NCBI RefSeq assembly: GCF_009720525.1
Contig: NZ_CP043930.1
Span: 3,938,501 to 4,002,500, forward strand
DNA length: 64,000 nucleotides
Direction: 5' to 3'
Origin: Gimesia benthica
GTDB taxonomy: Bacteria; Planctomycetota; Planctomycetia; Planctomycetales; Planctomycetaceae
A program made the position numbers and the translations under genes. Shown piece by piece: positions 1 to 64,000 of the stretch. The notes under the pieces were generated by a model. It worked only from the letters and a program-made list of their open reading frames with translations, was not told where the DNA came from and did no database searches. How positions within the stretch are numbered: the stretch's first letter is position 1; each line of letters starts with the position of its first letter.

Positions 1-3000
1 CTTGGCTGACTGGATGGACATCGCACCGCGGGCTTCACCCAGCGCCGGTTGGTCAAGCGGAATAATGGCGTAGTCCTGGCTCAGTGAGAACTGTCCCTGA
101 ATACTGGTGCTGTTGGCGATCATCGGCGCCACAAAACGCAGCGAGTTACGGGTCATTTCGGGAGTGAACTGAAAGCGGTCAATCACTTCCCCCTTACCAA
201 AGACAAGGGCCGCCGGTTTGACGTCCAGTCGAATGATGGGGGCCACCCGCAGTCGACCGCCGCTGACCTGCAGGTCGATGGGGGTAATATGAATCTGGCC
301 ATCTTTGATGCGGGCTTCGATGGTCGTCTTGCCACTGGTCAGGCCGCGAATGTTGGCCTGTTCCCAGCCGATACCCGCTTCGCCGGTCAGATCCTGGTAA
401 CGGGTCGTCGGTACGAACAGGGGCCGCGTGTTGGGATACAGTGGTCGGGGCTGAATATTGTCGAGGGCCACCGCTTCCACTTGTTCCGACTGCGGCGAGC
501 CGAGCGGGCCATTCAAGTTAAAGGGACGTGTCTCTCTCCCGACAATCTGCACATCGGGGCCAAGTTTGCTGCGCAACAGGGGAGTCAGATTTTCCCAGTC
601 GTAGGTCACTTCACCCGCCAGGCGGATGTTGCGGCTGGTACTCCAGTTGTCGATTTTGCCTTTCGCTGTCAGATCGAGCATCTCAGAGTGAATCAACATC
701 TGATTGACTGCGACAGTGTCTTCCTGCAGATTCTGACGGGTGTCCCCTTCGATGCGGATCTCCGGCTCCTGCCAGCTGATCACCCAGCCCGGGTTGCGCT
801 GGCTGGCAATCGGTTCTTTTGTGACCCGCGTATCGGGGCGACGGGGCGCTTCGATGGCGAAGTCCTTGATGGTCGTCCGCCAGTTCGCCATCCGGCCCTG
901 ATCATTGACGATCACGTTGGCCTGCCCCTGGATGTTTCCATAATATTTTTGTCCCGGCGGTTCTGCGGGATTCTGGAACCAGCTGGTCATCTGGTGCAGG
1001 TCGCCATTGAAGGCGAGTTTCCCGTCGAGCGAGGGAGTGCTGACTTCAGCGTGGGGCAGTTGTACTTCAATCCCTTCGCCATTGACGGCAACCGCCTCAC
1101 TCCGCCAGGCCAGTGTGGCGAGTTTCAATGTCTTGTGTTTGCCATCCCAGCTGCCGGCTGTTTTGAGTTCGGCCCGCGGCTCATCGATCCAGAGGGAAGG
1201 AGACGCGATATGCAGATTGGTCAGGTCGAGGGTTGTGTTTTCGTGTGCCACGTACTCGTCACCAATCGAGATTGCCGAGGAGAACTGTACATTGCCTCCC
1301 AGCTCCAGGTCCTGGCTCCCCAGGGGACGTACACGATCGGCCCAGGACGCGATTTTACCCCGTAACTGGACCTGGAACGGAAGCACCTGCTGTTTCTGAT
1401 CTGCTTCCGCCTGTCGTTCGATGGTTGTCGGTGCTTTGAGTTTCGCCTGGAAAGAATCTTCGCCGGCGAGCAGCGTGACGATAAAACGTTCGACGTGCAG
1501 CTGCTTCTCATCGGTTGTACCGGCGCCATCGATGGTGAGTTCGAGCTTGGGCTCGCTCCAGCCGCGGCGATCGGGGGCCGCCAGCTGCAGGTTTTGAAAT
1601 GTCAGGTAAGACTGAGTTTTCCAGTTCTCGTTCTCGATCTGAAAATCGACCTCCCCTTTAAGTTTCCCCTTGAGGGCCACAGCCTGCAGATCGACAAACT
1701 GCTCCAGGTGCTGTGAGAGCAAATCGAGGTCCGCTTCGAGCTGAATCTTGAGGTCCCGTGCATTACCGCTGCCGCTGAGCTTAAGGAAGTCCGAGGCACA
1801 GCGGAGCGATTCTATTTCGAACTGTTCCGCTTCGCGGCGGACCCGCATCAGCAGTTCGATCGGCTGCTGCCAGCGGATTTCGCGTCCCTGGTTCACGCCG
1901 GTCAGATCGGAAGTTTTCAGAGCAACGAGCCAGGTCTGGTCTGCTGCCTCTTCGGGTTTATGCGGATTATAGTTGGAGAGTTCGAAGTTGACGTTCCCCG
2001 ATGTGATTCGCATTCCCGGTTTCAGGTGCACGGTTTCCGGCAGCTGGCGGGCCGCCTCGGCCAGGTCGAGATCGCCGGTCAGCTTGAGGCGGGATGACAA
2101 CAGACCGGCCAGCCGTTCGCGGCGATCCTCGTGCTGCAGGTCCTTCAGATTGATTTTGCCCTGCAACGCCAGTTTCCCCAGCTGTGATTCTGTCTCGGCC
2201 TGTTTAAAGTAGAGCACGCCATCGGCGGCCATCAGGTCCAGGTTCCCTTTCGCATAGTCGGTCGAGATTTCGTCGTTACCGATCAGCTCAGGGGCGCTGA
2301 AGACGAAGGGGGCCGCTTCCCAGTTCCCTTTGACGGTGAACCGGGGGGCCTCTTTTGTGCCCGACCATTTGACTTCCATCTCGGAATTGGAAATGCCGTC
2401 AATGTAAGCGCCCGGGGAGAAGGCCTGCACCATCGGCGTTATTTGTTTGAGGTCGAAAAATCGTGATTTGAATTTGAGTGAACCGGAGCGGGAGGCATCG
2501 GGCTGGTCTGCATTGACCACACTGGCGGTAAAGGCGATTTCCGCAGGTTTGCTGCTGCCCGCATTCTCGGCTAGTTTCTCCTGCCAGTTTCCTTCCACGA
2601 GTACCGGTTCGGTTCGCGGACCGGGACGGGTCACCGTAATGTTCATGCCGGCCAGGTAGGGAGTTTCCTCCTCTTTTGCCTGCTGGTCTGTGTTGACGAC
2701 AAACAGATTCAAATCGGTCAGGTTCAGTTTCAGCGATTGACGCAGACCCGTTTTCGGCGGTTCCTCTTTACCCGGTTCCCCTTCCGGATGTTCCTCAGTC
2801 CCTTTATTGATGACTGCCGTGATGAAGTCCCGGTTGGCGATTCCCTGGCTGTTGACGTAAGTAAAGGAATCCACGCCGGTCACGTTCACGTCGCCGACCT
2901 GCTTGCGGTCCTTCGCCAGTTCCCAGAGCGTTTTCTGAGTCTGGATCTGTTTGATGCGGACGACGGGGCGTCCTTCAAAGTCTTCCAGCACGATATTCTG

Positions 3001-3255
3001 AAAGGAGACCGGCTGCCCCCAGCCAAGTGTGACGTCACCCGTTTTGATATCCGCGGGATAGCGTTTGAGAACGAGGGGCAGAATCGAATCTTTGAGCGCG
3101 GTACGCGAGATGATCTGTGGTGCAAACCAGGTGAGAATACCGACGATGACCAGCAGAATCAGAAAGGTGCGTCCGAAGGAGCGTTTCTTTTGTTCCGGTG
3201 GAGTATCGGCACTGTTTTTTGTTGCGGCGGTCTGTTTTTTATCTGACTGGGACAT
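1..3255 (-). CDS. AsmA-like large membrane-anchored protein, partial (C-terminus beyond window)
   Basis: An uninterrupted minus-strand frame runs from an ATG at 3253-3255 to base 1, giving 1085 codons with no stop, so the C-terminus lies outside the window. The N-terminus is Lys-rich and is followed by one hydrophobic segment at about residues 28-46 (core FLILLVIVGILTW). The rest is a long, beta-rich, repetitive sequence of the kind seen in AsmA/TamB-like proteins of Gram-negative envelopes, which are anchored in the inner membrane and project into the periplasm, probably as lipid-transfer bridges. The family assignment rests on architecture and general similarity rather than one signature motif. 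All plus-strand frames over this stretch are shadows. Confidence 0.75.
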   Translation of the reverse strand, partial: MSQSDKKQTAATKNSADTPPEQKKRSFGRTFLILLVIVGILTWFAPQIISRTALKDSILPLVLKRYPADIKTGDVTLGWGQPVSFQNIVLEDFEGRPVVRIKQIQTQKTLWELAKDRKQVGDVNVTGVDSFTYVNSQGIANRDFITAVINKGTEEHPEGEPGKEEPPKTGLRQSLKLNLTDLNLFVVNTDQQAKEEETPYLAGMNITVTRPGPRTEPVLVEGNWQEKLAENAGSSKPAEIAFTASVVNADQPDASRSGSLKFKSRFFDLKQITPMVQAFSPGAYIDGISNSEMEVKWSGTKEAPRFTVKGNWEAAPFVFSAPELIGNDEISTDYAKGNLDLMAADGVLYFKQAETESQLGKLALQGKINLKDLQHEDRRERLAGLLSSRLKLTGDLDLAEAARQLPETVHLKPGMRITSGNVNFELSNYNPHKPEEAADQTWLVALKTSDLTGVNQGREIRWQQPIELLMRVRREAEQFEIESLRCASDFLKLSGSGNARDLKIQLEADLDLLSQHLEQFVDLQAVALKGKLKGEVDFQIENENWKTQSYLTFQNLQLAAPDRRGWSEPKLELTIDGAGTTDEKQLHVERFIVTLLAGEDSFQAKLKAPTTIERQAEADQKQQVLPFQVQLRGKIASWADRVRPLGSQDLELGGNVQFSSAISIGDEYVAHENTTLDLTNLHIASPSLWIDEPRAELKTAGSWDGKHKTLKLATLAWRSEAVAVNGEGIEVQLPHAEVSTPSLDGKLAFNGDLHQMTSWFQNPAEPPGQKYYGNIQGQANVIVNDQGRMANWRTTIKDFAIEAPRRPDTRVTKEPIASQRNPGWVISWQEPEIRIEGDTRQNLQEDTVAVNQMLIHSEMLDLTAKGKIDNWSTSRNIRLAGEVTYDWENLTPLLRSKLGPDVQIVGRETRPFNLNGPLGSPQSEQVEAVALDNIQPRPLYPNTRPLFVPTTRYQDLTGEAGIGWEQANIRGLTSGKTTIEARIKDGQIHITPIDLQVSGGRLRVAPIIRLDVKPAALVFGKGEVIDRFQFTPEMTRNSLRFVAPMIANSTSIQGQFSLSQDYAIIPLDQPALGEARGAMSIQSAK

Positions 3256-3550
3256 TGTCCGATCCTGTGATTAATTCCGTTGTGCAGGTGCCCCCGGGGA
3301 CGGGGGTTGACCTTCTCATCCGTGCCTGAAGTCCGGTAGCCCTTAGTAACTACTATAGGGGTCTGTTCAGCGGGCGACAATGTGTGTTCAGAGAAGAATC
3401 CTGGCGGAGACGCCTGAAAAGGCTGAAAAAACAGCTGATTTCCTGCCTCCGGTTTTGGCAGAGAGTGTTCATCCTCGCTGAGACTGCCTATGATAGTAAG
3501 TGCCTGGCGCATTGTGAATTACCCGAACCCGTCAAGAGAAGCGAAAGATA

Positions 3551-4156
3551 ATGGACACCTTAAAGGCAATAGAGGAAAGACGTTCTGTCAAAGCATACGA
3601 TCCCGAACATCGCATGACCGATGAGGAAATCGAAAAGCTCCTCTCCTATACCATGCTTTCCCCGACCGCCTTCAATATTCAGCACTGGCGGTTTCTCGTG
3701 GTCAAAGACCCGGAACTGAGACAGAAGCTGCGGGACGCTTCCTGGAACCAGTCGCAGGTGACCGATGCGTCGTTGCTGGTCGTGATCTGTGCGGATATGA
3801 AGGCCTGGGAAAAAGAGCCGGACCGCTACTGGAAAAACGCCCCCGAACCGGTGCAGAAAGCACTGGTGCCGATGATTCTAAACTATTACAAGGACAACAT
3901 CGAAGCCGAGCGGGACGAAGCCATGCGCTCCTGCGGAATGGCCGCCCAGACGATGATGCTGGTCGCCAAGGAGATGGGTTACGACACCTGTCCGATGGAC
4001 GGTTTCGACTTTGATAAAGTGGCTGAACTGATCAATCTTCCCGAGGACCACCTGATCTCAATGTTCGTGGTTGTGGGGAAGGCTCTGCGACCCGCCAATG
4101 AACGAGCTGGGCAGCTAACATTAGACGAGGTCGTAATTTACGATCGATTTGCATAA
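3551..4156 (+). CDS. Nitroreductase family protein
   Basis: This 201-residue protein begins IEERRSVKAYDPEHRM, the usual N-terminal signature of FMN-dependent nitroreductases (R-S-x-R/K). It continues with LLSYTMLSPTAFNIQHWRF, the typical segment that contacts FMN and the dimer interface. The C-terminal half has CGMAAQTMMLVAKEMGYDTCPMDGFD, the usual helix-plus-loop region of the family. Length is normal. Family members reduce nitroaromatics, quinones or flavins with NAD(P)H in the cytoplasm; the substrate cannot be told here. It stands alone, upstream of a co-directional transporter 93 bases away. Confidence 0.88.
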   Translation: MDTLKAIEERRSVKAYDPEHRMTDEEIEKLLSYTMLSPTAFNIQHWRFLVVKDPELRQKLRDASWNQSQVTDASLLVVICADMKAWEKEPDRYWKNAPEPVQKALVPMILNYYKDNIEAERDEAMRSCGMAAQTMMLVAKEMGYDTCPMDGFDFDKVAELINLPEDHLISMFVVVGKALRPANERAGQLTLDEVVIYDRFA

Positions 4157-4249
4157 TTGCAACCGGTAAGACCTTAATTTGAGGATCAGGTTTGTTAAGA
4201 TACGGCCTGATGAATTTCTTTCGGTTATTTAGAAAATACGGTGACTCCC

Positions 4250-5533
4250 ATGAGCGAACAGCCTCCATCGAATCTGATCAAGCGCATTCTCGGCAGCCTG
4301 GGCCCGGCGATTATTACCGCCTCGGTGGTACTGGGGCCGGGCAGTATTCTGTCGGCTTCCAAGATCGGTCATACATACGCCTATCAGATGAACTGGGTGC
4401 TGGTGATTGCGGTCATCATGATGATTGCGATGACCGCGCTGTCGGCGCGACTGGGGATTCAACTGGACGGAACGATCTGTGATGAGCTGGCGAAGCGGGC
4501 GGGACGCCCGGTGGCCGCTGCAACGGGGATCATTCTGTTTCTGATCGCCGCCTGTTTTCAGTTCAGCAATAACCTGGGAGTACTCGCCGCGGTCGAACCC
4601 TTTATGGGTTCGAGCAACGCTGACATCCTGATCATTATCGCCATGAATATCTTCATCATTCTGGCACTGTATGGTTTCAAGCATCTGTATGCGATGATCG
4701 AAAACCTGATGAAGCTCCTGGTGGGGATCATGATCATCGCCTTCGCGATTAACCTGCTGATGGCGAAGCCCGACTGGGGTGCAGCGATCGCCGGGTTCAT
4801 TCCTTCCCTGCCCGAATTCGATACAAGCAAAGTGAAATTCAGCGAAGTCATGACGCCTGTCGTGGCGCTGTATGCAACCACGTTCTCCGTAGCCGGAGCC
4901 TTCTATCAGTCGTACCTGGTGCGGCAGAAAGGCTGGACCCGTTATAACCTCAAACAGGGATTGATCGACTCGACTGTCGGGATCTGTGTGCTGGGACTGA
5001 TCACGATGATGGTGCTGATCACCGCCGCCAAGGTGCTGTATCAGAATCCCGATGTGAAAACACTGGGGTCCGTCGCGGATGTCGCCAAGAGTCTGGAACC
5101 CGGGTTCGGAACTTTCGGCGTGATCATTTTCTCGCTGGGGATTTTCGCCGGTGCTTTCAGTTCCTTCCTGGTGAACGCGATGATCGGCGGTTCGGTCCTG
5201 TCGGATGGCCTGGGCAAAGGTGGCTACATCGATGAGAAGTGGCCCAAGCTGTGTACCGTCGGTGCGTTGATGATGGGGATGGTCGTCGCCATTTACACCA
5301 AGACCATGGGACAGAGTCCCGTGGGGCTGATTATCTTCGCCCAGTCGCTGACCGTGCTGGGCATTCCGATGCTGGCGATCGCCATGCTCTGGCTGGCGAC
5401 CCGTTCCGACATGACGGGCGAAAACGCGATTCCCTTCTGGATGAAGTTCCTGGGCTTTATCGGCCTGATCACTTCGCTCCTGCTTGCAGGACGCACCGCC
5501 TACAGTCTGTATGAGAAAATGTTCGGCGGTTAA
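4250..5533 (+). CDS. Divergent Nramp-like metal ion transporter
   Basis: A 427-residue integral membrane protein with about eleven hydrophobic segments. The N-terminal pattern LGPAIITASVVLGPGSI matches transmembrane segment 1 of the Nramp family, but the metal-binding D-P-G-N motif reads G-P-G-S (residues 29-32). Segment 6, where Nramps carry M-P-H, reads V-A-G-A-F-Y-Q. Both canonical metal-ligand positions are therefore changed, so the substrate may not be Mn/Fe. A GTG at 4241 is in frame; the ATG at 4250 is preferred because homologous N-termini start close to the first helix. The neighbouring GH gene is convergent with a 26-base gap. Confidence 0.8.
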   Translation: MSEQPPSNLIKRILGSLGPAIITASVVLGPGSILSASKIGHTYAYQMNWVLVIAVIMMIAMTALSARLGIQLDGTICDELAKRAGRPVAAATGIILFLIAACFQFSNNLGVLAAVEPFMGSSNADILIIIAMNIFIILALYGFKHLYAMIENLMKLLVGIMIIAFAINLLMAKPDWGAAIAGFIPSLPEFDTSKVKFSEVMTPVVALYATTFSVAGAFYQSYLVRQKGWTRYNLKQGLIDSTVGICVLGLITMMVLITAAKVLYQNPDVKTLGSVADVAKSLEPGFGTFGVIIFSLGIFAGAFSSFLVNAMIGGSVLSDGLGKGGYIDEKWPKLCTVGALMMGMVVAIYTKTMGQSPVGLIIFAQSLTVLGIPMLAIAMLWLATRSDMTGENAIPFWMKFLGFIGLITSLLLAGRTAYSLYEKMFGG

Positions 5534-5559
5534 CGGAAACATCGTGTAAAGCTGATTGC

Positions 5560-7185
5560 TTACTGCAAAAGCATTCCCGGTTCTTCACCGTTGGTTCTCC
5601 AGCCGGTGGTCAGGTGATCGTCGGTCTGGGTAGGTGATTTGATGTGATGCACTTCGAGATCGGAGACGTGCAATGACGCTGTTTCCACGTAGAAGCCCAG
5701 CATGCCGCTGCTGAAGTTTGCATCGGCCAGGGAGAGGATCACGTTCCCATTGATACTGAGTTCGTGGTAACTGCCGAACGAGATCATCTGCACTTCGACA
5801 TCCTGCGGTTCACTGGCCCGCCAGAAACCGTCCTGCAGCGATTCGAACTGCATCATGTGCTCTCCCGATCTGAGCGGTCCCGTTTTCCAGGCGCGGAACT
5901 GGCCGATCCCTTTCATCAGGTCCAGTGAGAGGTAATAACCGTCGTGCGTTTCGGGATCGATCCGGCACAGCAGTCCGCATTTGCCGGCCCCCTTCATCGT
6001 CAGACGACACCGCATGCGAAAGCAGTTGATTTCCTCGTCGAACACAAATCCCTGGAAGCCGGCCTGGCTGATCAGCTCGAGGGAATCGTCGAGCATGCAG
6101 AAGTAGGATTGCTCGCGGGCTCCCTTCAACGTGTGCAGGCAGCGGGAATCGAGGGTATCGACAATGCGTTCGATGATGCCTTCGTAGGTCTGGACTTTTA
6201 ACTGTCCGTTACTCCGGCGTATAAGTCGCTTGGGCGGGGGCAGGATGTTGTTCGTCATCCGGTCGTGAGGATCGCGGACATAAAAGTTCCAGAGCAGGAG
6301 CCCCTTGTCGTCCCGACAGATGCGGCCGGCGTAGTTCCCCTTGGCGAGCAGCACGTTGTCGTAATAGTTGCGCCAGGGTTGCTCCGGATCCGTGGTGTGC
6401 CAGTAGCGGATCTTGGCGTCTTCCCGCAGACTGCCGACGAGGTAGTAGTCGCCGTCGATGCGGAACAGATTGGGAACTTCGATGTCGTCATACATCATCG
6501 GCGCGTGCAGCGGCGGCAGTGCGCGGAAATGGTTGGGCTTATATTCTTCCATCAGACCGACACAGCCCCTGCGGACCAGCGGGCCTTCGTTGGTGCGTGC
6601 CGCCATCAACAGCCAGCCGCGGTCTTCCTCGTGAAAATAGAAGGGATCGCGGAAGCTGACCCAGTTGCGTTCTTCGTCTACCGAGGCTTCGTAGTATTCG
6701 GCATCCGGCTCCAGCGGAAAGCTGCTGTTGAGATCCTGCTTCGACTTTATATTGTTGGAAACCGAACAGACCAGCTTCGCTCGCGTCTGCTTGACGATTT
6801 CCGGATCGTCGTGGCCGCGCTGATCTTCCCAGTGTACGTCCGCCTTTCGCCAGTGGAACAGGTCTTCGCTGTGTGCGAGTCCGATGCGTTGTTTTTTTCC
6901 CTGGTCGCGGCGGGAGACGCCGGTATAAAACATCCGCCAGTGCCCTGGCTGATGCGGATCGGGCGTGACGTGCATCGTCCAGAGCATCAGGTCGTCCCAG
7001 CCTCCGGGATCGCCGATGAACAGTGCGTTATCGACGCGACGCCAGTTGAGTCCGTTATCGCTGATCGCATGCGCGATGAAGTCGTGGTTAGGCAGCACGA
7101 GGTGAAACAGATGATAGAGGCCTTCATGGTAGACGACATCGACGTCGCCGATACTTTTGCGGCTCCAGGCGGATTCAGAAAACAT
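5560..7185 (-). CDS. GH32/GH43-like five-bladed beta-propeller glycosidase with C-terminal LamG-like domain
   Basis: A 541-residue protein. The N-terminal ~330 residues contain a propeller pattern of the GH32/GH43/GH68 superfamily: GDVDVVYHEGLYHLFH (possible acidic nucleophile in the first blade), WTMHVTPDP, RIGLAHSEDLFHW, the FRDPF element matching the RDP motif, and DDIEVPNLFRIDGDYYL, which supplies the acid/base-type Glu. The remaining ~200 residues look like a beta-sandwich (YYLSLDL, ELSINGNVILSLAD), as in GH32 C-terminal domains. No signal peptide is visible, suggesting an intracellular enzyme. The substrate is unknown. The ATG at 7183-7185 fits the beginning of the propeller. Confidence 0.75.
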   Translation of the reverse strand: MFSESAWSRKSIGDVDVVYHEGLYHLFHLVLPNHDFIAHAISDNGLNWRRVDNALFIGDPGGWDDLMLWTMHVTPDPHQPGHWRMFYTGVSRRDQGKKQRIGLAHSEDLFHWRKADVHWEDQRGHDDPEIVKQTRAKLVCSVSNNIKSKQDLNSSFPLEPDAEYYEASVDEERNWVSFRDPFYFHEEDRGWLLMAARTNEGPLVRRGCVGLMEEYKPNHFRALPPLHAPMMYDDIEVPNLFRIDGDYYLVGSLREDAKIRYWHTTDPEQPWRNYYDNVLLAKGNYAGRICRDDKGLLLWNFYVRDPHDRMTNNILPPPKRLIRRSNGQLKVQTYEGIIERIVDTLDSRCLHTLKGAREQSYFCMLDDSLELISQAGFQGFVFDEEINCFRMRCRLTMKGAGKCGLLCRIDPETHDGYYLSLDLMKGIGQFRAWKTGPLRSGEHMMQFESLQDGFWRASEPQDVEVQMISFGSYHELSINGNVILSLADANFSSGMLGFYVETASLHVSDLEVHHIKSPTQTDDHLTTGWRTNGEEPGMLLQ

Positions 7186-7342
7186 AGCAGGTCTTTACAT
7201 CGGGTGACGGGTGCGCAAGGCAGCCTGAGATGGGAATGTGATCATTCAGTCTGCTCTATCTTACTCGCTGTCGACGCGCAGGATCAAGCAGGTGTTCCTG
7301 ATTGAGACCTGGTTCACTGCACCGAAAAACGGAACATCTGTT

Positions 7343-8602
7343 TTAAATCGAAACGTGTTCCAGCTCGTGCAGTGAGGCATTCGCTTCGGGATGCCGATAC
7401 GGTTCATAATGCATGATTTGCACATTAAACGGATCGGGCACATGATACAGCACGCCGCGCCAGTCGATGGTGCGGGTCCGCATGGCTGCCAGTAACGCAG
7501 CCGCGAAAATGTAGACCGTGATTCCCAGGTAGCCCAGCGTGCGCAGCGGTTGACGCTGAAAATGTTCGCCGCGAGCTTTGACCGTCTTGTGAACCAGCAG
7601 ACTGATGCGGAAGATCGCCACTGCGACACAGCCATTCGCGAAGAGCAATACTCCCGCGGAGCTCGCTGCTGCCGTCAGATCACCCTGCAGCATAAAGAGC
7701 ACACTGAGAACCAGCAACGCGGTCTGCGCGACAGCCGTCATCAATCCCAGGCCGGCGACGAGCCACCAGTGCGGATGATAATAGCGGGCATTCACCAGCT
7801 GGCGGGTCATGTAGCGGAAACAGGAATCAAAGGAGATCGATTCCCGGTTGACCATCGTCGTGGCAGGCACGAAAGCCACTCTGCGGCCCAGTTGATCTGC
7901 GATGACTTTCAGTCCTGTGTCATCCCAGAGCATGCGGGAGAAGGAATTCGTCAATTGCGGATGAGTGAAGATCTCCCGGCTGAGCGCGATTGAACCTCCC
8001 CAGGGAATGTCCAGAGCCACCATCTGCATCATGGCTGCGGTGTTCCAGGCATGGCGGACCATGGTTCCCGGGTTGGCATGCCGCGGCGCATACCAGCGGA
8101 TGCCCGAAGCGACTCCGACTTCGGGATCCTGCAGAGGAGAGACCAGTTCGCGGAGCCAGCTGCGATGAGGAATGACATCCGCGTCGAGCCAGGCAAGGAC
8201 TTCGACGTCGTGATCCACTTCCCGGATGGCCTGTACCAGCGAGGCGTTCTTCAGGCCGCAGCCCCCATTGGAAACTTCGCGGATGCTGACGTCGCAATGC
8301 GGATGCTCGTGTTCTGCCAGGTATTGGGTCACAAAAGCGAAAGCAGGATCATCAATGTGATCCACGACGATTTTCACCTGGTACGCAGGGTAATCCTGGT
8401 TCAGCAAACCATGCAGGCAGTCGGCCAGAAACGGATCATTGCCCCGCAGAGACAAGACGACCGCAGCCGACGGTGTGTAACTGGAATTAGATTTCTGAGC
8501 GAGGTGTGCCTGGTACAGGCGAGCGACCCGCTGGCCCCAGTAAAGATTGAGCAGGGCAAAGCAAAGCAGACAGAAAACACTGATAGTCGCCAGTTCCAAC
8601 AT
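7343..8602 (-). CDS. Family 2 glycosyltransferase, membrane-bound
   Basis: A 419-residue protein. A hydrophobic N-terminal anchor (residues 3-20) precedes a GT-A domain: SAAVVLSLRGNDPFLADCLHGLL, then the DxD-like LAWLDADVIP, GGSIALSREIF, and the acceptor-side WDDTGLKVIADQLG. A ceramide-glucosyltransferase-like R-Q-L-V-N-A-R-Y-Y follows (compare Q/RxxRW). The C-terminal third holds three or more transmembrane segments. This organisation resembles HpnI/ceramide glucosyltransferase-like GT2 enzymes that transfer sugars to lipid acceptors on the cytoplasmic side of the membrane. A GGGAG ribosome-binding site lies upstream of the ATG. Acceptor and donor are not deducible. Confidence 0.82.
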   Translation of the reverse strand: MLELATISVFCLLCFALLNLYWGQRVARLYQAHLAQKSNSSYTPSAAVVLSLRGNDPFLADCLHGLLNQDYPAYQVKIVVDHIDDPAFAFVTQYLAEHEHPHCDVSIREVSNGGCGLKNASLVQAIREVDHDVEVLAWLDADVIPHRSWLRELVSPLQDPEVGVASGIRWYAPRHANPGTMVRHAWNTAAMMQMVALDIPWGGSIALSREIFTHPQLTNSFSRMLWDDTGLKVIADQLGRRVAFVPATTMVNRESISFDSCFRYMTRQLVNARYYHPHWWLVAGLGLMTAVAQTALLVLSVLFMLQGDLTAAASSAGVLLFANGCVAVAIFRISLLVHKTVKARGEHFQRQPLRTLGYLGITVYIFAAALLAAMRTRTIDWRGVLYHVPDPFNVQIMHYEPYRHPEANASLHELEHVSI

Positions 8603-8865
8603 GAGATTCGCTCCCGGATTAAGGAAAATGCTCCGTCAATCCGCCGAATCGCATACCTCCTGCCTGGGCGGCAAATATCTTCTATATTGTCTATCCTACT
8701 GAAATTGCCTGCTTGATCAACAAAATTCTGAAAATCGAGTTGGGCAGGGAGAGAAAGGAGCCCCCGATTCCCATTGGAACGGTCGTGCCGGGGAGACGGC
8801 TGGGAAGCGGACCTGCTTAGCCGGTTTCGGAACATCAGATGGCTATTAAATATACAGCCACAACA

Positions 8866-9255
8866 TCAGTCTGCCTGCGACTCGGCCGGTTCTGCCTGGG
8901 GTGCGTCAGTCTGACTGTCCACGACAGGCTGTCGCACTTCACCGGCGACACTGACGGTTCCATGATCGACGATGACTTCCTGTCCGGGTTCCAGCATCCC
9001 ATACGATTTGCCGTTCACCGAGAGCGCTTCGTTTTCGATGCGGACCTTCACGTCGCCGCACGTAAATTCGTATGTCGCTTCATCCCCGAACGTGGCTTCC
9101 GTCGTGGTGGTCATCGTATCTCCCGGGCGGATGATGACATGATGCGAGCCCAGGTCTTCCTCCCGTTCCGCGTTAACGCTGAAGTTCACGGTACAGCCAG
9201 CGCTGGAAACCAGCAGGCACAGACAGACAATCAATAAATGACGGTGAAGCTTCAT
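8866..9255 (-). CDS. Putative lipoprotein of unknown function
   Basis: A 129-residue protein with a classic short signal peptide (MKLHRH, then a Leu/Val-rich core) ending in SSAGC, a relaxed lipobox with Cys at about residue 21. The mature part is small and beta-rich, including SVNGKSYGMLEPGQEVIVDHG, and ends in an acidic/Gln-rich tail. No family was recognised. It lies between the glycosyltransferase and a larger unknown protein on the same strand but is not tightly linked to either. It is likely to sit in the cell envelope. Confidence 0.65.
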   Translation of the reverse strand: MKLHRHLLIVCLCLLVSSAGCTVNFSVNAEREEDLGSHHVIIRPGDTMTTTTEATFGDEATYEFTCGDVKVRIENEALSVNGKSYGMLEPGQEVIVDHGTVSVAGEVRQPVVDSQTDAPQAEPAESQAD

Positions 9256-9334
9256 GGGCGGGTCCGCGATGTTTCAGGGGGGAGTTAAAGTCTGATTCAG
9301 ATTAGCAGAATGGCACTAGCGAAGCAAAACGATT

Positions 9335-10819
9335 CTATTCCGCATCGGGAGGGATGATGTCACGCAGCGGCAGCACGCGGTCGCGCCATTGATCCATTTC
9401 GAATTTGACATACCAGGGAGTCTGTAGCAGCATGGCTTCGACGACAGTAATGTGCTCATCACTTTCGAATTGTAAGGGATTGACGCGTTCCCAGTTTTCG
9501 ACGTCCGCTTTCGATTCGAGATTCCAGATTATTTTCAAAGCGGCGCGGCTCTCTGATGTCGCTTCCTGATCGGTGGACTCTTTCAAAATCTGGAGCAGTT
9601 CGCGCTGGCACCAAGGCTGGCCTATGATTGCGAGAATCGCGGCTGCTGTTTCACGATTGTGAGGGATACTGGAGCGGAGTGCCTCGCGGAACAGCGGCAG
9701 TGCCAAATGAGGCTGAAATTCGAGGGCGATCGCTGCCGCTTCTCCCAGAGCATATTTTGGAACGTGATTCAAGAATTCGATTGTTCTATCGAACTCATAC
9801 TCTTGTCGTAACAGGAACTCCAGGCATTGCGCCCATTTTTGTGGACGCGGAAACTCATCGGCACTGCCCATGAAACTGACCCGTTGCAGGACTTCTGACA
9901 CCAGGGGACACCAGCGGGTGTCGCCGGTCGCGACGATTAAATCCAGGCCAGTATCGAGGGTGCTGAAGTTGTTTGATTTCAGCGCCCGTTTCAAAAAGTC
10001 ATCCAGGTCCGGGCTCTGGTTCTCCTGCAGCGCCTGCAAGGCCAGACTCTGATTTTCGTTCTGCTCGAATTCATTCGCCAGAAAGCGTTTGCGGGCGGAA
10101 ATGATCTGCCGGGCTTTCGCTGTCACTGCAGGTGGAATTTCTCCAGAGTTCAGCAGTTGTTCTACCAATGGCCAGTCGCCAATCACCGCGGCCAGACGCA
10201 GCATGGTCTCTGGCTCCGCGTGTTTCTCTGTCAGACTTTCCAACAGGGGGAGGATCTTCCCGATCTCAAACGAGAGGCGTGAGGCATGATGTTCGGAGTT
10301 TTCCTCCAGAAATCCCTGCTCCTGCAGTTCCTCAAACGCGAACTGGACGGTTTCAATGGAGGCATGCAGTGCGAGCACGCGTGCTTCACAGAGCTCGGGC
10401 TGTCGCAGTGACTTTAAAAATCCCTGATAAAAAAACAGGCCAATCCAGTCGGCGGTTTTGTCATAAAAATCGACATCGATCTCTACGCCCGTTTGTTGAT
10501 GAGTAAGGCTACAGCCACAGCCGTGTAAATAATATTCCCATTCGGGCAAGCCGGACACTGGTCCGCGATTTATGCCTTCCGGATGGGCATCATAGCCTTG
10601 TTTGGCCAGATTCAACTGGTCGACTCCCAGGTTCTGCTGCACGATCTGTGAAACGAACTCCTGTCGTGGACGGTGTCGGATCAGTGAGAACAGCGTCCAG
10701 CTGGCCCAGGGAGTGAGAGGCCAGGGTCGGTCGAGCCACTCTTTGATGAAATCGTCCAACGGAACGTCAACCTCAGAAGCTGCCTGGAGTCGTTGAATGA
10801 TTTCCGGTGCGTATTGCAT
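9335..10819 (-). CDS. Unknown protein with DUF6896-like segment and alpha-helical repeat region
   Basis: A 494-residue soluble protein. Around residues 105-135 it contains YYLHGCGCSLTH followed by GVEIDVDFYD, a His-Gly-x-Gly-Cys plus Asp-x-Asp-Phe pattern resembling DUF6896-type domains; that match is from memory and tentative. The rest is almost wholly helical, with HEAT-like repeats of hydrophobic and small residues (LGEAAAIALEFQPHLALPLFREAL, NRETAAAILAIIG). No catalytic motif is evident. The ATG at 10817-10819 is the only sensible start. The function is not known. Confidence 0.6.
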   Translation of the reverse strand: MQYAPEIIQRLQAASEVDVPLDDFIKEWLDRPWPLTPWASWTLFSLIRHRPRQEFVSQIVQQNLGVDQLNLAKQGYDAHPEGINRGPVSGLPEWEYYLHGCGCSLTHQQTGVEIDVDFYDKTADWIGLFFYQGFLKSLRQPELCEARVLALHASIETVQFAFEELQEQGFLEENSEHHASRLSFEIGKILPLLESLTEKHAEPETMLRLAAVIGDWPLVEQLLNSGEIPPAVTAKARQIISARKRFLANEFEQNENQSLALQALQENQSPDLDDFLKRALKSNNFSTLDTGLDLIVATGDTRWCPLVSEVLQRVSFMGSADEFPRPQKWAQCLEFLLRQEYEFDRTIEFLNHVPKYALGEAAAIALEFQPHLALPLFREALRSSIPHNRETAAAILAIIGQPWCQRELLQILKESTDQEATSESRAALKIIWNLESKADVENWERVNPLQFESDEHITVVEAMLLQTPWYVKFEMDQWRDRVLPLRDIIPPDAE

Positions 10820-10902
10820 GCTATGAATGATGTCTGAAAGGGAGCAGGGATGGGGATCAATGAGCCACCGAACCTGAATCGGCTGTGCGTTGTCTGCTCG
10901 AT

Positions 10903-11715
10903 ATGAAAATTATAGATTTTTCCGCAACAGTTCTCAAAGAAATTATGTATCTCAACGCAGGCAGCGGCAGGAGCGGCTTCTATGAAGAACGTCTGCCGAT
11001 TCATCATGCGCGGGTTGATGCGCTGCCTGTGGGACTGGATGCTGTCGTTGTCACCGCCGATCTGCAGGGCCGCGAGCGATTTCAGGAATCGCCCGGCGGT
11101 CCGCCGCGTCTGCTGGGAGAAGCACTCCCCCTGCGCCTGGTTCAGGAAGTTCTGCCCGAGGTCGGAATTCACGATCCTTCCCGTGTTGCGGTCTGGCTGG
11201 CGGGGGACTTCTATACGGTCCCCGCGCTCGACAAACGGGGTGGCACCGGCGATGTGAGCGCCGTCTGGCGGGCCTTTGGCGATGAATTTGCCTGGGTGGC
11301 GGGCGTGGCCGGCAACCATGATACCTATGGCGAAAACAGTAAGGCCCGACCCCGCTTTCCCGCCCATCTGCATTACCTGGATGGTGATTTCGTTGAACTC
11401 GATGGACTCCACATCGGAGGAATCGGCGGGATCATCGGCAATCCGGAACGCCATCAGCGACGCAGTGAAGAAGATTACCTGTTTGCCCTGGAACTGTTGC
11501 TGGAAGAACGGATCGACATCCTGCTGCTGCACGACGGCCCCCGTGGCCTGAATGCCCGGCAGCAGGGATCAGCCCGCGTGCGCGACCTGTTGAGTACGCG
11601 TCGCAGTCCACTGGTCGTCCGCGGGCATGCCCACTGGGATCAACCGTTGATCGAATATGAAAACGGAACCCAGGTACTTAACGTCGATGCGCGAACCGTC
11701 ATTCTCACGCATTGA
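10903..11715 (+). CDS. Calcineurin-like metallophosphoesterase
   Basis: A 270-residue protein. Metal-ligand motifs appear in the family order: VVTADLQGRERF (usually DxH; the His is missing here), WLAGDFY (GDxx), GVAGNHDTYG (GNHD), ILLLHDGPRG (the later His) and VVRGHAHWDQP (GHxH). This places it in the calcineurin-like phosphoesterase superfamily, whose members hydrolyse phosphomono- or diesters using two metals. The first motif lacking its His is unusual and may alter one metal site. A GTG at 10885 is in frame; the ATG at 10903 (MKIIDFS) fits the family start. It is divergent from the upstream helical protein. Confidence 0.82.
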   Translation: MKIIDFSATVLKEIMYLNAGSGRSGFYEERLPIHHARVDALPVGLDAVVVTADLQGRERFQESPGGPPRLLGEALPLRLVQEVLPEVGIHDPSRVAVWLAGDFYTVPALDKRGGTGDVSAVWRAFGDEFAWVAGVAGNHDTYGENSKARPRFPAHLHYLDGDFVELDGLHIGGIGGIIGNPERHQRRSEEDYLFALELLLEERIDILLLHDGPRGLNARQQGSARVRDLLSTRRSPLVVRGHAHWDQPLIEYENGTQVLNVDARTVILTH

Positions 11716-11949
11716 GTTCCCCTTTACGCTTATGGCTGGTTTAATCCGTCCCTGGTCCCGGTTAAGCATGCTGACACGCTGATGTGATATTTTCATGTAA
11801 TCTAAGGAAAGCCCGTCCGTCACGCGATTACGCACTTGACCGTCCGCTGTCAGGGCTCCATTCTAAACAGTGTGCCCCTTAATCGGCGTCAACTAACTTC
11901 ACAGGCTGCCAATGAAGTTGACCTGTTCAATGTCCGGGAATACCCACTC

Positions 11950-12360
11950 ATGGATGATGCCCAGCTACTGGAAGCCTTTGAAGCCTGCACCCTGCCCTCC
12001 GAGGAGTGGACGCACCGGGCGCATGTCCGGGTGGCTTATCTCTACGCCAGGCGCTTTCCCTACCCGGAAGCACTGCTCCGCATGCGGGCCGGCATCAAAG
12101 CTTACAATAAAGCCACAAATACTCCCGAGGAACTGGAGCGAGGCTACCACGAGACCATCACGGTCGCCTTCATGCGGCTGGTCTGTCACGCCCTCCAGGA
12201 AGAGGGGCCGTTCGAGTCGTCAGACGAATTCTGCAACACCTGTGCCCGCATGCTGAAGAAAGGGGTACTGCTCGACTACTACTCCAAAGAGCGGCTGATC
12301 TCACTGGAAGCGAAGCACAATTTCGTCGAACCCGATCTGCAGTCGTTACCGGAGGTCTGA
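11950..12360 (+). CDS. Conserved-looking hypothetical protein
   Basis: A 136-residue protein from the ATG at 11950 (MDDAQLLEAFEACTLP). An in-frame upstream extension to 11836 exists but does not look coding. The sequence is helical and rich in aromatic and charged residues, with EEWTHRAHVRVAYLYARRFP and GYHETITVAFMRL; the conserved-looking His residues (THRAH, YHET) could bind metal, but no family is recognised. It ends in TGA at 12358-12360 and the ADP-ribosylglycohydrolase gene starts 53 bases later on the same strand, so the two may be co-transcribed. Confidence 0.6.
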   Translation: MDDAQLLEAFEACTLPSEEWTHRAHVRVAYLYARRFPYPEALLRMRAGIKAYNKATNTPEELERGYHETITVAFMRLVCHALQEEGPFESSDEFCNTCARMLKKGVLLDYYSKERLISLEAKHNFVEPDLQSLPEV

Positions 12361-12413
12361 TGCACTATGATGATCCACATCCATCCTGTAGTACACAATA
12401 CGAGGAACACAAC

Positions 12414-13334
12414 ATGGAAGACCGGAGTCGAGGCACGCTGATCGGGCTGGCCGTAGGTGATGCGCTGGGGGCGGCGGTGGAGTTCCAGTCGCCGGGCAGC
12501 TTTCCGCCGGTGACCGGGTATCGCGGGGGTGGACCGCATCCAATCGAACCGGGTGCCTGGACCGACGACACCAGCATGGCACTCGCACTGGCCGACAGTA
12601 TCGCGGACGTCGGCTGGGATCTGAACGACCAGGCCGAGCGTTACGTGCAATGGTGGAAGACGGGCCGCTACTCGGTCAACGGCCGCTGTTTTGATATCGG
12701 GATGACGGTCCGCCGGGCACTGGGGGAATTTTCCGTCAATGGGAATGCACTCACGTCGGGTGACTCGCATGAATATGCCAGTGGCAATGGTTCGATCATG
12801 CGACTGGCGCCGGTGCCCATGCGATATGCGGAGCTATTCGAATCGGATCTGGCTGAGTTCTCCCGGCTGGCGGAAGAGTCGAGCCTGCCTACGCACCCCA
12901 GTGAGCAGTGCCGCGATGCCTGTCGCTACCTGGCCTGTGTGCTGGCAGCGATGATCCGGGGAGAACCGCGGGAAACGGTGCTCGCTGCCGACTGGCAGCC
13001 ACTGCAGCAGTTAAACGCGATCAAACCTTTGCATCCACTGGTACAGGAGATCGCAGATGGCAGCTTTCGTCGCAGACAGCCGCCGGAGATCGAAGGATCG
13101 GGCTGGGTGATTCGCAGCCTGGAAGCCGCCCTCTGGGCGTTTCACGACGCCGACTCGTTTGAGGAAGCAGTGCTGAAGGCCGTGAACCTGGGAGACGACG
13201 CCGACACGACCGGCGCGGTCTGCGGTCAACTGGCGGGGGCCTGCTGGGGAGAGTCGAATATTCCCTCCTCTCTGCGTGCCGGCCTGGTTCGTCGGGACAT
13301 GCTGGAACTGGTGCTGACGAAGCTGCTGGATTAG
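12414..13334 (+). CDS. ADP-ribosylglycohydrolase family protein (DraG-like)
   Basis: A 306-residue protein with all expected motifs: GLAVGDALGAAVEF at the N-terminus, WTDDTSMALALADS (metal-binding T-D-D-T/S), NGSIMRLAPVP, and the C-terminal GDDADTTGAVCGQLAGA that supplies the second group of Mg-binding aspartates. Enzymes of this family remove ADP-ribose from Arg or other acceptors, as DraG does from nitrogenase reductase. The ATG at 12414 follows a GAGGA ribosome-binding site; an earlier in-frame ATG at 12360 overlaps the previous stop and would add an 18-residue non-conserved-looking tail. Substrate unknown. Confidence 0.9.
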   Translation: MEDRSRGTLIGLAVGDALGAAVEFQSPGSFPPVTGYRGGGPHPIEPGAWTDDTSMALALADSIADVGWDLNDQAERYVQWWKTGRYSVNGRCFDIGMTVRRALGEFSVNGNALTSGDSHEYASGNGSIMRLAPVPMRYAELFESDLAEFSRLAEESSLPTHPSEQCRDACRYLACVLAAMIRGEPRETVLAADWQPLQQLNAIKPLHPLVQEIADGSFRRRQPPEIEGSGWVIRSLEAALWAFHDADSFEEAVLKAVNLGDDADTTGAVCGQLAGACWGESNIPSSLRAGLVRRDMLELVLTKLLD

Positions 13335-13589
13335 GTAATGTGTATTTAAATATATTTACCGTGGTCAAGGTTGTGCAGGTACTCTTGTTTTCAGGATTTC
13401 AACAACAGAAAAGCCAAATTAGCCGCAGGGCGTTAGCCCCGGTTGAAACGACTTTTGGTATATGCCATTCGAATTAAGTAACGCTACCTGGCCAGCATGC
13501 CAGCCAACAAAATCTTTACTTCTACCCCCGCAACTGCCATGATGGCGTTTGTAATTCTCAACCCTTTTCTTTTTGCGTGAGTAAGCCCG

Positions 13590-14210
13590 ATGACCACTGA
13601 CCCGGAATCAACGCCCGATGTTCTCTCTTTCTGGTTCTGGTTTGAAAATAACCTGCATCGCTTTGAACATCTGGAAGACCAGCAGGAAGTACTGCTGCCG
13701 GAACTGGGCGAACAACTGCAGGAGGTCGACGAAGGTCTGACCTACGAAATTTCCATGCCCGATGAGGAGGGCGTGCGCGATCTGGTCATCAGTGCCGACG
13801 GAGTGAAAGAGGCATTTCCTGCAGTGATGCTGTTGATCGACAGTGCCCCCGATCTGCCCGGCTGGACCTTCACGCCCTTTCGACAACGGATGGATCTAGC
13901 GGGTTGTGCCCTGCAGTTCGGCGAGCAGGAACTGACGCCGGACGACTTCTACTTCTGGCTGCAGACCGAAGACGGTGCCATCGATCTGATCGTGTATGTC
14001 CCCGGTCTGACCGAGGAAAACCGGGAAGCCATGATGGGCGCCAGCTTCGTTCTGCTGGACATGACCCTCGGCGAATTCGACGTGACGCTGAAGATCCGTT
14101 ATATCGATTTTCAACCCCTGCCCGAGAACCCGGAAGCCGAAGACCTGCAGCCCCTCTCCGCACTGCCGGACGAGTTCGATGCACTGTTTGATGCTTTGAA
14201 TCCAGAGTGA
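13590..14210 (+). CDS. Acidic hypothetical protein
   Basis: A 206-residue, strongly acidic soluble protein beginning MTTDPESTPDVLSFWFWFENN. It has an alternating hydrophobic pattern suggesting an alpha/beta fold (DFYFWLQTEDGAIDLIVYVPG, FVLLDMTLGEFDVTLKI). No family is recognised with certainty; it recalls DUF695-like small proteins, but that is a guess. It is the first gene of a run of small unknown genes and is followed after 16 bases by the Cys-rich protein gene, so a shared transcript is likely. Confidence 0.65.
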   Translation: MTTDPESTPDVLSFWFWFENNLHRFEHLEDQQEVLLPELGEQLQEVDEGLTYEISMPDEEGVRDLVISADGVKEAFPAVMLLIDSAPDLPGWTFTPFRQRMDLAGCALQFGEQELTPDDFYFWLQTEDGAIDLIVYVPGLTEENREAMMGASFVLLDMTLGEFDVTLKIRYIDFQPLPENPEAEDLQPLSALPDEFDALFDALNPE

Positions 14211-14226
14211 GGCGCGGGAGATCCAG

Positions 14227-14892
14227 ATGTATCGAAAAGTATTTCCGCGGTGCGAGGTAGAAGGGTCACTGGAGCCTGTTGATTTCAGTCATGGAGGACT
14301 TGATCAGCGCATCCCCCGAAAATGTGATGAATGTGATAACCTGTTTGAAGGGGAATGTGTTCGGGCGATAGATCAGGTAGAGGACTACCTCTCTCTAGAC
14401 TATGGCCCCTGCCGTAAACCGGGGCTTTGCAATCCAGTCCTCGTTGAAGATCGATTTATCAAATGTAAGGTTTATGTTCCGGAGAAGTGCAGTGACTGTG
14501 ACTTTCTGCGATATCACCAGATCTCTGGCTTTCGCTGTCATGAAGATGACCAGATCTGGGGACGCTATGGGAAGACACTGGACTGGGGCCACTGGTCACC
14601 CGACCTGCCGAACATCGGTCTGGAGTCCAGGAAAGAGGTGTCGATGGAACTGATGCAGGCGGTCAAAGACGAACTGGAGGTAGCTGCGATTCGCGAAGCG
14701 CGGGATGCCTACCAGGAGTTGAAAAAAAAATGCAACGCTACGGTGATGACGAGACAGAAGTATGACGCAGGCGGAATTGATTTCGTTTCTGGAGGGGCTG
14801 GGAGCCGATGTTATCGTACGCAGGTTTGGTCCCCAGGAGACAACGCCAGATTCCGTCTGTGCTTATTTTTTCCCAGTACCAGAGCCCTTTGA
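14227..14892 (+). CDS. Cysteine-rich hypothetical protein with probable frameshift at an A9 run
   Basis: Residues 1-165 look like a genuine Cys-rich, possibly Zn-binding protein (CDECDNLFEGEC, CRKPGLC, CSDCDFL, FRCHED). After a run of nine A at 14722-14730 the frame changes character and overlaps the next gene by 131 bases. Reading one base back (-1) after the A-run gives a short tail KKKMQRYGDDETEV and a TGA at 14763-14765, which forms an ATGA overlap with the next start at 14762. The original gene therefore probably ended at 14765; the present frame reads to 14892 because of an A-tract length change or needs slippage. A GGGAG ribosome-binding site precedes the ATG. Function unknown. Confidence 0.6.
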   Translation: MYRKVFPRCEVEGSLEPVDFSHGGLDQRIPRKCDECDNLFEGECVRAIDQVEDYLSLDYGPCRKPGLCNPVLVEDRFIKCKVYVPEKCSDCDFLRYHQISGFRCHEDDQIWGRYGKTLDWGHWSPDLPNIGLESRKEVSMELMQAVKDELEVAAIREARDAYQELKKKCNATVMTRQKYDAGGIDFVSGGAGSRCYRTQVWSPGDNARFRLCLFFPSTRAL

Positions 14893-15064
14893 CGGAATTC
14901 GCGCATGGGAAGAAATGCTGATATTGAATGAGTATGAGGATGGATGGGCCATCAATTATGGACAATATCCGCGTACGAGAGCGCTACAGGACGAGGAACT
15001 GAAGTCGCTGCTGACTGAGTGGGTGCGCGAACGGGACTATCGGCTGTTTGCGGATTATGAGTGA
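14762..15064 (+). CDS. Small hypothetical protein
   Basis: A 100-residue protein beginning MTQAELISFLEGLGADVIVRRFG and ending near RERDYRLFADYE. It has a compact alpha/beta pattern (YFFPVPEPFDGIRAWEEMLILNEYEDGWAINYG) of the sort seen in small immunity-like or accessory proteins, but no family is recognised. Its start forms an ATGA overlap with the stop that the upstream Cys-rich gene would have in the -1 frame, which supports both this start and translational coupling with that gene. Confidence 0.55.
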   Translation: MTQAELISFLEGLGADVIVRRFGPQETTPDSVCAYFFPVPEPFDGIRAWEEMLILNEYEDGWAINYGQYPRTRALQDEELKSLLTEWVRERDYRLFADYE

Positions 15065-15084
15065 GGGAAATGAAGATCAGGAAT

Positions 15085-15690
15085 TCAATCTTTATTATTT
15101 TGATCAGGAACATATCCTTTTCCCTCTGCGACCAGCTTTCGTGCCAGTTCGTAATCCCAGCCAGCGACATCACGCCGATGGGGCCCCTCGTGCCAGGAAT
15201 CAAAGGTAACGGTCTGACCGAAGGACTCGATCAATGCGACTAGTGCTTCGGTTCCACCGAATGGGATCGCCCAGGGATCGTAGAACAGCTCGCCCTGTGT
15301 GGCTGATTTGCAAGTGAGATCAATCAGGGCATATTCCCCATTAAATAAGGAATCGATCAGGGACTCATAATCCCAGTTCCCAGGCAGTACAAACATATTG
15401 TCTGTCCAACGGTTTTCTGGCTCCGTCAAGTCCCAGAGTTTTTGAAAGGTGATGCCTTCCGCGCTATCTGGATCAATATGATCGTCGAACCAGATAATGG
15501 CTTTTTCGTCAAGGAAGTCGATCCAGTTGGGCTCATTTGCGGGATCATACTGCCCTGCTTTCTCAGCCGTATCCCATGACTTGAGAATCTTGTCTTTTTC
15601 GGCTTTGAGAGCGAAGAAAAGACGCTGCAGCGCATTAAACCGTTCAGATGCAGTAATCTCAAACTCAAGATAAAAAGTGGAGTCTAACAT
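15085..15690 (-). CDS. Hypothetical protein
   Basis: A 201-residue acidic soluble protein, convergent with the preceding small gene with a 20-base gap. A GAAGGAAG ribosome-binding site precedes the ATG at 15688-15690. The sequence begins MLDSTFYLEFEITASERFNA and contains WIDFLDEKAIIWFDDHIDP and LLPEx-free aromatic stretches such as YEYALID-like NGEYALIDL. It resembles small stand-alone proteins without catalytic motifs; no family is recognised. Confidence 0.6.
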   Translation of the reverse strand: MLDSTFYLEFEITASERFNALQRLFFALKAEKDKILKSWDTAEKAGQYDPANEPNWIDFLDEKAIIWFDDHIDPDSAEGITFQKLWDLTEPENRWTDNMFVLPGNWDYESLIDSLFNGEYALIDLTCKSATQGELFYDPWAIPFGGTEALVALIESFGQTVTFDSWHEGPHRRDVAGWDYELARKLVAEGKGYVPDQNNKD

Positions 15691-15859
15691 GCGCCGAATT
15701 CTTCCTTCAGGGATGATTCAAATCTAATCTAAGTCTCTGGACCTATGACCATTTTGTCAAATCTCCGACATTTTCTTTACATCCAGTTACCCGCCCGGCA
15801 TGATGGAGTGTGTGTCTTTCGAATGATCACTCTATTCCTGCAGTTGAGGAAACGCGGTT

Positions 15860-16627
15860 ATGCTGGTGAAGAAACTGAAAGAGAAACTGGTTCGGGGCGA
15901 GACCGTGTATGGGTCGCTGTTTCAGCATGCGGTGGTACCGGCGATGGTCGAGTCGATCCCCGACAACTCGCTCGATTTTGTGATCGTCACGCCCGAGCAT
16001 ACCACCCTCGACCTCGCGGAGTTTCTGCCGCTGCGATATGCCCTGCAGTCCAAAGGCATTGTCTGCCTGGCCCGCACGCACAGTCGCGACGCTGCAGATG
16101 TGGCCCGCGTCTGTGATACGTTTGACGGCGTGGTGGTACCTTATGTCGAAACATACGAAGAGGCACAGCAGTTGGCGGCAGCGGCCGTTTATCGACCGTT
16201 GAAAGGGATTGTGCTGGACAAGGCCCTGAAAGAGGGGAAGTTCATCAATCAGAAGACGGCCGACTACATCGAGAAAAAGAACGAGAACACGCTGTTCATA
16301 CCGATGATTGAATCGGTGCCCGGCATCGAGAACCTGGAACAGATCTGTTCGATACCCGGCGTGCACGCGGTCTTCGTCGGTCCCGGCGATCTGACGACCA
16401 ACATGGGCATCCCCGGCGAGTATGACAACCCGGAACTCATCGCCGCGATCCAGAAAGTGATCGACGTCTCGAACGCACAGCACGTCGCCGCAGGCTGCTG
16501 GTTCGGAACCACCCAGCAGGCCCTGCGTACAATCCGCCAGGGCGCCCGACTGGTCGTGTACGCCAACGACGGTCTGATGCTGACGCACGCGATGCAGAGC
16601 GCGTTCGGGGAACTGCGCAAAGGGTGA
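15860..16627 (+). CDS. HpcH/HpaI aldolase/citrate lyase family protein
   Basis: A 255-residue TIM-barrel enzyme. Diagnostic pieces are LDFVIVTPEHTTLDL (the region of the catalytic His, normally DxEH), IVCLARTHS (substrate-phosphate Arg region), LFIPMIESVPGIENLEQI (metal-binding Glu) and GVHAVFVGPGDLTTNMG (metal-binding Asp). Members cleave 2-keto-3-deoxy or related 2-hydroxy acids in class II, metal-dependent aldol reactions. Length is typical. A GAGGA ribosome-binding site lies just upstream of the ATG at 15860. The exact substrate is unknown, and no sugar-acid operon surrounds it. Confidence 0.85.
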   Translation: MLVKKLKEKLVRGETVYGSLFQHAVVPAMVESIPDNSLDFVIVTPEHTTLDLAEFLPLRYALQSKGIVCLARTHSRDAADVARVCDTFDGVVVPYVETYEEAQQLAAAAVYRPLKGIVLDKALKEGKFINQKTADYIEKKNENTLFIPMIESVPGIENLEQICSIPGVHAVFVGPGDLTTNMGIPGEYDNPELIAAIQKVIDVSNAQHVAAGCWFGTTQQALRTIRQGARLVVYANDGLMLTHAMQSAFGELRKG

Positions 16628-16651
16628 TCGCTGTTTGGGCTTGGCGTGCAT

Positions 16652-16731
16652 GTGAGCGGAATGGCGCTAGGTAGCGGTAATATATACAACGCGGCTAAAA
16701 ATTACCGGCAGCTAGCGCTTTGCCGCTCAGT
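16652..16731. repeat. REP-like palindromic element, copy 1
   Basis: An imperfect palindrome with ends GTGAGCGGAATGGCGCTAG and CTAGCGCTTTGCCGCTCA and a conserved AT-rich core (TATATACAACGCGGCTAAAAA). Four nearly identical copies occur in 1.1 kb around the RAYT gene. Copy 1 belongs to the left REP pair. Confidence 0.85.
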
Positions 16732-16845
16732 TGAATTGCTGGGTTTTGATTTAAACGAATGATCTATGAAACAAGAATACTGAATGATCCGGGTAGACTG
16801 GATTGTTCGATGAAGAGGTTTTGTTTGTTAAAAGACGAACCTACC

Positions 16846-16924
16846 GTGAGCGGAATGGCGCTAGCCACCGGTAATATATACAACGCGGCTAAAAATTACC
16901 GGCAGCTAGCGCTTTGCCGCTCAG
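16846..16924. repeat. REP-like palindromic element, copy 2
   Basis: This copy has the same ends and core as copy 1. It lies immediately upstream of the RAYT gene, and its closing CCGCTCAG ends about 10 bases before the RAYT start codon. Confidence 0.85.
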
Positions 16925-16932
16925 TTTGATGG

Positions 16933-17430
16933 ATGATTTATTTTATGATCGAACCATTCACCTATTTCATTACCTGGACCACTTATGGAACGTGGTTGCC
17001 GGGAGATCGACGTGGATGGCGTAAAACGAACAACGGTAATCAACCACCACAACTGTTGCTTGAGCAATGGAGCCGGAATCAGATGCAGCAACGACCGGTT
17101 TTATTGAATCAGATCCAGCGAAACAAAGTCGAAACAGTGTGCCATGAACATGCAGAAATCCGAGGATGGTTCATTCATGCAATCAGTGTCCGCTCGAATC
17201 ATGTTCATATTGCCGTGACCGCGGATTCAGAGCCGAAAATCGTTCGTGATCAATTCAAAGCCAACGCAACCCGCGTGCTGCGTCTGGACCCCGATCCGGT
17301 CTCGAATCAGAAAATCTGGTCGCGCGGAGGCGATACGGAGTTGATCGACGGTGGTGAAGAGAGTCTGGAACGTGTTGTGCTTTATATTACAGAGGCACAG
17401 GATCGGAAAGACCGTGACCATTTTCAGTAG
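16933..17430 (+). CDS. REP-associated tyrosine transposase-like protein (RAYT, Y1/HUH family)
   Basis: A 165-residue protein starting FTYFITWTTYGTWLPGDRRGW, the standard N-terminus of RAYT/Y1 transposases, followed by the HUH motif NHVHIAV (H90 and H92). Where relatives I know carry K-A-Y-A-x-R with the catalytic tyrosine, this protein reads K-A-N-A-T-R (Asn at about residue 111), so it may be unable to make the covalent DNA link. RAYTs mobilise or process REP palindromes, and this gene is flanked on both sides by REP pairs. A second Met at 16945 is an equally possible start. Confidence 0.85.
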   Translation: MIYFMIEPFTYFITWTTYGTWLPGDRRGWRKTNNGNQPPQLLLEQWSRNQMQQRPVLLNQIQRNKVETVCHEHAEIRGWFIHAISVRSNHVHIAVTADSEPKIVRDQFKANATRVLRLDPDPVSNQKIWSRGGDTELIDGGEESLERVVLYITEAQDRKDRDHFQ

Positions 17431-17496
17431 GGGGACACGACCACTGCCGATGAAGATTCTTGCCGCATACTCGAACCAGGAATAGGCAAACCTACT

Positions 17497-17575
17497 GTGA
17501 GCGGAATGGCGTTCGCCACCGGTGATATATACAACGCGGTTAAAAATTACCGGCGGCTAGCGCCTTGCCGCTCAG
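17497..17575. repeat. REP-like palindromic element, copy 3
   Basis: This copy differs from copies 1 and 2 by a few bases: GTTCGCC replaces GCTAGCC after the left end, and the closing half has a CGCCTTG variant. It lies downstream of the RAYT stop codon and begins the right-hand REP pair. Confidence 0.85.
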
Positions 17576-17691
17576 TTGGATTGTTGGGTTTTGATTTAAA
17601 CGGATGATTTAAGAAACAAGAATTCTGAACGATCGGGGTAGACTGGATAGTTCGATGAAGAAGTTTTTGTTTTTTTAAAGACGACCCTACC

Positions 17692-17770
17692 GTGAGCGGA
17701 ATGGCGTTCGCCACTGGTGATCTATGCAGCGCGGCTAAAGCTGACCGGCAGCTAGCGCTTTCCCGCTCAG
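17692..17770. repeat. REP-like palindromic element, copy 4
   Basis: The most divergent copy in its core (CTATGCAGCGCGGCTAAAGC). It is separated from copy 3 by a ~115-base spacer that is itself a diverged duplicate of the spacer between copies 1 and 2 (shared GGGTTTTGATTTAAACG and GTAGACTGGAT). Confidence 0.8.
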
Positions 17771-18440
17771 CTTTTTGTGCTGGCTGATGTGCAGCTTTTC
17801 CTGTTGGTGCCGATCTGTAGGATGGGTGCGCGCTCCTCTTGTATCAAGTGGGAAGTATCTTGACCAGCGTCGGTGGTGGGGGGGCGTGTTACCGGTGCTG
17901 TTTTTTCTCTCAGTCAATTCCTGGGAACGTTCGTCATGTGGAATCGGGATTATTTCGATCGGCACGCAGGCGTCAAGCAGAATTCGGGGAGTGAAATGAT
18001 TGTGAATTACTTTGAGTTCACCGCGATTGTGCTCCGAAGTGCTCTGAGTATGCTCCGAAATGAGTTGAAAATGTACGAGACAGATCGAACCTGTGCCGTT
18101 TGTTTCGGTGAAAAACGCCAAAAATCGACGGCGATTCAGGTGCTGCTGCGTGACTTGTGTCGCGTGTTCCAGTGCACGCATCGTCCGCCTCGCGCGCGAA
18201 GCACAATTGCGACACTTTACGATTCGGGAAGTGCGAATCAAGGCCAGTCTGTTCAGGAAAGTGCAGGCAAAGTTCAGTGGAGAAACTTAAGCGATGAGGA
18301 TTTGTGGAGCGGGCGACGGACTCTCCAGAGAGAGTGTGAGATGCGATTTTTTGTTACGTTGATTCGATCACTGTCGGACGAGCCGACAGTGGCACCTCCT
18401 GCGTGGTTCAAATTACGTGCGTGCTCACCCGGGAAAGTAA
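17771..18440. other. Gene-poor stretch between REP cluster and cstA terminator
   Basis: No convincing gene was found. The two opposing open frames here have codon use and protein composition (runs of His/Arg/Thr) typical of non-coding DNA. No clear promoter or RNA gene was recognised. Confidence 0.5.
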
Positions 18441-18471
18441 TTAACCGACGGGCGGAGCACCCGTCGGTTAA
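18441..18471 (-). terminator. Hairpin downstream of cstA
   Basis: A perfect 12-base-pair stem (TTAACCGACGGG / CCCGTCGGTTAA) with a 7-base loop lies 26 bases after the cstA stop codon. There is only a weak T-rich tail (TTACTTT) on the minus strand, so it may be a terminator or an mRNA-stabilising hairpin. Confidence 0.55.
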
Positions 18472-18496
18472 GCGGTTTGTGCTGTGCTGGTTATGC

Positions 18497-20392
18497 TCAG
18501 TTCGATCCGCCGGCGGAGGTTGTGGCGACTGCGGGGCGGATTGTGGAGAGTTCCGGCAGCTGTTCTTCGAGGTGCCCCTTGGACTTGGACCAGACGAGCA
18601 GGCCTTCGATCATCATCCAGACCTGGAGGCCGATGACAGCGACGCCGAAGAGGAACAGGTGCTGTTTTTCCGGGTTAAAGAACCAGCCGGTTTCGCCGTT
18701 GAACATGTTCCAGAGCATAGCCCAGGCGGGCATGATCAGCATGACGATCATGGGGACCAGGGCGAAGATGATAGGTTTGTTGCGACGACGGAGGTAGAAG
18801 ACGATGACCATGAAGGCCAGGCCGGCAAGCAGCTGGTTGGTGGCACCGAAGAGGGGCCAGAGAATCAGGCCGCCACTACCGGGACCTGCCGTGGCGCTGG
18901 CGGGCATCATGGCGACCATGCCACCCAGGGCGACCGCCAGTCCGGTAGCCGCATATTTATTGGTGAGCGGTTTGATGTGCACGGTCGCCGCGAGTTCCTG
19001 GATGACGTATCGCTGCAGACGCGTGGCGGTGTCGAGAGTGGTGGCAGCGAAACTGGCCACGAGAACGGCGATGATGCTGATACCGAGTTTCATTGGGATG
19101 CCGATGGCACCCAGGAAGTTGGCACCGCCGTGAATGAAGGCACCGATTTTGTCTTTCAGGCCGAACGCGCCCCAGCCTTTGCTGGCGTCGTAACGGGTTT
19201 CCCAGGCAGCCAGTCCGGCCAGCTGGGTGTCGGTCCCTGTGGCAAGCGTGGGTTGATAGCTGTAGGCAGCTCCTTCTCCGACGCGGGTGAAATCTCCCAT
19301 GCCCACGCCGGCACAGCAGGCGAGGATCACGATGACGGCCAGGCCCCCTTCGAGGAGCATGGCACCGTAGCCGACGTACTGGGCGTCCATTTCGGATTCG
19401 ACCTGTTTACTGCTGGTACCGCTGCTGACCAGGCAGTGGAAACCACTGCAGGCACCGCAGGCGATGGTAATAAACAGGAAGGGCCAGATGGGTGGTGCAT
19501 CGGCGGGGATGTTCGTGGCAACCGCGGGAGCAGACCCGACGAGGTCTGCTTTTCCGGTGGCACCGGCGACCAGGGCTCCGATGAGCAGCAGTCCCAGTGC
19601 GAGAACCAACTGGTGGCTGTTGATGAAATCGCGCGGCTGGAGCAGCAGCCAGACCGGCATGACCGAGGCGACGGCACAGTAAGCCAGCAGGACGAAGGTC
19701 CAGAGGATGACTGCGTTGGGAAACGGTCCCATGTCGGGGATGCCGAACAGTGTGGCGATATTGATGGGCCAGTAGTAGGCACCCATGTAGATCGAAGCGT
19801 AAACAATGACCAGCGCGACGAGCGAGGGGATGAGCAGTTCTGCATTCTGTTTATAGACCATCAGGCCGATGACGATTGCGATGGGCATCGTAATCCAGAC
19901 GGGGATGACCGTCTCTGGATAGAGCGAGAAGATGATCGCAATCACCAGTCCGAAGATGGCAAGCACCACGGTCAAAGCGAGCAGCAGGATCAACAGGAAC
20001 AGGATACGGGTGCGGGGGGCAATCAGTCTGCCGGCCACTTCACCGACGGTTTGACCCCGGTTGCGCAGCGACACGATCAGCGCGCCAAAGTCGTGGACGG
20101 CGCCGACGAAAATAGATCCGAAGAGCACCCAGAGGAGTGCAGGCAGCCAGCCCCAGAAGACGGCGATCGCGGGACCAACGATGGGTCCGGTGCCGGCGAT
20201 GCTGGTGAAGTGGTGACCGAAGATGACTTCTTTTTTAGTAGGAACGAAGTCGATATCGTCACGCAGCTGTTTACTGGGAACTTCCGCATCTGCGTCGACG
20301 TTAAAGATTTTCTGGGAGAGCCACTTACCATAGGTGTGGTAAGCGATGATGTAACCGATAAAGGCTCCCGCAGCAATCAACAGTGTGGCCAT
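18497..20392 (-). CDS. cstA: CstA-family carbon starvation protein / peptide or pyruvate transporter
   Basis: A 631-residue polytopic membrane protein. The N-terminus has the CstA hallmarks: YGKWLSQKIF, then TKKEVIFGHHFTSIAGTGPIVGPAIAVFWGW, then LFGSIFVGAVHDFGALIVSLRNRG. Later segments include ACSGFHCLVSSGTSSKQVE and SFAATTLDTATRLQRYVIQE. About sixteen hydrophobic helices are visible. Family members in E. coli import peptides or pyruvate during carbon starvation. In E. coli CsrA represses cstA translation, and csrA lies next to this gene divergently; whether that regulation holds here is untested. Long frames on the opposite strand are shadows of this gene. Confidence 0.92.
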   Translation of the reverse strand: MATLLIAAGAFIGYIIAYHTYGKWLSQKIFNVDADAEVPSKQLRDDIDFVPTKKEVIFGHHFTSIAGTGPIVGPAIAVFWGWLPALLWVLFGSIFVGAVHDFGALIVSLRNRGQTVGEVAGRLIAPRTRILFLLILLLALTVVLAIFGLVIAIIFSLYPETVIPVWITMPIAIVIGLMVYKQNAELLIPSLVALVIVYASIYMGAYYWPINIATLFGIPDMGPFPNAVILWTFVLLAYCAVASVMPVWLLLQPRDFINSHQLVLALGLLLIGALVAGATGKADLVGSAPAVATNIPADAPPIWPFLFITIACGACSGFHCLVSSGTSSKQVESEMDAQYVGYGAMLLEGGLAVIVILACCAGVGMGDFTRVGEGAAYSYQPTLATGTDTQLAGLAAWETRYDASKGWGAFGLKDKIGAFIHGGANFLGAIGIPMKLGISIIAVLVASFAATTLDTATRLQRYVIQELAATVHIKPLTNKYAATGLAVALGGMVAMMPASATAGPGSGGLILWPLFGATNQLLAGLAFMVIVFYLRRRNKPIIFALVPMIVMLIMPAWAMLWNMFNGETGWFFNPEKQHLFLFGVAVIGLQVWMMIEGLLVWSKSKGHLEEQLPELSTIRPAVATTSAGGSN

Positions 20393-21021
20393 TGGTCATT
20401 TACTCCAGCGTTTGTCCCGAAAGTGGGGGTCAGGACCGGATTTGATCCGGAAGGTCTGCTTAATCAGAGGGTGAAACACGAGGCAGGTTCTGATTTTCGC
20501 CGCAGTAAATCAAGGTGGGATGCGATGTGCGTCAAATCAGAGCGCTACCTACAAGGTTATACATCTGCAGGGGAATTGGCAATTCAGATTAGCCCCTCGA
20601 GGTCCTGTTTATGTCCCTATGTGTGCAAAAATTCATCATCAATGACCAGTCGGGCGTCAAAATCGTTACAGGTGGTACGGTTGGGCTATTCGGCAGAGGG
20701 GCATGCATCTTTTCTTAATGTGCTCATTTATCCTATCTTAAAAGGAATCTTCTGTGTGGAAAGGTCGATGTAGTTAGTACCCCCGCGGAACTCATTACTC
20801 AGATGCAGGGATGTGGGTCATTGCCGGATCGGGAGTTTTGTGCAGGAACCGCACGGTTCTCCAAGATGGAGTCCCTTCCGACCGGACTGAATTGTTTTTA
20901 CTTACTTACGAAATGACAACAGGTGACAAGCTTTTAGTCAAATCGATAAGAGGTTTGTCGCCTCTTCAGATATCACCTCATTGGCCCAGAAAAAATAAGA
21001 TCTACGGAAGGAGTTACTACG
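20393..21021. other. Intergenic region between divergent cstA and csrA
   Basis: About 630 bases without a convincing gene. It should hold the promoters of both flanking genes. A small GC hairpin (GAGGTTTGTCGCCTC near 20950) lies about 70 bases before the csrA start. No other structure was recognised. Confidence 0.5.
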
Positions 21022-21252
21022 ATGCTTGTATTGTCGAGACAACGCGACGAGAGCATCATCATCGGTGACAATATTGTCATTACTATTGTCGATATCCGGG
21101 GTGATAAAGTACGGTTAGGAATCCAGGCCCCTACAGAAATTCCAGTACACCGTCAGGAAGTGTATGATGCGATTCAGCGTGAAAACGCGATGAAAGAAGC
21201 GGAAGCGCAGCGTACCCCATCTCAGTCGCCATCCAAAAATGCCAGCGAGTGA
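21022..21252 (+). CDS. csrA: Carbon storage regulator CsrA
   Basis: A 76-residue protein beginning [18 protein letters not shown] and continuing with [22 protein letters not shown]: the complete CsrA core, including the RNA-contacting L4 and R44 regions. CsrA homodimers bind GGA-bearing mRNA leaders and block or alter translation. The C-terminal ~20 residues form a polar Ser/Gln-rich tail of no recognised role. A strong GGAAGGAG ribosome-binding site precedes the ATG, and a bidirectional terminator follows. Confidence 0.96.
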
Positions 21253-21324
21253 TCGACTTTGAACAAAGACGTTCGCCAGGCGGATCAGGGATTGATTTCA
21301 ATTAAAGACTAATTGAAAACGCCA

Positions 21325-21366
21325 CAGGGGAAAGACTGATACGAAGTCAGTCTTTCCCCTGTTTTT
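21325..21366. terminator. Bidirectional Rho-independent terminator between csrA and methyltransferase gene
   Basis: A perfect 15-base-pair stem (CAGGGGAAAGACTGA / TCAGTCTTTCCCCTG) with a 7-base loop, followed on the plus strand by TTTTT. It serves csrA and probably also the convergent methyltransferase gene, whose stop codon touches its edge. Confidence 0.9.
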
Positions 21367-22051
21367 ATGTTTGCGCGAGTCGATGCGAGACGGTCCAGTG
21401 CCGATCGGAAGTCAGCTGTGCTGCTTCAGGGGGCAGGCCGCAGGTCTGTAGCAGATCTCGAATTTCTGAGAGGGTGAGCGCGGCGTGCAGGGAGTCGGTC
21501 AGCATCTGACGCTGGTGCGGTGTGTCATTCGCGGCGTACTGTCTGACGAGTGATTCGAGATCGTCCAGCGAGTGGGGCCGGGCGAGATCGCGGAGAAACA
21601 GGAAGCCACCCGGTTTGATCACGCGCAGCATTTCCTGCAGGATGGGCAACGGATCCGCGATGTGATGAATCAGGCTGTTGGCGATGACGCCGTCCATCGA
21701 GCAGTCCGGGCAGGGCAGCTGTCTGGCGTCAGCGAGTTCCAGTGAGATGCGGTCTGAGAGTTGAACGCTGCGCAGGTTTTCTGCGGCGACTTTCAGCATT
21801 TCGGTAGCGAGGTCGGCAGCGATGATCTGAATCTGCGCGCTACGCTGACAGATTTCGATGGGGATCAGCGCGGTCCCGGTGCCGGGATCGAGCAGTGTGA
21901 GCGTCTGAGAGCTATCCAATTCTGAACCCGCGATGAGCGCGAGGACTTCATTCGCGAAGCGTCGATTGACTTCGCGATTGTCCATCGTATTGTAGCCGAG
22001 TGCCTCTTCGCGGGTGTCCATGACTTCGGGTTCGAGTTGACGGGGAAGCAT
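21365..22051 (-). CDS. Class I SAM-dependent methyltransferase
   Basis: A 228-residue protein from the ATG at 22049-22051, which has a clear GGAAGGAG ribosome-binding site; an upstream in-frame ATG at 22084 lies within the clpC terminator and is not credible. The Rossmann-fold motifs are LTLLDPGTGTALIPIEI (motif I), IQIIAADLATEML (motif II, acidic end of beta 2), LELADARQLPC, and DGVIANSLIHHIADPLPILQEMLRVIKPGGFLFLRDL (motifs IV-V, methyltransferase 11/25 type). The substrate is unknown; it could be a small molecule or a tRNA. Confidence 0.85.
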   Translation of the reverse strand: MLPRQLEPEVMDTREEALGYNTMDNREVNRRFANEVLALIAGSELDSSQTLTLLDPGTGTALIPIEICQRSAQIQIIAADLATEMLKVAAENLRSVQLSDRISLELADARQLPCPDCSMDGVIANSLIHHIADPLPILQEMLRVIKPGGFLFLRDLARPHSLDDLESLVRQYAANDTPHQRQMLTDSLHAALTLSEIRDLLQTCGLPPEAAQLTSDRHWTVSHRLAQT

Positions 22052-22081
22052 GGTCCTGCTCCTTCCGGTTGAATACAGATA

Positions 22082-22116
22082 CAAAAAGAGCCCTCACCAC
22101 GATAGTGAGGGCTCTG
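22082..22116 (-). terminator. Rho-independent terminator of clpC
   Basis: An 11-base-pair stem (AGAGCCCTCAC / GTGAGGGCTCT) with a 7-base loop, followed on the minus strand by a TTTTTGT tail. It lies 37 bases after the clpC stop codon. Confidence 0.88.
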
Positions 22117-22152
22117 TAAGTTTTATCTCAAGCGATAATCAGAGAGGGAAGT

Positions 22153-24690
<2,538 letters not shown>

Positions 24691-25298
24691 AACTCGTTTC
24701 TCCTATGGCCCAGTACCATTGCGGGCGCTGTTGGATGAACACTGACTCCCCTGACTGGAAACCGGCGGGTTCAGTCGCAGGGAGCATTTCTCCCAAACTA
24801 TAATGCTAATTCGATTGTTTCTTGTCTTTTAAAATTCAAAAACGCTGTTTATTTAACCCGAACGGCGTTAAACAACAAACAACGCACTGAATGGATTCGT
24901 TGCTGACAGTGATTCAGGAAAGGTTCCCTGAGAATAATACGTCACTCACAAAAAAACGTCGAGGAATTTCCCCAAACTACTGTCAGTTCATCATAGGAAG
25001 TAACTGAATAATCACAACTTACTAAAATAAGCTGTCTATCTTAACACGTCGACTTTCAGCGGGTGTCACATTGGAAATACCCCCTCTCTTCCCTGATGAG
25101 GGTTAACGGAGTTTTTCATCGTACGAAACCTGCAAAATCCGCAAATTCGACAGGTCCGGTAAAGTTAATTCTAGTACCCATACCCAAATGTAGCAAGATA
25201 AGCATTCAATCGGTTAAGCTAAATAAGTTACGATTGCCTGTCGGGACGTCTTTCGAAGCCTACTTACCTCTCCCGTTTTGAGAAAATACCTGAGACCG
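24691..25298. other. Divergent promoter region between clpC and the thiE fusion
   Basis: About 600 bases, AT-rich at its centre, without a convincing gene; the plus-strand frame 25063-25281 is short and unlike coding sequence. It should carry the clpC and thiE promoters. No clear heat-shock operator (CtsR-like or CIRCE) was found by eye. Confidence 0.5.
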
Positions 25299-26861
25299 AT
25301 GCAACATTTACTTACCGCCGGCGCACAGCGTGCCCTGGCGCTGGCAGAACTGATCGCCAATAATTCAAATGATCAGGTAACGAATCCCCGGCATCTGCTG
25401 GCGGCTCTGGCACATGAAGAGTCCCGGGCTGCCGAGATTCTGCAGTCGCATGGAATTGTGCAAAACCTGATACTGCAGGAATTTGAACTGACTCTGCCGG
25501 ACTCAGAGGCCGAATCCGATCTGTTCGAGACAGAAGTTCCTCTGGAACTCTCCCAGGCCCTGTATCGGTTTCCTCAGTTAAAGGACGTTCTCAATCGAGC
25601 GCTGGAACAGGCCAGTCAGACCAGTCTGCCGGTCGAAATCGGCAGCGAGCATCTGTTGTGGGGCGTCTTGAAGACCGAAGGACCTCACACGGATTGGCTG
25701 GTGAATCAGGGGGCCATTTCTTCGGATTCGCTGGCAGCCTCATTTCAGGGCGAACATCAGCAGGCAGGCGATCCGATCGATGTCGATTTCGCTTTTCGCA
25801 CGGTTCCCGCGACTGTCAGCGATCAGACGAATACTTTCCGCACCATCGATGCCGCTGCGAATCGTCTGCGGGAAGGACTGCGGGTGGTGGAAGACTTTCT
25901 GCGGTTTACGCTGGACGATGCGCATCTGACGCGATTACTGAAAACCACCCGGCATCAGTTGACTGAAGCGCTGCAGTTCATTGGCCAGGACTCCCTGATT
26001 GCCAGCCGCGACACGCTCAATGATGTGGGAACCGCCATCAGTTCGACTTCCGAGTTTGACCGCTCTTCCCTGGAACATCTGGTTCAGGCCAACCTCAAGC
26101 GGGTGCAGGAAGCCGCACGGACGCTGGAAGAGTTCGGGAAACTGATCTCCGTAGAGGCAGCCGCTATCTTTAAACAGATGCGGTACTCACTCTATACTCT
26201 GGAAAAGAGCGTGCTGACCTGTGTCTCGAGCCAACACCGGCTTGAGGACTGTCAACTCTATCTGCTGGCGACAGAATCGATGTGTCATCATGGTTGCGGA
26301 CCTGCAATTCGTGAGGCTGTCGCAGCCGGTGTCTGCATCGTGCAGATCCGCGAAAAAGAAATGTCAGATCGTCAACTGCTCGAACATGGCAGGCGGGCCC
26401 GGGAATGGACGCGGGAAGCAGGAGCCATTCTGATCATGAATGACCGTCCGGATCTTGCGGTTGCGATAGACGCTGATGGCGTGCATGTGGGACAGGACGA
26501 ACTGCCAGTGCGTGAGGTCAGACAGATCGTCGGCTCCCGTCGGCTGATTGGCGTCTCGACGCATAATATCGAACAGGCACGACAGGCTGTGTTGGACGGA
26601 GCCGACTACATCGGTGTCGGCCCCACCTTTACCACGGCTACGAAACAATTTGCCGAAGAAGAGTATGCGGGACTGGATTTCGTAAAGCAGGTTGCTGCCG
26701 AGATCACCCTGCCCTGGTTTGCGATCGGCGGTATCAACGCAGAGAACCTTCCGGAAGTTCTGCAGGCCGGAGCGACGCGTGTTGCCGTCAGTGGTGTGAT
26801 CTGCAGACATGAGCAGCCGGGTCAGATCACGCGAGAATTATTAGACCAGTTTACCCGTTGA
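25299..26861 (+). CDS. thiE: Thiamine-phosphate synthase ThiE with N-terminal Clp_N repeats and ThiD2 domain
   Basis: A 520-residue three-part protein. Residues 1-140 carry two Clp_N-like repeats (NPRHLLAALAHEESRAAEILQ and GSEHLLWGVLKTEGPHTDWLV) resembling the ClpC N-domain. Residues ~165-295 are a ThiD2-type domain (FRTIDAAANRLREGLRVVEDF, ANLKRVQEAARTLEEFGK). Residues ~305-515 are ThiE: VQIREKEMSDRQLLEH, IMNDRPDLAVAIDADGVHVGQ, IGVSTHN, YIGVGPTFTT and FAIGGINAENL. ThiE joins HMP-PP and thiazole phosphate into thiamine phosphate. The ATG at 25299 is chosen over an in-frame TTG at 25278 because the Clp_N repeat begins there. The ThiD2-ThiE arrangement is known; the added Clp_N part is unusual. 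Confidence 0.9.
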   Translation: MQHLLTAGAQRALALAELIANNSNDQVTNPRHLLAALAHEESRAAEILQSHGIVQNLILQEFELTLPDSEAESDLFETEVPLELSQALYRFPQLKDVLNRALEQASQTSLPVEIGSEHLLWGVLKTEGPHTDWLVNQGAISSDSLAASFQGEHQQAGDPIDVDFAFRTVPATVSDQTNTFRTIDAAANRLREGLRVVEDFLRFTLDDAHLTRLLKTTRHQLTEALQFIGQDSLIASRDTLNDVGTAISSTSEFDRSSLEHLVQANLKRVQEAARTLEEFGKLISVEAAAIFKQMRYSLYTLEKSVLTCVSSQHRLEDCQLYLLATESMCHHGCGPAIREAVAAGVCIVQIREKEMSDRQLLEHGRRAREWTREAGAILIMNDRPDLAVAIDADGVHVGQDELPVREVRQIVGSRRLIGVSTHNIEQARQAVLDGADYIGVGPTFTTATKQFAEEEYAGLDFVKQVAAEITLPWFAIGGINAENLPEVLQAGATRVAVSGVICRHEQPGQITRELLDQFTR

Positions 26862-26888
26862 TTATTCTGTGAAAGTACAAAGCTGAAG

Positions 26889-27977
26889 ATGACGTCTCAA
26901 ACGAAAATAAAACCGGTCAGCCTGGGGCCTTACCAGCTCAAATCACCCCTGTGTCAGGCGGCATTGAGTGGCTACAGCGATTATCCGATGCGGGTGATTG
27001 CAGCGCGACTGGGAGCGGCTTATACACTCTGTGAAGTGATGATTGACCGTTTGATTAATCAGACACGTCAGGGGAAACAGCTCTCGATGATGTACTGTCA
27101 TCCGGATGAATATCCGGTGGGCGGACAGTTGATGGGTTCCGAACCGGAAGAGTTCGGTCCTGCTGCACAGAAACTCGTCGACGCCGGCTTTCATGTGATT
27201 GATATCAACTTTGGCTGCCCGGTGAAAAAAGTAATGAGCCGCTGTCGGGGTGGCTATCATCTGGGACAGCCTGAAGTGGCGCTGGAGATTATTTCCCGTG
27301 TCCGAGATACCGTTCCCGACTCGATTCCGGTGACGCTCAAAATGAGACGTGGCATCGATGACAGTTCTGAATCGGAAGAAAACTTCTTTCGTATCTTTGA
27401 AGGTGCCTATGCGCGGGGACTGGCGGCGATTACCGTGCATGGCCGCACGGTCGAACAAAAATATGTCGGCTCCAGCAAGTGGGAATTTCTCAGACAGGTC
27501 AAGCAACAGGCGGGCGACAGAATTGTGGTGGGCAGTGGCGACCTCTTCTCTCCCCAGGCCTGCCTGGACATGCTCCGTGTGACTGGAGTAGACGGCGTTT
27601 CGATTGCTCGGGGGGCCATCGGGAATCCCTGGATATTTCAACAGGCCGAACGACTGCTGCGGGGGGAATCGATCACGCCTCCCGATGTCCATGAACAGCG
27701 GACCGTGATCGCAGAGCATTTTGCACTCGCCCGTGAATTCTACGGCGAGAAAAAAGTCTGCAACACGATGCGCAAGTTTGGCATCTTCTATTCGGAACTG
27801 CATCCGCAGCGCAAAGCAGTCCGCGATGCGTTTATCGCCGTCAAAACTTCAGACCAATGGCTGAACGTTCTGAAGCAATGGTATCAAAACAATGCGGCGG
27901 GTTGCTTTCCCCCGGTCGAAGCGCCGAACCCGCTCTCGCTGGAGGCGGTTGCTGCAGCCAGCGGTGAGGCACACTGA
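26889..27977 (+). CDS. tRNA-dihydrouridine synthase (Dus family)
   Basis: A 362-residue flavoenzyme. Motifs in order: SPLCQAALSGYSDYPMRVIA (FMN-binding strand 1), CEVMIDRLI, GGQLMGSEPEEF, IDINFGCPVKKV (catalytic Cys in N-x-G-C-P), VTLKMRRGID, AITVHGRTVEQKYVG, VVGSGDLFSPQA and GVSIARGAIGNPWIF. These define the Dus family, which reduces uridine in tRNA D-loops using NADPH. It is nearest to DusB by overall pattern, but the C-terminal part does not decide the subtype. It lies 27 bases after the thiE fusion, so the two are probably co-transcribed. Confidence 0.9.
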   Translation: MTSQTKIKPVSLGPYQLKSPLCQAALSGYSDYPMRVIAARLGAAYTLCEVMIDRLINQTRQGKQLSMMYCHPDEYPVGGQLMGSEPEEFGPAAQKLVDAGFHVIDINFGCPVKKVMSRCRGGYHLGQPEVALEIISRVRDTVPDSIPVTLKMRRGIDDSSESEENFFRIFEGAYARGLAAITVHGRTVEQKYVGSSKWEFLRQVKQQAGDRIVVGSGDLFSPQACLDMLRVTGVDGVSIARGAIGNPWIFQQAERLLRGESITPPDVHEQRTVIAEHFALAREFYGEKKVCNTMRKFGIFYSELHPQRKAVRDAFIAVKTSDQWLNVLKQWYQNNAAGCFPPVEAPNPLSLEAVAAASGEAH

Positions 27978-28202
27978 TCCAGAACATGCTGCCAGGATGC
28001 TTTCCGCAGCGACCTTTCGCGAATGATTTCTTTCCGGTTGTGCAGGAAATTCTGCCTGGGGCGAAGGGGGCGATTTTATGGATTGAACGCGGATGTCTGA
28101 CAAATCGGATTGCCGGGTCGAAATATGAGGTGTTCCCCTTAGAATTCTTTTGACTGTCTCTGAAGTGGATCTAGATTTTAACAATTCTATTTCCCTCATA
28201 TG

Positions 28203-28231
28203 ACAATCATTTTGTGCTTCGAAATGATTGT
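28203..28231 (+). promoter_or_regulatory. Hairpin in the leader of the Amt-kinase gene
   Basis: A 10-base inverted repeat (ACAATCATTT / AAATGATTGT) with a 9-base loop lies 30 bases upstream of the chosen start codon. It could be an operator or a leader hairpin, but no T-run follows. Confidence 0.4.
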
Positions 28232-28260
28232 GGTTGCATGACTTGAAGGCCCCTCATTCA

Positions 28261-31227
28261 ATGTCTTACGAGTTAACCACGAATACGATCTGGGTATTAA
28301 TCTGTACCAGCTTGGTATTTTTGATGCAGGCAGGCTTCTGTTGCCTGGAATCAGGACTGTCACGTTCGAAAAACAGTATTAATGTCGCGACCAAGAATGT
28401 CGTCGATTTCTTTATCGGATCATTGCTGTTCTGGCTCTTCGGTTACGGACTCATGTTTGGCGAGTCCTATCAGGGACTGATTGGAACGACCGGTTTCGCT
28501 TTTGCCGACAACAGCGCCACTCACTGGGCCACCGTCGTCTTTCTATTCCAGCTTGTGTTCTGCAGTACCGCGATGACGATCTCTTCGGGCGCAGTCGCAG
28601 AGCGTATGCGGTTTCGCTCCTATGTAATCCTGGCTTGTGCCATTGGTGCGGTTGCCTATCCTGTGTTCGGTCACTGGGCCTGGGCGCGGGATGCCGCAGG
28701 TGCCCCGGCAGGCTGGCTGGGAAAGCTGGGCTTCATGGACTTTGCCGGTTCCAGTGTCGTGCATTCCGTCGGAGCCTGGTCTGCGCTGGCAGCAGTGTTG
28801 ATCCTGGGACCACGCACGGGGCGCTTTGGTGCGGGCGCTGATAAATCCCGCTTTTCAGCAAGTAACCTGCCCCTGGCGGCACTTGGATTTTTGATTCTGT
28901 GGTTTGGCTGGTTTGGTTTTAACGGTGGGAGCACGCTGGCATTAAACGGACAGGTTCCGTTTATCATATTAAATACGATTCTGGCCGGGATCGCAGGGGG
29001 CGTCTTTGCACTCCTCTGGGAAATGTTTTCGTCTAAGCAGATTTCGGTAGAGAATATCTTTAATGGATCACTGGCAGGGCTGGTGGCTGTGACGGCGGGT
29101 TGTAACGTTATTTCCTATCCCAGCGCGATTCTGATTGGCTTGATCGCCGGTGCGGTCATGCTGGGAGCAACGTATCTGCTCGAAAAATGCATGCGCGTGG
29201 ATGATGTTGTGGGAGCGATTCCCGTGCATGGATTCGCGGGTGTCTGGGGGACCCTGGCTGTCGCCCTCTTTGCTGAAATGGAGCACGTACCGCATGGTAT
29301 CACACGCATGCACCTCTTGGGAATTCAAGCCCTGGGTGCGGCTGTCTGCTTCGTCTGGAGCTTTGGTTTTATCTGGGCTTGTATGTGGACGCTGAATCGC
29401 TTTCTACCGATCCGGGTTTCCGCGGGTGACGAAAAAATTGGTCTCAACGTGGCAGAACATGGTGCTTCTACCGAACTGCACAGTCTGCTGGAAACAATGA
29501 TTGCCCACGAAAAGGGGGACAACTCCTCCCGGGCCGAGGTCGACGATTTTACCGAAGCCGGGATTGTGGGATATCAATACAACCGTGTGCTGGACGCCCA
29601 GGAAGTCCTGTTATCGGATGTAAAAGACCGAGAGCTGCGTTACCGCTCGATCATGGACAACGTGATGGATGCCATCATCACCATCAACCTGGAAGGCAGA
29701 ATCGAAGAATTCAACCTGGGAGCGGAGCACCTGTTTGGCTATCTGAATCACGAGGTGATCGGGCAGAACATCAACCTGTTGATTCCGCCCCTGCACCAGA
29801 ATCTACAGCACAAATACTCCGAAGGAGACTTGAACCCACAACTGGTCCGTGCGATCGGTTCCCGGCAGGAGATTGTGGCCCAGCGACAGGATGGGTCAAC
29901 GTTCCCCGCCGAACTGGCGGTGAGTTCGGTTGTTCTGGCGGACCGGGAAATCTTCACCGGAATTATCCAAGACATCAGCGAACGCAAAGAATACGAACGC
30001 TCATTGAACGAAGCACGGAAACGGGCCGAGGCTGCCAGTGATGCCAAGAGTGAATTCCTGGCCAATATGAGTCATGAAATCCGCACGCCGATGACAGCCA
30101 TTCTGGGTTTCACTGATATTCTGCTGGGCAATCTGAAAGAGAAAGAAGACATTGAGGCAGCTCACATTGTCAAACGCAATGGTGAGTATCTGATCGGCGT
30201 GATCAATGACATTCTGGACCTGTCCAAGATCGAAGCCCGCAAGATCGAACTCGAGCAGGTACGGGTCAATACACAAGAGATCGTGCGAGACATCGCCGCT
30301 CTGATGCAGGTTAAGGCTGACTTGAAGCAACTCAAGCTGAAGATTGAATTTGAGAATCCGATTCCGGAAACAATCGTCACCGATCCGACACGACTGCGTC
30401 AGGTGCTGATCAATCTGCTGGGGAATGCGATCAAATTCACCGAGACCGGCTACGTAAAACTCCGCATCCAGACTATCAACCTGGAAGACTCCTGTGCGCA
30501 ACTCCGATTCGACGTGATTGATTCGGGCATCGGCATCTCGGAAGCGGCACTCTCCCAGATTTATCAACCGTTCACACAGGCCGACAACTCAACCACCAGG
30601 AAATATGGCGGCACCGGTCTGGGGTTGGCCATTTCCAAACGCCTGGTCGAAATGCTGGGCGGACAGATTCAGGTCTCGAGTAAAGTCGGCGTGGGAAGTA
30701 CCTTCACAATCACGGTCAACACCGGCTCTCTCGAAGGGGTGCGGCTGTTGCAGTTGGATGAAAGTTCTTTCCGCAAAGCTGCAGAGGAACAGAAACAGGA
30801 GCATCCCATTGAGTCTGGTCGTAGTGTTTCCTCCCGGCGTGTACTGATCGTGGAAGACGGCCTCGACAATCAGCGACTGATCTCGTTTCTGCTGAAGAAA
30901 GAGGGCATGAAAGTCGAACTGGCTGATAATGGAAAGCTCGGGGCCGAACAGGCACTGGCTGCCCAGGAAGCCGGGCACCCCTATGATTTCGTGCTGATGG
31001 ATATGCAGATGCCGGTCATGGATGGTTACACGGCCACCCGCAAGCTCAGAGAGGCGGGCTACAAGCGTCCGATTATTGCCCTGACGGCCCACGCGATGAA
31101 AAACGATATGGAAAAATGTCTGAACGCGGGCTGTGATGCTTATGCAACCAAGCCGGTCAATAAACAGAAGCTGCTGGAGACCATCTCGCACCTGGCCGCG
31201 CCGCAGACATCAGAACAGGCAGACTAA
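28261..31227 (+). CDS. Ammonium transporter domain fused to PAS, histidine kinase and receiver domains
   Basis: A 988-residue fusion. Residues ~1-400 are an Amt/Rh domain with eleven predicted helices ([21 protein letters not shown]; the twin-His region VFGHWAWA and the downstream His in FAGVWGT/HGFAG). Residues ~450-575 are a PAS domain, ~595-665 HisKA (phospho-His in MSHEIRTPM at about 605), ~710-830 HATPase ([18 protein letters not shown]), and the last ~130 a receiver with phospho-Asp in [13 protein letters not shown]. Such fusions are known as ammonium sensors in Planctomycetota (the Kuenenia Amt5 type). The ATG at 28261 has a GAAGG site; an upstream TTG is less likely. It is convergent with comM, with a 3-base gap. 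Confidence 0.93.
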
Positions 31228-31230
31228 GTT

Positions 31231-32121
31231 TCACGACCAGAACTGGCGATCCAGGGTGCGGTAGTTGATTGCTTCGCTGACATGGGCTGCGGTAATCTGA
31301 TCGCTCTGGTCGAGATCTGCAATCGTGCGGCTGATGCGCAAAATCTTATCGTGCGCCCGGGCAGACAGCCCCATCTCCTCCATCGCAGTTTTCAACAGGC
31401 CCTCAGCGTCCGAGGCCAGCTGGCTATGTTTCCTCAACTGGCGGGGCGTCATCCGTCCGTTATGCGACGTCTTTTCATTTGCGAAGCGGCGCGCCTGAAT
31501 CTCGCGGGCCGCCGACACCTGCTCGCGCATGGTCTGACTGTTGGTGCCTGAAGTCTGGTTTGACAGTTCGCGAAAGGGAACCGGGGGAACTTCGATATGA
31601 ATATCGATTCGATCCAGCAGCGGTCCACTGATTTTGGAAAGATAGCGTTCGATCTGCATCGGATTACAGGAACATTTTCGTCTCGGATCAGACAGGTAGC
31701 CGCAGGGGCAGGGATTCATCGCGGAGATCAGCATCACGTTCGCAGGAAACGTAACGCTGCCGATCGCACGGGAGATGGTGACTTCCCCACCCTCTAAAGG
31801 CTGTCGTAACACTTCCAGGGTACGGCGATTGAATTCGGGTAACTCGTCCAGAAACAACAGCCCGTTATGCGCCAGACTGATTTCACCTGGTGCGGGCGTG
31901 GAGCCACCTCCCACCAGGCCGGCTTCGCTGATGGTGTGGTGGGGCGTGCGGAACTGCCGCAACATCACCAGCGACTGGTCTCGCGAGAGCCGCCCCATCG
32001 CGCTGTAGATCCGCGTCGTTTCCAGGCTCTCTTCCTGGGAAAGTCGCGGCAGAATTGTACTGATCCGCGAAGCAAGTAGTGTCTTACCGGTCCCGGGTGA
32101 ACCGATCATTAGCAGGTGGTG
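31231..32121 (-). pseudogene. comM: comM/yifB Mg-chelatase-like AAA ATPase, C-terminal remnant cut by island insertion
   Basis: The remaining frame encodes only the C-terminal ~296 residues of a protein normally about 500 long. It begins HHLLMIGSPGTGKTLLA (Walker A) and includes LLFLDELPEF (Walker B), MNPCPCGYLSDPRRKCSC (zinc/lid motif), SGPLLDRIDIHIEVP and ARAHDKILRISRTIADL. Upstream of the HH codons the host pattern (normally AxGGHN/H) ends abruptly at about 32121, and an in-frame TAA follows. The N-terminal domain (about 210 residues) is not in this window. The fragment has no proper start and is presumably non-functional; ComM promotes branch migration during natural transformation. Confidence 0.93.
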
Positions 32122-32125
32122 ACAA
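32115..32125. other. Left junction of the genomic island within comM (attachment-site half)
   Basis: Host comM codons (CTG-CTA-CAC-CAC read on the minus strand) run to about 32121 and then give way to AT-rich sequence that no longer fits ComM. The exact crossover cannot be fixed without the intact gene or the other end. Confidence 0.7.
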
Positions 32126-32147
32126 AATTCCCTTTAACGGATATAAT
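32119..32147 (+). promoter_or_regulatory. Sigma-70-type promoter of the serine recombinase, abutting the comM junction
   Basis: A GTGACA -35 box at 32119-32124 and a perfect TATAAT -10 box at 32142-32147 are separated by 17 bases, about 35 bases upstream of the recombinase start. The first three bases of the -35 box are still comM sequence. Confidence 0.6.
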
Positions 32148-32182
32148 CTATTGATTACTCTTTGATTACAGGGGTTTATGAT

Positions 32183-34084
32183 ATGGCTAAAAGAAAAACT
32201 GCTTATTCTTACGTTCGTTTTTCACGTCCGGAACAGCTTAAAGGCGACAGCTTAAGAAGACAGAAAGAAGCTTCCCAAAATTGGTGTAAGCAGAACGGAT
32301 ATTATTTAGATGAGAGCCTGAAACTGACAGATAAAGGTATATCAGCCTTCCGTGGGGACAATGCAGTAAAAGGCAAACTTGGGGCATTTGTCGATGCAAT
32401 TCAATCAGGCAGGGTCAAAAGAGGTTCTGTTCTAATCGTGGAAAGTTTAGACCGTATTTCAAGGCAGGCAGCTTCTGAAGCTTTTGTTCAATTGATGTCG
32501 ATTCTTGACAAAGGTATCACGATCATTACCCTTCAGCCAGAAGAGGTGCTCACTAAAAAAGATATGGAAGAAACTACAAAAATTCTTTCTGTCATTTTGG
32601 TAATGACTAGGGCTTATGAAGAGTCTTCTACTAAATCAAAACGTATTAAGGATGCTTGGGAAAACAAAAGAAGGAAACTTAAGGATGGTGTGAAAATTTC
32701 AGGTAGAGTTCCGGGATGGATCGAAAAAACAGGTGACAGTTTTGTTCTTAATGAACATGCCGAAACAGTTAAACGAATTGTAAAAATGTATCTTGCAGGT
32801 CATGGACCTACTGCAATTGTCAAAGCTCTAAACGAAGATAATGTTCCTACACTCGGTAGAGGCAAACAGCGGGCTAAATTCTGGAGACAATCAAGCATAA
32901 ATAAAATCTTACATTCACCTGCTCTGATTGGCGAGTTTACGCCTCATTATGGGAAAAGTAGCCAAGATCAAAGTAAACGTGTAGCTGCTGGTGATCCAAT
33001 ATCTGATTACTATCCTGCAATTATTAGTGAGACTGACTATTACAAAATCAAAAAACGGTTTGACGATCAAAGAACTTCTTTAGCTGGTAGAGTAGGTTCT
33101 AGTGATGGAAGAATTACAAACCTGTTTAAAGGAATGATTTATGATCGAAGAGACAAAAGCTCAATGATCATTGTACACAAAGGAACTAAGTCTTCAGGCA
33201 GGCAAATTGTTAGCAGCAGGGCAACTACAGATAAAAAAGTAGATTATATAGCTTTCCCTTATGAAGTACTCGAAGAGGCAATTCTGAGATTGGTCAATCA
33301 AATTACTGCTACTGATATTTTACCACAAGAAACAACAGACTTTCACGACAAACTAGAAGTTGCTCAACTGAAGAAAGTTAAGCTTGAAGAGAAATTGAAA
33401 AAGATTGAAAATCAAATTGTTATAGAAGATGATATTGAACCTTTCTTGCCGCTCATAAATAAGTTCCATGTACAAATAAAAGAAGCTAAGGAAGAAGTAG
33501 AAGGATTAGAAATTAAAGCTCATTCATTACTTCCTAGTTCTGATGAATGCAGATCAATCGTTGAACTCATGAAATCTGGAGAAAATGAAATTGATTACAG
33601 ACGACGTTTTAGGAATGTCTTCCTAAGCATTGCTGAAAGAGTTGACGTTTTGCCAATAAAAGATGGTCACTGGAGGCAGGCAGTTATAACGGTGACATTT
33701 CAAAACGGAACACAAAGAACTATCGTAGCTGTTTGCCATAGAGCCAAGTTGATTATTTGTGGTGCTATGAATGAAAGAATTGTTCCTGATGAAAAAGGAG
33801 ATGTATTTTTTGAATCTTTTAAGGAGATAGAAGACAACTTTAAAGCCGTTAAAGTTAGGTCTGTAGACCAGACAAAAAAGAATCTGGTGAAGATGTTCAA
33901 GAATTATTATGAAGGGTTCAATGCATTAGAAGATCCATTTATTTACCCTCTGAAAGAACAACCACCAGCTAAAGATCCAGATCTTTATATTGATGGCGTG
34001 AAGCCATCAAAGAAAATAACAAGTAAGAAACGAGCATTGAAAGGAAGAAAGAAACCAATAATTAGAGCAGTTAAGAGCAAATAG
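32183..34084 (+). CDS. Large serine recombinase (integrase)
   Basis: A 633-residue protein. The resolvase catalytic domain opens with AYSYVRFSRPEQLKGDSLRRQ (nucleophile Ser at about residue 14) and has the family motif SVLIVESLDRISRQ. A recombinase domain follows (VKRIVKMYLAGHGPTAIVKALNEDNVPT), then a long coiled-coil segment (about residues 390-450) and a basic C-terminal tail (SKKITSKKRALKGRKKP). The usual zinc-ribbon cysteines are not evident. The ATG at 32183 is preferred over the in-frame TTG at 32162 because an AGGGG site precedes it. The gene reads inward from the comM junction and is the likely agent of insertion. Confidence 0.92.
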   Translation: MAKRKTAYSYVRFSRPEQLKGDSLRRQKEASQNWCKQNGYYLDESLKLTDKGISAFRGDNAVKGKLGAFVDAIQSGRVKRGSVLIVESLDRISRQAASEAFVQLMSILDKGITIITLQPEEVLTKKDMEETTKILSVILVMTRAYEESSTKSKRIKDAWENKRRKLKDGVKISGRVPGWIEKTGDSFVLNEHAETVKRIVKMYLAGHGPTAIVKALNEDNVPTLGRGKQRAKFWRQSSINKILHSPALIGEFTPHYGKSSQDQSKRVAAGDPISDYYPAIISETDYYKIKKRFDDQRTSLAGRVGSSDGRITNLFKGMIYDRRDKSSMIIVHKGTKSSGRQIVSSRATTDKKVDYIAFPYEVLEEAILRLVNQITATDILPQETTDFHDKLEVAQLKKVKLEEKLKKIENQIVIEDDIEPFLPLINKFHVQIKEAKEEVEGLEIKAHSLLPSSDECRSIVELMKSGENEIDYRRRFRNVFLSIAERVDVLPIKDGHWRQAVITVTFQNGTQRTIVAVCHRAKLIICGAMNERIVPDEKGDVFFESFKEIEDNFKAVKVRSVDQTKKNLVKMFKNYYEGFNALEDPFIYPLKEQPPAKDPDLYIDGVKPSKKITSKKRALKGRKKPIIRAVKSK

Positions 34085-34243
34085 AATAGAAGACTTTCTA
34101 AAATTTATGGTTTTAAGTTGACCGGGGCTGCTAGTAATCATAAGTCCCTTTAATTCACTCCGCACAGATGCCCTTTATTATGACTGAAGGCTTCCAGACA
34201 GTTTTCTATGCATCATCATAATCTCATTTCAACCATGCCCCCC

Positions 34244-34552
34244 TCACACTTCGATCACATTATCAAATGCACCAGTCACAGGTTTTTCTTTTTGCCGTTT
34301 TAAGACTGATTTCCTCTTTATATTTCTTATCACCTTGTGTTTGTACTGCACGCAAAATAAATCTGCATCCTCTTCTGTTTCGAAAATACAATTGATTTTA
34401 AATGGCAAACAGCTTTCTTTCACCAGAGCAACTTCTGGTGCTACCCGTTCGATTGTTTCAACGCTTTCTATGTCATCTTTGAAGGAATGCTCCCAAGGAA
34501 TTACCTGCCCTTTGCTAACCCTCAGTATGTTGATCTTTGTTTTCTCATTCAT
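34244..34552 (-). CDS. Small hypothetical protein
   Basis: A 102-residue basic protein beginning MNEKTKINILRVSKGQVIPWEHSF. It has no recognised family and no membrane segment. It is on the same strand as the primase-like gene and downstream of it, 215 bases from that gene's stop codon. It could be an accessory protein of the island. The coding call rests on length, start context and codon use similar to the neighbouring island genes. Confidence 0.45.
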   Translation of the reverse strand: MNEKTKINILRVSKGQVIPWEHSFKDDIESVETIERVAPEVALVKESCLPFKINCIFETEEDADLFCVQYKHKVIRNIKRKSVLKRQKEKPVTGAFDNVIEV

Positions 34553-34767
34553 GTATTAATCCTCTTTTGTGATATTTGTTCCTCTCTTTCTTTTCTTCCC
34601 TCACTCGCTCCGCTCCTTCGGAAAGTATGCACCAGCAAAGCTGGCACATAAATTGCCTTCTACCCCTACGGGATTTCCTCTTTTTATCCCACCAGACGCA
34701 CCGTCCCCGATTCCATCTTTATAAAATGGTATAAACTGCTGTTTCAGATGGGACTTGAATAATCAAA

Positions 34768-36840
34768 TCAGGGAGGGGGACGGTTTAAGAGATCGTTTTG
34801 CCTGACTTCTTCAAAAACAGACAAGTCATCTACACCCTCAGTGTTATGTTTATATTGATGAGAGGGTGCAGCAGAACTGAAGTCAGTTTTGATATTGCAG
34901 GAAACCAACTCAGGTACATCTGCCTCTACTGTAGATTTCTCTGTGAAAATATTCTTGAAAAAGAAAGGCAATTTCATCGGCTGCGGAGCAGTCGATATCA
35001 TTTCGAAGTGCTTCTTTGAAGCCTGAGAAATATTGGCCTCTTGCTTCCATTGTTTTTCAAATGGATGATATTTACCCAATTTGTAGCAGTAACTTTTGTT
35101 ACGTGTTTTGATGTAATCACAAATTAAAATCCCAAGACCATGTAATAAATCCCTGACGTATCGAAATCTATGTGAGTTCCACGCTGTCTCAACTTGCTCA
35201 GTTTCAAACAAACAGGTCCACATTTCCTCAGCTCGATCCTCTGGAATCCCGCCATCCCCATGCTTTGATGTTTTGCGGCACTCTTCCATCAACTCAAAGT
35301 ACTGGGCAATTTCACGAACTGATACTTTTGCATTCCTTTTATAAACTCTTCCATCTCCAGTAACAGCAAGAGTTGTAGGATCGATTCTTAGCCCCTGATG
35401 GCTTTCGTGTTTTGCTACATGATTTGTTTGGAATTTCTTCTCTGCCCATTCATATGCACCTGATCTTTCAGGATCAAATTTGAAGGACTTACCCGAACCA
35501 CATTTGCCAGCGTCAAATGTTCTGGAAATGAAATTCACGATCCCTCGAATTCTGGCTGGTCTCTTATGGTTTACCCATTCACCTGAATAAAGATCGTAGT
35601 CCCTGATAAAATCTGTAGCTTCGTCTGCTGTTGGAGGGCGTTTCAGGATATTTGCCAGAATAAAACAGGAGTGTAGCTGCCTTTTTTTGGCGTCTGGCTC
35701 GTTTCTTAATTCATCTATTTTACATTGATGTCTTTCTGCAAGCTTGAGTTCGCCCATGTCAATCTGCAGCCTTACAGAGGGCTTTCTGGCAGCCTGAGAT
35801 ACGGTATCTGGTATGACTGCATGCCTGACAGGTTTTGATGTTGAGGTAATGCGATTGGGCGTATGAATCAGGCTGATGGATTTTCGCTTTGGCTGATTCG
35901 AAAGTGAGGCATATTTTCTAATCTCATGCAGTGAAGCCTTCTTGCTGACTGAATATTTCCGATTATACGCCTTGTAGAATTCTGAAATGCTAGGACGCCA
36001 GTAGTAGTTCCTTTTTTTCTTGATCGTGGTTACATCGAGCGAGTCACGGAATGCAAATCGATTACAGGTGTTTGCAGCCATCTCATCGATTTCGTCAGCA
36101 GTAAACCAGACATCATTGATCTTATATTGCTTGGCGTAGGTATAGGCTCTCTCTTTTCCCAGCCTACCTGCATCGGTAAGGAAGCTCTTGTGAGGATGGA
36201 GTGGCAACAAACACAGATGATCTTTGGCTGATCCAAATACTTCTATTTCTTTCCCAGTGATTGCAAATATTCGCTCTTTAAAATTATCAGCGACATCAGT
36301 CACCATATTTATGGGGATTTGTTTTAGCCCCTTATGGAAAACGAAGTATTTTGTAGAACCATTTATCCGATTTGTCTGCTGAAAAAAGTGATAATCATTC
36401 AGCTTAGATAATTCATCGTGGACAACTTCGCAAAGCTTAATGAATTGCTCAGGATCTTCGTCTGAATGACGGTCTAGGTCTGGGGCAAAGAAGGGCAGCG
36501 ATTTAGATTCTGCCCCTTTGACAATCCCGTATAGCCGCTCGCCACTGATGTGTTTCTTCAAGGGACATAATACGTCCAGTGGATTTTTTACTCGTGGATT
36601 GTCCAGAGAAATGGAATTGGTGAATTCTAAATGATCTGGCAAATATCGGGGTCGATAAGTTCTTTTGAATGCATAATGTTTCAGCTCACCTGCCTCATTC
36701 GTGGCTAAATACTTTTGGTGGTTGCTACCAGCGGGGAAAAACAGCTTACGTTCGATGAAGCTGTATATTTTTGAATATTCTGATTGTGTCTTATATCTCT
36801 TTTGCAATTTATGAACCGTTAATTCTCTGAGTCTGACCAC
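34768..36840 (-). CDS. Primase-like putative replication protein (archaeo-eukaryotic primase fold)
   Basis: A 690-residue protein. Residues ~115-225 resemble an archaeo-eukaryotic primase (AEP) catalytic core: PFFAPDLDRH (D121-x-D123 metal site), GSTKYFVFHKG (s-x-H-like motif II) and IEVFGSAKDHLCLLPLHP, which matches the vEvFP...lPl pattern of AEP/primpol proteins. The C-terminal ~250 residues are helical with a winged-helix-like stretch near RVYKRNAKVSVREIAQYFELM. No helicase motifs are seen. This combination suggests a replication initiator or primase of a mobile element. It starts at a GTG (36838-36840) in the absence of an upstream ATG. The AEP assignment is an inference from motifs only. 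Confidence 0.6.
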   Translation of the reverse strand: MVRLRELTVHKLQKRYKTQSEYSKIYSFIERKLFFPAGSNHQKYLATNEAGELKHYAFKRTYRPRYLPDHLEFTNSISLDNPRVKNPLDVLCPLKKHISGERLYGIVKGAESKSLPFFAPDLDRHSDEDPEQFIKLCEVVHDELSKLNDYHFFQQTNRINGSTKYFVFHKGLKQIPINMVTDVADNFKERIFAITGKEIEVFGSAKDHLCLLPLHPHKSFLTDAGRLGKERAYTYAKQYKINDVWFTADEIDEMAANTCNRFAFRDSLDVTTIKKKRNYYWRPSISEFYKAYNRKYSVSKKASLHEIRKYASLSNQPKRKSISLIHTPNRITSTSKPVRHAVIPDTVSQAARKPSVRLQIDMGELKLAERHQCKIDELRNEPDAKKRQLHSCFILANILKRPPTADEATDFIRDYDLYSGEWVNHKRPARIRGIVNFISRTFDAGKCGSGKSFKFDPERSGAYEWAEKKFQTNHVAKHESHQGLRIDPTTLAVTGDGRVYKRNAKVSVREIAQYFELMEECRKTSKHGDGGIPEDRAEEMWTCLFETEQVETAWNSHRFRYVRDLLHGLGILICDYIKTRNKSYCYKLGKYHPFEKQWKQEANISQASKKHFEMISTAPQPMKLPFFFKNIFTEKSTVEADVPELVSCNIKTDFSSAAPSHQYKHNTEGVDDLSVFEEVRQNDLLNRPPP

Positions 36841-36866
36841 CAGACCACGTTATTGTTTTTCTCTAT

Positions 36867-36878
36867 TTAATATAGTGT
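36867..36878 (-). promoter_or_regulatory. Promoter-like motif facing the rep-like gene
   Basis: On the minus strand this reads ACACTATATTAA, including a TATATT -10-like element, 27 to 38 bases before the GTG start of the primase-like gene. The same 12 bases occur in the opposite orientation at 37050-37061. Confidence 0.4.
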
Positions 36879-37049
36879 CGTTCCATTCATTTTTGGCTTG
36901 AAAAACTAGGATAATTTTCGGTCCAGACTTCCATAATTACCGATCATACATTCCGATTACCTCAAATCTCATTCTCAGTCTGCTATAGAAGCATTTAAGC
37001 CACGAACAGAATTTCTTTTATCAAATCTCTGAAATAATTCGGGCTAATA

Positions 37050-37061
37050 ACACTATATTAA
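37050..37061 (+). promoter_or_regulatory. Promoter-like motif of a possible small RNA
   Basis: The plus-strand copy of ACACTATATTAA lies about 30 bases before the terminator hairpin at 37088-37129. If it is a promoter, transcription would yield an RNA of roughly 60 nucleotides. The -35 box is weak. Confidence 0.35.
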
Positions 37062-37087
37062 TATGTGTGTAGACCGTGCACTTTTTT

Positions 37088-37129
37088 GAGCTGCCTCCAG
37101 TTTCGCAATTTCTGGGGGCAGCTCTTTTT
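37088..37129 (+). terminator. Rho-independent terminator of a short transcript divergent from the rep-like gene
   Basis: A 13-base stem (GAGCTGCCTCCAG / CTGGGGGCAGCTC, with one G-T pair) and an 11-base loop are followed by TTTTTATTT. No protein gene lies directly upstream on the plus strand, so it probably ends a small RNA. Confidence 0.7.
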
Positions 37130-37613
37130 ATTTCTGGACGTAAAAAAAGCCCCACTGATCCCAAAGATCAATAGAGCTTCATCTTCTTCCGTAATTCAAA
37201 AGCAGGGCAGCATTATACCCAAATTCAACAAGTAACGTAATACGTGTTTGAATGTTTTTGGGAGCTGATTTTTCGGGCAGAGGTGGGTCTTTAGTTTTGG
37301 CGATGCGAAGGATTCATGCCCCACATTGGTCAGTTGATGAGTGGTTAGATTTTGGACAACAAGCAGCCTGTTCCATTTTTGGGCAGGCTATTTTTATTCC
37401 CGCCACGGTGCATCCAAATATTTTTTTCGAACTATATGCGTAGAGGTTAACGCCCGTTGTGCTAGATGAAAACATTGCCAGATTTGGGAAATCTCCGTTT
37501 ACTTCCATTGAACTCTGGGGAAGTGTTCTTCAGACAATTGTTAAACCACTGCCTGCAAAAACATCCGTTTTTTTGGGAGGCAGTAAACACAAAGAAAAAA
37601 GGAAGTTAGAGAG

Positions 37614-38399
37614 ATGGTAGCAAAATCAAAGAGAAGATCTGTTATAGATCATGCAAATTATTACGGAAACATCGATGTAAGAGAAGGCTTGCCTAAGGGC
37701 TATTGCCATATACGACAAAAGGAAGGAATCAAGCTTACTCATTGGGCTGAGAAATTGAATATTGAATATGTCCCAGCTATGGATGGCTTCATCAGATCAG
37801 GCAGAATTTGCAGACCTGATCTCAACGGCATTGTGATTGCTTCCAGATCAAAGCAGAGACTGATTCGAGCCATTGAAGCTAGAAAGCGACAGAAAGCAGA
37901 AGCAGCCAGACAGAAAGAATTACTGAATGAACGAAAAATAAATTCTTGTTTGGATGAATTAACAAGTCTGTTTCCACAGATTGATAGAGAGACTTTTAAG
38001 CAAGCTGTTTATCAGATCGACTATCGAAAAGGTTTAACCAGCAGACAATTAGAATTCATGCAAGAGAAGGTTACAGAGTGGGAAGCTTTTAAAAATCATG
38101 CTTTGGAACTTTTAAAACAGCTTGCTAATAAAAGAAATGAAAAAGCAGATAAAACTTGGCATGTTGAATTTACCCAAAGACAAGGAAAAAACCTGTTAGT
38201 TCTTTTTCATAATGAAAGTAATCCCGATATTGATGCCTCTGATTTCTTCCCCGTTATAACTGATGACTGTTGTTGTTGGGATGTACGATTTGATGTTGCC
38301 TCTTGTGTTCCTTATGGATCAAAAAGATATCGAAAAAAACATTGTAGAATAGAACTAAATACAACGATTGATGAACTTGCAAATTTTTATAACAGCTAA
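37614..38399 (+). CDS. Hypothetical island protein
   Basis: A 261-residue basic protein. Residues ~85-110 are rich in Arg, Lys, Gln and Ala, likely a helix (RAIEARKRQKAEAARQKELL). The C-terminal half contains a paired Cys cluster (DDCCCWDVRFDVASCVP) that might bind metal. No known family is recognised. It follows an AAGGAAG ribosome-binding site and overlaps by one base (TAATG) the start of the small gene downstream, indicating translational coupling. Confidence 0.6.
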   Translation: MVAKSKRRSVIDHANYYGNIDVREGLPKGYCHIRQKEGIKLTHWAEKLNIEYVPAMDGFIRSGRICRPDLNGIVIASRSKQRLIRAIEARKRQKAEAARQKELLNERKINSCLDELTSLFPQIDRETFKQAVYQIDYRKGLTSRQLEFMQEKVTEWEAFKNHALELLKQLANKRNEKADKTWHVEFTQRQGKNLLVLFHNESNPDIDASDFFPVITDDCCCWDVRFDVASCVPYGSKRYRKKHCRIELNTTIDELANFYNS

Positions 38400-38605
38400 T
38401 GGGATTCAAGTACTTAGAGAATCCAACCAGAAACGCACAAATGCACCCAACAATCACCGTAACCACAACCAGCTCCGTCTACTTCCTGACCGCAGATGAA
38501 TACCTCATAGCCACTGAGAACGGCTTTTTGGATCGTTTGGACGCTGAAGTAATTGTGTCAGTTGAAGAAGAACTGAAAGTGGATTGGCGGAAGATTGGGT
38601 TTTGA
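38399..38605 (+). CDS. Small hypothetical protein coupled to the upstream gene
   Basis: A 68-residue protein whose ATG overlaps the upstream stop codon (TAATG at 38397-38401). An in-frame Met at 38441 (MHPTITVTTTSSVYFL) could be the true start. The sequence FLTADEYLIATENGFLDRLDAEVI is acidic and compact. No family is recognised. A terminator hairpin follows 70 bases downstream. Confidence 0.45.
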   Translation: MGFKYLENPTRNAQMHPTITVTTTSSVYFLTADEYLIATENGFLDRLDAEVIVSVEEELKVDWRKIGF

Positions 38606-38674
38606 GAGGCAGTAACAAGTGCTCACATGAACCCTGTCGTTGAGCGATCACCGCTTAACCAGCTCACACTCTTC

Positions 38675-38712
38675 AATAAGCCTGCTCCATATCTCTGGGG
38701 CAGGCTTATTTT
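38675..38712 (+). terminator. Rho-independent terminator
   Basis: A 14-base stem (AATAAGCCTGCTCC / GGGGCAGGCTTATT, one mismatch) with an 8-base loop is followed by TTTT. It ends the 37614-38605 transcription unit. Confidence 0.8.
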
Positions 38713-38872
38713 CCATAGTGCACCCATCAAAATAATTTTAAACCACTAATATAGAAGGACTTAACCGCTTCTGGCAAACCAAAAAGCTTGACGATTTTTG
38801 GCCATCCAACTTTACTTCCCTAGCATTTGATTTTTTTTCAGTGACAAAATTCTTTTATGGGAGAGTAATCCA

Positions 38873-39769
38873 ATGAGAACAGAGACCGAAACCATTAGCC
38901 AGCCATTAAGCAGTTATCAAACTAAGCTGCAATTAATACGTGATAGGGTGAGGGGAGTCGCCCAGCACTATTATACTGCTGCCTATCTGGTTGGTAGATC
39001 AGGAACCTCCAAGACATACACCGTCCGAGAAGAGCTTGAAAATCTTGGCGTACCACATGTGATTCGCAATGCACGTATGACGCCTATGGGGTTGTTCGAT
39101 TTTTTGAATGAACATCCAGAACATATTATCGTGCTGGACGATATCGCATCGCTCTTTAATCAATCTGCCGCTCTGCAAATCCTGATGGCTGCCTTGGATG
39201 GAGATCCCGACACTGCCCGCAAAGTAACGTACAAGAGCAAGGATAAATCTATGTCATTCAATTTTTCTGGCGGCATCGTTGCGATCAGCAATGTTCCGCT
39301 AAGGCATGATCCCCTTGCTAAAGCGGTAGCCAGCAGAGTTGTACAGATAGAACACGAACCGACAGACGAAGAGATCGCTGCTTTTATGCTATTTCTAGCT
39401 GCAAAAGGGTATAAGGATCTTTCAGAAAACCAGTGTACTGAAGTTGTAGATTTCGTCATCACAGAGACAAGACAGTACGACCAACGACTGGATTTGAGGC
39501 ATTTGCGGAAAGCCTTTGAAGATCGCCGTCAGTGGGAGCATGGTAAATCCATCACTTGCTGGAAGGATCTAGTACGCACCAGTCTGCAAAAGCTGATGGT
39601 TGGAACGAAACACATTCCATCCAAAGCAGAAGAAATTGAAATGCAAGTCACTCGCATTAAAGAAGTTATAGAGAAATACCCGAATGATCGAGAACGGCAG
39701 ATCAAAGAGTCAAAAATGAAAAGATCGACGTTTTACCAGCGATTACGGGAAGTGAAAGCTTCAATCTGA
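38873..39769 (+). CDS. P-loop AAA-like ATPase with variant Walker A and C-terminal helix-turn-helix-like tail
   Basis: A 298-residue protein. The Walker A element at about residues 41-48 reads G-R-S-G-T-S-K-T, with Ser in place of the last Gly. A Walker B element IIVLDDI follows at ~85-91, then sensor-like GGIVAISNVPLR with an R-finger-type Arg. The last ~40 residues (NDRERQIKESKMKRSTFYQRLREVK) look like a helix-turn-helix. It could assist replication, partition or transposition on the island, but there is no decisive family mark. A GGGAGAG ribosome-binding site precedes the ATG. Confidence 0.65.
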   Translation: MRTETETISQPLSSYQTKLQLIRDRVRGVAQHYYTAAYLVGRSGTSKTYTVREELENLGVPHVIRNARMTPMGLFDFLNEHPEHIIVLDDIASLFNQSAALQILMAALDGDPDTARKVTYKSKDKSMSFNFSGGIVAISNVPLRHDPLAKAVASRVVQIEHEPTDEEIAAFMLFLAAKGYKDLSENQCTEVVDFVITETRQYDQRLDLRHLRKAFEDRRQWEHGKSITCWKDLVRTSLQKLMVGTKHIPSKAEEIEMQVTRIKEVIEKYPNDRERQIKESKMKRSTFYQRLREVKASI

Positions 39770-40345
39770 AAATCTGGATTTCCAAAAATCCAGAAATCCA
39801 GCTAGGAGGCAATTGGTATGAACTGGACGGAAATTGTGTTCTGCGGGGAGCTGTGTTTTTCACAGCATCCCCCAGAACTTCTTGTGGTCTCATTAATAAT
39901 CACACTTCAGCGGTTAATAATTGTGTCCTTGGATGGCCATGAGTGTTAATAATCTGAGTTGAGGCTGTTGGATTGTCCCTGAAGGGCGTTATTAACGATT
40001 AATAGCCGTTATTACTGGTTGGAGGTTGTTCTTGGTTTATGTTCTATCAGGGTAGAGGATTGGGCTGATTTGGTGCAGTAGTGTGGTAGTGATGTGGTAG
40101 AGGGGCCAGATCTCTCTGGAGCTGGATTTAAATGAAAGAAAAATCCTTGGTGGGTCCTTCAGATTATTTTCTGGTGGGAATGTAAATGGAATCTGAAATA
40201 TTTCGATATTGATTTTGTTCTAGTTTCTCAATTGCGTAATTCCCACTCTTCACTTCATTTTTTATCATAATGGATTTCGGAGAGCCATTTACAATCCTTG
40301 AACTGAAGAGAATACACTTCCATATAATAATGGGAAATTAGAAAG
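39770..40345. other. Gene-free stretch with repeated TTAATAA motifs
   Basis: About 575 bases with no credible gene. Between 39892 and 40015 the motif GTTAATAA or its complement recurs five times (near 39892, 39913, 39945, 39988 and 40007), two in inverted orientation. This resembles iteron-like binding sites of a replication or partition system. An imperfect hairpin (GCTGTG / CACAGC) lies at about 39850-39866. Confidence 0.45.
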
Positions 40346-40753
40346 CTATGAGATAAATAACTTGTATAGTCCATAGAGAAGGAGAATTGGAATCGACATC
40401 CCTCCCACCATCATGCCCCATAGCATACCTTGCACAGAGTGAGCAGTAATAGTACTCACCAAAGAATCGCCATCACAGCAAGAGTCTTCATTGTACGAAC
40501 CCCAGTCACACCAGAAGCACGTTGCATAAATAGCCACAACAATACCCACTGCTAATTCAATCGGCATTGCATCACTGACAATTTTATTACCAAAAATTAT
40601 AGTGTGCCACATTTCGAAGATGACGTTCTTAATCCAACCCGCAAGACCGAAACCGATGAGAAACAGCATAAAAGTGCTCATCCAAATAGAGTCTTTGGGA
40701 TCTTCGGCACTCATTTCAACAACATTGTTTTCTTCTGGTTGATTTATGGCCAT
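40346..40753 (-). CDS. Small membrane protein of unknown function
   Basis: A 135-residue protein with three hydrophobic segments (FMLFLIGFGLAGWI, LAVGIVVAIYATCFW and MLWGMMVGGMSIPILLLYGLYKL) and a Cys pair in the second loop (CDWGSYNEDSCCDGD). No family is recognised. It follows a 53-residue membrane protein gene by 11 bases, so the pair is probably one operon. Function unknown; the small size and pairing resemble toxin-like or accessory membrane modules, but this is speculation. Confidence 0.55.
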   Translation of the reverse strand: MAINQPEENNVVEMSAEDPKDSIWMSTFMLFLIGFGLAGWIKNVIFEMWHTIIFGNKIVSDAMPIELAVGIVVAIYATCFWCDWGSYNEDSCCDGDSLVSTITAHSVQGMLWGMMVGGMSIPILLLYGLYKLFIS

Positions 40754-40764
40754 TTTTCTCTAAT

Positions 40765-40926
40765 CTAATTAGCAAAAAACAACTTGAATGCACCAACTAT
40801 AACACCAATACCTAATGTCCAAGTCAATAAACATCCTGCCAAAGTAAAGCTCATTAAAAACAGACCGTTTGCGATTGTGCAAAACCTACCTTTTGGCGTT
40901 CGAACCCAACGAATCTTCTTGGCCAT
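40765..40926 (-). CDS. 53-residue membrane protein, short gene upstream of the 135-residue membrane protein
   Basis: Reading the minus strand from the ATG at 40924-40926 to the TAG at 40765-40767 gives a 53-residue protein starting MAKKIRWVRTPKGRFC. It has a basic N-terminal tail and one or two hydrophobic segments (GLFLMSFTLAGCLL, LGIGVIVGAFKLFF). A GCGGGGA-type site lies upstream. The next gene on the same strand begins 11 bases after its stop codon. Confidence 0.5.
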   Translation of the reverse strand: MAKKIRWVRTPKGRFCTIANGLFLMSFTLAGCLLTWTLGIGVIVGAFKLFFAN

Positions 40927-41167
40927 TACGAAATCCCCGCTTTCATTCCACTAAGTCACGATGTGACTAAAATAAATTCATCTCAATCAATGGTATTGCT
41001 ACTTAGATTTTTTTTACTATGCCTACAAGTATAAAAAATAGGAAACGTTTTCGTTCTACCTCATAGAATCCCGATGGGTTAATGTATTCTAATTGACGAA
41101 GAATCAAACTACCAAACCGCCGTCCATCATCTTCCACATTAGAACTGTTCGGGGAAAGAATTATTTA

Positions 41168-41953
41168 TCACTTGTGTTCCCAAGGCTTTCCTTCGAAAAA
41201 ACTCCTTTCAGAACTCTGGCATTTATGAATACGTGGTTTTCGTTTTGTGAAAACCATATCCCGCAAATCAAAGAATTCATCTTCTGTTTGGGGAGCGAAG
41301 ATAACATCTGGATCATCAAACTGATTATCAAAAGAATTGCAAGCAGAGCAGGCGAGTACCATATTTGAATAATCTTCCAGCCACTCCACAGGGATTCCAA
41401 GCCGTTTTCCAACAGTAGTTGGAATTACATGATCGACTTGGAGTAAAAGCCAATGTTCATAGGAATCGAATAAATCCATCCCACAATAGGCACATGAAGA
41501 CAGCCCCGTAAGACGCCGAAGAGTCAACCCGTAACCACGTCTTGAATTGTCGCCAGATCGTTTCCCCAAAAAACGACGCCCTTGATCGGGGTATTTTAAG
41601 AATGGGAGTTCAACTTCACTTTGTGGTTCAGTTAGAGAAACTACCACTGGATGTTCAGAGATCTTTTCAGATTGATTTGAAGTATCTGGTTTGCAATGCC
41701 CACATGAAGCTAACTCTCCATCGACTGTGCCTGTCGCCCACTCATTGAGTTCATTTACATCGTTTGAGCATACCTTTAGATAGCTCTTGGTTGTCCAGTT
41801 TGATCGTTTGGAAGAAGAAATATGACTACAGGACGAACGATGTAAAAAAAGATTATTGGGAGACGGTGGATTCTGGGCATTTACAACATATCCACTGGGA
41901 TTCGCATTGATCCATCGCAGGTAGCTTTCATCGTCGTTGATTATGAAGATCAT
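41168..41953 (-). CDS. HNH endonuclease
   Basis: A 261-residue protein. The N-terminal part (ESYLRWINANPSGYVVNAQNPP, then LHRSSCSHI) resembles a module found before HNH nucleases in other bacteria. The C-terminal part is an HNH domain with CAYCG, QVDHVIPTTVG and NMVLACSACNSFD. The start at 41951-41953 is chosen because GGGAGAGG, a strong ribosome-binding site, lies six bases upstream; the longer frame to 41992 has none. It lies 57 bases after the EVE-HNH gene and is probably co-transcribed with it. Confidence 0.82.
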   Translation of the reverse strand: MIFIINDDESYLRWINANPSGYVVNAQNPPSPNNLFLHRSSCSHISSSKRSNWTTKSYLKVCSNDVNELNEWATGTVDGELASCGHCKPDTSNQSEKISEHPVVVSLTEPQSEVELPFLKYPDQGRRFLGKRSGDNSRRGYGLTLRRLTGLSSCAYCGMDLFDSYEHWLLLQVDHVIPTTVGKRLGIPVEWLEDYSNMVLACSACNSFDNQFDDPDVIFAPQTEDEFFDLRDMVFTKRKPRIHKCQSSERSFFEGKPWEHK

Positions 41954-42010
41954 GAAATACCTCTCCCAGCCGATGACAGGTAATGTCAACATTATCTGTC
42001 TTGATAAAAT

Positions 42011-43444
42011 TCAATCTTGTATCTGGAACTCATTCCAACGTCGTTCTAAGGCCTGTTGGTTTGGTTCTATTATTTCTGCTTGGGGGGCAAGAAGAGTTTT
42101 CCCATTGAGATTCCCATATTCGGTGTTAGAAATTGACGCTGAGATATGTACTGTCAAAGAATCGGGTTCGATTCCAACGAGATTACGATCAAATAACTTA
42201 TGAATGTCGGCACGAAGCAAAAGTCCGTTTGATGGATCATTTGAGCCAGTATTACAATAGGGGTCAATGTGGGCGGCTTCTAGAGCTTCTATTGCATTGC
42301 ATCCAGTTATTGCACACTTTCCTTCATACATCTGAATAAGCTCATCTCTGAATACTCCCTGCCCAAGTCTCTGCGTGACTACCCGCAATACTCGTTCAAG
42401 CTCAATTTGAGATTCAGGTAAAACTACACTAGAACTGTATTCGCTTCCCCCCTTGGCAGCCTTCTGAATTTCCTGATACTGGTCTTCTGTTACTTTCTTG
42501 GTCCAGCTCAATCCCTTGATTGAAAGGTCTGAAAGTCGAACTGGATTGTTATACAGAGTAGATTTCTCAACTAAATATGTTTTTTGGGCTTTAGGATACG
42601 CTATTAAATCCTCGTCATTTGGTTTTTCCTGACCAACAATTTCGAACTGACCGTAAGCAAGACCGTCTCTGGAGAGAATAATAATGTCTGCATTTTTTGT
42701 ATCTGTATGTCGATAACGACCATTCTCTTTTGAAAATACTTCACCCTTCAGATAGTTCTTGAAATCCTCAGTCGTTTCAAAACCATGTTCGGATTTATCA
42801 GCATTCGGAAATATTCGAATTTCTCTTTCTTGTGGCTTCCTATTCTTGTCATCTGCTGTTTTTAGCTCCTTGACAATCTTGTCGAAGGACTCTTTATCGA
42901 TCTGGAAGAAAGCCTTCTGGATTTCATAAGCAGGAACTGAAAGGCTACTCAGCCACGGAATGCCATTAGCCTGATAATACTGCCATTCTTCGACATCAAT
43001 CCGTTGTGCATATCGCATATCTCCCTGAGCTTCAGGTCGCCGCCATTCGTCGTCATAGTCTTCGTAGAAGACAGGAGCGTCTGTATAATGAATAATGCCT
43101 GAATCGAATTCATGTGAGCTTCTCGCAGTTAGATAATCTGCGACTGTAGAGACATGTGCATCGGATGTAGCAGGTTTTCTTGGCTTACAGATCCTGCCAA
43201 AAGCAAAAAAACCGTTGGGGGTATGTTTCTTCGGAAGATAAGCCACGAACCAGTCGCCCTCATTGATTTCAGGTAATCTTTTCCAGTTTGAAGTAGTGGC
43301 TGCCTTCTGTCTCCCACCTTGAAATTCGTTTCCTGACTCGTCTTTATATTGATACTGCATCATCCATAGATTGTGCTCAATGCCGTAAATCATGCATTCT
43401 TTGGAATCGAAATTGACACACCAGTATTGAGTCATAGTTGCCAC
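42011..43444 (-). CDS. EVE-like domain fused to HNH endonuclease, candidate modification-dependent restriction enzyme
   Basis: A 477-residue protein. The N-terminus (MTQYWCVNFD, LPEINEGDWFVAYLPK, FFAFGRICKPRK) has the pattern of EVE/PUA-like domains, which read modified bases. The C-terminal region has VVTQRLGQGVFRDELIQ, then CAITGCNAIEALEAAHIDPYCN and NGLLLRADIHKLFDRNLVGI, a complete HNH_2 domain (catalytic His in AAHID at about 390). An EVE-like reader joined to an HNH nuclease matches the plan of type IV restriction enzymes that cut DNA with modified cytosines. The middle region is unassigned. Confidence 0.8.
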   Translation of the reverse strand: MATMTQYWCVNFDSKECMIYGIEHNLWMMQYQYKDESGNEFQGGRQKAATTSNWKRLPEINEGDWFVAYLPKKHTPNGFFAFGRICKPRKPATSDAHVSTVADYLTARSSHEFDSGIIHYTDAPVFYEDYDDEWRRPEAQGDMRYAQRIDVEEWQYYQANGIPWLSSLSVPAYEIQKAFFQIDKESFDKIVKELKTADDKNRKPQEREIRIFPNADKSEHGFETTEDFKNYLKGEVFSKENGRYRHTDTKNADIIILSRDGLAYGQFEIVGQEKPNDEDLIAYPKAQKTYLVEKSTLYNNPVRLSDLSIKGLSWTKKVTEDQYQEIQKAAKGGSEYSSSVVLPESQIELERVLRVVTQRLGQGVFRDELIQMYEGKCAITGCNAIEALEAAHIDPYCNTGSNDPSNGLLLRADIHKLFDRNLVGIEPDSLTVHISASISNTEYGNLNGKTLLAPQAEIIEPNQQALERRWNEFQIQD

Positions 43445-43839
43445 TCTATAATTAAAAAACTTGATCAGGAAGCTACTTTCGCCCTTAACTGATACCGCTT
43501 AGATCTTAGACGATGGAATAAACGCAAAGAATTGAATTACTGATCAATTCTTCCATGTGTCAGTGTCCATTTTTACCCGAAGGTTATTGCAGTCTGTAAA
43601 GAGAATTTGCTCCAGCCATGATTACGTCAGTTTTTGCTTGGATATGGGCTGTTGGTCTCTGGTTGCAAATAATCTCATAATTAAAGCTATATTTAATCCC
43701 CAAAGTATCAAGGGGTAGAGATTTGTTCAATGGTTTGAATTCCGTTGATTGAAGGGGAATTGAAATGGATTTTCCCCAGTGGCACTCACCTTGCTTAAAT
43801 GGATAGATACGAACTATTTCATCTAACAAGGAGACTGTT
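43445..43839. other. Promoter region between the HNH pair and the excisionase-like gene
   Basis: About 395 bases. A minus-strand 90-codon frame (43584-43856) overlaps the start of the well-supported plus-strand gene and has no ribosome-binding site. No other structure was recognised; the stretch likely carries divergent promoters. Confidence 0.4.
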
Positions 43840-44532
43840 ATGCCCAATGAACTCAAAAGTGCTTTCCGTTGCCTGCTAAAATTTGTAGTACATGAAGTTG
43901 TCAGTGAATTGCAAAATATAGAATGCCCAACAGATCATAAGAATTCAGACCAAGTCTTGGAGACAGATGACCGCTTATTGTTGCGTTCGAGTGAAATGGC
44001 AGAACGTCTATCAATTTCAGAGAGGCATCTTCACAGGATGACAGTGGAAAGGGGACTCCCCTGTATTCGGATCGGTCAGTCAGTCCGCTTCAGAGTCGAG
44101 GCTGTTAATGAGTGGTTGCTAGAAGCCGAATCAACTGAGGGGTCAAAACAGCAGGTATCCGTAAAAAAGAAAAACATAAAAACCAAGCAACCAAAGATCC
44201 CCCAAAAGTCACAACAAAAGAAAGTGAAAAAACAGACGGCTACAAAACCCAAAATACCAGCGAAAGTATCTAAACAGAAGAAAGTGCCAATGAAGAAGAG
44301 TGGTTCCCAAAGAACCAACCCCGAACCAGAACAGGAGCGAACAAATCCATTCAGGTTACTGTTGAAAGAGATCGGTGTTGATCGGGATGAATTTGGACCA
44401 CTTACAAATGGAGAATTAATGCAGATTGCCGAAGTCGATCTACCGACATTTCATGGTTGGATGTATTTAGGGAAGGGGATGCCAGAAGAAGCATTGGAGA
44501 AGTTGCGGAAACATTTTTCAAAGACAATCTGA
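43840..44532 (+). CDS. Excisionase/MerR-like helix-turn-helix protein with Lys-rich linker
   Basis: A 230-residue protein. Residues ~45-88 (LLLRSSEMAERLSISERHLHRMTVERGLPCIRIGQSVRFRVEAVNEWL) are a typical excisionase-family winged helix-turn-helix. A ~70-residue Lys/Gln/Pro-rich linker follows, then a C-terminal helical domain (VDLPTFHGWMYLGKGMPEEALEKLRKHF) that resembles a second DNA-binding or oligomerisation domain. It might act as the recombination directionality factor for the serine recombinase or as a regulator; it is about 9.8 kb from the recombinase, so the link is tentative. AAGGAG precedes the ATG. Confidence 0.75.
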   Translation: MPNELKSAFRCLLKFVVHEVVSELQNIECPTDHKNSDQVLETDDRLLLRSSEMAERLSISERHLHRMTVERGLPCIRIGQSVRFRVEAVNEWLLEAESTEGSKQQVSVKKKNIKTKQPKIPQKSQQKKVKKQTATKPKIPAKVSKQKKVPMKKSGSQRTNPEPEQERTNPFRLLLKEIGVDRDEFGPLTNGELMQIAEVDLPTFHGWMYLGKGMPEEALEKLRKHFSKTI

Positions 44533-44581
44533 GCTGGATAAGATAATCAATTTGATTTGAATAGAAAATAAGTGAGATTAA

Positions 44582-45211
44582 ATGGAAGTATCAGTCGCTG
44601 TGATCTCAGATGTAATCTGCCCTTGGTGCTATATCGGCAAGCGGCGACTTGAGAAAGCAATTGCTGCCTTGGGAGATAAACATGATGTTCAAGTTCGATG
44701 GCATCCGTTCCAGCTCAACCCCCAAATGCCGAAAGAGGGGATCAGCCGAAAGGAATATCGCTCCAGAAAGTTTGGTAGCTGGGAACGGTCAATGGAACTG
44801 GATGCTAAAGTGGTCGCTGTTGGTGAAGCTGAAGGAATTCAATTCGCCTTTGACAAAATTGGTCGAACACCAAACACTGTTGATGCCCACCGACTCATCT
44901 GTCTTGCCGATCAGCATGGCTGTCAGGATGCCGTCGTTGAGGCACTATTCCGAGCTTATTTCACTGAAGGCAGGGATATTGGTAAGCGTGAGGCACTGAT
45001 TGATGTGGGTTCTGAAACAGGTTTGGATCGACAGGCTGCGGAATCCATGTTGGACAGTGATGAAGGACTGGATGTGATTTCAAATGCCAGAGAAATGTCG
45101 AATCAGTATGGAGTTGATGGAGTTCCTTTCTTTATCATCAACCAGAAATTGACTTTGGCTGGGGCACAGAATTCAGAGGTTTTTGTTGAGGTATTTCAGA
45201 ATGCCCGATAA
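44582..45211 (+). CDS. DsbA-family / FrnE-like 2-hydroxychromene-2-carboxylate isomerase-type oxidoreductase
   Basis: A 209-residue thioredoxin-fold protein. It begins VAVISDVICPWCYIGKRRLEKA, with a C-P-W-C redox pair, and ends GVDGVPFFIINQKLTLAGAQNSEVF, including the cis-Pro. This is the FrnE-like subgroup of the DsbA family. No signal peptide is present, so it is cytoplasmic. It follows the excisionase-like gene by 49 bases and does not obviously belong to the defence operon. Reaction unknown. Confidence 0.88.
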   Translation: MEVSVAVISDVICPWCYIGKRRLEKAIAALGDKHDVQVRWHPFQLNPQMPKEGISRKEYRSRKFGSWERSMELDAKVVAVGEAEGIQFAFDKIGRTPNTVDAHRLICLADQHGCQDAVVEALFRAYFTEGRDIGKREALIDVGSETGLDRQAAESMLDSDEGLDVISNAREMSNQYGVDGVPFFIINQKLTLAGAQNSEVFVEVFQNAR

Positions 45212-45323
45212 CAACTCCAGACCGACATAACTGCTTTTCGTTTGCAGCAAGAATAAATGGAGAAGCCTGACAGCAGAGAAGATGCCGATCATTAGAATGA
45301 ATATTTCCAATTACGCTAGGAAA

Positions 45324-46184
45324 TCAAGTTCCATTATTCTTAATCGATCTTGAAACAAAATCTCCCTGCAATCTAGTCCCGATAGCTTCCCCCATCATGT
45401 TCCAGTAAAGCCGTTGAGGTGTTTTATTTGTTTTTATTGAAGTGCCTGAGACGAAATGGGCTTGATTGTAGCCTGTGTCGTAACGATCCTGATAAGCCTC
45501 ATTATGCATCAATGGAACAATACTTCTCACGAATTTAACAATGTATTCAACGGACATACTTCTTTTAATTGAATAGTCTTTTCGATATTTTTTGATAGCC
45601 GTTCCTAAACAATTCACGATTATATCAGCGTCACTATCTCTTTCGGTACAGAGTCGATGATAAAGCCCTAATTGAGCACACAATTGACGGGGAATCGATT
45701 TGGGAAACCATTCTGGTTTCTCTTTCACTTTGGACACTTCAACTAAAAATTTTTTGCCAGTATCTCTGATATCTTGTCTAAGATATTTTCTATTACCCTT
45801 TAAATCTCCTAACAGGTATCCCAAGACACCAAAACAAGTCTGCACACCATAAATCAACCATAAATCACTTTCTGGATTGTGATCTTTTAATCTCCTGAAG
45901 AAATTTGGGGAGAATTTAAATTTGTCATTCGTTCTTTTTGCATTGTAAACATTAAATCTACAGCTACTTTCTGCTTCAAGTAACGTGGGTAGCTGCTGTG
46001 TTAGCACCTCTATTTCCAGATTCTGAATCAGCAACCAATTAAGGGTCGCCATAAGTGGTTTAGCAACAAGATTCGGAAATACTCCATGTCGCAAATCAAA
46101 TGGATGTAACTGGCTATCAAGCCCTTCGCAGATCGTTCCTACTTTCATAGGTAGAGATTCAGCGACAAGATAAAGTGTTTTCAT
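45324..46184 (-). CDS. Hypothetical protein, coupled partner of the nuclease-like gene
   Basis: A 286-residue, mostly helical protein beginning MKTLYLVAESLPMKVGTICEG. It has no recognised family and no catalytic motif. Its start codon overlaps the stop of the upstream nuclease-like gene at 46184, and this translational coupling suggests the two proteins act together. It is the last gene of the long minus-strand block that begins at 59145. Confidence 0.65.
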   Translation of the reverse strand: MKTLYLVAESLPMKVGTICEGLDSQLHPFDLRHGVFPNLVAKPLMATLNWLLIQNLEIEVLTQQLPTLLEAESSCRFNVYNAKRTNDKFKFSPNFFRRLKDHNPESDLWLIYGVQTCFGVLGYLLGDLKGNRKYLRQDIRDTGKKFLVEVSKVKEKPEWFPKSIPRQLCAQLGLYHRLCTERDSDADIIVNCLGTAIKKYRKDYSIKRSMSVEYIVKFVRSIVPLMHNEAYQDRYDTGYNQAHFVSGTSIKTNKTPQRLYWNMMGEAIGTRLQGDFVSRSIKNNGT

Positions 46185-46990
46185 TAATCAAGTTCCCAGC
46201 TTACAGATAACGATCGATCTTGACTGTTGATAGCCACTTCACAAAACTCAATATCTGACAGTAAGTCTTTCTTAAATGGACGACTTGGATTGGGATGTAA
46301 TATACTAAACACGTTTGGTGGCTCGACTCCAAGACCGCAAAGTAATAGACCTGAGATAGAACTACGGGCAAATCCTATTTCAGTAGTTTTCTCTGGTCTG
46401 AGAAATACAGCAGAATATAGGCTGGTACTTTGATAAACTTCTCCAGCATTTCCTCCTGTATTTTCATCCATTTGCCAAGCAATTCTACCCTCGCCTGTTA
46501 ATAGCTCTTCTACATGATCCTTATTCATGCAAATTGAAGAAGCCCAAATATGAAACGTACCAATTGCAAGAATTGTTGGGTGATTCATACCACTACATTG
46601 TATTGCCTTCCCCTTGCAAGCTGACCATACCGAGTTATTGAGAGACGAATAGTTTCTTGCTCTCTGTTCAGGGATTAACGGAAGATTGGTTTCTTCAATC
46701 ACTTTCTGTATGGAAATACATGTCACTTCAACATAAAAAACATGACCATCCTTAGAACATCTGAAATCTGGTTGTTTGCCTGATTCATTTAAATTTTCGT
46801 TAGGAGTAACGGTTACTCCCTGAAGCTGGAGTAACCGTCGGACTCTTGCTTCACACATTGCAGCTTCGTCATTATTTTTTGTAAATAATATATCCCAGTT
46901 TGCTAAATGTTGGGGATCAAATTGAGACAACCACTCTCGATGCTCACCAATTAATTTACGCCAATGTGGATTACTGAGGGGGAACTGCAT
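46184..46990 (-). CDS. PD-(D/E)xK-like nuclease, putative
   Basis: A 268-residue protein. Residues 74-90 read P-D-F-R-C-S-K-D-G-H-V-F-Y-V-E-V-T, matching the P-D...E-x-K core of restriction-endonuclease-like folds, with Thr in place of the final Lys. An upstream Glu in CEARVRRLL (about residue 47) may complete the active site. The altered last residue leaves activity uncertain. It overlaps the next gene by one base (stop/start at 46184-46186), so the two are coupled. It begins 56 bases after the HNH gene. Confidence 0.6.
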   Translation of the reverse strand: MQFPLSNPHWRKLIGEHREWLSQFDPQHLANWDILFTKNNDEAAMCEARVRRLLQLQGVTVTPNENLNESGKQPDFRCSKDGHVFYVEVTCISIQKVIEETNLPLIPEQRARNYSSLNNSVWSACKGKAIQCSGMNHPTILAIGTFHIWASSICMNKDHVEELLTGEGRIAWQMDENTGGNAGEVYQSTSLYSAVFLRPEKTTEIGFARSSISGLLLCGLGVEPPNVFSILHPNPSRPFKKDLLSDIEFCEVAINSQDRSLSVSWELD

Positions 46991-47046
46991 TAAGACAAAG
47001 CCTCAAGGTGTTGATAAACCGTCGGAGATACCATGAAATTGTTAAT

Positions 47047-47826
47047 TTACATAAACTCAACCGCTGTATGATCTATTTTAGCGACTTGCCAACGATGAGT
47101 TTCGTTATCTCCAACAGTCTTTACGGAAAACCATACAGAGTCAGCCTGCTTAAATATTTCAATATCATGAAGACCATAATCAACATCCAAAGTCACCCAA
47201 CGTTTTGAAGGTAGCTCAATGTCTTGCACGTTAAATGGATAATCATCCGAGTAGATTACATCTGGACCGTGATGGAATTCTATCAATGGCGAATGCAGTA
47301 ATTCATCATGTGGCAGATCGTTTCTAAGTCGTATCTTACATGAATATAGAACGTTCCCTTTTTTCCACCCATCAATAAAAATGACCGTATCAGATGGATC
47401 GTTGCCTCGATTTTTCCACATTTCCCAACCATCAACTGCAAATCTAATAGAATGGTCATCTGCGAGAATGGTAGGAAAATAATTCTGGTGCAATTCGGAA
47501 AAAGCAAACTGTTCTGCTACCAGTTTCCAATCCAAGAGAATTTCTTTGGAAAATTGAGATGGATCGCTGTCAATCAATTTGGCACATGTCTGACATAGCC
47601 AAATACCGTTTTGGGCTGAAGAACGGTATTCTTTACCGCAAAAAGCATCATATCGTGGACCGCCTACTGAAGCGGCAGTAATATGGGCTGCCACACCCAC
47701 ATTCAAGGATTTGTCCTCTGTTGAATGTGGTCCACTCGTCATCTTACGGCAAGATGGATTGGAGCAATGATATCCAACCCTCTTCGCAAGTACGTCTTTT
47801 ATTCGCTGACTAAAGTTGTCACGCAT
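47047..47826 (-). CDS. HNH endonuclease effector coupled to a DAC-like gene
   Basis: A 259-residue protein. The N-terminal ~90 residues are an HNH nuclease module: C-S-N-P-S-C (residues 21-26), NVGVAAHITAASVGGPRYD (His48 predicted to be catalytic) and NGIWLCQTCAKLID. HNH domains of this subtype are common in bacterial defence proteins. The C-terminal ~160 residues are beta-rich and unassigned, perhaps a sensing or regulatory module. Its ATG lies one base after the stop of the DAC-like gene (TAA-A-ATG), so the two are translationally coupled. Confidence 0.82.
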   Translation of the reverse strand: MRDNFSQRIKDVLAKRVGYHCSNPSCRKMTSGPHSTEDKSLNVGVAAHITAASVGGPRYDAFCGKEYRSSAQNGIWLCQTCAKLIDSDPSQFSKEILLDWKLVAEQFAFSELHQNYFPTILADDHSIRFAVDGWEMWKNRGNDPSDTVIFIDGWKKGNVLYSCKIRLRNDLPHDELLHSPLIEFHHGPDVIYSDDYPFNVQDIELPSKRWVTLDVDYGLHDIEIFKQADSVWFSVKTVGDNETHRWQVAKIDHTAVEFM

Positions 47827-47827
47827 T

Positions 47828-49036
47828 TTAAAGAAACTCTAATTTAGCATCGCATTTTTCATCACCATTATTACTTTCAAAATGAAGCGTTATTTCTCCA
47901 TCAGAACTAACTTTTATTGGTCTCCCTCCCCAATGATAAGCTGATAGAGCAGCTGTAGATCTTGCACCACTCTGCCCGTTAGCATTCGGATGAGATTCTA
48001 TAATGGCTCCAAAAGCGAGTATTTGACGATTATCAAAAATAACTGCTCCATCGATACTAGCGAGCTCAGTAAGCAATCGTTTATTTCCAAGTGCTTTTGT
48101 CGATTCTCCTATTCCAATGTCTCTAACACTGTCAGCAATAAATGAATTTCCTTGCTCTGATCCAGACGAAAGAATACATTCTTTGTTGACAATCTTTTCA
48201 ATCACTTTCGATTCTGGATCATGTACCAATAATGCTCCATGTCGCTTGAAACTTAGATCAAAAGCAATTTCATAGAGAGTAGCTCCTGCATTATAGCTTT
48301 TAACACATTTTGTAATTGTATTCTTGAATGTGTTTTGGTCGTATATTGTCCATATACCTTTGCGTCTTGAAGCAATCATCCCCCAATAATTCATGAAAAT
48401 CCAATCGCCAGACGATGTCAAATGCACAGAATACTCTTTGTGTTTTAGGACGCTGTGAAAAGGATTTAAGAATTCTGGTAAATACTTATAGGACTGAGAA
48501 TTCTTTATTTCATCCCATCGAATCTCTTCATAACCAATAATTTTCATACATGGGTCTACTCGAAAGTACGTAAATGGTGAAGTACCAAGTTGGTCCAAGA
48601 GTTTTTGGTGTCTATCTAGGTCGATACGAATACCATTTTCATTCTGATCTACATCAATGATCATATTCAATGTCACACGCTGGTTTTCGTATGTCCTTCG
48701 TGATAACGCATGAAGATAGAATAATATATCATCCCATTTAACTTCAGAAGAATTATACCCCAGCCACTCAAGCACAAACTGTTCCTGAATAAACTCCCGA
48801 ACAAGTAGATTTTTTGCATGTTTTGTCGATTTCACATAAGATGTAATCTTGCGATTCATTGATCCCAAGAGTTGATTCAAATTTGGTGTATTGTATATCA
48901 GATTATAAAAAGGGTATTCTTCCCCATCGATGCTTAAAGAAAATGAAAATGGACCACAGTCAGCTTGATACCAATTAGGAACAAGATTTATACAGTCGCT
49001 TGCTATGTTTCTGTATTTATGCTGATCAGAAGTCAT
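47828..49036 (-). CDS. Diadenylate-cyclase-like (DAC/DisA_N-related) sensor-type protein
   Basis: A 402-residue protein. The C-terminal half resembles a DAC domain: HGALLVHDPES at about 266, IDGAVIFDNRQILAFGAII at about 329, GARSTAALSAY at ~357-367 and IKVSSDGEITLHF at about 375. In active DACs the motifs are D-G-A and R-H-R; here D-G-A is kept but the R-H-R region reads A-R-S-T, so synthesis of c-di-AMP is doubtful. Catalytically altered DAC relatives (DACN-type domains) have been described as predicted sensors in conflict systems. The N-terminal ~190 residues are unassigned. The coupling to an HNH gene is the main functional clue. Confidence 0.65.
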   Translation of the reverse strand: MTSDQHKYRNIASDCINLVPNWYQADCGPFSFSLSIDGEEYPFYNLIYNTPNLNQLLGSMNRKITSYVKSTKHAKNLLVREFIQEQFVLEWLGYNSSEVKWDDILFYLHALSRRTYENQRVTLNMIIDVDQNENGIRIDLDRHQKLLDQLGTSPFTYFRVDPCMKIIGYEEIRWDEIKNSQSYKYLPEFLNPFHSVLKHKEYSVHLTSSGDWIFMNYWGMIASRRKGIWTIYDQNTFKNTITKCVKSYNAGATLYEIAFDLSFKRHGALLVHDPESKVIEKIVNKECILSSGSEQGNSFIADSVRDIGIGESTKALGNKRLLTELASIDGAVIFDNRQILAFGAIIESHPNANGQSGARSTAALSAYHWGGRPIKVSSDGEITLHFESNNGDEKCDAKLEFL

Positions 49037-49100
49037 TTATTTTAACTCACAATCCAGTAAACAAGAACAAATATAGTTATCGCTGACAGGAAACACCTCC

Positions 49101-49796
49101 TCACAAACTCATTCCAGCACCATTCACTCGCAGCCACTGTTTCCGCTCCAGATAATCTGGCAAAATCTTATCAACCTCATTCCAAAATGCTTCCGTATGA
49201 TTGGCATGAATCAAGTGTGCTAGCTCATGAACCACGATGTAATCAATGATCGTGAGTGGTGCCATAATGCATTTCCAGTGGAAATTCAGCATGCCTTCTG
49301 TGGTGCAGGATGCCCAACGATGTTGGAGTTCCTGAACTTTGATGCCTTTGGGGGTGACTCCCATCTGGGAAGCGAAATATTCCACCCGCTCAATGATTTT
49401 CTGGAGCGACTTTTCACGATAGAACTCTTTGAATACTTCGTGAGTATCTTCCTGTCGATCTTCCAAGCCAGAACGCAAACAGAGATAACCCTGCTTGAGC
49501 ATCAATGGCTGCAACTGATCTTCCACGATTTTCAATCGATAAGAACGCCCTAAATACAGGAAGCCTTCACCATTCACGAATTCCCGCTCGACTCGTGTGG
49601 CGTTCAGATCACACCACTCAGCTAGATTTTTGTAGATCCAGACCAGCTTGTTTTCAATCAGTGATTCGACTTCTGCATCAGACAACTTCTTCGGAGCAAG
49701 TACGGATACTTCACCATCCCGCTCAATATAAATACTGGCGGTTTTCCGATCACTGCGGGAAACTGAATATGAAACATCTTTGTATTGTTTTTTCAT
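49101..49796 (-). CDS. DUF45/YgjP-like metalloprotease, accessory of type I restriction locus
   Basis: A 231-residue protein with the zinc-protease motif HELAHLIHANHTEAFW (H-E-x-x-H plus a downstream His) and the family trait LQHRWASCTTEGMLNFHWKC. These are the marks of the DUF45/WLM-related family, often found next to type I restriction genes. It overlaps hsdR by four bases (ATGA at 49793-49796), so it is co-translated with it. Its target is unknown; a role in controlling the restriction enzyme has been proposed for the family, but this is inference. Confidence 0.88.
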   Translation of the reverse strand: MKKQYKDVSYSVSRSDRKTASIYIERDGEVSVLAPKKLSDAEVESLIENKLVWIYKNLAEWCDLNATRVEREFVNGEGFLYLGRSYRLKIVEDQLQPLMLKQGYLCLRSGLEDRQEDTHEVFKEFYREKSLQKIIERVEYFASQMGVTPKGIKVQELQHRWASCTTEGMLNFHWKCIMAPLTIIDYIVVHELAHLIHANHTEAFWNEVDKILPDYLERKQWLRVNGAGMSL

Positions 49797-52700
49797 GACA
49801 CAATATCCCGATGACGAACTTTTGCCAGTGATGTAATCTCCGTCACGATCTGATCAGTATTTTCTATAATCGGATCAATGCCCGTAAACAACATCAAATC
49901 AGAAAGCCTTCCTTTCAGTTTTTCGACTTCATATGCATTATTCCAAAAATTGATGATATTGATGGTTTGCTGGAACTCTTCTATCACATCACCAATGAGC
50001 TGTTTTAACTGCTGGTCATATTCTGCTGGTATTGTATTTTCAAATGCCAGTTGTGCGATCAAGTCATAGAAGGGGGCTTCTGTGGCACTGATCCCTTCGA
50101 TATCGTCTTTCCGTCCCTTTTCTGCTTCGTCCCGAATAACTGACAGGTCAAAACAGAGTTGATCCCAATCATCCTTATGTTTTTGAATCAACGTCTCCAG
50201 CTTCTCACTGAGCTTGGTATAGAATGCGGGATCTTCCTCAAATCGAATTTTGCAGTGCTTACGAATGGCATGTTCCATTTCGCTGGCTTTTGCCTTGGGT
50301 GATGTGTTCTTTTCCAGCTCTTCGATGAAGTTAGAAGAAAACAGTTCGACTGGTTTGATCTTGGGATTGATACCAAGACTGATGAGATGTTCGTTGATCA
50401 GTTTTCGAACCTTTTCACCAGCTCCAGCAATATTAAGGGAATCATCTTTATAACGCTGTTTCACTTTAGCCAGCAAATAACCAAATCGTTTGACAGGGAT
50501 CTTGTATTCATTTGCGGCAGAGTGGGGCAGCACGATATCCATACTTTGCAGGAACTTTTTCAGGTAGACTTCAAAGGTCGCCCTGAGCTTCACATCCTTC
50601 AGTTTTTCAATGGCCAATTCCAATATATCGAAATTCTTCTGGGTATCATTTATGGACTGCCTGACGAATGGCTCGATCTCATCAATGCCATTATCTGTAA
50701 ACAGATGAATCAGCCGTTGGTAACGGCTTTCCAAAATAGGAATTTCTGTTGTGATGTTCTTCAGTGAGTTTTCAACATCATCTCGATCATCGCCAGAATA
50801 GATGGATAACGCTTCCTTGAGATGGTTTGCTAACCCCACGTAATCAACAATATAACCCCGATTCTTCCCCTTACGAACTCGATTCACTCGGGCAATCGTT
50901 TGGAGCAGATTATGTTCCTTGACTATTTTGTCGATGTACATGACCTGTTCGACTGGTGCGTCAAATCCTGTCAGCAGCATATCGCAGACAATCAGGAAAC
51001 TGACTCCAGTAAGTTCTTTGGATGGATCGTCATAATTGAAATCCCGTTTGAAATTCTCAACAGCCTTGATTTCTCTGGAATATTTACGGGCATGAGTGAT
51101 AACGGCTTTTTCATTAGTGCCATCTGAAGAAACGACCACTGCTGATTTCAGGAAAGCAATTTTATTGATCAACTCCTGATCTGGCTCAGTTTCTGCCTGA
51201 CGCTTTTCCAGTTCCTCAGTAAGTGCCTTATCGATGTAGGTCTTGTAGTGAATTGCCGCCATCTTAGAATTACAGACAACCTGAGCTTTGAATCCATTAG
51301 GCAGGATGTTGTCGATATAGTGCTTGACCAAATCCTTGGAAATGGCCTCAATTCGCTTTTCTGCTTCAAAGATATCGCCAGTGGCACCATACTTCTTTTT
51401 GATGGCTAGTATTTCTTCATCAGTTCGATGTGCAAACAGATCTTCGAATTTTGTATCAAATTCATGCTTTTCATTCAGGGCAGTGTCAGCGGTTTTCCCT
51501 TCATATAGAATCTGGACGGTCGCACCATCATCCACGGCGTCCTGTAAACGGTATTTGTCGATATAGCCGCCAAACCGCTCCCACGTCTTCTTAGTATGCC
51601 GATCCGTGATCAAAGGTGTTCCCGTAAAAGCCAGCCGTGTGGCATTGGGAAGGGCAGAGAATAGATTGTCACCAATGTCGCCCCCCTGACTACGGTGGGC
51701 TTCATCGATCATACAGACAATACGGTCGGAATCATTCACCACTTCCATCGTGGCAAATTCTTGTACGGTCTCCTGTCCCCCTAATGCATCTTCCAGATAG
51801 CCAGCGAGTTCTTCTTTATGCTCCTGAAATTTATGGATCATCACCATGTTCAGATTCGAACTGGAAGTCGCTAGTTTCGTCTTTAAATCTTCGCTGCTTT
51901 TTATGACGGTGACCTTTTCACCAGTCAGGTTTGCTGTTTCGCTTAGCTGCTCTTCCAGACTGGTTCGGTCATTGATCATGCAGATTTTATAATCTTTCAG
52001 ATCATCACAGGAGCGGATCTTTCGGATAGCGAACACCATCGTGAGAGATTTCCCTGAGCCTTGTGTGTGCCAGACAACCCCAGATCGTTCCATCGCCGTC
52101 GAGCCGTCCCGCATCCGTTCGATGATTTTCAGCATGGCTCTGTATTGCTGGTAGCGGCAGACGACTTTGATCAGTTTCTTTTCGGACACCATGAAAATGA
52201 TGCAGTTGCGGATGACATCCAGCAGGATTTCTGGAGCCAACAATCCCTGAATCAATACTTCCTGCTGCCGTTCTTTTCCTAACGGGGGAGTGTAATCTCG
52301 ATATTTTTTGGGATAGATGTCTTTCCAGTTATAAAAATAATCTTCTGAGGAAGTGATCGTTCCCAGTTTGGCTTCATCACCATCTGAGGCAATTAGCAGT
52401 TGATTGGTGTAGAACAGTCGTGGTTCGCCCTCTTTGAGACCTGCTTCATGTGTCTCTTCCCGCTGGTCACTGTAGCGATGAAGTTGCTTGATGGCTTCAT
52501 GCATTGGATTGGCAGTAAAGGCATTGGCGTCCTTACATTCAATCACAACCAATGGCAGTCCGTTGACAAACAGAACGATATCAGGGCGAATATGTCCTTT
52601 CCCTTTACTGGGGGTATCAACACGGAACTGATTGATTGCCAGAAAGTGATTTCGTAGGGGATGGTCAAAATCGATCAATTTGACTTCAGGGTTTTGTTCT

Positions 52701-53044
52701 CCAGTCAGCTCGTTCTCATCGACCGTCGGCTTCCATTCACCATCCCTGAGTAAGAAATGGAGCAAATTCTGATTCTTCTCCAGCAGGTTATTTCCAGAAG
52801 GATTAAGCACTTCTTCATACAGGTCATCCAGTTGCTGATCCGTCAGCCATTCCAGTCCCTCACTGGTTGTGTTAAGGGCTTTGACGCTCTGTTTGAAGAT
52901 CTCTCCTAATGTGACTTCCCGAAAACTGGTACGGTGGCTGAGTGTCGGATCAGTGGGGATCGAATTACCTTGATCGATTATCTGCCAGCCTAAAGCAACC
53001 AGTTGATCCAAAAATGGTTTTTCAACGTAGGAGTATTCAGACAT
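49793..53044 (-). CDS. hsdR: Type I restriction enzyme, R subunit
   Basis: A 1083-residue protein of normal HsdR size. The N-terminal nuclease carries HIRPDIVLFVNGLPLVVIECK (PD...ExK), followed by a helicase with Walker A HTQGSGKSLTMVFAIRKI, the DEAH-type box CMIDEAHRSQGGD, TRLAFTGTPLI, the later motif SFLIVCDMLLTGFDAPVEQVMYID and IARVNRVRKGKNRGYIVDY. The C-terminal ~250 residues bind the methylase core. HsdR translocates and cuts unmethylated DNA with HsdM/HsdS. It overlaps the upstream DUF429-like gene by eight bases and the downstream metalloprotease gene by four, so the three are translationally linked. Confidence 0.95.
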   Translation of the reverse strand: MSEYSYVEKPFLDQLVALGWQIIDQGNSIPTDPTLSHRTSFREVTLGEIFKQSVKALNTTSEGLEWLTDQQLDDLYEEVLNPSGNNLLEKNQNLLHFLLRDGEWKPTVDENELTGEQNPEVKLIDFDHPLRNHFLAINQFRVDTPSKGKGHIRPDIVLFVNGLPLVVIECKDANAFTANPMHEAIKQLHRYSDQREETHEAGLKEGEPRLFYTNQLLIASDGDEAKLGTITSSEDYFYNWKDIYPKKYRDYTPPLGKERQQEVLIQGLLAPEILLDVIRNCIIFMVSEKKLIKVVCRYQQYRAMLKIIERMRDGSTAMERSGVVWHTQGSGKSLTMVFAIRKIRSCDDLKDYKICMINDRTSLEEQLSETANLTGEKVTVIKSSEDLKTKLATSSSNLNMVMIHKFQEHKEELAGYLEDALGGQETVQEFATMEVVNDSDRIVCMIDEAHRSQGGDIGDNLFSALPNATRLAFTGTPLITDRHTKKTWERFGGYIDKYRLQDAVDDGATVQILYEGKTADTALNEKHEFDTKFEDLFAHRTDEEILAIKKKYGATGDIFEAEKRIEAISKDLVKHYIDNILPNGFKAQVVCNSKMAAIHYKTYIDKALTEELEKRQAETEPDQELINKIAFLKSAVVVSSDGTNEKAVITHARKYSREIKAVENFKRDFNYDDPSKELTGVSFLIVCDMLLTGFDAPVEQVMYIDKIVKEHNLLQTIARVNRVRKGKNRGYIVDYVGLANHLKEALSIYSGDDRDDVENSLKNITTEIPILESRYQRLIHLFTDNGIDEIEPFVRQSINDTQKNFDILELAIEKLKDVKLRATFEVYLKKFLQSMDIVLPHSAANEYKIPVKRFGYLLAKVKQRYKDDSLNIAGAGEKVRKLINEHLISLGINPKIKPVELFSSNFIEELEKNTSPKAKASEMEHAIRKHCKIRFEEDPAFYTKLSEKLETLIQKHKDDWDQLCFDLSVIRDEAEKGRKDDIEGISATEAPFYDLIAQLAFENTIPAEYDQQLKQLIGDVIEEFQQTINIINFWNNAYEVEKLKGRLSDLMLFTGIDPIIENTDQIVTEITSLAKVRHRDIVS

Positions 53045-54281
53045 TAATTGAATTCCTACTTTTAGACTTCACTTTAATTCTATTACAGTCTGGCATCCAG
53101 ATTTGCCCACCATCTCCTTCGGAGCCAAATGGTTTCGTTAAACCACATCGATGAAGAGCGGCAACAAGTGCCGCAGCCGCAGCATCTACTGAATCATGAT
53201 CTTTTAATAAATCACAGTTTAAATCAGGGATAAATTTCTGTAACAAATCAATTCTAGCCATTCTCCCTTCTGGCTTCGTTTTCTTAGGCGGAGTCCCTTT
53301 ATTTCCGAGTAAATGCCAAAGAAATGTGAACACACCATGAGGATGTGTTTCAATTTTTTTAATTTTGGGGTATTCAGAAAATAAGATAATAGAACGAGCA
53401 ATCCACCTACTGGCACCTTCGAATTTCATAACTGTATTTTGAGTAGTCCAAAATAATCCAACACCTTCTCTGAACAATCTTCTTTCACATTCACGAATCC
53501 CACTGCATGCATTTTTATCCCATCCTTTAGAAATATTTGAGAGTAATCGTGGGCCATTGGTGTCACAGGGGCCATCTATACATACAAGACTAGACTTAAC
53601 CGATTTTACGTGGTCCCACAAATCATCATTCTTATGGTGATGAAACAGTGGATTCTCAGGAAGTGTGAATGTCCCATTAGAAATTCGAATAGAAAAACTG
53701 GGCATTTTCTTCTTGCCGATTGTCATTTTGGAAGCCCAACTCGCCGCTGTCGGATCTACACCTGTAACCACATCATTTATTTCTTTTGGTACAGAGAATC
53801 GAAGTTCAAGACTTTCATCAGATGAAGATGATGGAGTAATTGAATGATGAGGCTCATTTTTCTTGCTAGGATGCTCCAAGACTTTTTTCACAGTTGCTTG
53901 ACCTTGAAGAAATGATTCTTGTGAGTCATAAGACAGTATTTCTGGATCTAGTGGGGATTCCTCATAGATTTCTATTGTCTCAAGTTGGCAAAACATACGG
54001 TTGGTGAGCATCCCATAAATAGGCAAGACATTAGAAGGAGTATTTTGCCGCTTAGGCTTATCAGCAACCGTAGCAGTACCATGAAGAATGAGCCTTCCAG
54101 TTTCTGACGTACAGAGACCCACTTTTTGTCCTTTAGTTGAACCTGACATTGGAGGAGTTTTATGATTATTTAATAAAAGAAATGCCTCTTTATCATCCTC
54201 TACCAATCCTGAAAGGAACGAAATTTCTTCACGTGGATCTGGATAGTCTTCATTCTCTGTAAATCGATAAATCCAATCCAT
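53037..54281 (-). CDS. DUF429-like RNase H-fold protein within the type I restriction operon
   Basis: A 414-residue protein. The segments VVTGVDPTAA (Asp at 176), LVCIDGPCDTNGPR (Asp at 236), ECERRLFREGVGLFWTT, ETHPHGVFTFLW and HDSVDAAAAALVAAL (acidic residues near 363-366) follow the order of DUF429 predicted nucleases, which have an RNase H-like fold. The first ~150 residues form an unassigned N-terminal extension. Its stop overlaps the hsdR start by eight bases. Such proteins are not standard parts of type I systems, so its role here is unknown. Confidence 0.72.
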   Translation of the reverse strand: MDWIYRFTENEDYPDPREEISFLSGLVEDDKEAFLLLNNHKTPPMSGSTKGQKVGLCTSETGRLILHGTATVADKPKRQNTPSNVLPIYGMLTNRMFCQLETIEIYEESPLDPEILSYDSQESFLQGQATVKKVLEHPSKKNEPHHSITPSSSSDESLELRFSVPKEINDVVTGVDPTAASWASKMTIGKKKMPSFSIRISNGTFTLPENPLFHHHKNDDLWDHVKSVKSSLVCIDGPCDTNGPRLLSNISKGWDKNACSGIRECERRLFREGVGLFWTTQNTVMKFEGASRWIARSIILFSEYPKIKKIETHPHGVFTFLWHLLGNKGTPPKKTKPEGRMARIDLLQKFIPDLNCDLLKDHDSVDAAAAALVAALHRCGLTKPFGSEGDGGQIWMPDCNRIKVKSKSRNSINV

Positions 54282-54391
54282 TTTGGTTCCTTATCTAACA
54301 TAACAATGTCAGTAAATTAGCTGTTCAGTTCTAGTGTTATATAGCGAGACCTTTTGTCCTGCTCACAAATCGGATTACCAGCACAGGAGTC

Positions 54392-55270
54392 TCACTCATC
54401 ATCCGCCTCTTTGACAATGGATGCTTCTTGGATTTCTTTTAATGTCGTTCCCTCTTTTGTTTTCCATGCCGTGCGACCATTTGTAGGTCCTCCAGTGATC
54501 ACGGCTCCTGCTTTGGAAGGGGCAGAGAAAACCTGATTCTGAGTAAAGACATAATGTTGTCCTTGGTAGACGACGATCCCCTGATCAATTAAATCCTTGC
54601 GAATGGAAAGATAATGCTGGTTCAAAGAGGGAGTCGCTTCTACCACCATTTGAGATCCCTGCATTACAACAAAACCTTTTGCATCTTCGTAGCCCTTTGC
54701 CGCCACTCCTTTTGCCTTGATATAAAGGAGATCTCTTGGTTTCACGCTGGTTTCTGTTTTTTCAAAAACGCTCAGTCCCAGTAGTGGGAAGACATTGAGA
54801 ATATCAAGCAGGAAGCTTTCCACATCCGCAATTTCTGCTTCTGATAATGAAGGCGGGAGAGACGTTTGGGTATTATCTAATTTGCATTGCTTGGCATCTC
54901 CAGCCAGTTCCAATAATCGGGATTCCAAGTGCTTCACATGGGCTTTATTCAAGCTGCTGTCTTTTGTGACGAAAAACACAGCCCAGTCCCAAAAGTCTTT
55001 CTTACTATAGTGGCTGTCCAGTCGTGCTTTAACGGGATCACCTTCGCCAATGTAGACTGTGGGTAGGCTGCTCTCTTCCGATGCACCGACCAGAATGTAA
55101 ACTCCTGTTTTTAGGAATTCATCTCGATTCGCTGCCTGTTTGTAATTCGTGCGTCGAAAGACAATGCCCACACCAGTCCAGTTCGACTTTTCCACAACAC
55201 GTAAGCCGTCTGGATCACCATCCGGGACGAATATTTTAATCGAAAATGGGCGTTGGTGTTGTTCAAGCAT
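54392..55270 (-). CDS. GIY-YIG nuclease family protein with DUF4357-like C-terminus
   Basis: A 292-residue protein. The GIY-YIG core is visible as TGVYILVGASEE and TVYIGEGDPVKARLDSHYSKKDFWDWAVFF (residues 56-100). The last ~60 residues (VFSAPSKAGAVITGGPTNGRTAWKTKEG) match the DUF4357 pattern. Proteins of this type occur repeatedly in type I restriction loci. The gene overlaps the hsdS stop by eight bases (55263-55270), implying coupling. Whether it cuts DNA or regulates the complex is not known; the catalytic Arg/Glu of GIY-YIG should be checked. Confidence 0.85.
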   Translation of the reverse strand: MLEQHQRPFSIKIFVPDGDPDGLRVVEKSNWTGVGIVFRRTNYKQAANRDEFLKTGVYILVGASEESSLPTVYIGEGDPVKARLDSHYSKKDFWDWAVFFVTKDSSLNKAHVKHLESRLLELAGDAKQCKLDNTQTSLPPSLSEAEIADVESFLLDILNVFPLLGLSVFEKTETSVKPRDLLYIKAKGVAAKGYEDAKGFVVMQGSQMVVEATPSLNQHYLSIRKDLIDQGIVVYQGQHYVFTQNQVFSAPSKAGAVITGGPTNGRTAWKTKEGTTLKEIQEASIVKEADDE

Positions 55271-56585
55271 TGGTTAATTCTTCCTCAACTTCATCTACTT
55301 TGACTCGGACTTTTCCTGTGAGCAGGTCTTGCATGAGACCAGATTTCAATGTTCGAAGCTTAGTAGCGTTAGCCTCTTCGAGCGAAAGTTGTTTTTGAAA
55401 TACCTCAACTCTATGACCAATTTCTTTCTGCTCCTCCAATGATGGAAAAGCAATGGGAATCCTTCTTACATCACCCAGATTAATGCCTTGGACTGCAACC
55501 CCAAGAGTGTGAACTGCAATAAACCTCTGTGGCTCAGGCATCTCCAAATAGCCACGAATGAATCGTGCATCTCCGCATACGACTCCAATTCGAGCAGTAT
55601 CTTGAGTAATATTTGCTCCATCGAGTGAAGCAGGGACAAATGCCATCCGACCAACCGTCCCACGAATCGTGAATAGTAAGTCTCCGGCAGTTGTCTTAGA
55701 CCGTTTGTATTGACTGTCAATTTCCGGTGAAGTCAAAAGTAAATCATCCAACTGAACCTCGCCATTCTTGATATCCTTGACTTTTATGACAGGTATTCCC
55801 CCCTGATGGCCATAACCGGGCATAAGTATTCCATAAACAATCGGACGAGATTGAGAAATTGTGTCATTCAGTATCCCTGCCTCCCACTCCTTCGGAATCC
55901 ATCCCAATGGCGATTCCTTATACAGATGGGGGACTTCTTCATATGAAGGGCGGAGTTTGCCGTCTTTGTCCACACCTCTTGTGAACAGATCATGCATCAT
56001 CCCCTGTTTGATCGCTTTGTATTTTTCGATCAACGCCTCAGTTTTCTCAATCAGATTATCAACCGTCGTAAGAATACGGGCAATCTTTTTTTGTTGGGGA
56101 AGGGGAGGTAGTGATATCGTAAACTCACGCAGGTCTGCTTGGAAAAGATGGGGGACACCGAGTCCTGCCTTCTTTTCAGCGATAAGTTGCTGGAACTCAT
56201 CACCATTAACTAAGTGATAGAGAAACTCTGGGTAAAGCCCTCCCTTTGTTCGCACGACCGCTGTGGAACCGTTGACCGTTGTTGGACGTGGCAAGCGGCG
56301 AACAAAGTTGCTAGTGCCGAGTGTCGAACCATCTTTAACGATCAGAACATCGTCCAGTCGAAGCTGAATTTCAGGGGATTCGTCGTATCGCCATTTTGAG
56401 ATGTAGTTGACGTTAAAGAAGTCAATTTGATGCCCCTTAAGGTTGGGAGTTGCAAGAAAAATATAACCATCGTCAACATATTCATCTGCTGTCAATCCCT
56501 TCCAACCCAAACGAGCCTTGACTGTGGTGTAATCTCCAAGGCGTACCTTATCCCAGCATTTCGGTGAAACAGAGGATTCACTCAT
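55263..56585 (-). CDS. hsdS: Type I restriction enzyme, specificity (S) subunit
   Basis: A 440-residue protein with two target-recognition domains, each followed by a conserved helical spacer. TRD1 is followed by [48 protein letters not shown], and TRD2 by [51 protein letters not shown]. Length and the two-fold layout are standard. HsdS determines the bipartite DNA sequence recognised by the HsdM/HsdR complex. Both TRDs are present and uninterrupted, so the system could be functional. It overlaps hsdM by eight bases and the GIY-YIG gene by eight. Confidence 0.93.
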
Positions 56586-59145
56586 AACCCAACTCCACCA
56601 AGAACTGATTCAACTTTTCGGCTTCTTTATCACGTTGAGCTAAAATCTCCTTGGCTGTCACAGCATACTTATTGTGTAAATTCTCCACAGCAGCAATCAA
56701 AGATCGCTGGTAGACACGAATGTAGCTATCAAATTCTTCGTGCAGTAATCGATCAAAGCGTTCCAGAATCAACGTCTGAGCTTCTTCTTTGGAGATCTTT
56801 TCACGGGCGGCTTCAATCAGTTCATCTTTTTTCTTTTCCGACTGACGAATGTTGGCTTTCAGAGATTTGAGTTCTTTATCGAGAGCATTGTGTTGCTCCA
56901 GACGCTGGTCAATCTCTTCAATCTGCTGATTGAACTCCTGAACCTGAGCTTCATTGGACTTCACTTCATCTTTTTTCGTTTTGATCTCAGAGGCAGCAAC
57001 TCCACTGCTTTCCATCCGTTTGAGATCCTGCTTGGCAGCTTTGATATTCTTCTTTAATTCCCGAACATCACCGCCCAGAGTTTTCTTTTGTTCTTTGAGC
57101 TTCTTAACCACTGATTTTGGTAGGATTCCATTTTCCGATTCGTCTGAATCGTCGCTTTCATTTTCTTCGTCATCGGCTGCATCTGCCGCCGCAAACAGTC
57201 CTACCAGTTCGGCAATACGGGCTTGATCTTCCTCAATCTGCGACAGAACTTCTGGGAACTGGGATTGCAGAATATCAGCTTCTGGAATCAGTTCTGGTCC
57301 CCAACCACTAGCGGCTACTGATTTAAAATCGGCTTCCAGACGGTTCATATAGTCCGCAAACGCTCCACGAATTTTATAAACGTCTAGAATTCCCTGAGAC
57401 TTTAATGCCTTGCTGATGGTTTCCAGAAACTCCCGCCTGAGTTCAAAAACGTTACCTGTTTGAGGCAGGGCTTCGATCTGTGGTAGATGCTTTTTCCACC
57501 AGCGTTTGATTGCCTGATGAAATTTCTCATGTTTTGATTGAACGCAAGGGGCTTCTTCGATGATTGATTTAATCGAGTCTTTGGATTCCACAGCAGGGAC
57601 AAAATCAAGATAGTCCTGATCCCGATCACAAAACAGTTGCTCTCTCAGCCCTTCATAGTTGTCAAAATAATGTGAGAGAGAGGCAACTTCAGTTTTAGGG
57701 ATACCACCATTCAAGTGGGCACGCACATCATGTGGTTCTGGGGGAGGGCTGTTATCCACATAACGACGGATATTCAGATTGAACTCTTCTGATTCTAATT
57801 CTGAAACAGGGACATTGCGGGCATATTTATTGACATCCAGATTTCCACGGTAAACGTGAGTGATCTTTTCAATGTCTTCTGGACGGAGGGAGTTCTGATT
57901 TTTACCTTCCTTATATTCCCGATCTGCATTGATAAACAACACACTTTTACGTTTGGCAGCATCCTGTTTATTGATGACCAGCACACAGGCAGGAATTCCT
58001 GTTCCGTAAAACAGACCCGCAGGAAGACCAATGACAGCTTCCAGAATACCATCTTTGATAAAGCGTTTGCGACATGCTTTCTCTTCACCCCCACGAAACA
58101 AAACGCCGTGTGGCATGACCACCGCCATCCGACCATCAGATTTCAGACTGGCAACCATGTGTTGCACAAACATCAAATCCGCTTTTTTACCACTCTCAGG
58201 CATGAAGGTATGGAAACGTTCTTTGAACTTCATGTCAGTCTGAGAATAGTTTTGCGAAAAAGGGGGGTTAGCTATCACACGACTGTATCGTTTTAATTCT
58301 CCCCCATCACCAATATGCTGAGGGTCTTTGATGGTATCCCCCTGACGAATATCAGCAGAAATAATGCCATGCAGGATCATGTTCATCTTACAGATGGACC
58401 ATGTACCGCCATTATCCTCCTGACCACTCAGAGCAAGGTCACGGGGATCACCGCCAGTTTCCCTTACATACTGATGAGCTTGGATTAGCATCCCACCAGA
58501 TCCAACTGTGGGATCGTAAATTTCCATTCCCTGTTTTGGTTCAATGATCTGAACCATCAGACGGACAACCTCAGCAGGGGTGTAGAATTCGCCCCCTTTT
58601 TTACCAGCAGAGTCAGCAAAATATTTGATGAGGTATTCGTATGCCGCCCCCATCAGGTCAGGGAACTCAAAGTCATCATTAGAGAGGGGTAGTTGTTCAA
58701 AGTGCTGGATGAACTCAATCAGAGTACTGTCAGCCATCGTTTTCTGACCAACCTTGCGATTGAAGTTAATCCCTTTCAGCACATCTTGCAGCGTATTGGG
58801 ATTGGCGTCTTCAATGGCATGCAGAGCTTTGTTCAAACCAGAGCCTACAGACTTTTTCAAGTGCTGGATTTTGTTCCAACGAGCTTCTGGGGGGACAAAG
58901 AAGCTCTTGTAAACAGCGGGATTATTAAGCTGCTTTTCAATCAGTTCAGGCTTTAATCCCTTCTTCTGGTATTCCGCTTCCATCTGGGCACGGTCATGTT
59001 CGAATTGATCCGACAACCGTTTAAGGAACAGCATCCCGAAAATGAACTCTTTATATTCGGAGGCATCCATTTTCCCCCGCAGAATATCACAGGCCGTAAA
59101 CAGCATGTGCTCCAGCCGTGCTAAAGTCAGTTTTTGTTTGGACAT
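56578..59145 (-). CDS. hsdM: Type I restriction enzyme, DNA adenine methylase (M) subunit, with C-terminal coiled-coil extension
   Basis: An 855-residue protein. The N-terminal ~150 residues form the HsdM_N domain. The N6-adenine methylase core follows: [35 protein letters not shown] (SAM motif) and [11 protein letters not shown] (catalytic N-P-P-F). The C-terminal ~250 residues are largely coiled coil ([50 protein letters not shown]). Typical HsdM proteins are about 500-550 residues, so this one carries a long extension. It begins the ten-gene minus-strand block and lies divergent to the NERD gene. Confidence 0.94.
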
Positions 59146-59310
59146 AAGTGGTGGGTCTCTGGTTGATAATTCTTAAATAAATTGTGGCTACAATTTGTTT
59201 CCAGAGTACCATAGGATGGAGATTTGTTCAATAATTGGACCTGCGTCGATTTAGACGGTTTGAAAGGTCGTTTTTTGCACTTGGGTCTAGCAGGAAAGTA
59301 GTCAAAACGG

Positions 59311-60219
59311 ATGTGGTCGAACTTATTTTCAGTCTTTATTCCCATACTCCTGATGTTTTGCGGCATGGGTGTGACAGTCGCCATTGCTTACATCTGGAAA
59401 CGAAAACAAGATCTGAAACAACGACAATCACCGCTGACACAGGATTTGATGCGTCCCCCCGGATACTCACTCCGATTAAAAGTAAATGAGCAAAGTGATG
59501 AAGTCACCATTTTGTTTATTTTTATGTTGATAACTCCGCTCTTGCTTTATTCGCTTCATCTGAGTCAATCGTATTTCGGTCAGATTCCTGAATCACTTCC
59601 CCGCACGATAATCATGCTGGTCATCGGTCTGGGTACCATTACCTTACTGGGACGACGCTTGAGTAAAGTTTTAAATGAAAGGAAAAACAATTCGCTGGGT
59701 TTTCAGGGCGAGATGTTTACAGGTGAAGAGCTTAATCAATTGATGCTTTACGGCTGCCGTGTATTTCATGACATCCAAATTGATTATGGAAACATTGACC
59801 ATGTTGTCGTCAGCCCCAGCGGAGTTTTTTCGATCAATACAAAGATGCGATCAAAGGCCAAAGAAGGAAAGGGTAAAGCAGAAGTAATCGTCGATCACCA
59901 GAATAATGTATTACGCTTTTCTGATCGTTCAGAAAAGATCGATGTCGATCAGTTAGAAACCGAAGGAAGGTGGCTGTCAAAATATTTGACTTCGTCAGTG
60001 GGCATGCAGATTCCTGTGCGACCAGTTCTTGCTCTTCCGGGCTGGTTTGTAAAACAAAATAATCGCCGAGGTTCATTTTCTGTCATCAATCCCAAAAACT
60101 CCAAATGGTTCTTTATGAATGATCAAGTCGAATTGACTTCTAAAGAAATCCTGCAAGTTGCTCATCAGCTGGGGCAGTTATGTCGTGATGTTGAACCAGT
60201 ATTTCGTGATAAGAAATAA
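59311..60219 (+). CDS. Membrane-anchored NERD domain protein
   Basis: A 302-residue protein. Three hydrophobic segments lie at about residues 5-27, 63-83 and 97-115, followed by a cytoplasmic NERD (nuclease-related) domain. Its hallmark is IDYGNIDHVVVSPSGVFSINTK (about residues 155-178), where most relatives have IExK and this one has N-x-K; catalytic activity is therefore questionable. It continues LALPGWFVKQNNRRGS and VQLTSKEI-like text. It lies divergent to hsdM with 165 bases between. NERD proteins of this layout appear in bacterial stress or defence regions. Function unknown. Confidence 0.78.
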   Translation: MWSNLFSVFIPILLMFCGMGVTVAIAYIWKRKQDLKQRQSPLTQDLMRPPGYSLRLKVNEQSDEVTILFIFMLITPLLLYSLHLSQSYFGQIPESLPRTIIMLVIGLGTITLLGRRLSKVLNERKNNSLGFQGEMFTGEELNQLMLYGCRVFHDIQIDYGNIDHVVVSPSGVFSINTKMRSKAKEGKGKAEVIVDHQNNVLRFSDRSEKIDVDQLETEGRWLSKYLTSSVGMQIPVRPVLALPGWFVKQNNRRGSFSVINPKNSKWFFMNDQVELTSKEILQVAHQLGQLCRDVEPVFRDKK

Positions 60220-60434
60220 TGAAGATGCCTCGTAATATCATCACCTGTCAGTAAGACATACAACCTGATTTAGTTCAGTGAGTCTCATATGTCAAAGAAG
60301 AAATCCACAGCAAGCATAAATACCAATGGCAATCCAAAATACCAACCGATGCCAGATCCCTCACCTAAAGAATTCTAGCTACTTAAATTAGATATAGCAG
60401 AGAATGGTTTGCAATAGTCTGATCCTTGTTCCGC

Positions 60435-61139
60435 TTACTTTGGTGAGGATAATCGACCATCTTCCATTTCATACTGCGTATCAAACACATCCAATGAACG
60501 ATGATCGTGTGTTACGACAATTACTCCGGCCTGCTGGTCATGAGCGACTTGGGCGAAGAGTTCCATCACTTGCCGTCCACGGTGACTATCAAGAGCAGCG
60601 GTCGGTTCATCGGCAAGGATTACGCTGGGGCGATTCGCCAGTGCCCGTGCGACGGCGACTCGCTGCTGTTGCCCGCCCGACAGCATTGAAGGAAGGTTCT
60701 TCGCCCGGTCGGCAACACCGAGATAATCAAGTAGTTCCATCGAGCGTTTGGACGCAGCACGTCGAGATTCCCCATTAAGTTCCATCGCAATCTGCACATT
60801 TTCAGCGGCAGATAGAAAAGGAATGAGATTCGACTTCTGGAAAATAAATCCGATATGCTGTCGCCTAAATGTTCTCAGGTTCGTTTTTGCCTCTGCTCCG
60901 TCGAGGACCAGTTGCCCCCGAATGATGACTCGTCCTGATGAGGGGGGATTGATGAGTCCAACAGCCGTGAGGAATGTTGATTTCCCTGACCCGCTGGGAC
61001 CAAGCAGAGCCACAACCTCACCCTGTCGAACTTTCATCGTAGCGTCTTTCATTGCCACAACTTCCGTATTGCCGCTGCCGTAGACCTTCGTCAACAGTTC
61101 GGTTTCGATGGCAAATAAAGCGTTCTGATTTGTGATCAT
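60435..61139 (-). CDS. ABC transporter ATP-binding protein (DevA/LolD-like)
   Basis: A 234-residue ATPase with Walker [11 protein letters not shown]-loop [15 protein letters not shown], signature [15 protein letters not shown], Walker [13 protein letters not shown] and the H-loop VTHDHR. It belongs to the MacB/LolD/DevA clade that energises FtsX-type permeases. Its start overlaps the permease stop by four bases (ATGA at 61136-61139). It is the last gene of the cupin-MFP-permease-ATPase operon. Exported substrate unknown. Confidence 0.93.
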
Positions 61140-62347
61140 GACAGAGCCTCATTGGGAGAGACTCGCATTGCTTTCCAGATCCCCAGAATACTCGAAGCGA
61201 TTGAAATCCCCAGTACGATAACGGCAAGCTGTAATACATCTTCGTTGGTGATGATGACTCGACGAGGAAAGAGTGGAAAGACTCTTTGGCCCAGTAGATA
61301 GGCAATTCCGAAGCCGATTCCACCGAGCAATAACGCCTGTTGCAGAATCAGTCCAAGAATGACTCTATTGGGTGCTCCGATCAGTTTGAGTAGGGCAATC
61401 GAGTGAATCTTGTCGAGCGTCAGCGTGTACAAGATCAGTGCCATGATGATCGCAGCGATAATCGTCAAAAGGACTCGAAATAAGCCAATCTGCCGTTTGA
61501 TCTTTTCAACAGAACCCCGTAATAGCAGTTCCCGCTGACCATCCTGCGTGTACACTGAGACATCACTCCATCCCCCAATGATTTGCACGACTTCTTTTGC
61601 GTTGGCCCCCGGACTGAGCGTGACCATCACTGCACTCAATTGAGGACGGGCCACGGCGGGAAGTTCTCCGGTTGGTCGTCCAGCATTGTCGAGCAAAGCT
61701 GGTTGTTTCATGGCGGCTTCAAACTCTTCGCCACGTGATTCACGGGACGCACGTTCGAGGCGAACCGCTTCGCCGGGAATGTCAAACTGAATTGCCTGAG
61801 CATCCTGTACGGTCACAAAAGCAATTCCATCGCCATTTGAACTGATGAGATTCTTCGTGGTGCCGACGACATGATACGTTTCTTTCCCGAGTTCGATCCG
61901 GCTGCCAACTGGAATTCTCAGAGATTCATCGGCGATCATCTCGAAGTGATTCTGAGAAAGATGCCTTCCTGCCGTGAGTGGCAACCACTCTCCTTTGTCC
62001 ACGGGCCAACTCAGTCCCATGACGGCGATTCGGAGCGGCTTACCTGCTCGCTCCCGCTGAACCGTATGGTACACAAATTCACGGGCCACTCGGACGCCGG
62101 GAACCGCCTGCACTCGATGGACAAGATTTGGCGGCACACGGGAGATCTCAGCAAACGGTCCTCTGGTACTCTTCTGAACAACCCACAGATCCGCCCCCAC
62201 TCGGTCGATCAGCAACGTGGCATCTTCAATCACGCCTCGGTATATGCCCCCCATCCCCATGACGATCATGAGCAGTAGTCCAATACCTACTGTCGTTAAG
62301 GCGAAGCGACCGACATTGTGGCGAATGTCCTTGAGAGCAAGCATCAT
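61136..62347 (-). CDS. ABC transporter permease (DevC/MacB-like FtsX domain)
   Basis: A 403-residue membrane protein. One N-terminal transmembrane helix (FALTTVGIGLLLMIVMGMGGIYRG) is followed by a ~200-residue extracytoplasmic MacB-PCD-like region and three C-terminal helices, the last being LAVIVLGISIASSILGIW. The layout is that of DevC-type permeases paired with DevA and a DevB membrane-fusion protein. It overlaps the membrane-fusion gene by four bases (62344-62347). Codon use is GC-richer than the island core. Confidence 0.88.
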   Translation of the reverse strand: MMLALKDIRHNVGRFALTTVGIGLLLMIVMGMGGIYRGVIEDATLLIDRVGADLWVVQKSTRGPFAEISRVPPNLVHRVQAVPGVRVAREFVYHTVQRERAGKPLRIAVMGLSWPVDKGEWLPLTAGRHLSQNHFEMIADESLRIPVGSRIELGKETYHVVGTTKNLISSNGDGIAFVTVQDAQAIQFDIPGEAVRLERASRESRGEEFEAAMKQPALLDNAGRPTGELPAVARPQLSAVMVTLSPGANAKEVVQIIGGWSDVSVYTQDGQRELLLRGSVEKIKRQIGLFRVLLTIIAAIIMALILYTLTLDKIHSIALLKLIGAPNRVILGLILQQALLLGGIGFGIAYLLGQRVFPLFPRRVIITNEDVLQLAVIVLGISIASSILGIWKAMRVSPNEALS

Positions 62348-63516
62348 CGAACTTGGACCCTCCGCCCTTCGGTAAGGGGTGTCACGTCAGTCGGCACCAG
62401 CAAAACTACATCACGCTCCGACAGCCCTGATTGCACTTCGACAACCTCTCGCCCATGCACACCGAGTGTCAACGCTTTCCAGCGGGCATTCCCGTCCTCA
62501 TTTACAAAGACTCCTTCGATATTGTCACGACGATGGAGAGCGATCAACGGTATTGTTAAGGCATTGTTTTGTCGGTGAGTTTCGATGTAGACTTCGGCCC
62601 GTTGACCGATGGCCCAATTCTCAGGTAACTCGGAGACTTGAACATCCACAACAAGCTCCCGAGTCTCTCGATCCGCCTGTCTGCTAAGCCGAATCACGGT
62701 TCCGGGGAAGTTTTGCTCCGGTTGGGAGCGGAACACAATGCGTGCGGGCTGATCGACGCTCAGCTTCGACATCTCAGTTTCATCGACCCATGCGGAAATC
62801 CACAGGACGTCTGTGGAAATTAGCGTCAAGACCGCACTGCCGGGAACAGCAATATCACCCGCCTCTCTCTGACGCTCTACAACTAGCCCAGCGAATGGAG
62901 CTTTAATCAGCGTGTCCGCCAGCCGTGCCCGGTGATATTCGAGTGTTTTCTCGGCGGCGAGCAGACTTTTCTGCCCCTCGGTAATGGCGGCTTCAGCCCG
63001 TGTCATATCCGCCGTCGCCACCGCCAGCGATTCAACGGCTCGATCCACATCATCCTGTGTCGTAACGTTCTTTACTTTGAGTGACTGCACACGATCATGA
63101 TGCCTCTGTGACTGCTCTAGCACCGCAATCGTTCTTTTCTTGTCAGCCAAGAGCCTTCCAAGTGCGGCATTCGCCGCTTCCACGTTCGCTAAAGCAATCT
63201 CAACCTGTTGCTGGAGTTCTTCGTCATCGAGCCGTACAAGCAACTTTCCTCGCTCGACCTTGTCCCCCTGATCCACGAGGACTTCACCGATCCGCCCGGC
63301 TATCTTTGGGCTGATCGTCGTGGAGACCCGAGCCTCAAGCGTTCCGGTTCCCATGACCTCCGACACAACAGTTTTGCGAGTAGGAGAGATCCCTTGAACG
63401 CTCATCGGTGCAAATTTTATCTGGTAGACGATACCGCCCATAATGATTGCTAGGACGGGCCAGCGTCCCAGCTTCCATAACCAGCCAAGTTTCAAACCTG
63501 CATTCTGTTCACTCAT
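62344..63516 (-). CDS. HlyD/DevB-type membrane fusion protein
   Basis: A 390-residue protein with one N-terminal membrane anchor (WPVLAIIMGGIVYQIKFA). It then shows the periplasmic adaptor pattern: a barrel-sandwich half (ISPKIAGRIGEVLVDQGDKVERGKLLVRLDDEELQQQ), a long helical hairpin (about residues 105-200), the second half (LIKAPFAGLVVERQREAGDIAVPGSAVLTLI) and a beta-barrel. It links the ABC permease to an outer-membrane channel in related systems. No outer-membrane channel gene is nearby. It overlaps the cupin gene by four bases (63513-63516). Confidence 0.88.
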   Translation of the reverse strand: MSEQNAGLKLGWLWKLGRWPVLAIIMGGIVYQIKFAPMSVQGISPTRKTVVSEVMGTGTLEARVSTTISPKIAGRIGEVLVDQGDKVERGKLLVRLDDEELQQQVEIALANVEAANAALGRLLADKKRTIAVLEQSQRHHDRVQSLKVKNVTTQDDVDRAVESLAVATADMTRAEAAITEGQKSLLAAEKTLEYHRARLADTLIKAPFAGLVVERQREAGDIAVPGSAVLTLISTDVLWISAWVDETEMSKLSVDQPARIVFRSQPEQNFPGTVIRLSRQADRETRELVVDVQVSELPENWAIGQRAEVYIETHRQNNALTIPLIALHRRDNIEGVFVNEDGNARWKALTLGVHGREVVEVQSGLSERDVVLLVPTDVTPLTEGRRVQVR

Positions 63517-63857
63517 GAATTACCGTCTGCCGATTTCCGTAATATTGTTAGCAGGAAGGAAGAATCTGCGACGGCTTCAAGCTTGTGTGGTTCTCCTGCC
63601 GCCAGATAGAGCATGTCACCCGCCCGCAGCTTTTTTGGCTCTCCCATTGTTGTGAACGTTATGTCTCCTTCCAGACAATGCACGATAATTTCGCCGGGGG
63701 CTTTGTGTTCTGACAAGATTTTGCCTGCCGGAAGGATCATACGAATCATTTCGATGTGTGGTGTCTGGAAGAGCGTCTTGGTTCTGGACGCCACCAATTG
63801 GTCCGTCAGAGGCCGTACATCAATTACTTCACCCGGTTGTGCGTGGGGAATGGCCAT
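63513..63857 (-). CDS. Cupin-domain protein
   Basis: A 114-residue single-domain cupin from the ATG at 63855-63857, which has an AGAGGT site; an upstream frame to 63986 is probably not translated. The two cupin motifs are HKAPGEIIVHCLEGDITFT and LRAGDMLYLAAGEPHKLEAV; the metal His/Glu pattern is partly kept. Proteins of this type often act as small sensors or isomerases. It is the first gene of the export operon and overlaps the membrane-fusion gene, so it may be related to the transported compound. Confidence 0.75.
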   Translation of the reverse strand: MAIPHAQPGEVIDVRPLTDQLVASRTKTLFQTPHIEMIRMILPAGKILSEHKAPGEIIVHCLEGDITFTTMGEPKKLRAGDMLYLAAGEPHKLEAVADSSFLLTILRKSADGNS

Positions 63858-64000
63858 AAATACCTCTATTTTTCTAGTTTGGTGATGAGAGATGGGCAGT
63901 TTGGATTCCGCCATTCTTGACTTTGTGAAGCTTCGACAGCACGTTTTGCTTTGGAAACCCCAGCGATTTTCCACCGCAGGAGCCAAAGCCCCAATCAGGA

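Follow-up and report, generated by a model that had tools for sequence, protein, structure and literature searches.

A DAC-like protein with an altered active site beside an HNH-type gene in a defence island of Gimesia benthica: a putative single-chain double DAC

Results

A DAC-like gene and an HNH-type gene one base apart

The window, that is, the whole stretch of 64,000 nucleotides that was analysed (G000:C1:3938501-4002500), lies within the 8.03-Mb single-contig genome of Gimesia benthica. On its minus strand, a gene for a DAC-like protein, P0001, is followed by a gene for an HNH-type protein, P0002. Both ORFs were confirmed at the following coordinates, given here with their parts and neighbours.

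56578-59145, minus strand: HsdM, upstream of HsdR, named by eye
55263-56585, minus strand: HsdS, upstream of HsdR, named by eye
49793..53044, minus strand: HsdR of the type I restriction operon (profile TIGR00348, 6e-140)
49101..49796, minus strand: YgjP-like metallopeptidase (PF01863, 7.9e-61), 64-base gap upstream of P0001
47828..49036, minus strand: P0001, DAC-like protein, putative single-chain double DAC, 402 aa
48329..49036, minus strand: N-terminal half of P0001, residues 1-236, predicted to fold like a degenerate DAC; its RTYEN/RTYEG motif contains E117
47831..48328, minus strand: C-terminal half of P0001, residues 237-402, DAC domain, with D329-G330-A331 and G357-A358-R359-S360-T361
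47047..47826, minus strand: P0002, HNH-type protein, 259 aa, starting 1 base past the P0001 stop
47503..47826, minus strand: HNH module of P0002, Cap5/SAVED-effector-type, residues 1-108 (PADLOC and PDB matches)
47050..47493, minus strand: orphan C-terminal region of P0002, residues 112-259
46184..46990, minus strand: 268-aa gene, PD-(D/E)XK-like by eye, 56-base gap after P0002
45324..46184, minus strand: 286-aa gene without family match, 1-base overlap with the 268-aa gene

The junction of the two genes reads CTT TAA A ATG CGT, i.e., the TAA-A-ATG arrangement that an earlier note, made from the sequence alone, had pointed out. This one-base spacing suggests translational coupling, though a single instance is no test of it. 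Ahead of P0001, the genes running in the same direction encode HsdM, HsdS, a PDC-S14/DUF4357 protein, a DUF429 protein, HsdR and the YgjP-like peptidase. The pair thus sits, as the same note had it, in a defence island after a type I restriction operon, with HsdR recognised by profile and HsdM and HsdS by eye. On the downstream side, the 268-aa gene gave weak matches only (PADLOC PD-T7-1, E 0.02; Pfam DUF5784, E 0.032), and the 286-aa gene had no family match among the Pfam, PADLOC and NCBIfam/TIGR profiles. A consensus scan, which is a weak method, found no promoter-like or terminator-like site on the minus strand between the genes of 45200-49900. Incidentally, two more HNH genes lie at 41168-43444 of the window, one with a PtuB-like HNH part (PADLOC, E 6e-5) and one matching HNH_2 (Pfam, 6.9e-15).

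The C-terminal half of P0001 has a DAC fold

The Pfam DAC profile (PF02457) matched residues 261-366 of P0001 with an E value of 7.8e-6 and 25.9 bits, slightly missing the curated cut-off of 27, and a six-frame search of the genome with the same profile gave 27.6 bits at the P0001 site, above that cut-off. The AlphaFold2 model of P0001, built from the 26-row family alignment, had a pLDDT of 90.5 and a pTM of 0.89. When this model was submitted to Foldseek, 69 PDB matches were obtained at E<=0.001, and all of the 50 matches listed were DAC structures. The best had an E value of 2.7e-6 and a probability of 1.00, and the target TM ranged from 0.48 to 0.63 among the matches listed. One of them, 2fb5, is titled hypothetical membrane spanning protein, yet it carries GTRHRAA. 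In addition, the profile of the C-terminal half aligned with 13 planctomycete core DACs with an hhalign probability of 97.3 (E 2.3e-11). From profile and model comparison, we consider the DAC fold of the C-terminal half settled. The DAC-like domain proposed in the earlier note is therefore upheld by the PF02457 match and by the predicted structure, and the Foldseek matches listed assigned this half to no other fold.

The active-site motif is altered throughout the family

Our scans returned 28 relatives of P0001, 27 in genome contigs and one in viral contigs. Alignment A3 comprises P0001 and 25 relatives (26 rows), and leaves out L079 and L081, from which the family ORF was not recovered, and L076, whose C-terminal end is off frame; of the contigs named below, L065 belongs to genome G284 and L077 to G224. 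When the family profile was aligned with CdaA, DGAV fell on DGAV and GARTTAA on GTRHRAA. In P0001 itself, the DGA motif occupies residues 329-331 and GARST residues 357-361, and the motif facing GTRHRAA is GARSTAA, in which R359 is kept while the His is replaced by S360 and the second Arg by T361. P0001 thus carries the DGA of diadenylate cyclases and lacks their RHR. The earlier note was right that D-G-A is kept and RHR altered, but it had the whole of RHR replaced, whereas the first Arg is retained.

This pattern, with the first Arg present and the His and second Arg lost, is common to all 26 aligned family members. Eight residues, E117, G267, D329, G330, A331, G357, R359 and A362, are invariant in the 26 rows, and so are G370, K375, S377, D379 and G380. 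We had considered motif decay in a dead P0001 gene; this was ruled out, because the alteration is family-wide and the reading frame is open.

We also searched 27 loci by pattern and found 18 proteins with DGA and GxR, nine loci giving none. Fifteen of the 18 were of the planctomycete core type, GLG[AS]RH followed by a variable letter; two had GARYNSA and one had the family motif. In the core-type DACs, found at G000:C1:52663-53037 (L001) and in L028-L030, L033, L034, L039-L044 and L047-L049, the residue after GLG[AS]RH is W, Q, Y, K, A or L. These core DACs keep RH and do not conserve the second Arg, and RHR is therefore not rigid. At the one DS-2-like locus that we found (see below), the motifs are DGT and GSRYNSA. 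In Mycobacterium tuberculosis DacA, changing RHR to AAA abolished ATP binding and activity (PMC3328451), so P0001 may bind no ATP; that test changed all three residues at once.

The N-terminal half may be a second, degenerate DAC fold

Residues 1-236 of P0001 were folded alone, with the N-terminal halves of the same 25 relatives, and the AlphaFold2 model had a pLDDT of 93.4. The first five PDB matches in Foldseek were, in order, DacA, CdaM, CdaA, CdaM and CdaA, with probabilities of 0.98-1.00, E values of 0.0085-0.018 (none <=0.001), 132-151 aligned columns and target TM values of 0.41-0.50. Ranks 6 and 7 were DisA, at probabilities of 0.69 and 0.57, and every non-DAC structure among the 50 matches listed stayed at or below 0.15. 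We also looked for a viral counterpart of this fold, and this was rejected: the viral structure library gave no match at E<=0.001, the best listed one having a probability of 0.63 over 40 columns.

Profile comparison gave weak support. The N-terminal half scored 17.6 against the C-terminal half, more than every one of 60 controls with shuffled columns (mean 10.9, sd 2.2, highest 16.3), and 15.7 against the core DACs, within the range of shuffles (max 20.0). The hhalign probability for the two halves was 0.9 or lower, and all hhalign probabilities of the N-terminal half stayed below 1. By eye, the register of the halves is coherent, LTSSGDWIFM of the N-terminal half falling on VSSDGEITLH of the C-terminal half. 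The invariant E117, within RTYE[NG], has no nameable counterpart in the canonical DAC site. Since the N-terminal half alone finds DAC structures first, P0001 may be a single-chain double DAC with one degenerate half, a reading drawn from structure comparison in which we place moderate confidence. The DAC-like look of this half is new with respect to the earlier note. In the open-licence literature searched, we found neither the double DAC nor the motif pattern of the family, and no paper on tandem DACs.

P0002 carries a defence-type HNH module and an orphan C-terminal region

Residues 1-108 of P0002 matched PADLOC PDC-M68A (3.3e-22), a SAVED-HNH model of PADLOC matched up to residue 106 (7.5e-13), and the HNH part matched Cap5-type chains in the PDB. 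These matches agree with the defence-type HNH subtype that had been recognised from the sequence. The designation as a nuclease calls for caution: the core His and Asn are kept (H48, N73), but the third His position is A82. Ala or Ser also occupies this position in L012, L013, L014, L016 and L019, and His is found in most of the more distant rows. C21, C26, C78 and C81 are presumed zinc ligands, and zinc binding and catalysis would be the roles of this core; a zinc finger in the Cap5 HNH domain has been mentioned (PMC8568899).

No sensor domain was recognised in P0002. In particular, Pfam gave no SAVED domain at E values up to 5, and the SAVED-HNH models align only to the HNH part. Among 392 genomes of the phylum, the own genome aside, matches to P0002 stop by residue 137, and a tblastn search of plasmids with the C-terminal region (E up to 5) gave just 3 records, at E 3-4. 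The HNH module itself was matched in 263 plasmid records and in 20 of the 392 phylum genomes (own genome included), and the relatives that we read carry other C-termini, by eye TIR-like, P-loop or beta-rich. Relatives of P0002 in viral contigs were sought in 19 candidate stretches, of which none was confirmed. A second copy of the HNH module lies in the same genome at G000:C1:1732388-1732753 (L016), 54% identical over residues 1-118, and it too is near a YgjP-like peptidase gene, by eye.

Adjacency of the two genes was seen in this genome only

The earlier note had presented the two genes as a tight pair. No P0002-like ORF was found beside P0001 relatives at any of the 28 loci (phmmer, E up to 10, ORFs >=60 aa); flanks extended to 6 kb at most (5 kb at the viral locus), with several contigs shorter, and ORFs were picked longest first, so that the set includes spurious ones and may lack genes that are short or overlap others. 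The claim of a conserved pair therefore fails by the note's own yardstick, adjacency in other genomes, and the HNH protein was rejected as an obligate partner of P0001. Nine whole-genome stretches likewise gave no P0002-like gene at E 1e-3; a P0001-like ORF was recovered from seven of these stretches, and two of the nine coincide with loci already counted among the 28. In G020, G230 and G284 (another genus), the relatives share one locus, with lactate permease and sulfatase neighbours, and no HNH gene accompanies them there. In seven genomes with P0001 relatives, the HNH module was matched once, on a different contig. In C. fimetarium (L067), an HNH gene of another kind (HNH_4) follows the family member at a distance of about 380 bases. 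Pairing is thus seen only in the genome studied here, and the coupling of DAC and HNH proteins would be local and is unproven.

We also rejected a large plasmid or phage reservoir of the P0001 family: with P0001 as query, we retrieved one plasmid and one phage record, and with other members the same phage record and one or two plasmid records.

As a separate observation, at L050 (G020:C1:2057000-2072000; 4906-7885) and L004 (2740-3015), a lactate permease gene has a relative of the DAC-like gene at its 3' end. A repeat of about 270 bases from the end of the permease gene stands beyond this relative, as would be expected of an insertion that duplicated the end of its target.

Family members recur near diverse defence systems

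Several family members lie in or next to defence systems. The member in L063 adjoins DrmD and DrmMI (DISARM), that in L077 comes after PglZ and BrxL (BREX), and that in L080 stands between HsdS and HsdR (type I RM). In L066, the member and a type II methyltransferase gene overlap, and the same run includes an LmuB-like ATPase. The member in L067 is downstream of an AAA + DUF4435 gene that we read as PARIS AriAB, and that in L083 is near a methyltransferase gene that we read as type III; PADLOC left the AriAB and type III methyltransferase model matches unassigned, and these two assignments are ours. On the Agrobacterium plasmid NZ_AP023285.1, a member that shares 30% identity with L071 (E 3e-23) lies in convergent orientation to a type II CBASS (Mov34, ThiF, DncV-like CD-NTase, patatin). 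The contig L088 also has terminase and portal genes; its relative, of 45% identity, is followed by a HEPN/RES gene, after a gap of 100 or 145 bases by the likelier starts. These two genes (L088, 4983-7542) form a candidate phage-borne two-gene immune cassette. In L064, L065, L070, L072 and L084-L087, relatives stand among housekeeping-looking genes, as judged partly by eye.

We then compared the two nearest ORFs of >=110 aa on each side, for 26 of the 28 loci and with the window not included. At E 1e-20, 84 PADLOC models were matched in 93 neighbours of the 26 family loci, vs a single model, QatD, matched once among the 52 neighbours at 13 core-DAC loci. Counted per locus, defence genes were found at 6 or more of the 26 loci of the family and at 1 of the 13 with core DACs (Fisher p 0.39), and counted per neighbour protein, in about 10 of 93 and 1 of 52 (p 0.10); neither difference was significant, and the figures of 6 loci and about 10 proteins are our assignment from the 25 of 84 models that were listed and may be low. 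Enrichment of defence genes around the family is suggestive, not proven.

Discussion

P0001 is probably an atypical, nucleotide-binding, defence-associated DAC whose neighbouring effector can be exchanged. More specifically, and tentatively, at somewhat less than even confidence, we favour the reading that it is an atypical nucleotide-binding double DAC that serves a neighbouring effector, here P0002, as a switch or as the source of its signal. The P0001 family is a broad group of atypical DAC-like proteins, of which many lie within defence islands or next to them, and each chain would combine a degenerate N-terminal DAC fold with a C-terminal DAC keeping the Asp of DGA and the first Arg of RHR. 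In ordinary DACs, two chains meet face to face, with one ATP each; two unlike DAC folds in one chain might create an asymmetric nucleotide site. Most likely, infection would bring about an altered nucleotide or DNA state to be sensed at this site, and P0001 would signal to the effector by contact, or via a dinucleotide other than c-di-AMP. The closely spaced P0002 would be the likeliest effector here, the family standing elsewhere alone or beside other systems. The fold of the C-terminal half, the state of its motif, the sharing of this pattern across the family and the gene neighbourhoods are what the data show; nucleotide binding, the ligand, any catalysis, the signal and the link with P0002 are what we infer in this scheme. 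A bolder version would make the double DAC the signalling core of a defence class parallel to CBASS, in which a non-canonical dinucleotide is read or made at an interface of one intact and one degenerate half and the effectors are exchangeable (HNH here, a RES toxin in the phage); we think this unlikely.

Other explanations were weighed. We doubt that P0001 is an active altered cyclase that makes c-di-AMP or a hybrid dinucleotide sensed by the C-terminal part of P0002, in a CBASS-like arrangement with a DAC replacing the CD-NTase. The invariance of DGA and the first Arg in 26 of 26 rows would suit such an enzyme, as would the lack of the second Arg in the core planctomycete DACs (15 of 18 pattern-found proteins) and the kinship of the HNH module of P0002 with CBASS effectors, but the RHR to AAA change kills DacA activity (PMC3328451), and P0002 has no known sensor domain, misses the third His and is not a conserved partner. 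DS-2-like proteins are also without the His and second Arg (GSRYNSA, GARYNSA), and DS-2 DAC mutants lost defence (PMC13092281); yet the GARYNSA proteins are DS-2-like by motif and length only, and the search for the E. coli DS-2 sequence gave no match. It also seems improbable that P0001 serves as an accessory or regulator of the adjoining DNA-modification system, here the type I RM, with the HNH gene as the next cargo of the island. Members do lie in or at the end of such operons (L080, L077 after BrxL, L066, and here after the RM operon), and the simple scan saw no promoter-like site upstream of P0001. Other members, however, have no such system nearby, one of them stands next to a RES gene in a phage, and here the YgjP gene and 64 bases separate P0001 from HsdR.

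We give little credence to a chance juxtaposition within the defence island, in which P0002 would act alone or with the downstream genes at 46184-46990 and 45324-46184. The one-base spacing, with the translational coupling that it suggests, argues against it as far as a single instance can, and the pair being seen once, the wide shuffling of the HNH module onto other C-termini in the relatives read, and the downstream genes continuing in the same direction argue for it.

What makes the family of interest is that DACs are known as makers of c-di-AMP, one of which (in DS-2) was shown to be needed for phage defence. The family keeps the DAC fold and half of the active-site signature, and may double the domain within a chain. 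Such a family, recurring beside DISARM, BREX, RM, PARIS and CBASS, would bring a second enzyme fold into nucleotide-based immunity, and the role of DACs in phage defence would become testable with few mutants (D329, R359, E117).

Comparison with known systems

With PDC-M68A, P0002 shares residues 1-108 on profile positions 1-108 and a similar length (253 vs 259), but the match ends at residue 108. The locus resembles CBASS with Cap5 (SAVED-HNH) in that a Cap5-type HNH module has a nucleotide-related protein as its neighbour, and differs from it in having no CD-NTase among the scanned neighbours and no SAVED match, in that the P0001-P0002 pair is not conserved, and in the replaced third HNH His of P0002. 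CdaA and DacA (PF02457) have in common with P0001 the C-terminal fold, DGA and the first Arg of RHR; P0001 departs from them by the replacement of the His and second Arg and by a probable second DAC-like fold in its chain.

Galperin (2023, J. Bacteriol.), cited in PMC13092281, is said to have described DAC genes near CBASS and phage-resistance genes. An association of CBASS with DACs is already in print, and PMC13092281 describes DS-2 as a CBASS with an added DAC. The DS-2 DAC model (NF053872) matched 13 of the 26 family members, with a best E value of 2.7e-5. P0001 itself reached E 0.073 and 11.4 bits, vs a curated cut-off of 630, and its membership in DS-2 was rejected on this ground. DS-2 further differs in its phospholipase and CD-NTase partners, neither of which was found near P0001 among the ten window proteins scanned (41168-55270).

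A DS-2-like locus was present in 1 of 398 genomes, with patatin-like and CD-NTase-like genes (both by eye) and split DAC genes. We also searched for an E. coli copy of DS-2-like DNA, with no match. Two further DAC proteins of the same phylum, with DGA and GARYNSA (L126, 4998-6497; L127, 6012-7541), are DS-2-like by motif and length, and by eye no CBASS genes were seen in 8.6 and 12.2 kb, respectively.

Despite these differences, the DS-2 DAC resembles P0001 in having a long N-terminal part and a C-terminal DAC. RHR is altered in P0001 and in the DS-2-like proteins that we read, and a YEG motif in the N-terminal part of two DS-2-like proteins aligns weakly with RTYEN. In the DefensePredictor study (PMC13092281), mutating either of two residues of the DS-2 DAC abolished phage defence; that DACs can belong to defence is therefore already in print. 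The nearest relative of P0001 with a tested defence role is this DS-2/CBASS DAC.
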